A DNA stretch of 32,537 nucleotides, from positions 1,400 through 33,936 of the forward strand of contig MGPS01000010.1 in the NCBI GenBank assembly GCA_001797495.1. Direction: 5' to 3'. The translations under genes and the position numbers were made by a program. Under the pieces are notes generated by a model. That model did not search any database, had not been told where the DNA came from, and saw only the letters and a list, made by a program, of their open reading frames with translations. Below are positions 1-32,537 of the stretch, one piece after another (the first letter of the stretch is position 1; each line of letters starts with the position of its first letter). The DNA is from Deltaproteobacteria bacterium GWC2_42_11. GTDB lineage: Bacteria > Desulfobacterota > GWC2-55-46 > UBA9637 > GWC2-42-11.

Positions 1-2
1 CA

Positions 3-719
3 GGCATACCTTTTTCTCTTTCGCTGCTTTCAATTTTATTGACTCATGAGATGGGTCATTTTTTTGCCTCAAGGGCACACGGCATTTCAGTTACTCTCCC
101 ATATTTTATCCCCGGTCCGCCGTTTCCACCGCTGCCCGGAACATTTGGCGCATTTATAAAGATGAAATCGCCTGTCCTCAGCAAAAGGGCGCTTATAGAT
201 ATTGGTGCTGCCGGTCCTGTTGCAGGGTTCATTGTTTCTATAATTGTTACAATAATAGGGTTAAGATTTTCAAAGGTCATGCCTTTAGGGTCAGTCCACG
301 GCGGTGAACTCGGTTCCTCATTGATATTCAATATCCTGACCTATATCACAATAGGAGATACGCCGTCAGGATATGATATTTTTATGAGTCCTATTGCCTA
401 TGCAGGCTGGATAGGTTTCTTTATTACATCCATAAACCTTTTTCCGATAGGTCAACTGGATGGCGGACATATGCTATATGCTGTGGCAGGGAGATGGCAC
501 AGAAGGGTTTCATTTGCATTTGTCATATTTCTCGTTATTATCGGGACATTGTTCTACGAAGGGTGGATTATCTGGGCACTGATAATAACTATAATAGGGA
601 TTTATCATCCGCCTCTGCTGGATGATGATGTGCCGCTGGATTTCAAAGGGGAAATTATAGGCTGGTTTACATTGCTGATATTTATTATAACATTTATACC
701 TGTACCATTTAAAATATAA
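3..719 (+). CDS. Site-2 protease family (M50) intramembrane metalloprotease, 5' end cut off by window
   Basis: Multi-pass membrane zinc protease of the M50 family. The frame is open to the left edge without a stop, so the gene starts outside the window; the TTG at 39 is not a credible start because it falls just before the active site. The HEMGH zinc motif is at residues 15-19 of the visible part. It is followed by a Pro-rich segment and a GTFGAF stretch typical of the EGY1-like M50 subgroup. The second zinc motif, NLFPIGQLDGG, lies near residues 145-155 and supplies the third ligand Asp. Four or more hydrophobic segments are visible. In this family the active site sits within the membrane and cuts transmembrane helices. 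The substrate cannot be told from context. A small cytochrome-b5-like gene follows after 27 bases and may be cotranscribed. Confidence 0.88.
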   Translation, partial: GIPFSLSLLSILLTHEMGHFFASRAHGISVTLPYFIPGPPFPPLPGTFGAFIKMKSPVLSKRALIDIGAAGPVAGFIVSIIVTIIGLRFSKVMPLGSVHGGELGSSLIFNILTYITIGDTPSGYDIFMSPIAYAGWIGFFITSINLFPIGQLDGGHMLYAVAGRWHRRVSFAFVIFLVIIGTLFYEGWIIWALIITIIGIYHPPLLDDDVPLDFKGEIIGWFTLLIFIITFIPVPFKI

Positions 720-746
720 AGATAATATATGATATGGAGGACATGA

Positions 747-977
747 ATGAAGGTATTTACAATTGAAGAACTGAAGCAATATGACGGGAGTCAGAAAGAT
801 AAACCAATATATTTTGCATACAAAGGTAAGGTCTATGATGTTACTGGTCATCCGCTGTTTATTGACGGCATCCATTTTGAACACTATGCAGGAGACGACC
901 TAACCCGTTATCTGGCTGATGCACCGCATGGTGATGATGCGTTGGAAAAATTAAAAGTTGTGGGTGAGTTCAGATAA
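747..977 (+). CDS. Small cytochrome b5-like heme/steroid-binding domain protein
   Basis: A 76-residue soluble protein made of one cytochrome b5-like fold. It has the opening FTIEELKQYDG, the YKGKVYDVTG strand, and the HFEHYAGDDLT and APHGDDAL segments seen in short prokaryotic members. The classical HPGG heme-ligand motif of cytochrome b5 is absent. Histidines in GIHFEHYAG are possible ligands, and the family also includes Tyr-ligated (MAPR) proteins. There is no signal peptide or membrane anchor. A GGAGG at about 736-740 sits well before the ATG. The last 27 bases overlap the 3' end of the convergent transglycosylase gene. The role is unknown; small redox or heme carriage is the family-level guess. 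Confidence 0.8.
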   Translation: MKVFTIEELKQYDGSQKDKPIYFAYKGKVYDVTGHPLFIDGIHFEHYAGDDLTRYLADAPHGDDALEKLKVVGEFR

Positions 978-3014
978 AAACCTGCTGCCGTAAAACTCCT
1001 TATATATTTCGCATATGCTCAATACCTGTTCGACATATCTCCTTGTTTCCTGATAAGGGATATTTTCTACAAATTCGTCTGTATCGGAACCCCCGTTTTT
1101 TTTAAGCCATGATTTTACTGCTGAAGAACCTGCATTATAGGCAGCGAGGGCAATGGCGATATTACCATTAAATTCTTCAATAAGTCCTTTAAGGTGGTTT
1201 GTGCCGAGTTTGATATTTAAATGAGGCACAAAGAGGGCATCCTGTTTAAAGTTGTTTATGTATAATTTCTCCGCTTCTGCCCTTCCTGTTTTAGGCATTA
1301 TCTGCATGAGACCCATTGCACCTGCCCGTGATACAGCTGTTTCATTAAATCCGCTTTCCTGCGATATTACAGCATAAATTAAGTACGGGTCGACCTGTGA
1401 TGCTGTTGCCGCCTCTTTAACTATTTCACTGTATACGATGGGATATGCCAGAGAAACAAGCAATGGCATGTGGTATGGCACTTCATCTGGTATCGTTTCA
1501 GTGTAATTCTGTAAAAGGTTTAGTCCTATATTGTGGGAACGAGGTATGTTTCCGCTTTTTTTATACAGGATTGCCGCATGGATAGTATCGCTGACAGGGA
1601 GGCTATCATCCGTTGATTTAAGTTCAATATCCGCCTCTTCTCTCATGTCCAGCGAAATAAGTTCCGCTGCTCTTCTTATATGGAGATTTTCAGGTGCAGT
1701 CAGGTTTATCGTGATTTCATCTGTGTCTGTGTTTAACCAAATATCTGAAAGGTTGATTGATCTATCGCACCCATTTCCTGCAGTAATCCTGCTGCTGGTA
1801 AGAAGATTTTTTGCAAGGGTTCCATAATATGAGGGGATGTTTGTACAAAGTCCCTTTAATGTATTTATTGCCATATCTTTCTTTCCTTGTTTTAATAATA
1901 ACTTTCCCTGCCAGTATATCACCCTTTTTTTGAATCTCTTTGATTGTCCCTTCTCAAGTTTCTTAAGGTATGTCTCCGTCTTACTGTATTCTCCATTCTC
2001 ATAGTGCAGCCATGCTGTCTGCCAGATGCCCTCGTCTTTGAACCTGCTGGAGGGGTATTCCTTTATCAGTTTTGCCAGCATCTTCATTGCTAACATCGTA
2101 TCACCATGTTCTTTCGCCAGGATTGATGCCCTGTATACTGCCTCATCGGCATAGCGGCCGTCAGGATAGTTATTAAACACCTCCCTGTAACGTGTTAAAG
2201 CACTTTCAGTATCCTTCAGACTGGCATATGCCCTGCCGAGAAAGAGGGTCGCTTCTTCTTTGATAGTGTTGTCATTAGTAACACCTACAAGGGTTGTAAG
2301 TTGCTTTACAGATTCATCAAATTTCTTTATGTAATAAAGTGACTTTGCACGGAGTATCCTGAACCGTTCTTCTTCAGGCAGTGTCTCTTCAAGTATGTTT
2401 TTATATTTACCCGCCTTAAACATATTGTAGATGCGTTTATATTGTTCGTCTGATGTAAACAAAGGTTCGGCAGTCAGTTTTAAATATTCACTGAGCGGAT
2501 ATTCTGTCCAGAGTTGTTTTGATACATGCTGTGCCTCTTCACTTTCACCGCTGTTTTCAAGCGCTGCTGCGAGTTTGTAAAGTGCATAAGGTCTTTTTTC
2601 ATGTTTAGGAAATGATTCGGTAAAGTTACGGAAAGATTCTGCTGCCTTGTGGTAGTTCCCTGTATCCGCAAGGATATCGCCTGTCTTTAGAATTGCAGCG
2701 GAGACCAGCGGACTTCTACCATGCTCTTTTATAATTTTATCAAGCATGATGAGCGCCTCGTAGTGCCTTCCAAGGCTTACAAACGACACTGCACTGTAAT
2801 AAATGGCATAGTCATAGAGTATATAGTCCTCAGGGACATGTTTAAAAAATTCTACTGCTTCTCCCCATTCGTTTGACCCATAGGATTTATAGGCATTGAA
2901 AAAGATTTGTGCAGGGTTTAAAATATCATGACTTTCATTTTCTGCACCTGCATCTGAAGGGATATAGAATATTAAATGGACGGCAATAATAAAGTAGAGT
3001 ATTTTATATTTCAT
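951..3014 (-). CDS. Soluble lytic murein transglycosylase with N-terminal TPR-like repeats
   Basis: A 687-residue Slt70-type enzyme that cleaves the MurNAc-GlcNAc bond of peptidoglycan to leave 1,6-anhydroMurNAc. An N-terminal signal peptide (residues 1 to about 24, ending DAGA) sends it to the periplasm. Residues about 30-400 are helical TPR-like repeats (for example GNYHKAAESFRNF and GEYSKTETYLKKL). The SLT domain covers about 528-645. The catalytic Glu is E553 in SQESGF, and the conserved GLMQIMP (568-574) and AAYNAG (624-629) motifs are intact. A good promoter lies directly upstream on the minus strand. No Shine-Dalgarno sequence is visible, and the leader would be only about 6 nt. The gene is divergent from tilS and converges on the b5-like gene. 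Confidence 0.93.
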   Translation of the reverse strand: MKYKILYFIIAVHLIFYIPSDAGAENESHDILNPAQIFFNAYKSYGSNEWGEAVEFFKHVPEDYILYDYAIYYSAVSFVSLGRHYEALIMLDKIIKEHGRSPLVSAAILKTGDILADTGNYHKAAESFRNFTESFPKHEKRPYALYKLAAALENSGESEEAQHVSKQLWTEYPLSEYLKLTAEPLFTSDEQYKRIYNMFKAGKYKNILEETLPEEERFRILRAKSLYYIKKFDESVKQLTTLVGVTNDNTIKEEATLFLGRAYASLKDTESALTRYREVFNNYPDGRYADEAVYRASILAKEHGDTMLAMKMLAKLIKEYPSSRFKDEGIWQTAWLHYENGEYSKTETYLKKLEKGQSKRFKKRVIYWQGKLLLKQGKKDMAINTLKGLCTNIPSYYGTLAKNLLTSSRITAGNGCDRSINLSDIWLNTDTDEITINLTAPENLHIRRAAELISLDMREEADIELKSTDDSLPVSDTIHAAILYKKSGNIPRSHNIGLNLLQNYTETIPDEVPYHMPLLVSLAYPIVYSEIVKEAATASQVDPYLIYAVISQESGFNETAVSRAGAMGLMQIMPKTGRAEAEKLYINNFKQDALFVPHLNIKLGTNHLKGLIEEFNGNIAIALAAYNAGSSAVKSWLKKNGGSDTDEFVENIPYQETRRYVEQVLSICEIYKEFYGSRFLSELTHNF

Positions 3015-3026
3015 GTATTTGAGAAG

Positions 3027-3056
3027 ATTTTAAGGCAACAGGTTGATGTGTGTCAA
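3027..3056 (-). promoter_or_regulatory. Sigma-70-type promoter of the lytic transglycosylase gene
   Basis: Read on the minus strand, a perfect TTGACA -35 box (plus-strand 3051-3056) is followed after 18 nt by TAAAAT (plus-strand 3027-3032), a 5/6 match to the -10 consensus. Initiation would fall near 3020, about 6 nt before the ATG, so the mRNA would be nearly leaderless. The -35 box lies on the earliest possible tilS start codon (GTG at 3050), which favours a later tilS start. Confidence 0.6.
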
Positions 3057-3097
3057 GCATTCAAATGCATATTTTGGATATGCAGTGGGATAAAACC

Positions 3098-4498
3098 ATG
3101 CTGAACCAGGTTAAAAAAACAATTGAAAGATTCAACATGCTGAAAAATGGGGATAGGGTATTAGTGGCTGTTTCAGGGGGTGCAGACTCTGTTGTGCTGC
3201 TTCATGTCTTAATGGAAATCAAAGACAAATACAGTCTTGACATTGCCGTTGTCCATCTGAACCATTCCATGCGCGGTGAAGAATCTGACAGGGATTTTGT
3301 TTTTGTAAAAAATCTTGCCGAGAGAATTGGTGTCAGGTTTATAGGCAAAAAGATTAATGTTCCTGAAATAAAAAGTGAGCATGGGGGGTCGCCTCAGGAG
3401 GTTGCAAGGAGAGTGCGCTACAGATTTTTTGAAGATGTTGCAAGGGAATACAATGCAGATAAGATTGCAACAGGGCATACACTTGATGACCAGGCAGAGA
3501 CGGTTATTATGAGGTTCATAAAAGGGACATCATTAAGGGGGATGAGCGGGATTCCTTTTGTGAGGGGCAAGTTTATAAGGCCGCTCCTTAATATAAAAAG
3601 AGAAGATATTGAAAGTTATGCAAAGGCGAACAATATTAAATTTGTAGAAGATAGTTCTAATATATCAACTAAATATTTCAGGAATAAAGTGAGGCTGGAA
3701 CTGCTGCCGCTCCTTAAGAAGTATAACCCGAAGATTAAGGAAGAGATTGCAAGACTTGCGGAATCCGCTTCACGAGATGAGTATTATCTTGAGAAAGAGG
3801 CTGAAAAGGAATACAAAACAGCGATTGCAGGCTCGACTATTCCATTGTCTGATATAAAGGTTGTCTTTAATCTGGAAAAGGTGAAAAGCCTGCATACCGC
3901 ATTAACTACGAGGATATTCTTGAAGGCGATAGAACACCTTAAGCAAGACCTGTCGGGTATCTACAGTTATCATGTCGAAGATATTATTGATTTGATTGAG
4001 GGCAGTGCACCGCAAGGAGAGATAAACCTACCCATGGGGATTACTGTATATAAGGAATACGAAAAACTTGTATTTGCCAGGGAGAGGATACCAGTGCCCA
4101 AATCGTTTGAAACAGTGCTGAATATACCCGGTGTTACGAGTATAGATAAACTTAAGGTGCAAATTAAAACATCCATATTAACTGTAAGTAAGTCAGGAGA
4201 ATTTCTGTATGACGATAATAATATTGCCTATTTTGATTATGACAAACTGGTTTTCCCTGTTATGGCAAGGAGTTTCAGGGCAGGGGACAGATTTACGCCA
4301 TTTGGTATGAAAGGGAGCAAAAAGGTTAAGGACCTGTTTATAGAAAAAAAGGTGCCGTTTTATTTAAGGAGAAGTACCCCAATCATTGCATCAGGGGATG
4401 ATCTTATATGGGTTGCAGGTATTAGAAGAGGGGATAAGGCAAGGGTTGAAGAAGGTACGAAAAAAGTTTTGAAGATAGAAATAATACGGACTTCATGA
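3098..4498 (+). CDS. tilS: tRNA(Ile)-lysidine synthase TilS
   Basis: Cytoplasmic ATP-dependent enzyme that attaches lysine to C34 of the CAU-anticodon tRNA-Ile, so that it reads AUA and accepts isoleucine. The PP-loop signature SGGADS is at residues 26-31 of the 466-residue product, in the usual place near the N terminus. The HLNHSMRGEESDRD and ATGHTLDDQAET segments match the N-type ATP pyrophosphatase core. The last part, with SKKVKDLFIEKKVP and VAGIRRGDKARV, matches the TilS C-terminal domain. The frame is open from a GTG at 3050, with ATGs at 3065, 3080 and 3098. I chose 3098 because it gives a family-typical N terminus and avoids the -35 box of the divergent gene. The 94-base gap before ftsH holds only weak promoter-like sequence. 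Confidence 0.94.
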   Translation: MLNQVKKTIERFNMLKNGDRVLVAVSGGADSVVLLHVLMEIKDKYSLDIAVVHLNHSMRGEESDRDFVFVKNLAERIGVRFIGKKINVPEIKSEHGGSPQEVARRVRYRFFEDVAREYNADKIATGHTLDDQAETVIMRFIKGTSLRGMSGIPFVRGKFIRPLLNIKREDIESYAKANNIKFVEDSSNISTKYFRNKVRLELLPLLKKYNPKIKEEIARLAESASRDEYYLEKEAEKEYKTAIAGSTIPLSDIKVVFNLEKVKSLHTALTTRIFLKAIEHLKQDLSGIYSYHVEDIIDLIEGSAPQGEINLPMGITVYKEYEKLVFARERIPVPKSFETVLNIPGVTSIDKLKVQIKTSILTVSKSGEFLYDDNNIAYFDYDKLVFPVMARSFRAGDRFTPFGMKGSKKVKDLFIEKKVPFYLRRSTPIIASGDDLIWVAGIRRGDKARVEEGTKKVLKIEIIRTS

Positions 4499-4585
4499 AC
4501 TTTATAGACACTCAAAAATTCTGTTGTAAACGGGTATAAATTATGACAATATAAAGAATAAATCAGGACGGTTTCTTAATAATTC

Positions 4586-4598
4586 AGGAGGTATGATG
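4586..4598 (+). promoter_or_regulatory. Ribosome binding site deciding the ftsH start
   Basis: AGGAGG at 4586-4591 lies one nucleotide before the ATG at 4593 and four before a second ATG at 4596. The spacing makes the second ATG the more likely start codon. Confidence 0.6.
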
Positions 4599-6425
4599 AA
4601 TCAGTTTTATAAAAATTTGGCAATGTGGCTGATAATAATAGCGACAATGGTAATGCTTTTTAACCTGTTCAGTCATCCGCAGATGCCGCAGGAAAAGATG
4701 GCATACAGCGATTTCATACAGGCTGTTGAAAATGGCGAGGTTGCAGAGGTTACTATACAGGGGAACACTGTATACGGAAAACTTAAAGATAATAAAGAAT
4801 TCATCGCGCTTGCACCTCAGGACCCAGACCTTATCAAAACACTTAGGGCAAAAGGGATAAAGATTACTGCAAAATCAGAGGAACAGGGTGTGTCGTGGAG
4901 CGCGATACTGATATCGTGGTTTCCGTTGATTCTTCTAATCGGTGTATGGATATTTTTTATGAGGCAGATGCAGGCAGGCGGCGGAAAGGCAATGGCATTC
5001 GGCAAGAGCCGTGCAAAACTCCTGACAGAGGAACAGCAGAAGATTACATTTAAGGATGTTGCAGGTATTGATGAGGCAAAGGAAGAGGTCGCAGAGATTA
5101 TAGAGTTTCTGAAGGACCCTAAAAAGTTCACAAAACTTGGCGGCAGAATACCAAAAGGTGTTCTTCTGATCGGTTCGCCTGGCACAGGCAAAACCCTTCT
5201 TGCAAAGGCTATTGCCGGTGAGGCAGGTGTTCCATTTTTCAGCATATCAGGTTCTGATTTTGTTGAGATGTTCGTTGGTGTGGGAGCATCAAGGGTGAGA
5301 GATTTATTTACACAGGGTAAGAAGAATGCCCCCTGCATAATATTTATAGATGAGATAGATGCTGTAGGGAGACACAGGGGTGCAGGGCTTGGCGGTGGTC
5401 ATGATGAGAGAGAGCAGACCTTAAATCAACTCCTTGTAGAGATGGACGGCTTTGAATCAAATGAAGGTGTAATACTTATTGCTGCAACGAACCGTCCTGA
5501 TGTTTTAGACCCAGCGTTACTAAGACCGGGGCGGTTTGACAGGACAGTTGTTGTACCGAAACCTGATGTCAGGGGGAGGTCAGAGATACTTAAGGTACAT
5601 ACAGCAAAGACACCTATTGCAGAAGGTGTTGATGTAGAGATACTTGCAAGAGGCACACCGGGGTTTTCAGGCGCTGACCTTGCAAATCTTGTCAATGAGG
5701 CAGCGCTCCTTGCAGCAAGGCGGGGCAAGGAAAAGGTAGAAATGACTGACTTTGATGAGGCAAAGGATAAGGTTATGATGGGAAGAGAACGGAAGAGTAT
5801 GATTATAAGCGAAGAGGAGAAGAAGAATACAGCATATCATGAGGCAGGGCATACACTTGTTGCAAGGCTGATTCCGGGTACTGACCCGATTCACAAGGTA
5901 TCTATAATACCCAGAGGCATGGCGCTCGGTTTAACCCAGCAATTGCCTATAGACGAAAGACACAACTATCCAAGGACATACCTGATTAACAATATTTCAG
6001 TCCTGATGGGCGGGAGGGCAGCAGAGGAACTTGTACTGAACCATACGACCACTGGTGCGGGTAATGATATAGAGAGGGCGACTGAACTGGCAAGAAAGAT
6101 GGTGTGCGAATGGGGTATGAGTGATAAACTCGGTCCACTTTCATTCGGCAAGAAAGAGGAGCAGATATTTCTTGGCAGGGAGATAGCACAGCACAGGGAT
6201 TACAGCGAACATACTGCAGTTGAGATAGATGCAGAGGTTAAAAAGATTGTAATGGATAATTATATCAGGGCAAAGACCCTTCTTGCAGATAAAATAGAAA
6301 CACTTCACAGGCTTGCCAAGGCTTTACTTGAAAAAGAAGTCCTTGACAGTGCGGAGATAGACAGGATAATACGGGGTGAAACCAGTCCATTGGAGCCTCA
6401 AAAAGAGGCTGCTGCAGGGGCTTGA
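4596..6425 (+). CDS. ftsH: ATP-dependent zinc metalloprotease FtsH
   Basis: Hexameric, inner-membrane AAA+ protease that extracts and degrades membrane proteins and some soluble regulators. In many Gram-negatives it controls LpxC levels, which is relevant beside so many lipid A genes. There are two membrane segments (about 9-26 and 101-121) around a periplasmic loop. Walker A GSPGTGKT is at 193-200, Walker [10 protein letters not shown] at 248-256, and the second region of homology with RPGRFDR at about 310-316. The zinc motif HEAGH is at 415-419, with the third ligand Asp at 491. The length of 609 aa is normal for the family. The next gene, folP, starts just after or slightly inside its 3' end, so the two are probably cotranscribed. 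Upstream TATAAA-like sequence (4550-4555) is only a weak promoter candidate. Confidence 0.97.
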
Positions 6426-6501
6426 CAATATCTGGTCTATGCCTTCAATAAAGTGCCTTCCGATGATTACCCTGGAAAATGAATTCCGCATAGAGAATGT
6501 A

Positions 6502-7359
6502 ATGGACAATATCCTTAAAAAGGAATTTGTGCTTGAGTGCAAAAAGGGAAAGGTTATAATTGGTAAAAGGACGCTGGTAATGGGTGTTTTGAATGTAACG
6601 TCTGACTCATTTTCTGACGGCGGATTGTATTTGAAAAAAGAAGATGCAGTTAAAAGGGCGGTTGAGATGGCAGAGGAGGGGGCTGATATAATTGATGTAG
6701 GAGGTGAATCTTCGAGACCAGGTTCGTTATCAGTCAGCCTTAAAGATGAGTTGGAAAGGGTTGTGCCTGTTGTGAAGGAATTAGCCGGGAAAATAAGCAT
6801 ACCTGTATCTGTTGACACAACAAAGTCAGAGGTTGCAAGACAGGCAGTAGAAGAAGGCGCAGATATAGTGAATGATATAAGTGCAATGCGGTTTGACAGC
6901 AAAATGGCAGAAATCTGTGCAAGATATAATGTGCCTGTAATCCTGATGCATATGAGAGGCACACCCCGAGATATGCAGAAGGATTTAAGATATAATGACC
7001 TGATGTCAGAGATATTCGGTTATCTTTCCGAAAGGATTGGTTTTGCCGAAGATGCAGGTATAAGCCCCGAAAAGATAATAATTGACCCTGGTATTGGTTT
7101 TGGCAAATCAGTTGAAGATAATTTAAAAATCATAAACAGACTTGCTGAATTTAAAACACTTGGGAAGCCTATTGTGATTGGGGTTTCAAGAAAATCGTTT
7201 ATTGGAAAAACTCTAAATCTTAATATTGATGAGAGGCTTGAAGGAAGCCTTGCAGCAGTTGCTGTAAGCATTTTACAAGGTGCAGATATTGTCCGCGTCC
7301 ATGATGTGAAGGAGATGAAAAGGGTTGCTGTGATGACGGATGCAGTTAGAAATAGTTAG
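6502..7359 (+). CDS. folP: Dihydropteroate synthase FolP
   Basis: Cytoplasmic folate enzyme that condenses 6-hydroxymethyl-dihydropterin pyrophosphate with p-aminobenzoate. The TIM-barrel signature is clear: GVLNVTSDSFSDGG at about 28-41, then VGGESSRPG, NDISAMRFD, DPGIGFGK and GVSRKSFIG. The first motif has Ser where NVTPDSFSDGG is usual. The frame is open from a GTG at 6376 inside ftsH, with further ATGs at 6439 and 6463. I chose the ATG at 6502 because it gives the family-typical short N terminus of 285 aa. None of the candidate starts has a strong Shine-Dalgarno, so this start is uncertain. It follows ftsH, as in many bacteria, and precedes glmM after a 61-base gap holding a heptamer repeat. 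Confidence 0.95.
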   Translation: MDNILKKEFVLECKKGKVIIGKRTLVMGVLNVTSDSFSDGGLYLKKEDAVKRAVEMAEEGADIIDVGGESSRPGSLSVSLKDELERVVPVVKELAGKISIPVSVDTTKSEVARQAVEEGADIVNDISAMRFDSKMAEICARYNVPVILMHMRGTPRDMQKDLRYNDLMSEIFGYLSERIGFAEDAGISPEKIIIDPGIGFGKSVEDNLKIINRLAEFKTLGKPIVIGVSRKSFIGKTLNLNIDERLEGSLAAVAVSILQGADIVRVHDVKEMKRVAVMTDAVRNS

Positions 7360-7363
7360 CGGT

Positions 7364-7384
7364 TATCAGTCATCAGTTGTCAGT
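7364..7384 (+). repeat. Tandem heptamer repeat, 3 degenerate units
   Basis: Three back-to-back heptamers of the form NRTCAGT (TATCAGT, CATCAGT, TGTCAGT) fill part of the short folP-glmM gap. Unrelated heptamer tandems occur at three other places in the window. Confidence 0.65.
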
Positions 7385-7420
7385 AGAAGTAAATAGACAT
7401 ATAGTGGGGGAAGATTTAGA

Positions 7421-8785
7421 ATGGCTTCAAAAAGGTTATTCGGCACAGATGGTGTTCGGGGTGTTGCGAATGTCTATCCAATGACTGTGGAGATTGCAAC
7501 ACAACTTGGAAGGGCAATTGCCTATGTGTTTAAAAAAGAGCCGAGGCGGCATAAGATTGTCATAGGCAAGGACACAAGGCTTTCAGGCTATATGCTTGAA
7601 AATGCAATGGTTGCAGGTATATGCTCAATGGGTGTGGATGTAATGCTTGTTGGTCCGCTCCCCACACCGGGCATAGCATTCATCACATCGAGCATGAGGG
7701 CGGATGCAGGTGTTGTTATATCTGCATCGCATAATCTGTATCAGGATAATGGTATAAAGTTTTTTTCAAGGGACGGGTTTAAACTGCCGGATAAACTGGA
7801 GAAGGAGATAGAGGATTTTATATTTAATAATAATGAACCGTCCCACAGACCTACAGCCAGCGATATTGGCAAGGCATACAGGATAGATGATGCAATAGGG
7901 CGATATGTGGTATTTGCAAAGAATTCTTTTCCAAAGGAATTGACACTCAATGGTTTAAAGATTGTTGTTGATTGTGCAAACGGTGCCTGTTATAAAGTTG
8001 CACCTGAGGTGTTTTACGAACTCGGTGCAGAGGTGATTTCAATCGGTGTTGGCCCGAATGGGGAGAATATAAATCAGGAATGCGGCTCGCTTTATCCAGA
8101 AGTCCTTGCAAAGATTGTAAAAGAGAAAAAGGCTGACATCGGAATTGCATTTGACGGAGACGGCGACAGGGTAGTACTTATTGACGAGAAAGGAAATATC
8201 CTGGACGGCGACCATATTATGGCGATATGTGCAATAAGGATGATAAGGGAGAAAAGATTAAATAAAAATACTCTCGTAACAACAGTTATGAGTAATATTG
8301 GGCTTGATGATGCCATAAAGACTGCCGGAGGGAGAACAGTTAAAGTGGCAGTAGGAGACAGGTGTGTGGTAGAAGAGATGGTGAGGGGCAGGTATAATCT
8401 TGGAGGAGAGCAGTCAGGGCATATATTATTCCTGGACCACACTACTACAGGTGACGGCATCATATCTGCCTTGCAGGTGCTTTCTATAATGGTGAAGGAA
8501 CAAAAGAAACTTTCTGCATTATCTGAAGTGATGCAGAAATTCCCGCAGGTTCTTGTAAATGTAAAGGTGAGAGAGAAAAGGGATTTTAATAAAATATCTC
8601 CTGTTGCAGAGAGAATTAAGGATGTTGAAAATAAACTTGAAAGCAGCGGCAGGGTATTTGTGAGGTATTCAGGGACAGAGCCTCTTGCAAGGGTGATGGT
8701 AGAGGGCAAAGATGAAAGAGAGATAAAAGAGATGGCTGATTATATTGCAGAGGCAATAGAAAAGGAGATTGGAGTAGATGGCTAG
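7421..8785 (+). CDS. glmM: Phosphoglucosamine mutase GlmM
   Basis: Converts glucosamine-6-phosphate to glucosamine-1-phosphate, feeding UDP-GlcNAc for both peptidoglycan and the lipid A genes downstream. The 454-residue product starts with FGTDGVRG. It carries the active-site phosphoserine in SASHN (S103), the metal loop DGDGDR (245-250) and the C-terminal phosphate-binding RYSGTEPL segment. The residue after SASHN is Leu, where Pro is usual. A G-rich Shine-Dalgarno (about 7404-7410) precedes the ATG by about 10 nt. The stop codon overlaps the start of pdxJ by 8 bases, so translation is probably coupled. Confidence 0.96.
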
Positions 8786-9491
8786 ATTGTCAGTAAATAT
8801 TGACCATATTGCAACTGTAAGGCAGGCAAGAAGAGGAATAGAGCCAGACCCTGTTACAGGTGCAATGATAGCGGAGATTTCAGGTGCGGATGGGATAACA
8901 GTTCATCTACGCGAGGACAGGAGGCACATACAGGACAGGGACATGTTCTTATTAAAAAAGATGGTGAAGACCAAATTAAACCTCGAGATGGCTGCAACAC
9001 AGGAGATGCTAAAGATTGCGCTTGAGGTGAAACCATATATGGTAACAATTGTCCCTGAAAAGAGAGAGGAACTTACAACCGAAGGGGGTCTTGATGTAAG
9101 GACACACAGGGACTATCTTAAGAAATATACAGAGGCTATAAGGGACAGCGGAATAAATGTAAACCTGTTTATAAATCCTGAACCAGAACAGGTAAAGGCA
9201 GCACACATGGTAAATGCAAGTGGTATTGAGATACATACAGGCAGATATGCGGAACTTACTAATGAAAAAGATATAGAGGCAGAACTTATCCGGATAAATA
9301 ATGCTGTCCTGCTTGCATCTAAATTGAAACTATCTGTCCATGCAGGGCATGGGCTTGATTACAGCAATATAAAAAGGCTTACAGAGGTAAATGGGATTGA
9401 AGAATTTGCAATAGGGTTTTCCATAATTGCAAGGAGCATATTTGTCGGTATTGAAAGATCTGTAAAGGAGATGAAGGAGTTGATAGCATGA
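8778..9491 (+). CDS. pdxJ: Pyridoxine 5'-phosphate synthase PdxJ
   Basis: Closes the ring of vitamin B6 from 1-deoxyxylulose-5-phosphate and 3-amino-2-oxopropyl phosphate in the DXP-dependent pathway. The 237-residue protein opens with the family signature [12 protein letters not shown] (about 7-18). It continues with [14 protein letters not shown], the [16 protein letters not shown] loop and HAGHGLDY near the C terminus, all intact. The start overlaps glmM by 8 bases and the stop overlaps acpS in an ATGA arrangement. The glmM-pdxJ-acpS order is common in related Gram-negatives. Confidence 0.97.
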
Positions 9492-9844
9492 TACACGGCA
9501 TCGGCATAGATATTGTCCATATCCCCAAATTTAAAAATGCACTTTTGAAATGGGGGGATAGGCTTAAAGAAAGAATATTTACACTTAACGAACTTAATTA
9601 TTGTGAAAAAAGAGCATTCCCTGAACAACACCTTGCAGTAAGGTTTGCAACAAAAGAGGCGTTCTTTAAGGCATTGGGCAGTTTGGTGGGATTTAAAGAT
9701 ATTGAGGTTTTAAACGACGGCAGTAATAAACCATATATAAATGTAATTAATAAAAATGTAAAGTCTAAAAACCGTAGAACCTATTTAAGTCTTTCCCATG
9801 ACGGGGATTACTGTATTGCGCAGGTTTTAATTGAGGTTGTCTGA
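9488..9844 (+). CDS. acpS: Holo-[acyl-carrier-protein] synthase AcpS
   Basis: Transfers the 4'-phosphopantetheine arm from CoA to apo-ACP. This activates ACP for fatty acid synthesis and for the acyl-ACP-dependent enzymes LpxA and LpxD encoded later in the window. The protein is 118 aa, the usual size. The metal ligands Asp8 (GIGIDIV) and Glu57 (FATKEAFFKALG) are present, as is the C-terminal LSLSHDGDYCIAQV stretch. The start codon shares the ATGA with the pdxJ stop, indicating coupling. It is the last gene of this operon; the following gap of about 360 bases separates it from lpxC. Confidence 0.95.
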   Translation: MIHGIGIDIVHIPKFKNALLKWGDRLKERIFTLNELNYCEKRAFPEQHLAVRFATKEAFFKALGSLVGFKDIEVLNDGSNKPYINVINKNVKSKNRRTYLSLSHDGDYCIAQVLIEVV

Positions 9845-10161
9845 GTGTCTGCCTGTAAACGAATTGCTATCATGTTCAATCTAGGGGTCGTTTCATTTGT
9901 GCTTTATCTTGCTCTTTCCTGTATTTCTTTCCGCTTGGCACTTCATGCCCCTAAGTAGTACTAACTATTAGATAAAAGGACTATCTGTCTTAACAATAAG
10001 TGCTGATATTAAATATCTCTTGCCTTTTAAGCACATGGCATGTGGCAAAAAAGAGAATTTAGCAGATGCTAAGTTGTATTTATAATTATATTGTTTTATG
10101 ATAATAAAATACAATCAATTTAACTATCTGTATTTATTGAAATAATTCGTATAGGTAAATA
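9845..10161. other. Gene-free interval upstream of lpxC with several palindromes
   Basis: No convincing gene is present. The interval holds TAGGGG (9882-9887) and its complement CCCCTA (9948-9953), too far apart for a normal terminator. Two 13-bp palindromes (6-1-6) lie at 10005-10017 and 10032-10044, and an AT-rich imperfect palindrome at about 10090-10115. The interval leads into the sigma-54 promoter and probably carries its control sites. Confidence 0.45.
10032..10044. promoter_or_regulatory. Perfect 13-bp palindrome, possible activator site
   Basis: CACATG-G-CATGTG is an exact inverted repeat centred about 150 bp before the predicted start of lpxC transcription. That distance suits an NtrC-family enhancer-binding site. 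A second perfect palindrome, GATATT-A-AATATC at 10005-10017, lies 27 bp further upstream. The regulatory role is inferred from position only. Confidence 0.35.
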
Positions 10162-10177
10162 TGGCATGCTATTTGCT
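10162..10177 (+). promoter_or_regulatory. Sigma-54 (-24/-12) promoter of lpxC
   Basis: TGGCATG-N4-TTGCT matches the sigma-54 consensus TGGCACG-N4-TTGCW at every position but one, with exact spacing between the GG and GC elements. Transcription would start near 10188, about 15 nt before the lpxC ATG at 10203 and just upstream of its AGAAGG ribosome binding site. The upstream region is AT-rich and contains palindromes, as expected for an enhancer-dependent promoter. Confidence 0.7.
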
Positions 10178-10202
10178 TAAATTTTTATTAAGAAGGTATT
10201 TT

Positions 10203-11132
10203 ATGCAGAGACAGAAGACAATACGAGAGGCTGCAGGATGCAGCGGAACAGGGCTTCATACAGGTAAGCCTGTAAATATCAGGATACTCCCTGCTGATGA
10301 GGACAGTGGAATATCGTTTGTAAGGACAGATATACCGGGAAGACCTGTTATAAAAGCAGCATCTGAAAATGTGGTGGATACCCGCCTTGCTACAACAATA
10401 GGGAGAGGTAGTGTAACAATCTCCACAGTAGAGCACCTCCTGGCTGCATTTTATGGTATGGGTATAGACAATGCAATCGTTGAGGTTGGCTCCTGTGAAA
10501 TCCCCATAATGGACGGCAGCGCAGAGCCCTTCGTAAACCTTATCAGGGAGGTTGGGATGAGGGCTCAGAGAAAGCCTAAAAAGTTTATCATCATTAAAAA
10601 GCCCATAAAGGTAAGGGACGGTAAAAAGGTTGCAATCTTACTCCCGGCAAGAGACTTTAAAATAACATATTCCATAACTTTTGAACATTCTTTCTTAAGC
10701 GGGCAGTCTTTTTCAAAGATGTATTCAGACAAAATATTTATAAACGAGATATGCGGGGCAAAGACATTCGGGTTTTTAAAAGAGGTTGAATGGCTCCGTT
10801 CCCAGGGGCTTGCAATCGGCGGCTCTCTGGAAAATGCGATTGTCATAGGTGATACAAGCATTATAAACGCTGATTTATTGAGATATCCTGATGAGTTTGT
10901 AAGGCATAAGGTTTTAGACTGTATAGGAGACCTTTCCCTTCTCGGTGCAGGTGTAATAGGACATATCATAGCAGACAAGTCAGGACATTCACTCAACCAG
11001 AGGCTTGTCAGGAAGGTCATTGAAAGCCCATCAAGATGGAGTTATGCAGAAATCCCCGCTAATGGAGATGATGAAGAATACCTCTATTCTGAAGTCGGAA
11101 TATCCCCGTCACTCTGTTATGCCGCATCATAA
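10203..11132 (+). CDS. lpxC: UDP-3-O-acyl-N-acetylglucosamine deacetylase LpxC
   Basis: Zinc enzyme of the committed step in lipid A synthesis, removing the acetyl group from UDP-3-O-acyl-GlcNAc. The product is 309 aa. Zinc ligands are His78 (STVEHLLAA), His235 and Asp239 (RHKVLDCIGD), and the catalytic His262 is in SGHSLNQ. GTGLHTG near the N terminus is also conserved. The frame is open from an ATG at 10161, but that ATG lies on the sigma-54 promoter. The ATG at 10203 has an AGAAGG six bases upstream and gives the normal LpxC N terminus. Unlike the rest of the lpx genes it stands alone, about 10 kb from lpxD, with its own regulated promoter. FtsH, a known LpxC-degrading protease in other bacteria, is also encoded in the window. 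Confidence 0.96.
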   Translation: MQRQKTIREAAGCSGTGLHTGKPVNIRILPADEDSGISFVRTDIPGRPVIKAASENVVDTRLATTIGRGSVTISTVEHLLAAFYGMGIDNAIVEVGSCEIPIMDGSAEPFVNLIREVGMRAQRKPKKFIIIKKPIKVRDGKKVAILLPARDFKITYSITFEHSFLSGQSFSKMYSDKIFINEICGAKTFGFLKEVEWLRSQGLAIGGSLENAIVIGDTSIINADLLRYPDEFVRHKVLDCIGDLSLLGAGVIGHIIADKSGHSLNQRLVRKVIESPSRWSYAEIPANGDDEEYLYSEVGISPSLCYAAS

Positions 11133-11170
11133 GCAGTAACCATGTTTTGTTTTTATTCATGTCTTCCTGT

Positions 11171-11371
11171 ACTAATCCGTAAAATAGCGATTAAAAACCT
11201 CGCTATTTTACAAACTGGCGATTTGCCTGCCATAGTTCGTTGTCGGCGCATTTTTGCTCCTCACCGTATCGGTGAACATACGGCTCGTTGCAAAAATGGC
11301 CTCCGCCTCGTCTGGCAGGCAACTTACCAGTTTCCCCAAAAATCAATGTCTATTTTTGGGACTAATCCATA
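11171..11371. repeat. Nested fold-back (palindromic) element between lpxC and amrB
   Basis: Three hairpins lie in series. A perfect 11-bp stem (11179-11189 with 11201-11211) is followed by a large cruciform with arms 11212-11218/11327-11333, 11223-11232/11313-11322 and 11249-11257/11290-11298, ending in TCACCG/CGGTGA (11261-11266/11270-11275). A perfect 9-bp stem closes the set (11335-11343/11352-11360). A near-identical 11-mer, ACTAATCCRTA, flanks the whole at 11171-11181 and 11361-11371, like a target duplication. No protein is encoded; the open frame across it is incidental. It fills most of the roughly 315-base gap before amrB. It is probably a non-autonomous MITE-like or structured repeat. 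Confidence 0.7.
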
Positions 11372-11447
11372 TGCTGGACATATTTCAAAACCTCTGCTAA
11401 TATTATTAAAAAAACTTGCTGCATCTGTTAGATTATGAAGGTGCGTT

Positions 11448-12257
11448 ATGACAATTGTTAGAAAGCCGTCAGTTGTATATCAATTTTACCCTGGTGACCC
11501 TGTAACACTTGAAAAGACAGTTAAGGGCATGGTAGAAGAAACCCTGAAAAAGGAAGATGCCATTGCCATTATTGCGCCGCATGCAGGGTATGTATATTCG
11601 GGCAGGGTTGCAGGGGCGATATTTTCAAAGGTAAGGATACCTGATAATATAATACTACTGGGGCCTAACCATACCGGTCTTGGTAAATCTGTCGCAGTTT
11701 TTACCAGCGGTGAGTGGGAAATGCCTTTTGGGAAGATGATGGTCAACAGTGAACTCAGCCATATTCTGATTGAAGAATCGGTTTATTTTGCTGACGACCC
11801 CATTGCACATCTGAAAGAACACAGCCTTGAGGTTCAACTCCCTTTTATCCACCACTTTAATCCAGCGGCATCTATTGTACCGATAACAATAATGCATCTT
11901 GATCTGAGGAGCTGCATTGAGATAGGAAAGGCTGTTGCAAGGGTTATAATATCATATGAAAAAGAGATATTGATTGTTGTTAGTTCTGATATGAACCACT
12001 ATGAATCTCATGAAACTACAAAGAAAAAGGATAAAAAGGCTATTGAAAGGATTACTGTGCTTGACTACGAAGGTCTGTTGAAAACTGTTTTAAAAGACGA
12101 TATAAGTATGTGCGGTGTTATACCTGCAGCAATAGCCATCATTGCTGCAAGGGAACTTGGCGCGAATGGCGGGAAACTGATTGACTATGCAACATCAGGT
12201 GAAACAAGCGGTGACTTCAACCATGTAGTGGGATATGCTGGTATATTGATAAAGTAG
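11448..12257 (+). CDS. amrB: MEMO1-family protein (AmmeMemoRadiSam system protein B type)
   Basis: A 269-residue member of the MEMO family, which shares a fold with extradiol dioxygenases and LigB. Residues corresponding to the metal-site and catalytic positions of human MEMO1 are visible: His45 (APHAGYVYSG), His75 (GPNHTG), His184 (SSDMNHYESH) and Cys222 (MCGVIPA). In many prokaryotes the gene sits with an AMMECR1 protein and a radical SAM enzyme; neither is nearby, so this copy is an orphan here. The reaction is not established. AAGGTG (11438-11443) precedes the ATG by four bases. Fold-back repeats flank the gene on both sides. Confidence 0.9.
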   Translation: MTIVRKPSVVYQFYPGDPVTLEKTVKGMVEETLKKEDAIAIIAPHAGYVYSGRVAGAIFSKVRIPDNIILLGPNHTGLGKSVAVFTSGEWEMPFGKMMVNSELSHILIEESVYFADDPIAHLKEHSLEVQLPFIHHFNPAASIVPITIMHLDLRSCIEIGKAVARVIISYEKEILIVVSSDMNHYESHETTKKKDKKAIERITVLDYEGLLKTVLKDDISMCGVIPAAIAIIAARELGANGGKLIDYATSGETSGDFNHVVGYAGILIK

Positions 12258-12299
12258 ATAAAATAAACTAATACGAACGCAATAAATGTCTTTATCCTG

Positions 12300-12392
12300 C
12301 GTTGGACTCCTTGGAAAATCCTCAACATACTACAAAGAGTATGTCTGCGGTTTTCCTCGGCACGCTTAGCGTACCTCGTTGTCCGCCTTGTC
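12300..12392. repeat. Fold-back element between amrB and tRNA-Pro
   Basis: A perfect stem ACATACT/AGTATGT (12325-12331/12338-12344) sits inside a longer imperfect stem in which GGAAAATCC (12313-12321) pairs with GGTTTTCC (12349-12356). A second small hairpin, ACGCT/AGCGT, is at 12362-12372. GGAC at 12304-12307 and GTCC at 12381-12384 may close the outside. It lies in a gene-free gap. The sequence resembles interspersed palindromic repeats that I recall from other environmental bacterial genomes, without being able to name a family. Confidence 0.55.
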
Positions 12393-12456
12393 TAAAGCCA
12401 TTTCTTATTTTCGTATGCGGCAATTTGTTTAATGTGTTTGTATCATTTCATATAAT

Positions 12457-12533
<77 letters not shown>

Positions 12534-12621
12534 AGAAAATCACATCATAATATTCACACAACCTCTTAACAAGTTACTGTCCCATCTATCACAGACCTGC
12601 TATAAGAAGTGGCACTTTACC

Positions 12622-12730
12622 TGAAAATATCTTTTTGCTGTTGCTGCCTGCCCCGCCTGCAAACCCGTAGCCTCTAAAAGCCTCCCATCCAAACGGTTTG
12701 CCAGCAGGGCAGGCAGCAACAAGATTTTCA
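12622..12730. repeat. Fold-back repeat, copy A
   Basis: Perfect 14-bp inverted repeat arms (12640-12653 and 12707-12720) enclose a 53-nt centre that can pair further (CTGCAAACC against GGTTTGCCAG). An outer TGAAAAT/ATTTTCA pair lies at 12622-12628/12724-12730. The 23 bases at 12646-12668 are identical to 16978-17000 in copy B. The right half shares ATCCARACGG and GCCAGCA with copy B. This is a non-coding repeat family member, probably MITE-like or a structured intergenic element. Confidence 0.8.
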
Positions 12731-12945
12731 TGCCCCTTTGTGCCGATAGGTCGGCATGAGTGTTTCATATTAGATTGTATTATGCTATTTTATTAAAGTT
12801 AATCTTATATTTTATAAGTTGACATTGATTGCTATGAAGTGGTATTTGGATAAATTATATGCTAAACATCATTGTTTATTTTGAATAATATGCTTTAAAG
12901 ATAAACAAGGGTTTTTGGTTAAAAAATGCATCTTTTAGTGTGAAC

Positions 12946-12966
12946 TATAATTAAAGTCAGGACGGT
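12946..12966 (+). promoter_or_regulatory. Possible lysS promoter -10 box and leader
   Basis: A perfect TATAAT (12946-12951) lies just upstream of lysS, with no convincing -35 box at normal distance. The ribosome binding sequence AGGACGG (12959-12965) follows. The ten bases at 12957-12966 are also found upstream of ftsH (4563-4572), likewise after a TATAA-type sequence. Confidence 0.35.
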
Positions 12967-12971
12967 AACTT

Positions 12972-14456
12972 ATGGATGAAAGAAATGATGAGGTATTAAA
13001 CAGGATAAAAAAACTTGAAGATTTAAGGAATTGCGGTGTAAATCCTTATCCAAATGATTCCAAAGTTAAGGATACTACACAAGATATTGTAGATAAATTT
13101 GGCAGTCTTTCAAAAGAGGAACTTGATGCAAAAAATGATACAGTGATTGTTGCTGGAAGGATAATTGCAATTCGGGATTTCGGCAAGGCATCATTTATTC
13201 ATATTCAGGATAGAAAAGGCAGGATTCAGGCATATATTAAAAAGGACATAATTGGAGATGAGGCATATAATCTATATAAACATATTGATATTGGCGATAT
13301 AGTAGGGGCATCTGGCAGGGTCTTTCGCACAAAGACAAATGAACTGACAATTGAGATAAAAGGATTAAGACTCCTTACAAAGTCTTTAAGACCTCTGCCA
13401 GAAAAATGGCACGGACTTACAGATATTGAAACCAGATACCGTCAAAGGTATGTTGACTTGATTGTTAACCCTGATGTTCGTGATGTATTTTTGAAAAGGA
13501 CAAAGATAATCCAACTCATAAGGCAATTTTTAAATGATATGGATTTTATAGAGGTTGAGACGCCAATGATGCAGCCGATTCCGGGCGGTGCAACTGCAAA
13601 ACCCTTTAAAACACATCATAATGCGCTTGGAATGGACCTATATTTAAGGATCGCGCCTGAACTATATTTAAAAAGGCTTGTTATCGGTGGTTTTGAAAGG
13701 GTTTATGAGATAAACAGGAACTTTAGAAACGAGGGCATTTCAACACAGCATAACCCTGAATTCACGATGCTGGAATTTTACCTGGCATATGCAACCTTTG
13801 AGGATTTGATGGACATGACAGAAGAGATGATTGCATCCATTGCAAAAGAGGTCTGCGGCACATTAAAAATTGAATATCAGGGAAGAGAAATAGATTTGAC
13901 TCCACCTTGGCAGAGGATTAGTGTTAAGGATGCTATATTAAAATACAGTGATGCAGGCGAAGTCATATTCACTGATAAGAAAAAGGCAATTGCATTTGCA
14001 AAGGGTTTGGGCTTGAAGATATTAGAGGATTTAAGCCACGGCAAAATAATTGCGGAGATATTTGAATATGTTGCTGAACCAAAATTCATCCAGCCGACAT
14101 TCGTAACACATTATCCGCTGGATGTTTCTCCGCTTTCCAGAAAAACTGAAAAAGACCCGACAACTGTTGACAGGTTTGAACTCCTTGTTGCAGGCAGGGA
14201 AATAGCAAATGCGTTTTCAGAACTAAATGACCCAATTGACCAGAAGGAAAGATTTATTCACCAGTTAAAAGAAAAGGCAGCAGGTGATGAAGAGGCTCAT
14301 TTGATGGACGATGATTTTATTAAGGCGCTTGAATACGGCATGCCGCCGACAGCAGGAGAGGGCATAGGCATAGACAGGCTTGTGATACTTCTTACAAATT
14401 CTGCGTCTATAAGGGATGTTATTTTATTTCCCCAGTTAAAACCAGTAACTGTGTAG
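12972..14456 (+). CDS. lysS: Lysyl-tRNA synthetase, class II
   Basis: Charges tRNA-Lys with lysine in the cytoplasm. The product has 494 aa. An N-terminal OB-fold anticodon-binding domain (about 57-140) includes ASFIHIQDRKGRIQ. Class II motif 1 lies near 180-200, motif 2 FERVYEINRNFRNEG at 241-255, and motif 3 GIGIDRLVILL close to the C terminus. The GGATAKPFKTHHNAL segment (205-219) is typical of bacterial LysRS-II. The ATG has AGGACGG 6 bases upstream. The lolC/E-type gene starts 9 bases after the stop, so this begins the long operon running into outer-membrane biogenesis. Confidence 0.97.
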   Translation: MDERNDEVLNRIKKLEDLRNCGVNPYPNDSKVKDTTQDIVDKFGSLSKEELDAKNDTVIVAGRIIAIRDFGKASFIHIQDRKGRIQAYIKKDIIGDEAYNLYKHIDIGDIVGASGRVFRTKTNELTIEIKGLRLLTKSLRPLPEKWHGLTDIETRYRQRYVDLIVNPDVRDVFLKRTKIIQLIRQFLNDMDFIEVETPMMQPIPGGATAKPFKTHHNALGMDLYLRIAPELYLKRLVIGGFERVYEINRNFRNEGISTQHNPEFTMLEFYLAYATFEDLMDMTEEMIASIAKEVCGTLKIEYQGREIDLTPPWQRISVKDAILKYSDAGEVIFTDKKKAIAFAKGLGLKILEDLSHGKIIAEIFEYVAEPKFIQPTFVTHYPLDVSPLSRKTEKDPTTVDRFELLVAGREIANAFSELNDPIDQKERFIHQLKEKAAGDEEAHLMDDDFIKALEYGMPPTAGEGIGIDRLVILLTNSASIRDVILFPQLKPVTV

Positions 14457-14465
14457 GGGCAAAAA

Positions 14466-15716
14466 ATGTCTTACGAACTTTTTATAGGTTTAAGGTATTT
14501 AAAGGCAAAAAGGAAAAAGACCTTCATTTCTATAATAACATTCATATCTGTAATGGGTGTTGCTGTAGGGGTTATGGCTTTAATCATCGTACTTTCTGTT
14601 ATGACAGGTTTTGAGAATGATCTGAGAGAAAAAATACTCGGTGTGAATGCCCACCTCGTTGTGCTCGAGATAGGAAAGGGAATGAAAAATTATAATGAGG
14701 TTGCTGGCAGGATAAAAACGATTTCAGGTGTTGCAGGTACAACTGCGTTTACATACAATCAGGCAATGCTCTCATCCCGCGGAGGTGTTATGGGGGTTGT
14801 AGTCCGCGGTCTTGACATAAAAACAGCAGGTGATGTTACTGTACTTCCAAGGAAAATGAAGGAAGGGAATCTGGAAGGTTTGCGTTTGCCAATCCGTGAA
14901 CTATATGATACACCTGAAATGTTGCTGCCAGGCATTGTAATCGGGAGGGAACTGGCAAAGAATCTTGGTATCTCAATTGGCGATGAAGTGAACCTTGTAT
15001 CGCCTCTGGGGACAATGACGGTAATGGGCGCTGTACCGAGGATGGTGAGGTTTAAGGTGGTCGGCATATTTGAGTTCGGGATGTATGAATATGATTCAAG
15101 CATTGCATTTATATCCATTGAAAACAGCCAGAAATTTTTTAGACTGGATGATTTGGTAACAGGCATAGAGGTCAGAATAGATAATATATATAGGGCAAAG
15201 GAGATAGGGGACAGGATACAGAATATGTTGGGTGCGCCATTTTGGACCAGGACATGGATGGAGATGAACAAGAACCTCTTTTCCGCACTTAAATTGGAGA
15301 AGGTTGCGATGTTTGTAATATTGGTACTGATAATCATGGTGGCTGCATTTAATATAGTGTCCACACTTATAATGGTTGTTATGGAAAAGGCAAAGGACAT
15401 AGCGGTCTTAAAGTCAATGGGTGCAACATCAGGCGGTATAATGCGTATATTTATGGTAGAAGGGCTTGTGATCGGGATTGCGGGTACAATTACAGGTATC
15501 ATGGGAGGGGTTGCAGGGTGTATGCTTTTAAAAAAGTATCAGTTTATAAAATTGCCAAGCGATGTATATTATATTTCCACCCTTCCTGTAATGATGGATC
15601 CGTTTCTTATAGGTATAATCGCAGTGTCTGCTGTTTCTATAACCTTTCTGGCAACACTTTATCCGTCATGGCAGGCATCAAGACTTGACCCTGTTGAGAT
15701 TATAAGGTATGAATAA
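14466..15716 (+). CDS. Lipoprotein-releasing ABC permease, LolC/LolE family
   Basis: Inner-membrane subunit of the Lol exporter, which lifts mature lipoproteins off the inner membrane for LolA. The 416-residue protein opens with FIGLRYLKAKRKKTFISIIT, a family hallmark. It has one N-terminal membrane segment, a MacB-like periplasmic domain (about 45-265) and three C-terminal membrane segments of the FtsX fold, including the EKAKDIAVLKSMGAT coupling helix. Only one such permease is in the window, so the complex may be a homodimer or pair with a LolF-type protein encoded elsewhere. The partner ATPase LolD lies 1.4 kb downstream, separated by a cyclic-nucleotide-binding gene. The latter starts 6 bases after this stop. 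Confidence 0.93.
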   Translation: MSYELFIGLRYLKAKRKKTFISIITFISVMGVAVGVMALIIVLSVMTGFENDLREKILGVNAHLVVLEIGKGMKNYNEVAGRIKTISGVAGTTAFTYNQAMLSSRGGVMGVVVRGLDIKTAGDVTVLPRKMKEGNLEGLRLPIRELYDTPEMLLPGIVIGRELAKNLGISIGDEVNLVSPLGTMTVMGAVPRMVRFKVVGIFEFGMYEYDSSIAFISIENSQKFFRLDDLVTGIEVRIDNIYRAKEIGDRIQNMLGAPFWTRTWMEMNKNLFSALKLEKVAMFVILVLIIMVAAFNIVSTLIMVVMEKAKDIAVLKSMGATSGGIMRIFMVEGLVIGIAGTITGIMGGVAGCMLLKKYQFIKLPSDVYYISTLPVMMDPFLIGIIAVSAVSITFLATLYPSWQASRLDPVEIIRYE

Positions 15717-15722
15717 TTAAAT

Positions 15723-16943
15723 ATGGCAAACGGCGCTGACATATCTGCTATAAAGGACAAGGCTGAGAAGTACTTTGCAAAGGGACAGTTTTCATATGCC
15801 CTCGAAACATACCAGTCTATAAAGAAGTACTCGGAGAAGGACCCGAGAATCTATTTAAGGCTGGGTGATATATACCGCAAGTTAAAGAAATCGCATGATG
15901 CTATAGAGGAATACAAAAGTGCTGCAGAGGTATTTGTAAGGCAGGGGTTTATTGTAAAGGCTATTGCTGTCCTAAAGATGATAATAGACATGGACCCCAC
16001 AAAAACTGATGTCCAGAAAAGGCTTTCTGAACTGTATGCTAAACAGGGTATGGGTCAGAAGGGAGAAGAGATACCTAAAAAGGTCGAAGGACCTAAACCG
16101 GAAAAGATAACCGCACCAAAGAAGAAGATACCAAGGACACCCCTCTTTTCTGACCTGACTGTAGAGGAACTTGACGAGGTAATAAGCAAGATAAATGTAG
16201 TTAACTTTTCTCCGGGTGGTTTTATATTCATGGAAAGTGACAGGGGAGAATCAATCTATATTATCGCAGAAGGTGCGGTTGAGGTCATATGCAGAGATAA
16301 AGGTAACAACGAGATTGTTGTGGATAAACTGGGTGAAGGGGATTTCTTTGGCGAGTTTGGCTTTTTCTCAAACGGTGTCAGGAAGGCGGCCATCCGTGCT
16401 GTAAACGATGTCGAAGTTCTTGAACTTTCCAAAGAGAGCATGAAGGAGATTGAGAAACATTACCCGAGGGTTTCAGAAGCCCTGTTTAATTTTTACAGGG
16501 AACGGGTTGCAGATAGGCTGTTCGCGCTTTCACCTTTATTTGAACCTTTGAGCAGTAAGGACAGGAAGGTGGTATTGAACAGGCTGACAGCACATGTTTA
16601 TAAAAGGGGGGAGATGATAGTAAGGGAGGGTGAAATCGGAGACAAGATGTATCTGATTAAGGAGGGGGGTGTTGAAGTATCTGTAAATGACCCGAAAAAG
16701 GGGAAGGTGGTTATAGCGTCGCTCATGGAGGGTGAATTCTTTGGCGAGATTGGGCTTGCCACATGCAAGCCGCGTACTGCCACAGTAACAGCCGTTACAG
16801 ATACGGAACTGGTGGTTATTTCAAGGGCGGTAATAAGGGAAATACTGGCAAAATACCCTGAAATTAAAAAGGTGCTGGAAGGGGTTGTGAGGTCAAGGGT
16901 TGCTGACATTATGAAACTCAGGTCAGGGATGATTCTGACATGA
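15723..16943 (+). CDS. TPR protein with two cyclic-nucleotide-binding domains
   Basis: A 406-residue soluble protein with three parts: TPR-like helical repeats (about 6-110), a Lys/Pro-rich linker (about 112-137), and two tandem CRP/PKA-type cNMP-binding domains (about 140-258 and 270-395). Each phosphate-binding cassette keeps the key acid and arginine: GDFFGEFGFFSNGVRKAAI (E211, R220) and GEFFGEIGLATCKPRTATV (E342, R351). Both may therefore bind cAMP or a related nucleotide. There is no DNA-binding helix-turn-helix, cyclase or signal peptide, so it is not a standard transcription factor. Its position between the Lol permease and LolD suggests an effector acting on outer-membrane biogenesis, which is inference. 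There is no strong Shine-Dalgarno; coupling to the gene before is likely. Confidence 0.88.
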   Translation: MANGADISAIKDKAEKYFAKGQFSYALETYQSIKKYSEKDPRIYLRLGDIYRKLKKSHDAIEEYKSAAEVFVRQGFIVKAIAVLKMIIDMDPTKTDVQKRLSELYAKQGMGQKGEEIPKKVEGPKPEKITAPKKKIPRTPLFSDLTVEELDEVISKINVVNFSPGGFIFMESDRGESIYIIAEGAVEVICRDKGNNEIVVDKLGEGDFFGEFGFFSNGVRKAAIRAVNDVEVLELSKESMKEIEKHYPRVSEALFNFYRERVADRLFALSPLFEPLSSKDRKVVLNRLTAHVYKRGEMIVREGEIGDKMYLIKEGGVEVSVNDPKKGKVVIASLMEGEFFGEIGLATCKPRTATVTAVTDTELVVISRAVIREILAKYPEIKKVLEGVVRSRVADIMKLRSGMILT

Positions 16944-16951
16944 TAGGGGGA

Positions 16952-17064
16952 TGAAAATCCTGCTAGCATTTGCGGTTGCCTGCCCCGCCTGCAAACCCGT
17001 GGCACATTTAGAAGCCCTCCCCCCATCCAGACGGTTGCCAGCATGGCAGGCAACCGCAGAAGGG
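16952..17064. repeat. Fold-back repeat, copy B
   Basis: Perfect 14-bp arms (16971-16984 and 17045-17058) enclose a 60-nt centre. The 23 bases at 16978-17000 are identical to copy A, and the right half shares ATCCARACGG and GCCAGCA. The outer half of the stem differs from copy A on both arms, yet still pairs perfectly. It fills the gap between the cNMP-binding gene and lolD within what otherwise looks like one operon. Confidence 0.8.
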
Positions 17065-17079
17065 GATGCTCGGGGCAAT

Positions 17080-17100
17080 AAACTCTAGACTCTAAACCTT
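17080..17100 (+). repeat. Tandem heptamer repeat, 2-3 degenerate units
   Basis: AAACTCT, AGACTCT and the weaker AAACCTT follow one another directly before the lolD ribosome binding site. It is a short version of the heptamer tandems seen elsewhere in the window. Confidence 0.45.
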
Positions 17101-17115
17101 TTACGGTGAAACAGA

Positions 17116-17802
17116 TTGGAACTTATAAGAGTAGTAAACCTTTACAAGATATACGGAAATAAAGAGAAAGAAGTAAAAGTTCTTAAGGGTATAAACCTAT
17201 CGATATTAAAGAATGAGACAGTCGCTGTGCTGGGTGCTTCCGGTGTGGGCAAAAGTACTTTCCTCCATATACTCGGCGTGCTGGACAGACCTACATCAGG
17301 TGATGTTTTTTATAACGGGGAGGCGATATTTAAAAAGGATGACAGGAGCCTGGCGTATTTCAGGAACAGGAATATCGGCTTTGTATTTCAGTTCCATCAC
17401 CTCCTCTCTGAATTTACGGCCCTTGAAAATGTAATGATGCCGTTACTTATTGCAGGCATTGATAAGCAGATATCTGCAGAGAATGCAGAGCAGGTGCTGA
17501 CGGAGGTTGGGTTAAAAGAGAGACTTACACACAGACCCGGTGAACTCTCAGGCGGTGAACAGCAGAGGGTCGCTGTCGCAAGGGCGATTATACATTCCCC
17601 GAATGTGCTCTTTGCTGATGAACCCACAGGGAACCTTGATACGCATACAGGCGAGGAGGTTTTTAACCTGCTGCTCGAGTTGAACAGGGACAAGGGAATT
17701 ACCATGATAATCGTTACACACAATGAACGGCTTGCAGGCAGATTATCTAGGAAGATAATTATGGTTGATGGCAGTATATGCGAGAAAGGAGATGTAAATT
17801 GA
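17116..17802 (+). CDS. lolD: Lipoprotein-releasing ABC ATPase LolD
   Basis: Cytoplasmic ATPase that powers the LolC/E permease in moving outer-membrane lipoproteins to LolA. The protein has 228 aa. Walker A GASGVGKST is at 40-48, the signature LSGGEQQR at 144-151, Walker B VLFADE at 164-169, followed by PTGNLD and a conserved switch His in IIVTHN. Membership of the LolD/MacB ATPase group is clear. The start is TTG at 17116: an in-frame TGA at 17107 rules out anything earlier, and GGTGA at 17105-17109 has normal spacing. The stop overlaps the bamA start. Confidence 0.94.
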   Translation: MELIRVVNLYKIYGNKEKEVKVLKGINLSILKNETVAVLGASGVGKSTFLHILGVLDRPTSGDVFYNGEAIFKKDDRSLAYFRNRNIGFVFQFHHLLSEFTALENVMMPLLIAGIDKQISAENAEQVLTEVGLKERLTHRPGELSGGEQQRVAVARAIIHSPNVLFADEPTGNLDTHTGEEVFNLLLELNRDKGITMIIVTHNERLAGRLSRKIIMVDGSICEKGDVN

Positions 17803-20480
17803 AAAAGGTATTGTCTGCGGTATATATAATTCTTATAACAACCTTTTGTTTTTCAGGTCATGTCAGTGCAGAGGAGGTTATAAATGTTGCAGTCCTGCCT
17901 TTTGAGGTTCATTCACGGGAGGATATATCGGGTTTCAGGGTGCAGATGCTGGAGGCAATAGCATCGGGTATTGATGAGACAAAGGGGCTGATGGTTATTG
18001 GCGGTGAAAGGCTTAAAAAGGTTATACTCGAAAAGGGGGTCTCAATATTTGACGAGACTGCAGCAGGTATAATAGGTAAGGAATTGAAGGCTGATTTTGT
18101 GGTAATTGGGAGTATAACAAAACTGGGTAGGAGATACTCTATCGATGCAAAGGTCTTTAATGTATCACAGGGAAGGTTGTTGGTGCTTTCCTATATCGAA
18201 GGTGAAGATATAAAAGAACTTACCAGAAGGGCATATGACCTTTCATCCACAGTTTCAGGAGAGATGTTGAAAGAGGTGCTTGCTTTGGGTAAGGTGTTGG
18301 CTGAAACAGGCACTGTAGGAAAGATAAACATAACAGGCAACAGGAGGGTGGATACAGAGGCGATAACAGCAAAGATAAAAACAAAGGTTGGCGATAAATA
18401 TGACAGCGACCAGATAAGGGAAGACATAAAATCTATATATGATACAGGGTTCTTTGACGATGTGGTTGTTGACCTCACAGATACAGCAATCGGCAGGGAA
18501 ATCACTTTTATAGTAAGGGAAAGACCAATAATCAAACAAATAACTATAACAGGGAATAAGGAGTTAACTGAGGAGAAGATAAAAGAGTTCATAACACTTA
18601 AGACCAATACCACACTGAACAGGATAGTCTTGAGAGAGACCGCAGATAAGATAAAGGCACTCTATGCAAACGAGGGTTATTATCTGGCAAAGGTGGAACC
18701 TATTGTGAGTGTTGAAAACGATGTTGAGGCTCAGGTAAATTTTCAGATTGATGAGGGTGCGAAGGTAAGGGTTAAGAAGATAACGATTATAGGCAATCAG
18801 AAGATGCCTGAAAAAAAGATAAAGAAGGTCATGAACACGAGCGAGGCAGGCTTTTTTTCGTTTATAACCAAGTCCGGCACATATCAGGAATTCATATTCC
18901 AGAATGATTTAAACCTCATACTCGGCCAATATTACGATAATGGCTATATCCAGGCAAATATAACTGACTCAAAGGTTACAGTGACTGGTGACAAAAAATG
19001 GATTTATATCACAATAGCAGTATCTGAAGGAGAGCAGTTTAAAGTTGGTAAGGTTGATGTACAGGGTGATATATTAACTACAAAGAGGGAACTCATTGAA
19101 AAGGTAAAGACAAAGAGCGGAGATATCTTCAGCAGAAAGACTGTTGGACAGGACATTACAAAGATTGTTGATGTATATGGTGATGAAGGTTATGCAAATG
19201 CGGATATAAACCCTCTGACAGCACTTAACCTTGAGAACAGGACAGTTGACCTGACATTTGATATACATAAGGGCGAGCAGGTATATATAGAAAAGGTTAA
19301 TATAGCAGGTAATGTCAATACAAGGGACAAGGTGATAAGGAGGGAGGTTGAAGTTGCAGAGGGCGAACTCTACTCTTCAACAGGCATTAAGAGGAGCAGG
19401 AACAATTTAAGGAGGCTCGGTTATTTTGAAGATGTATCAATAACAACGCAGCCAGGAACTACAGAAAATAAAATGGTAGTTGATGTTGAGGTCAGGGAAA
19501 GACCCACAGGCTCATTTTCTATAGGGGCAGGTTACAGTTCTTCAGACAATTTTATCTTTACAGGTTCTATCTCTCAGAGAAATTTGTTTGGCACAGGCAA
19601 GATACTTAATCTGGATGCAACCCTTAGCAGTAAGACCCAGAGATATAACCTGAGTTTTACAGAGCCGTGGCTTTTTGACAAGCCTATCTCTGCAGGTATT
19701 GATATATTTAAGGTAACAAAAGAGTATGCTGACTTTACGCGGGATAGTAATGGTTTTGACCTGAGGTTTGGCTTCCCCCTTTACAAAAGGGATACAAGGG
19801 GGTACCTCACATATAAATTAGAACAGGTTGAGGTTACTGATGTTGCTGCAAATGCATCTCAACTTATAAAGGACCAGGAAGGAAAAAATATGATAAGCAG
19901 TATCACTGCAGCAGTACGGAGGGATACAAGGGATGATTTCTTTTTCCCTACAGAGGGTTCTGTAGTTAATGCTTCAGTAGAGTTTGCTGGTCTTGGCGGT
20001 GATGTCAATTTTGTTAAGTATGTCCTTGAAGGGGTAAGATATTTCCCGATGTCCTGGGATACTGTACTGGCAACAAGGGGTTTGGTGGGCTTCCTGCAAG
20101 GTTACGGCGGTAAGGAATCTCCTGTATATGAAAGGTTCTATCTCGGCGGTATAAACTCCCTGCGTGGTTTTGCAACTAGGTCTGTAAGCCCAAAAGACCC
20201 TGTTACAAATGAGTTGATAGGCGGAAACAGTGAAGCGCTGCTTAATATAGAATATGTATTCCCGATATTCCCTGAGCAGAAGTTTAGGGGGGTAATATTC
20301 TTTGACACAGGAAATGCATGGGATGACAGTTTCCTGAATGACTTAAGATATTCTGCGGGGATTGGTATAAGGTGGTTTTCACCTTTAGGACCCTTGAGGC
20401 TTGAGTGGGGTTATAACATGGACAGGAAGGAGGGTGAAAAGGCAAGTCAGTTTGAATTCAGTGTTGGTTCTGCATTTTAG
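17799..20480 (+). CDS. bamA: Outer membrane assembly factor BamA with extra N-terminal domain
   Basis: Central Omp85 protein that inserts beta-barrels into the outer membrane. I place the start at TTG 17799: it has AAGGAGA 7-8 bases upstream, overlaps the lolD stop, and yields a clean signal peptide ending HVSA. The earlier ATG at 17778 would add a charged heptapeptide. Residues about 26-160 are not part of standard BamA. They resemble the TolB N-terminal/FlgO-type fold, with VAVLPFEVHS, IGKELKADFVVIGSI and a YSIDAKVFNVSQGRLL strand pair. Five POTRA domains follow (about 173-243, 244-321, 322-412, 413-493, 494-568), then the barrel. The LRGF motif is near 788 and the last residue is Phe, the usual barrel sorting signal. 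Length of 893 aa is about 100 more than typical. skp follows after 39 bases. Confidence 0.95.
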   Translation: MKKVLSAVYIILITTFCFSGHVSAEEVINVAVLPFEVHSREDISGFRVQMLEAIASGIDETKGLMVIGGERLKKVILEKGVSIFDETAAGIIGKELKADFVVIGSITKLGRRYSIDAKVFNVSQGRLLVLSYIEGEDIKELTRRAYDLSSTVSGEMLKEVLALGKVLAETGTVGKINITGNRRVDTEAITAKIKTKVGDKYDSDQIREDIKSIYDTGFFDDVVVDLTDTAIGREITFIVRERPIIKQITITGNKELTEEKIKEFITLKTNTTLNRIVLRETADKIKALYANEGYYLAKVEPIVSVENDVEAQVNFQIDEGAKVRVKKITIIGNQKMPEKKIKKVMNTSEAGFFSFITKSGTYQEFIFQNDLNLILGQYYDNGYIQANITDSKVTVTGDKKWIYITIAVSEGEQFKVGKVDVQGDILTTKRELIEKVKTKSGDIFSRKTVGQDITKIVDVYGDEGYANADINPLTALNLENRTVDLTFDIHKGEQVYIEKVNIAGNVNTRDKVIRREVEVAEGELYSSTGIKRSRNNLRRLGYFEDVSITTQPGTTENKMVVDVEVRERPTGSFSIGAGYSSSDNFIFTGSISQRNLFGTGKILNLDATLSSKTQRYNLSFTEPWLFDKPISAGIDIFKVTKEYADFTRDSNGFDLRFGFPLYKRDTRGYLTYKLEQVEVTDVAANASQLIKDQEGKNMISSITAAVRRDTRDDFFFPTEGSVVNASVEFAGLGGDVNFVKYVLEGVRYFPMSWDTVLATRGLVGFLQGYGGKESPVYERFYLGGINSLRGFATRSVSPKDPVTNELIGGNSEALLNIEYVFPIFPEQKFRGVIFFDTGNAWDDSFLNDLRYSAGIGIRWFSPLGPLRLEWGYNMDRKEGEKASQFEFSVGSAF

Positions 20481-20519
20481 TATAAAAAGCACCAATTAAA
20501 ATTTTAGGAGGATTTAGAT

Positions 20520-21056
20520 ATGAGAAGAGGAATAATTTTTATGGCAGCAGTTTTATTATTGGTGTTTGCATCATATACGACTGCTGCAGAAGTGAAGATT
20601 GCTTATGTCAATCTGCAGAAGGCATTGAATGACTCAAATACAGGCAAGGATGCAAAGGCAGAGATGGCTAATGAGATAAAGAAGAGGCAGTTAGAGATAG
20701 ATGCAAAGCAGGAGGAACTCAAGAAACTAAAAGAGGAACTTGAAAAGAAGGGGGCATTATTAAGCAAGGAGGTAAGGGAGCAAAAGGAAGCAGAGTTCAG
20801 CAAAAAGAGTCAGGAATTCCAGAGGTCTTTTGTCCAGTCAGAGGATGTGCTGCGGAAAAAAGAGCAGGAATCTGTAAGGGAGATAATAAAGGAACTTGAA
20901 GAGATTGTTAAGGCAATGGCAAAGGAGAAGGGATATACATATGTATTTGAAAAGAATGAGAGCGGTATTCTATATGGACCTGCTGACTCGGATTTGACAG
21001 AAGAGATTGTCAAGAGGTACGATAAACAATACAAGAAAGATAAAGAAAAGAAGTAA
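20520..21056 (+). CDS. skp: OmpH/Skp-family periplasmic chaperone
   Basis: Periplasmic holdase that keeps unfolded outer-membrane proteins soluble on the way to BamA. The 178-residue precursor has a signal peptide (about 1-22, ending TTAA). The mature protein begins VKIAYVNLQKAL, the family start. Residues about 45-140 form a long Lys/Glu-rich coiled coil, the tentacles of the trimer. The C-terminal KGYTYVFEKNESGILYG returns to the body domain. A strong AGGAGG (about 20507-20512) precedes the ATG. The bamA-skp-lpxD-fabZ-lpxA order is widespread in Gram-negatives. lpxD starts 2 bases after the stop. Confidence 0.94.
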   Translation: MRRGIIFMAAVLLLVFASYTTAAEVKIAYVNLQKALNDSNTGKDAKAEMANEIKKRQLEIDAKQEELKKLKEELEKKGALLSKEVREQKEAEFSKKSQEFQRSFVQSEDVLRKKEQESVREIIKELEEIVKAMAKEKGYTYVFEKNESGILYGPADSDLTEEIVKRYDKQYKKDKEKK

Positions 21057-21058
21057 TC

Positions 21059-22105
21059 ATGGAAAAGAGCCTTAATGAACTGGCTAAACTTGTTAATGGT
21101 GATGTAATTGGCGATGGTTCTGTTTTGATAAAAGGGGTTGCAGGTATAGAAGATGCCGTAAGCGGACAGATAACATTTATTTCAAATCCAAAATATACAC
21201 GTCTGATATATAAAACAGAGGCATCTGCTGTTATTGCCTCTCCTGATATACTACAGTCATTAAAGGATAGAAATATACTATGTGCAAAGAATCCATACCT
21301 TGCATTTGCAAAGATACTTGAATACTTCACACCTAAACCAACACTCTACCAGGGGATACATCCAAAGGCAGAAGTGCATCCAAATACAGTAATAGATGCA
21401 TCAGTTTCAATATATTCCCATGTATATATTGAAGAAGGGGCAAGAATAGGTTCAGGGGTTGTCCTGTACCCTGGTGTCTATATAGGCAGAGATGTTTTTG
21501 TTGGAGATGACACAGTCATTTATTCCAATGTGTCTGTAAGGGAGAGGTGCAGAATAGGCAGCAGGGTTATTATTCATTGCAATTCTGTCATAGGAAGCGA
21601 CGGTTTTGGTTTTGCAAAGGAGGGTGTAAAACTATATAAAATCCCGCAGACAGGAGTTGTCAGGATTGAAAACGATGTTGAGATAGGTGCATGCGTCACA
21701 ATAGACAGGGCAACACTTGGCGAGACAGTCATAAAACGCGGCACCAAGATAGATAACCTTGTCCAGATTGCACATAATGTAGTAATCGGAGAGGATTCGG
21801 TTATTGTTGCACAGGTCGGCATATCAGGGAGTACCAGGATAGGGGATAGGGTTACACTGGCTGGGCAGGTGGGAGTGGCAGGACATATTGAAATTGGTAA
21901 TGATATCACAATAGGTGCAAAGTCAGGTGTTACACATGATTTGCCTGCAAAGGGTATATTCTCAGGAATGCCTGCAATACCTCACAGGGAATGGCTTAAG
22001 GCAGTTAACATATTCGCAAAACTCCCGGAACTCAGGAAAAAAATACTGGAACTGGAAAATAAGATAAAGGAACTGGAAGGAAAAGAGACTAGGGAGGTCT
22101 TATGA
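21059..22105 (+). CDS. lpxD: UDP-3-O-acylglucosamine N-acyltransferase LpxD
   Basis: Third enzyme of lipid A synthesis, adding a 3-hydroxyacyl chain from ACP to the free amine made by LpxC. The 348-residue protein has an N-terminal uridine-binding domain (ITFISNPKY). A left-handed beta helix of hexapeptide repeats follows (IEEGARIGSGVVLYPGV and many more). The catalytic histidine is His239 in VQIAHNV, the same number as in E. coli. A C-terminal coiled coil (LRKKILELENKIKELEGK) suits the trimer. The stop overlaps the fabZ start by 4 bases (ATGA). Confidence 0.96.
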   Translation: MEKSLNELAKLVNGDVIGDGSVLIKGVAGIEDAVSGQITFISNPKYTRLIYKTEASAVIASPDILQSLKDRNILCAKNPYLAFAKILEYFTPKPTLYQGIHPKAEVHPNTVIDASVSIYSHVYIEEGARIGSGVVLYPGVYIGRDVFVGDDTVIYSNVSVRERCRIGSRVIIHCNSVIGSDGFGFAKEGVKLYKIPQTGVVRIENDVEIGACVTIDRATLGETVIKRGTKIDNLVQIAHNVVIGEDSVIVAQVGISGSTRIGDRVTLAGQVGVAGHIEIGNDITIGAKSGVTHDLPAKGIFSGMPAIPHREWLKAVNIFAKLPELRKKILELENKIKELEGKETREVL

Positions 22106-22536
22106 TAGATATAAACGAGATATTGAAGATTCTGCCGCACAGGTATCCATTTTTACTTGTTGACCGAATTGTTGAATTTGAGGCAGGGAAGATGGCAAAA
22201 GGCATAAAGAATGTCACGATAAATGAACCCTTTTTCCAGGGACATTTCCCTGGACATCCGATAATGCCAGGCGTCCTTTTGATTGAGGCAATGGCACAGG
22301 TAGGCGGCATACTCGCATTCAAATCAGCAAATGTTGAAAACAAGGTAGTCTATTTCATGGGCATAGATAAGGCACGGTTCAGGAAGCCTGTAATGCCAGG
22401 CGACAGGGTAGAACTCCTGCTGAATGTCGTAAAAAACAGGGGTGATATATGGGTGTTCAAAGGTGAGGCGATTGTTGACGCTAAACTCGCTGCAGAGGCA
22501 GAGATTATGGCAACAATAATGGAGAGGAGGGGTTAG
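22102..22536 (+). CDS. fabZ: 3-hydroxyacyl-[ACP] dehydratase FabZ
   Basis: Hot-dog-fold dehydratase of type II fatty acid synthesis. It competes with LpxA and LpxD for hydroxyacyl-ACP, so its place inside the lpx operon balances phospholipid against lipid A supply. The 144-residue protein has ILPHRYPFLLVDRI at the N terminus. The catalytic pair is His48 (GHFPGHP) and Glu62 (LIEAMAQ). Its start is coupled to lpxD through an ATGA overlap. AGGAGG near its own 3' end is the ribosome binding site of lpxA. Confidence 0.97.
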   Translation: MIDINEILKILPHRYPFLLVDRIVEFEAGKMAKGIKNVTINEPFFQGHFPGHPIMPGVLLIEAMAQVGGILAFKSANVENKVVYFMGIDKARFRKPVMPGDRVELLLNVVKNRGDIWVFKGEAIVDAKLAAEAEIMATIMERRG

Positions 22537-22538
22537 AA

Positions 22539-23420
22539 ATGCAGGGACAGGGGGCAAACAAGACAAAAGATACAAATCTTAAGTCTTCGGTCTTAAGTCT
22601 AAAGTCTGCTATCCACCCTACAGCAATTATACATCCAAATGCTGAAATAGGGGAGTGTGTTGAGGTTGGTCCATATTCTGTTATCGGAGAGAATGTCAGG
22701 ATAGGGGACGATGTAAAAATATACCCACATGTGGTGATTGACGGCTGGACCACTATTGGCAAAGGATGCAGTATATATCAGTTTACATCCATAGGCGCCC
22801 CGCCGCAGGATTTAAAATTCGGAGGAGAGGCATCAGAGGTTATTATAGGAGAAAACAATACAATAAGGGAGTTTGTCACAATAAACAGGGCAACCAGCCA
22901 CGGCGGCGGCAAAACAATTATAGGTAATAACAATCTTCTGATGGCTTATGTCCATATAGCACACGACTGCAAGGTAGGAAACAATGTCATACTTGCAAAC
23001 GCAGCAACCCTTGCTGGGCACATTGAAATATCCGACCATTCAATAATAGGCGGACTTGTCGCCATACATCAGTTTGCAAGGATTGGCTGTTATTCAATAA
23101 TAGGTGGTGCATCAGCGGTTACACACGATATCCCGCCTTATGTTATGGCAGTCGGAAACAGGGCAAGACTATACGGTTTGAACAAGTTAGGTTTAAAGAG
23201 GCATGGTTTTTCAGTTGATGAAATAAAAGAGATTAAAGAGGCTTATGATATAATCTTCAGAAGCGGTCTTATGCTTGAAGAGGCTTTAAAAAAGGTTAGA
23301 GAAGAACTCAAAGACTCAAAACATGTAAATACCATGATAGAGTTTATCAGGAATTCAAAAAGGGGCATTACGAGACCGAGGTCTAAAAAGGAAGAAGGGG
23401 ATGAAACCGGAGAAGATTAA
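22539..23420 (+). CDS. lpxA: UDP-N-acetylglucosamine O-acyltransferase LpxA with repeat-encoded N-terminal extension
   Basis: First enzyme of lipid A synthesis, placing a 3-hydroxyacyl chain on O-3 of UDP-GlcNAc. It is a left-handed beta helix. The catalytic His142 (HIAHDC) equals E. coli His125. Gly190 aligns with E. coli Gly173, the hydrocarbon-ruler residue that permits a long (about C14) chain; chain length is inferred from this. AGGAGG at 22525-22530, 8 bases from the ATG, fixes the start. Conserved sequence (AIHPTA) begins only at residue 24. The extra residues 12-24 are encoded by five tandem heptamers (22574-22608), leaving the product longer (293 aa) than usual. The 3' end overlaps the following oxidoreductase gene by 20 bases. 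Confidence 0.95.
   Translation: MQGQGANKTKDTNLKSSVLSLKSAIHPTAIIHPNAEIGECVEVGPYSVIGENVRIGDDVKIYPHVVIDGWTTIGKGCSIYQFTSIGAPPQDLKFGGEASEVIIGENNTIREFVTINRATSHGGGKTIIGNNNLLMAYVHIAHDCKVGNNVILANAATLAGHIEISDHSIIGGLVAIHQFARIGCYSIIGGASAVTHDIPPYVMAVGNRARLYGLNKLGLKRHGFSVDEIKEIKEAYDIIFRSGLMLEEALKKVREELKDSKHVNTMIEFIRNSKRGITRPRSKKEEGDETGED
22574..22608 (+). repeat. Tandem heptamer repeat, 5 units, inside lpxA
   Basis: Five consecutive heptamers of the form NNRTCTN (AAATCTT, AAGTCTT, CGGTCTT, AAGTCTA, AAGTCTG). They sit between the start codon and the first conserved codon of lpxA, encoding residues 12-24. Confidence 0.75.
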
Positions 23421-24351
23421 GGTTGGAGTAGTTGGTGTGGGTTATCTCGGTAAATTTCATGCTGAAAAATATTCAAACATCCCGGAGGTCGAACTGACAG
23501 GTGTCGTTGATATTGATAAAAAGGCAGCAGATGAAACGGCACTGCGATTCAACACAAAACCGTTTTACAACTATAAAAATCTGTTCGGTAAAATTGATGC
23601 GGTAAGTATTGTTGTCCCGACTCATATTCATTATCCTGTTGCAAAGGCATTTATTGAAAAAGGGATAGACTGCCTTATAGAAAAACCGATTACCACAACC
23701 ATTGAAGAGGCTTCAGACCTTGTAAGTGAGGCTGAAAAAAGAGGTGTGATACTGCAGGTTGGTCATCTTGAAAGATTCAATCCTGCAATCACAGCACTGT
23801 CAGGAATAATTGATAACCCCATGTTCATTGAGTCTGACAGACTTGCACCATTTGACATGAGAGGAACCGATGTATGTGTTGTGCTTGATTTAATGATACA
23901 CGATATAGATATTATATTAAACCTTGTAAAAGCAGATATTAGGCGGGTAGATTCTGTGGGTATCCCTGTCATATCAAAGGAGGTTGACATAGCGAATGCA
24001 AGGATAGAGTTCAGCAACGGCTGTGTTGCAAATGTTACAGCAAGCAGGATTTCAAGAGAGAAACTCCGCAAGATGAGGTTATTCCAGCACAACGGATACA
24101 TATCAATTGATTTTATACAGCAGAAGATAACGATATTGAAGAAACCCACAGATACTGAAGGGGTATTCCCGAAGATAGGCGAGAATAATCTTGATATAGA
24201 AAAAGGGGATTCACTCCTCGCTGAGATAAAGGCATTTATTCATTCAGTTGCTGCAAGGACAGAGCCGCCTGTTACAGGGAAAGATGGAAAGAGGGCTTTG
24301 GAGGTAGCACTGAGGATTAAAGAATCCCTTAACGCAACCCTTCCACATTAA
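23401..24351 (+). CDS. Gfo/Idh/MocA-family NAD(P)-dependent oxidoreductase in the lpx operon
   Basis: A 316-residue protein with an N-terminal Rossmann domain (GVVGVGYLGKFHAEKY, about 8-24). The family's EKP motif (IEKPITTT) and the catalytic-domain segments QVGHLERFNP and DLMIHDIDIIL are also present. Such a gene between lpxA and lpxB is found in several phyla. The best-characterised relative in this position is GnnA, which oxidises C3 of UDP-GlcNAc so that GnnB can aminate it, giving amide-linked lipid A. No GnnB-type aminotransferase is in the window, so GnnA identity is only a possibility. The start has AGAAGGGG directly upstream and overlaps lpxA by 20 bases. Confidence 0.88.
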   Translation: MKPEKIKVGVVGVGYLGKFHAEKYSNIPEVELTGVVDIDKKAADETALRFNTKPFYNYKNLFGKIDAVSIVVPTHIHYPVAKAFIEKGIDCLIEKPITTTIEEASDLVSEAEKRGVILQVGHLERFNPAITALSGIIDNPMFIESDRLAPFDMRGTDVCVVLDLMIHDIDIILNLVKADIRRVDSVGIPVISKEVDIANARIEFSNGCVANVTASRISREKLRKMRLFQHNGYISIDFIQQKITILKKPTDTEGVFPKIGENNLDIEKGDSLLAEIKAFIHSVAARTEPPVTGKDGKRALEVALRIKESLNATLPH

Positions 24352-24353
24352 TA

Positions 24354-25496
24354 ATGGTTCAGAAAAAACTGCTAATAGTTGCTGGTGAGGCATCAGGCGA
24401 CCTTCATGGTTCAAACCTTATAATATCCATTCTTAGGATAGACCCTTCTGTTAAGACTTACGGCATCGGCGGCATAAGGATGACATCGCTCGGCTTTCAA
24501 TCTGTCTTTGATGCAGCAAATCTTGCTGTCGTAGGTTTGACAGAGGTTATATCAAAATTCCCTGTCATAAAAAGTGCATTTGATAAACTGAAAGATACCA
24601 TTGATAAAGACAGACCGGATTTGGTTGTACTCATAGACTATCCTGATTTTAATCTCCGTTTTGCAAAAAAGGTGAAAAAGAGGGGGATACCTGTAATCTA
24701 CTATATAAGCCCGCAGGTCTGGGCATGGAGAAAAGGGCGGGTTAAAAAAATTGCAAAACTCGTGGATAAGATGCTTGTAATATTCCAGTTTGAAGAGAAG
24801 ATTTATAAAGACGCTGGTGTGGATGTTGAGTATGTCGGACATCCGCTTGTTGATGAGGTTAAGTGCGGACTTTCAAGGATAGAGGCAAGGCAGGTCCTGG
24901 GCATAGATAAAGACAACGTGGTTGTTGCAATTGCCCCTGGCAGCAGGACGAGCGAAATCAGCCGTCTTATGCCTGTCATACTTGATGCTGCTGTTATAAT
25001 AAAGAGAGAAATCCCTTCTGCCATGTTTATACTTCCGCTTGCAGGCACCCTGGAACGCAGGTCTGTTGAGCGTTTTTTTAATAATAAAGAAATCCCTGTT
25101 AAAATATTTGAGAAGAGAATGTATGAGGTAATAGCAGCATCTGATGCGGCAATCGTTGCATCAGGCACTGCAACCCTGGAGACAGCGCTGCTTAAGACAC
25201 CTATGGTGGTTGTCTATAAAGTATCTCCGGTAACCTACTGGATAGGGAAAGTACTTGTTAATGTTGACAATATAAGTCTGGTGAACATAATCGCAGGCAG
25301 AAAGGTTGTGCCTGAATTGATACAGGGTGATGCAAACCAGGAGCGGATTGCAGGCGAGGTTTTAAATATATTGAAAAATGCTCATATTTCTAATAGGATG
25401 ACAGAGGATTTAAAAATGGTGCGGGAGAAACTTGGTAAAGGCGGTGCATCAAAGAAATCTGCAGAGATAATCTATAGAATGTTATCTTTAAAATAA
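24354..25496 (+). CDS. lpxB: Lipid-A-disaccharide synthase LpxB
   Basis: Membrane-associated GT-B glycosyltransferase of family GT19, joining UDP-2,3-diacylglucosamine to lipid X to form the beta-1,6 disaccharide. The 380-residue protein opens with LLIVAGEASGDLHGSNL. It contains SPQVWAWRKGRVKKI, FEEKIYKDAGVDVEYVGHPL and IAPGSRTSEI, then ASGTATLETAL and VVYKVSP in the nucleotide-binding half, all family hallmarks. Length is normal. It starts 2 bases after the oxidoreductase stop, with no Shine-Dalgarno of note, so translation is probably coupled. The exporter gene follows after 7 bases. Confidence 0.96.
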   Translation: MVQKKLLIVAGEASGDLHGSNLIISILRIDPSVKTYGIGGIRMTSLGFQSVFDAANLAVVGLTEVISKFPVIKSAFDKLKDTIDKDRPDLVVLIDYPDFNLRFAKKVKKRGIPVIYYISPQVWAWRKGRVKKIAKLVDKMLVIFQFEEKIYKDAGVDVEYVGHPLVDEVKCGLSRIEARQVLGIDKDNVVVAIAPGSRTSEISRLMPVILDAAVIIKREIPSAMFILPLAGTLERRSVERFFNNKEIPVKIFEKRMYEVIAASDAAIVASGTATLETALLKTPMVVVYKVSPVTYWIGKVLVNVDNISLVNIIAGRKVVPELIQGDANQERIAGEVLNILKNAHISNRMTEDLKMVREKLGKGGASKKSAEIIYRMLSLK

Positions 25497-25503
25497 CGGA
25501 TAC

Positions 25504-27285
25504 ATGAAACTCTATCTCAAAATTCTAAAATTTGTTGTGCCATACTGGTTTTATCTTGCAGGTGCGATATTATGCATGGCAGTCCTTGCACTTTCAACAG
25601 GCGCAATGGCGTATCTTATTGGTCCAATACTAAGGTTCCTTTTTACAAACGATGGGGGTGAAGTAATAAAAATTATACCGTTCGGCATACTGGATACTGA
25701 CAGGACCAAGATGACAACAGCCATACCTCTCGTGATTGTTGCAGTGGCAGTTATAAAAGGCGTTTCATTTTTTGGGCAGTCCTATTTGATGGGCTATGTT
25801 GGGCAGAGGGTAGTAATGGATATCAGGGAAGTGTTGTACAAGCATATACTGTCCCTTATGGTGCCGTTCTTTACAAAGACCCATACTGGCACACTCATTT
25901 CAAGGGTTACAAACGATGTGAACCAGATACAAAATACTGCTACAGATTCCCTTGCATCACTAATAAGAGAGAGTCTGACTATAGTTGTCCTTGCAGTCAT
26001 TGTTATTAAACAGGATTTTAAACTGGCAGTCGTTGCACTTATTGCCTTCCCATTTGCAATATATCCCATGATACGGTTTAGCAGAAAACTCCGCAAGGTA
26101 AGCACCCAGGGACAGGCAACAATGGGTATAATGACAGCATTACTTCAGGAGGCAATATCCGGTATAAGGATAGTGAAGGCATTCTGCATGGAGTCATATG
26201 AGGAAATTAGGTTTAATAAAGAAAGTAAAAGATTAAACAGACTTCAACTGAAATCAATAAAAGTGAGAGCAATCTCTGTGCCAATGATGGAGATGTTCGG
26301 CATTATTGGCTTTGCTGCCACAATCTGGTACGCATCATACAGGATAAATACAGGCGACCTTGCACCTGAAGGGTTCATATCATTCTTTGCGGCGGTACTT
26401 ATGCTCTATCAGCCGATAAGGTCGCTTAACGGTGTAAACCTTAATATACAAAAGGGGCTTGCTGCTGCCTCAAGGGTTTTTGAAATACTGGACATGCATG
26501 GAGAGGTAAGGGAACGAGATGGTGCTAAAGAATTAAACCGCATAAAAAGCGGCATAGAATTTAAAGAAGCATCTTTTATGTATGGCGATAAATGGGTTCT
26601 GAAAAATGTAAACCTTAAGGTAAGGGCAGGTGAAGTCATTGCAATTGTAGGGACAAGCGGGGGAGGCAAGACAACACTTGTAAACCTTATTCCAAGGTTT
26701 TATGATGTTGTGGACGGAGCGATACTCATAGACGGGATTGATATAAGGGATATAAAACTTAAGTCGCTCAGAGAGAACATTGCCATTGTCTCACAGCATG
26801 TAATACTCTTTAATGATACTGTGAAAAGGAATATTGCATATGGCGATTTTACAAAAACTGATGAGGAGATAGTCGCTGCTGCAAAGGCTGCGAATGCTCA
26901 TAATTTTATAGAAAAGATGCCGCAGGGTTACGATACACTTATTGGTGAAGGGGGTGTAAGGCTTTCAGGCGGCGAAAGGCAGAGACTTTCTATTGCGAGG
27001 GCGATACTGAAGAATGCACCTATTCTTATACTGGACGAGGCAACATCCTCCCTTGATACAGAGTCTGAGATAGAGGTGCAGAAATGCCTCAACAATCTTA
27101 TGCACGGCAGGACAACATTTGTCATTGCCCACAGGCTCTCCACTATAAGGGATGCGGACAGGATAATCGTTATAGCGGGCGGTATGGTGAAAGAAGATGG
27201 AAGACACGAAGAACTTTTGAGATTAAACGGAGAATATTCCCGCATATATGCAATGCAGTTCAGCGGAATTCACGGGGAGGTCTAA
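25504..27285 (+). CDS. msbA: Lipid A export ABC transporter, MsbA type
   Basis: A half-size ABC exporter of 593 aa: a six-helix membrane domain (about 1-320) fused to a nucleotide-binding domain. Walker A GTSGGGKTT begins near 383, the signature LSGGERQR near 486, and Walker B ILILDEATSSLD near 507, followed by the switch His in AHRLSTIRDADRI. MsbA flips core-lipid A across the inner membrane. The position between lpxB and the late lipid A genes supports that role over a generic exporter, though sequence alone does not settle it. The acyltransferase gene starts 2 bases after its stop, behind GGGGAGG. Confidence 0.93.
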   Translation: MKLYLKILKFVVPYWFYLAGAILCMAVLALSTGAMAYLIGPILRFLFTNDGGEVIKIIPFGILDTDRTKMTTAIPLVIVAVAVIKGVSFFGQSYLMGYVGQRVVMDIREVLYKHILSLMVPFFTKTHTGTLISRVTNDVNQIQNTATDSLASLIRESLTIVVLAVIVIKQDFKLAVVALIAFPFAIYPMIRFSRKLRKVSTQGQATMGIMTALLQEAISGIRIVKAFCMESYEEIRFNKESKRLNRLQLKSIKVRAISVPMMEMFGIIGFAATIWYASYRINTGDLAPEGFISFFAAVLMLYQPIRSLNGVNLNIQKGLAAASRVFEILDMHGEVRERDGAKELNRIKSGIEFKEASFMYGDKWVLKNVNLKVRAGEVIAIVGTSGGGKTTLVNLIPRFYDVVDGAILIDGIDIRDIKLKSLRENIAIVSQHVILFNDTVKRNIAYGDFTKTDEEIVAAAKAANAHNFIEKMPQGYDTLIGEGGVRLSGGERQRLSIARAILKNAPILILDEATSSLDTESEIEVQKCLNNLMHGRTTFVIAHRLSTIRDADRIIVIAGGMVKEDGRHEELLRLNGEYSRIYAMQFSGIHGEV

Positions 27286-27286
27286 G

Positions 27287-27945
27287 GTGAAAGATTTTTT
27301 AAACAGGGTTTTGCTGCTCGTTGTCCCGTACATCGGCTATCTTTTTATAAAACTTCTGGAAAAGACCATGAGGATTTCATATATAAACTTTGTGAGCATA
27401 TGGAAAGACTGGCAGGAGGGAAAGAAGTGTATCCTGGCATTCTGGCACGGCAGGCTTTCAATGATGCCCCTTATGTATAGAGGTTATGGAATTACTGTAC
27501 TTGTAAGTCAGCACAGGGATGGTGAACTTATAAGCAGGACTGTAAAGAGGTTCAATATAGAGTCTGTAAGGGGGTCATCTACCAGGGGATGGCTATCCGG
27601 TGTAAAAGGACTCCTTAAGGCAGCAAAAAGCGGTAGAGACCTTGCCATAACACCTGATGGACCAAAGGGTCCGAGGTGCAAGGTGCAGAGCGGGATAATC
27701 AATATTGCAAAGGCTACAGGACTCCCTATAGTACCTGTTGCTTTTTCTGCATCAAAAAAAAAACCTTGAAGAGTTGGGATGCCTTTATAATACCATATCC
27801 TTTTTCAAATGGGGTCTTTATATGCGGTGACCCGATAGCAGTATCTCCTGATTTAACCCCTGAAGAACTTGAAGATAAAAGGCTCTGCCTTGAGAAGATA
27901 TTGACTGATATAAACGAAAGGGCAGATAATTACTGGGTTCAATAA
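27287..27945 (+). pseudogene. DUF374 (LpxJ-like) acyltransferase, frameshifted at a ten-A run
   Basis: Start GTG 27287 has GGGGAGG six bases upstream. The first frame encodes a membrane-anchored acyltransferase: a hydrophobic N terminus, FWHGRLSMMPL (the HxxxxD-like site region), SQHRDGE, and TPDGPKGPRCKVQSG. It stops at 27767-27769, right after A10 at 27754-27763. The missing C-terminal part continues in the next frame (KSWDAFIIPYPFSNGV onward) to 27945. One extra A would join the two into a full DUF374 protein of about 219 aa. LpxJ of Helicobacter and Campylobacter, a Kdo-independent secondary lipid A acyltransferase, belongs to DUF374. The place between msbA and waaA fits such a role. It could be a true mutation, a homopolymer assembly error, or a site rescued by polymerase slippage. 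Confidence 0.8.
27754..27763 (+). repeat. Ten-A homopolymer at the acyltransferase frameshift
   Basis: A run of exactly ten A lies where the reading frame changes. Runs of nine or more A are known sites of RNA polymerase slippage and of replication and sequencing indels. Confidence 0.85.
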
Positions 27946-27954
27946 TATCTCTCC

Positions 27955-29271
27955 ATGATATTCTATTTATATAATATCTTAGTAAACCTGTCTTTTATTA
28001 TCCTCCTGCCATATTTCCTTTTCAAAATAATTTTTGCCGGAAAATACAGGAAAGGGTTATTCGAGAAGTTTGGTTTTATAGATTCTGATAAACTGAGAAA
28101 GACAGGCAAAAAGAGGGTATGGCTTCATGCAGTGTCAGTAGGTGAGACAAAGGCGGTTATACAACTGGTAAGGTTGCTTAAAAAGAAACATCCTGATGCA
28201 GATATAGTATTTTCTACGATGACACTTACAGGAAACATCATTGCCAATGAGAACCTGCTGTCATATGTTACATCGGTTATCTATTTCCCGCTTGACCTCT
28301 TATGGGTTGTTAAAAGGGTTGTGCAAAGAGTGTCGCCGGATATATTTATTGTCGCTGAAAAAGAGATATGGCCCAATATTCTGAATGTCCTGAAGGCAAA
28401 AGGTGTGCCTGTGGTTGTAGTGAACGGGAAAATATCTGACCGTTCGTTCAGGAGGTACCTCTTTTTTTCATTCTTTTTTAAATGTGTTTTTCAAAATGTA
28501 GCATTTTTTTGTGCCCAGACAGAGAGGGACAGGCACAGGGCTGTTGTACTCGGTGTCCCTGCAGAAAGGGTGTGTGTTACAGGTAATTTAAAGTTTGATA
28601 TGGAAATACCTGTGTGGACTTCTCCTGAAAGAGAGGAGATAATGCAGGCACTTGGGATAAGGGATTCAGATATTGTGTTTGTTGCAGGGAGTACACATGA
28701 CGGAGAAGAGGAGATAATACTGCATGTTTTTAGCAGGTTGAAGCGTGAATTACCGGGACTCAAACTCTTGATTGCACCAAGACACCCTGATAGATTTGAA
28801 GAAATTGAGAATTTAATAAAAAGCAAAGGCTTCTCTTTTTTAAAGAAATCCGATACTCATCACTCATCACTCATCACTCATCACTCCTTTGATGTCATAC
28901 TTCTTGATACAATGGGTGAACTCGGAAAGATGTTTGGACTGGCAACTGCCGCATTTGTTGGCGGCAGTCTCGTTAATATCGGCGGACACAATCTTCTAGA
29001 ACCAGTCCTTCACAAAAAACCTGTAATCTTTGGACAATTCATTCAGGACTACCGTGAAATTGCAGATATTCTTATAAAGAGCGAAGGTGGTATAATGGTA
29101 AGGGACAGCAGCGAACTTGAGGGGGTATTAAGGAAAATATTTCTGGATAGGAGACTTGCAAAGGAGAGGGGGGAGGCAGGATATAGGGTAATAGAGGAAA
29201 ACAGGGGTGTAACAAAAAAGTGTCTGGCAATAATAGAGAAATTCCTTAACAAAAATAGCATGTTAGCATGA
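27955..29271 (+). CDS. waaA: 3-deoxy-D-manno-octulosonic acid (Kdo) transferase WaaA
   Basis: Inner-membrane glycosyltransferase (GT30) that adds Kdo to lipid IVA. The 438-residue protein has a membrane anchor (about 1-28) and RVWLHAVSVGETKAV with the conserved acidic active-site region. FSTMTLTGN, the SPDIFIVAEKEIWPN segment, FVAGSTHDGEEE and the C-terminal DTMGELGKMFG...FVGGSLVNIGGHNLLEP follow. Residues 301-311 (THHSSLITHHS) come from 4.7 exact heptamers and form a non-conserved insert in a loop before the DTMGEL motif. There is no clear Shine-Dalgarno; the start lies 9 bases after the acyltransferase remnant. How many Kdo residues it adds cannot be read from sequence. Confidence 0.95.
   Translation: MIFYLYNILVNLSFIILLPYFLFKIIFAGKYRKGLFEKFGFIDSDKLRKTGKKRVWLHAVSVGETKAVIQLVRLLKKKHPDADIVFSTMTLTGNIIANENLLSYVTSVIYFPLDLLWVVKRVVQRVSPDIFIVAEKEIWPNILNVLKAKGVPVVVVNGKISDRSFRRYLFFSFFFKCVFQNVAFFCAQTERDRHRAVVLGVPAERVCVTGNLKFDMEIPVWTSPEREEIMQALGIRDSDIVFVAGSTHDGEEEIILHVFSRLKRELPGLKLLIAPRHPDRFEEIENLIKSKGFSFLKKSDTHHSSLITHHSFDVILLDTMGELGKMFGLATAAFVGGSLVNIGGHNLLEPVLHKKPVIFGQFIQDYREIADILIKSEGGIMVRDSSELEGVLRKIFLDRRLAKERGEAGYRVIEENRGVTKKCLAIIEKFLNKNSMLA
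28855..28887 (+). repeat. Exact heptamer tandem repeat (4.7 units) inside waaA
   Basis: ACTCATC is repeated four times exactly, then a five-base partial unit. It encodes residues 301-311 of WaaA. Gain or loss of one unit would shift the reading frame; three units would keep it. Confidence 0.9.
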
Positions 29272-29283
29272 AATCATAATAAA

Positions 29284-30300
29284 ATGTCTGAATATTTTAA
29301 GAATGTCATTCTCTTCCCATTGTATCTTATATCAATTCTGTATTATATAGGCATCAGGCTCAGGTCATTTCTCTATCATTCAAATATCCTCAAAACAAAT
29401 AAACTTCCGTGCATGGTTATATCCATAGGCAATATAACAGTAGGCGGAAGCGGCAAGACACCCATGACAATATACCTCTGCCGTGTGTTAACAGCAATGG
29501 ACAAAAAGGTTGTTGTCCTAAGCAGGGGATACAAAGGTAAATCAAAGGGCATTAATGTAGTGTCTGACGGGTGTAACATATTTATGACGGCTGATGAGGC
29601 AGGTGATGAGCCTTTTCTTATTGCGAGTAGTCTGAATGGTGTTCCTGTGATAATCAGCAGGGACAGATATTCAGCAGGGCTTTTTGCAATAGAAAAATAT
29701 AAACCCGATGTTATACTCCTTGACGATGGTTTTCAGCACATCAGGCTCAAGCGGGACATAGACATCGTGCTTGTTGATTCAATAAGAGGCTTTGGCAATG
29801 GATACCTCCTGCCGATGGGTATATTGCGTGAGCCTGTTGGCAGTATTAAGCGGGCTCATATTATCTTTATTAAAGGCAATGACATGGAGATAGTTAATAA
29901 AATAAGGGAAAATGGCATAAATGCACCAGTCGGATTTTTTGAATATATACCGCATAAACTTGTGAATATTACAGATGGTACAAGTATTGAGCCGCACAGG
30001 CTGAAAAATAAAAATATTGTTGCATTTGCAGGGATAGCAAACCCTGTTTCGTTTTCTAAAACACTTGAGCAACTAGGCGCTTTGATAAAACATTATATTG
30101 TTTTTTCTGACCACTATCAATATCTAAGCAGAGATATTGACAGGATAATGAAATCTGCAACTGATGCTGATTATGTTATTACAACAGAAAAGGATGCGGT
30201 AAAGATAAAGAACATCCTTGCTGAAAATATGGCAGTATATAAACTTGAGATAGAGGTTAAGGTTCATAATGAGCAGGAGTTTTTGAGATGGATTATATGA
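29284..30300 (+). CDS. lpxK: Tetraacyldisaccharide 4'-kinase LpxK
   Basis: Membrane-bound P-loop kinase that phosphorylates the 4' position of the lipid A disaccharide, giving lipid IVA, the WaaA acceptor. The 338-residue protein has an N-terminal membrane helix (about 8-28). The Walker A variant VGGSGKTP is at 53-60. LSRGYKGKSKG, DEAGDEPFLIA, LLDDGFQHIRLKRD and the C-terminal TTEKDAVKI motif, all characteristic of LpxK, are present. It starts 12 bases after waaA and overlaps the next acyltransferase gene by 13 bases. Confidence 0.96.
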   Translation: MSEYFKNVILFPLYLISILYYIGIRLRSFLYHSNILKTNKLPCMVISIGNITVGGSGKTPMTIYLCRVLTAMDKKVVVLSRGYKGKSKGINVVSDGCNIFMTADEAGDEPFLIASSLNGVPVIISRDRYSAGLFAIEKYKPDVILLDDGFQHIRLKRDIDIVLVDSIRGFGNGYLLPMGILREPVGSIKRAHIIFIKGNDMEIVNKIRENGINAPVGFFEYIPHKLVNITDGTSIEPHRLKNKNIVAFAGIANPVSFSKTLEQLGALIKHYIVFSDHYQYLSRDIDRIMKSATDADYVITTEKDAVKIKNILAENMAVYKLEIEVKVHNEQEFLRWII

Positions 30301-31250
30301 AGGTTAAAAATGCTGTTTCATTCTGGTTCTTAAAATTCATAAGCTGCATTATAAGTTATCTCCCGTTAGTATTCGGAAGGTTTCTCGGCAGACTTGCATT
30401 CTGCATTGATAAAAAACACAGAGACATTGCCTTAAAAAATCTTAATACTGCATTCAGCAGGGGAAAGGATAAGACTGAAATATACAGCATTGCAAAAAAG
30501 GTATTTGAAAACCTTGGAATGAACCTCATAGAGTTCTGCCGTATCCCGCAGTTGAATTCAGAAAATATTGATAAATATGTAACCATTAGGGGCTTTGATA
30601 ATTTTTTAAATGCCCGCAAAAAAAATAAAGGCGTGCTGTTTTTAACAGCGCACTTCGGCAACTGGGAACTAATGGCAGCTGCACATGCTTTGAAAGGTTA
30701 TCCTTTGAATGTAGTTGTAAGAGAACCTGATAATCCTATCTTTGAAAGATTTGTTAAATATGTGAGAACAAGATGCGGAAATAAAATGATGGATAAAAAT
30801 TCACAGATGCGTTCAATACTGAATGTATTAAAAAAAGGTGAGTCTGTAGGCGTGCTTCTTGACCAGAATGTCACATGGGTAGAGGGAGTATTTGCTGACT
30901 TTTTCGGGAAACTCGCTGCAACAAACAAAGGACTTGCACTCCTTGCCATTGGAAGTCAGTCGCCGGTTATCCCTGCATTTATAATAAGGAAAGATTACAA
31001 AACCCATGAACTTATCTTTGGCAAAGAGATACCTGTTCAAATCACAGATGACAAAAGGGCTGACATACTGGTAAATACTGCAAGGTTTACAAAGGTGATA
31101 GAAGATATGATAAGGAAATATCCTGACCAGTGGTTCTGGGTTCACCAGAGATGGAAGTCCAGACCCGAGAATGATCCTAATAAAGGGAAAAAATCAGAGG
31201 CAATGATTTATAGTTCAATCTGTCCATTATCAAGAATAAAAAGATTGTAA
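30288..31250 (+). CDS. Late lipid A acyltransferase, LpxL/HtrB family
   Basis: Inner-membrane enzyme of the LpxL/LpxM/LpxP family, which adds a secondary acyl chain to Kdo-lipid A. The 320-residue protein has a hydrophobic N terminus. The catalytic HxxxxE motif is HFGNWE (122-127), followed by REPDNPIFERFV, GVLLDQN, and the C-terminal YPDQWFWVHQRWKSRP signature. Which position it acylates, and with what chain, cannot be told. AGGAG (30275-30279) stands 8 bases before the ATG inside lpxK. It is the last gene of the operon. Its stop codon overlaps the -35 box of the next gene's promoter. Confidence 0.93.
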   Translation: MDYMKVKNAVSFWFLKFISCIISYLPLVFGRFLGRLAFCIDKKHRDIALKNLNTAFSRGKDKTEIYSIAKKVFENLGMNLIEFCRIPQLNSENIDKYVTIRGFDNFLNARKKNKGVLFLTAHFGNWELMAAAHALKGYPLNVVVREPDNPIFERFVKYVRTRCGNKMMDKNSQMRSILNVLKKGESVGVLLDQNVTWVEGVFADFFGKLAATNKGLALLAIGSQSPVIPAFIIRKDYKTHELIFGKEIPVQITDDKRADILVNTARFTKVIEDMIRKYPDQWFWVHQRWKSRPENDPNKGKKSEAMIYSSICPLSRIKRL

Positions 31251-31273
31251 AACGCCTCCTTACAGCATATAAT
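31245..31273 (+). promoter_or_regulatory. Sigma-70-type promoter of the PAS-GGDEF gene
   Basis: TTGTAA (31245-31250) and a perfect TATAAT (31268-31273) are separated by the ideal 17 nt. The predicted start near 31280 leaves a leader of about 25 nt before the ATG at 31305. The gene therefore seems to be transcribed apart from the lpx operon. Confidence 0.6.
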
Positions 31274-31304
31274 CTGACAACAAATTCTAACCCAAATATT
31301 ATAT

Positions 31305-32537
31305 ATGAACGATTTAAAAGGGTATAAAAATAATAACCTCTGGCTTAAGCCTTTCAAGATTACTGCAATATATCTTTTGGCAGGGATTTTCTGGATTATA
31401 TTTTCAGACCGCATATTACTTGAATTTGGTAAAGACCCTGAAACACTAAATCGGATGCAGACTTATAAGGGTATATTTTTTATTTTTGCATCTGGTTCAA
31501 TACTCTATATTGCTACCTACTATATATCAAATTCTTTCCGTCATTCTATGGAAAGGCTGATAAAGAGCGAGGCAAGTCTTGCGAATTCACAGCGGATTGC
31601 ATGCGTGGGCAACTGGGACTGGGATATTGTGAAAAATGAACTTTACTGGTCTGATGAGATATACCGCATATTTGGCATTGACAGGCATGAATTTGGCGCG
31701 ACATACGAGGCTTTTTTAAATTCTGTGCATCAGGATGACAGGGACTTTGTAAAAAAATCTGTTGATGAGGCATTATATGAAAGAAAGCCGTATGCTATTG
31801 ACCACCGTATAATTCTCCCTGATGGTGCAGAGCGTACAGTCCATGAACATGCAGAGGTAATATTTGATGATAACGGCAAATCTGTCAGAATGAGCGGAAC
31901 AGTCCAGGATATTACTGACCATGCAAGGCTTGAGTTTGAACTTAAAAAACTTTCATCTGTTGTAGAGCAGAGTGCAAATGTAATATTTATTACTGACACA
32001 AATGGAAATATAGGATATATAAACCCCATGTTTGAGCAGGTTACAGGCTGGTCAAAAGAAGAGGTGATAGGGAAAACTCCCTGTATCCTGGCGTCAGGAG
32101 AGACCACCATGGAAGAATATAAGATATTGTGGGATACTATTTTATCAGGGAAAACATGGCGGGGGATATTTAAAAATAAGAAGAAAAATGGTGCTCCATA
32201 CTGGAGTAACAGCGTTATATCCCCTATAATGGACAAGAACGGAAAGATTACGCATTTCTTTACTGTTCAGGAAGATATTACTGAAAAGGTGAATGCAAAA
32301 AAGGTGGTAGAGCACCTTGAATCATACGATGACCTGACTAATTTACTTAACAGGTCGCGGTTTATGCATGTTTTAAGCGAATGGATATACTGCAACACGG
32401 ATAAACAGGGCATTCTCCTGCTGGTTGATATTGACGGATTAAAACTCGTCAATGACAGTTATGGCCATGTCATCGGAGATGAACTCATACGCCGTATGGC
32501 AGGACTCCTTCAAAAAAACAGGTCCCGCATATCATCT
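31305..32537 (+). CDS. Membrane-anchored PAS-PAS-GGDEF signalling protein, 3' end cut off
   Basis: An open frame of 411 codons runs off the right edge of the window. It has two membrane segments (about 18-36 and 60-80) with a short periplasmic loop. The first PAS/PAC unit (about 90-205) includes VGNWDWDI, a PAC strand HRIILPDGAERTV and GTVQDITD. The second PAS/PAC unit (about 212-335) includes FITDTNGNIGYINPMFEQVTG, GAPYWSNSV and VQEDITE. A GGDEF domain then begins: YDDLTNLLNRSRF and VDIDGLKLVNDSYGH. The catalytic GG(D/E)EF loop would lie beyond the window, so diguanylate cyclase activity and any EAL domain cannot be judged. The ATG has no strong Shine-Dalgarno. Confidence 0.88.
   Translation, partial: MNDLKGYKNNNLWLKPFKITAIYLLAGIFWIIFSDRILLEFGKDPETLNRMQTYKGIFFIFASGSILYIATYYISNSFRHSMERLIKSEASLANSQRIACVGNWDWDIVKNELYWSDEIYRIFGIDRHEFGATYEAFLNSVHQDDRDFVKKSVDEALYERKPYAIDHRIILPDGAERTVHEHAEVIFDDNGKSVRMSGTVQDITDHARLEFELKKLSSVVEQSANVIFITDTNGNIGYINPMFEQVTGWSKEEVIGKTPCILASGETTMEEYKILWDTILSGKTWRGIFKNKKKNGAPYWSNSVISPIMDKNGKITHFFTVQEDITEKVNAKKVVEHLESYDDLTNLLNRSRFMHVLSEWIYCNTDKQGILLLVDIDGLKLVNDSYGHVIGDELIRRMAGLLQKNRSRISS

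Follow-up and report, generated by a model that had tools for sequence, protein, structure and literature searches.

How is transcription of lpxC set at this locus? LpxC is a target for antibiotics and catalyses the committed step of lipid A synthesis, which is tightly dosed. What is known of LpxC control comes mainly from Escherichia coli, where proteolysis through FtsH/LapB sets the amount of the enzyme. An earlier note, made from the sequence alone, had proposed that lpxC is driven here by a sigma-54 promoter under an orphan regulator of the NtrC family. We have examined this proposal in the window, i.e., the whole stretch of 32,537 nucleotides that was analysed, and in related draft genomes.

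The sigma-54 promoter and the start of lpxC

The reading frame at 10203-11132 is LpxC with certainty, and the 358-nt intergenic region between acpS (9488-9844) and this gene houses the element TGGCATGCTATTTGCT. The features are as follows.

10162-10177, + strand: sigma-54 -24/-12 promoter element TGGCATGCTATTTGCT, weight-matrix score 17.8 of 19.7, kept in 25/25 class lpxC upstreams
10188-10202, + strand: predicted 15-nt 5' leader with +1 at 10188, its placement inferred from the -12 element
10203-11132, + strand: lpxC coding sequence, 309 aa, PF03331 348.5 bits, TIGR00325 lpxC 306.8 bits

The element matches the -24/-12 consensus TGGCACG-N4-TTGCW, has the correct GG-N10-GC spacing and ends 25 nt before the lpxC start at 10203. 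With a weight matrix set by hand from the published consensus (maximum 19.7), the runner-up on the plus strand of the whole window scores 12.8, and TGGCATGCTATTTGCT is by far the top sigma-54 promoter match 5' of any gene in the window. Matches of such strength are expected by chance about 0.0004 times in the intergenic region and about 0.07 times when both strands of the whole window are counted. One match to the consensus among 32 kb does not by itself prove the point, however, because a comparable one sits antisense inside a coding gene: the perfect sigma-54-like sequence TGGCACAGAGATTGCT (score 17.4), at 26268-26283 on the minus strand within an msbA-like ABC transporter gene (25504-27285), is probably there by chance. 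The case that the lpxC element is real therefore rests on conservation. It is found, with a score of at least 13 and at most 60 nt from the start, in all 25 readable same-class lpxC upstreams (our own included). Among control ORFs from the same loci, 3/249 scored, and all three were lpxC itself, which leaves 0/246. In addition, rpoN is encoded in the genome (PF04552, E 2.9e-61) and in 23/23 relatives. Thus, the proposed sigma-54 promoter is supported by its match, by the conservation of the element and its internal spacing at lpxC of relatives, and by the presence of rpoN, and lpxC carries a conserved promoter of this type with a predicted transcription start.

The start codon was settled along the same lines. 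An upstream ATG at 10161 overlaps the -24 element and would prepend 14 residues, MACYLLKFLLRRYF, an extension absent in the LpxC homologues compared. Because of both observations we place the start at 10203, and the earlier note was right to reject the longer form. A ribosome binding site, AAGAAGG, lies at 10190-10196 inside the predicted leader. Leaders are 15-28 nt in the window's own family, and a ribosome binding site is seen in the window and in L083. In most class members (L002-L015, L085-L104) the first in-frame lpxC ATG comes 2-7 nt past the predicted sigma-54 start, so their message would be nearly leaderless.

The window also holds a long cluster at 17778-31250 with bamA, ompH/skp, lpxD, fabZ, lpxA, an oxidoreductase, lpxB, an ABC transporter, a KDO transferase, lpxK and an acyltransferase. 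The weight matrix gave no strong sigma-54 match on the cluster's own strand; in the window, only lpxC stands apart under sigma-54. The apparent loss of lpxC in G011, G017, G023, G033 and G040 is probably due to assembly gaps, since lpxB is retained.

Paired upstream sites and a candidate enhancer

The 29 distinct class lpxC upstreams were anchored on the -24 box for element discovery. This returned a pair of sites, which we list with the two palindromes to which the earlier note had drawn attention.

10005-10017, no strand: palindrome 1, GATATTAAATATC, not conserved
10032-10044, no strand: palindrome 2, CACATGGCATGTG, right arm overlapping site 1, not conserved as a palindrome
10041-10057, + strand: putative upstream activating site 1, TGTGGCAAAAAAGAGAA, score 26.1 with a matrix from the class only, next best in the window 13.2
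10072-10089, + strand: putative upstream activating site 2, AGTTGTATTTATAATTAT, 31 bp 3' of site 1, score 8.2

The paired sites recur in 29/29 class upstreams, where they lie at -98 to -114 relative to the -24 box, with TGTTGYAAAAAAGAGA most frequently 98-103 bp 5' of the box, and the spacing from site 1 to site 2 is 29 bp in 21 of the 29 and 30-32 bp in 7. Scores come from a site matrix that was built from class upstreams with the window's own family left out. Site 1 is of the consensus type TGTTGYAAAAAAGAGA and is its sole exact copy in the 1.75-Mb genome; GTKGYAAAAAAGAGA likewise has a single zero-mismatch occurrence genome-wide, at site 1. One further copy with one mismatch, at G000:C24:29192, was rejected, as it is not clearly upstream of any gene. 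The class form of site 2 is TGTKGyATTTATAAcACA. In the window its left half is retained and its right half has diverged, so that the site is weak, and in the same-family L083 and L084 it is strong (22.7 and 21.6).

Classic NtrC-type enhancers have a pair of sites roughly 100-150 bp upstream, with about three helical turns from one to the other. By position and conservation, the pair at 10041-10057 and 10072-10089 is enhancer-like and a candidate for this type. The earlier note had assigned that role to the palindromes. Both are indeed present and perfect, and two were observed where 0.18 are expected (p ~0.01), but an alignment of L082-L084 shows no conservation of either in the two same-family genomes; what is conserved is the other pair. 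Most class members also have an IHF-like YAANNNNTTGATW match about 31 bp 5' of the -24 box, between the paired sites and the promoter, which is not clearly present in the window itself.

Two other readings of this region have to be weighed. The -24/-12 match could be due to chance or be unused, with lpxC transcribed from a sigma-70 promoter or by read-through from acpS. There is a candidate, TTAGCA-N16-TATAAT (10/12) at 10059-10086, and the antisense match inside a coding gene demonstrates that a perfect sigma-54 sequence can arise elsewhere. We nevertheless hold this to be highly improbable: shuffled sequence averages 2.1 sigma-70-like sites, the TATAAT part falls in the variable stretch of site 2 (AACACA in many relatives), and the sigma-54 element has been retained 25/25 while the flanking DNA has largely diverged between relatives. 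It is also conceivable that a repressor or a nucleoid protein occupies the upstream sites and that the activator acts from solution or from elsewhere. The IHF-like match speaks for this, since several proteins may bind there. The pair, 29-31 bp apart and ~100-150 bp upstream, has the usual layout of an NtrC-type enhancer, however, and we regard a repressor or nucleoid protein as quite unlikely.

The NtrX-type regulator and its fusions to LpxC

The genome encodes 12 full sigma-54 activators. When these were compared with lpxC loci, only the NtrX type was found to adjoin lpxC in other bacteria. This regulator combines PF00072, PF00158 and PF02954 (HTH_8, Fis-type HTH) with an intact GAFTGA loop. 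It is encoded in the operon DUF4390-ntrY-ntrX, together with its partner NtrY (PF19312 NtrY_N, HAMP, PAS, HisKA, HATPase). We call it NtrX-type rather than a certified equivalog because its score with NCBIfam NF051870 (NtrX equivalog), 532.9 bits and the best of all families, is under the cut-off of 600. Here ntrX is not adjacent to lpxC. The class member G016 has the gene order lpxC-DUF4390-ntrY-ntrX, and by coordinates ntrX follows lpxC at ~2-4 kb, in the same orientation, in Geomonas, Desulfuromonadales, Desulfarculaceae, Syntrophaceae and several Desulfobacterales. A single NtrX ortholog (61-84% identity) is present in 21 of the 24 relatives searched, the other three being two fusion genomes and G011. 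No paired sites were found at the ntrYX operon, so autoregulation was not seen.

Among the NtrX proteins of the class, several show GAFTSA, GSFTSA or GAFTNA in place of the GAFTGA loop, and own-class genomes with GAFTSA or GAFTNA still keep the lpxC element; position 5 of the loop varies among known activators, with GAYTDA and GAFTHA listed (PMC4641369). Outside the class, the loop is intact (GAFTGA, GSFTGA, GAFSGA) in 7/7 genomes with a sigma-54 lpxC, including Geomonas, Syntrophaceae and Desulfarculaceae, and degenerate (GAIPGA, GAIAGS, GAFPGA, GAFPEA, GFSSEM, GAFEEA, GSFSSA) in 7/8 genomes without the element, a contrast that amounts to few independent events because most of these eight are Desulfobacterales. 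Some genomes (L044, L060) have a sigma-54-like element at lpxC and no NtrX ortholog, which, like the loop variants of the class and the weak site 2 of the window, speaks against NtrX as the activator.

A sigma-54-dependent lpxC could also answer to another of the 12 activators, of the NtrC, Zra or pilus type, and the linkage of NtrX to lpxC elsewhere would then reflect a different regulatory mode. The sheer number of activators leaves room for this, ntrX is not beside lpxC here, and the binding specificity of NtrX is only predicted. Yet linkage or fusion to lpxC is limited to NtrX orthologs, and nearly every class genome checked has one such ortholog; we therefore find it unlikely that another activator is the cognate one. 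NtrX of the DUF4390-ntrY-ntrX operon is the likely activator of the lpxC promoter, and the regulator would then not be an orphan, as the earlier note had it, but part of a complete NtrYX system.

We suggest the following mechanism. The histidine kinase NtrY would respond to its signal by phosphorylating NtrX, which would bind the paired sites at 10041-10057 and 10072-10089. Its GAFTGA loop would then contact sigma-54 RNA polymerase and fire lpxC from the gene's own promoter at 10162-10177. Other families of the phylum have kept NtrY, but its partner has merged into LpxC, either as REC-LpxC or as NtrX-LpxC without GAFTGA.

Among the linkage evidence, the tie between NtrX and lpxC is strongest in these fusions. 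In ~90 of 395 sampled phylum genomes, LpxC forms one protein with the NtrX receiver or with whole NtrX, usually encoded directly after ntrY. In ~66 genomes from 17 families the match runs from the receiver into LpxC (REC-LpxC, ~430-480 aa), with PF00072 and PF03331 in one reading frame. In ~20 further genomes only the LpxC part was matched, in ORFs of 630-820 aa; the eight of these that were inspected are all REC-AAA+-LpxC with no recognisable GAFTGA loop (whole NtrX-LpxC without GAFTGA, ~700-745 aa). Examples are:

L152:6569-7885, + strand: LpxC fusion
L160:913-2223, + strand: LpxC fusion
L194:1152-3332, + strand: LpxC fusion

Families f2 (same order) and f6, which have no sigma-54 lpxC, carry DUF4390-ntrY-[NtrX receiver + LpxC] instead, the f6 contig beginning inside ntrY. 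Both parts of the fusions retain their motifs, with a DIWMP-type phospho-acceptor motif in 52/52 fused receivers and the RHKxLDxxGD metal (zinc)-site motif in 50/52 fused LpxC domains. In the receiver tree, which has few columns and weak inner forks, the fused receivers fall into a single clade with NtrX (SH-aLRT 99), and the other own activators lie outside it. In the LpxC tree, fused domains form one clade and separate LpxC the other (100/100). Assembly artefacts are excluded as a source, as fusions occur in dozens of genomes, some within one contig. The single-contig genome G417 has two REC-LpxC genes, L199:3754-5184 (-) and L200:4072-5490 (+). The f2/f6 fusion receiver (L152-L159) groups with own-class NtrX and its LpxC part with phylum-wide fused LpxC, a conflict that possibly points to a second fusion or recombination.

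In the fusion lineages the probable target of the signal is the enzyme itself, whose activity would change on phosphorylation of the receiver. Response regulators with enzymatic output domains are familiar from GGDEF, HD-GYP and CheB proteins, and REC-LpxC resembles them in joining a receiver to an enzyme; our literature search brought up no case of LpxC in that role. Taken as a whole, we consider it highly probable that NtrY/NtrX fires lpxC through the paired sites and the sigma-54 promoter, and that the link is old and has become a fusion elsewhere. With less assurance, we lean towards an NtrYX that was ancestrally dedicated to LpxC control. It would use the sigma-54 promoter here, and elsewhere it would have lost its loop beside lpxC, or been fused or shortened to the receiver, with the phosphorelay acting on the enzyme.

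Known systems and implications

FtsH/LapB likewise controls LpxC, but by post-translational proteolysis and not by transcriptional or receiver-domain control. As a kind, control of lpxC by sigma-54 has a known precedent in Desulfovibrio vulgaris. In D. vulgaris Hildenborough the GAFTGA response regulator DVU2934 binds lpxC (DVU2917) as its sole target (PMC3333781), and DVU2934 is listed in the sigma-54 regulome (PMC4641369). The circuit proposed here likewise puts a GAFTGA response regulator on lpxC in a sigma-54 regulon, with DNA binding experimental there and predicted here. Unlike our system, the D. vulgaris operon has an HD-GYP regulator, and DVU2934 is not named NtrX (PMC3333781, PMC4641369); we set the two side by side by description. 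The DVU2934 motif was reported only in close Desulfovibrio relatives, and neither a class-wide paired site nor a fusion was described.

NtrYX of Alphaproteobacteria belongs to the same two-component family and affects the cell envelope, lpxC transcripts and LPS (PMC7240162, PMC12444477). In Rhodobacter sphaeroides it lowers lpxC transcripts, indirectly (PMC7240162), which argues against activation by NtrYX. No NtrX site lies at lpxC there, and a GCA-N9-TGC site is found elsewhere (PMC7240162, PMC12444477), whereas here a sigma-54 promoter and a putative enhancer sit at the gene. A sigma-54-type promoter upstream of lpxC has likewise been predicted in Leptospira, as a single prediction with no regulator given (PMC12655853). 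Sigma-54 and RpoN go unmentioned in a review of lipid A regulation from 2025 (PMC12444477), and our literature search found neither an assignment of NtrX to lpxC nor the conserved enhancer.

If the conserved sigma-54/NtrYX circuit is true, whole bacterial classes would govern their outer-membrane synthesis by way of a membrane sensor, and NtrYX, commonly annotated as nitrogen regulation, would gain a specific job. The circuit might, speculatively, contribute to the essentiality of rpoN in Geobacter and Myxococcus, the cause of which is unsettled (PMC2725144). With REC-LpxC, a single purified protein is enough to test direct phospho-control of LpxC. Outer-membrane synthesis appears to be governed by one sensor, either via the gene or via the enzyme; if NtrYX was ancestrally dedicated to LpxC control, this would be a traceable shift from transcriptional to enzyme-level control within one pathway.
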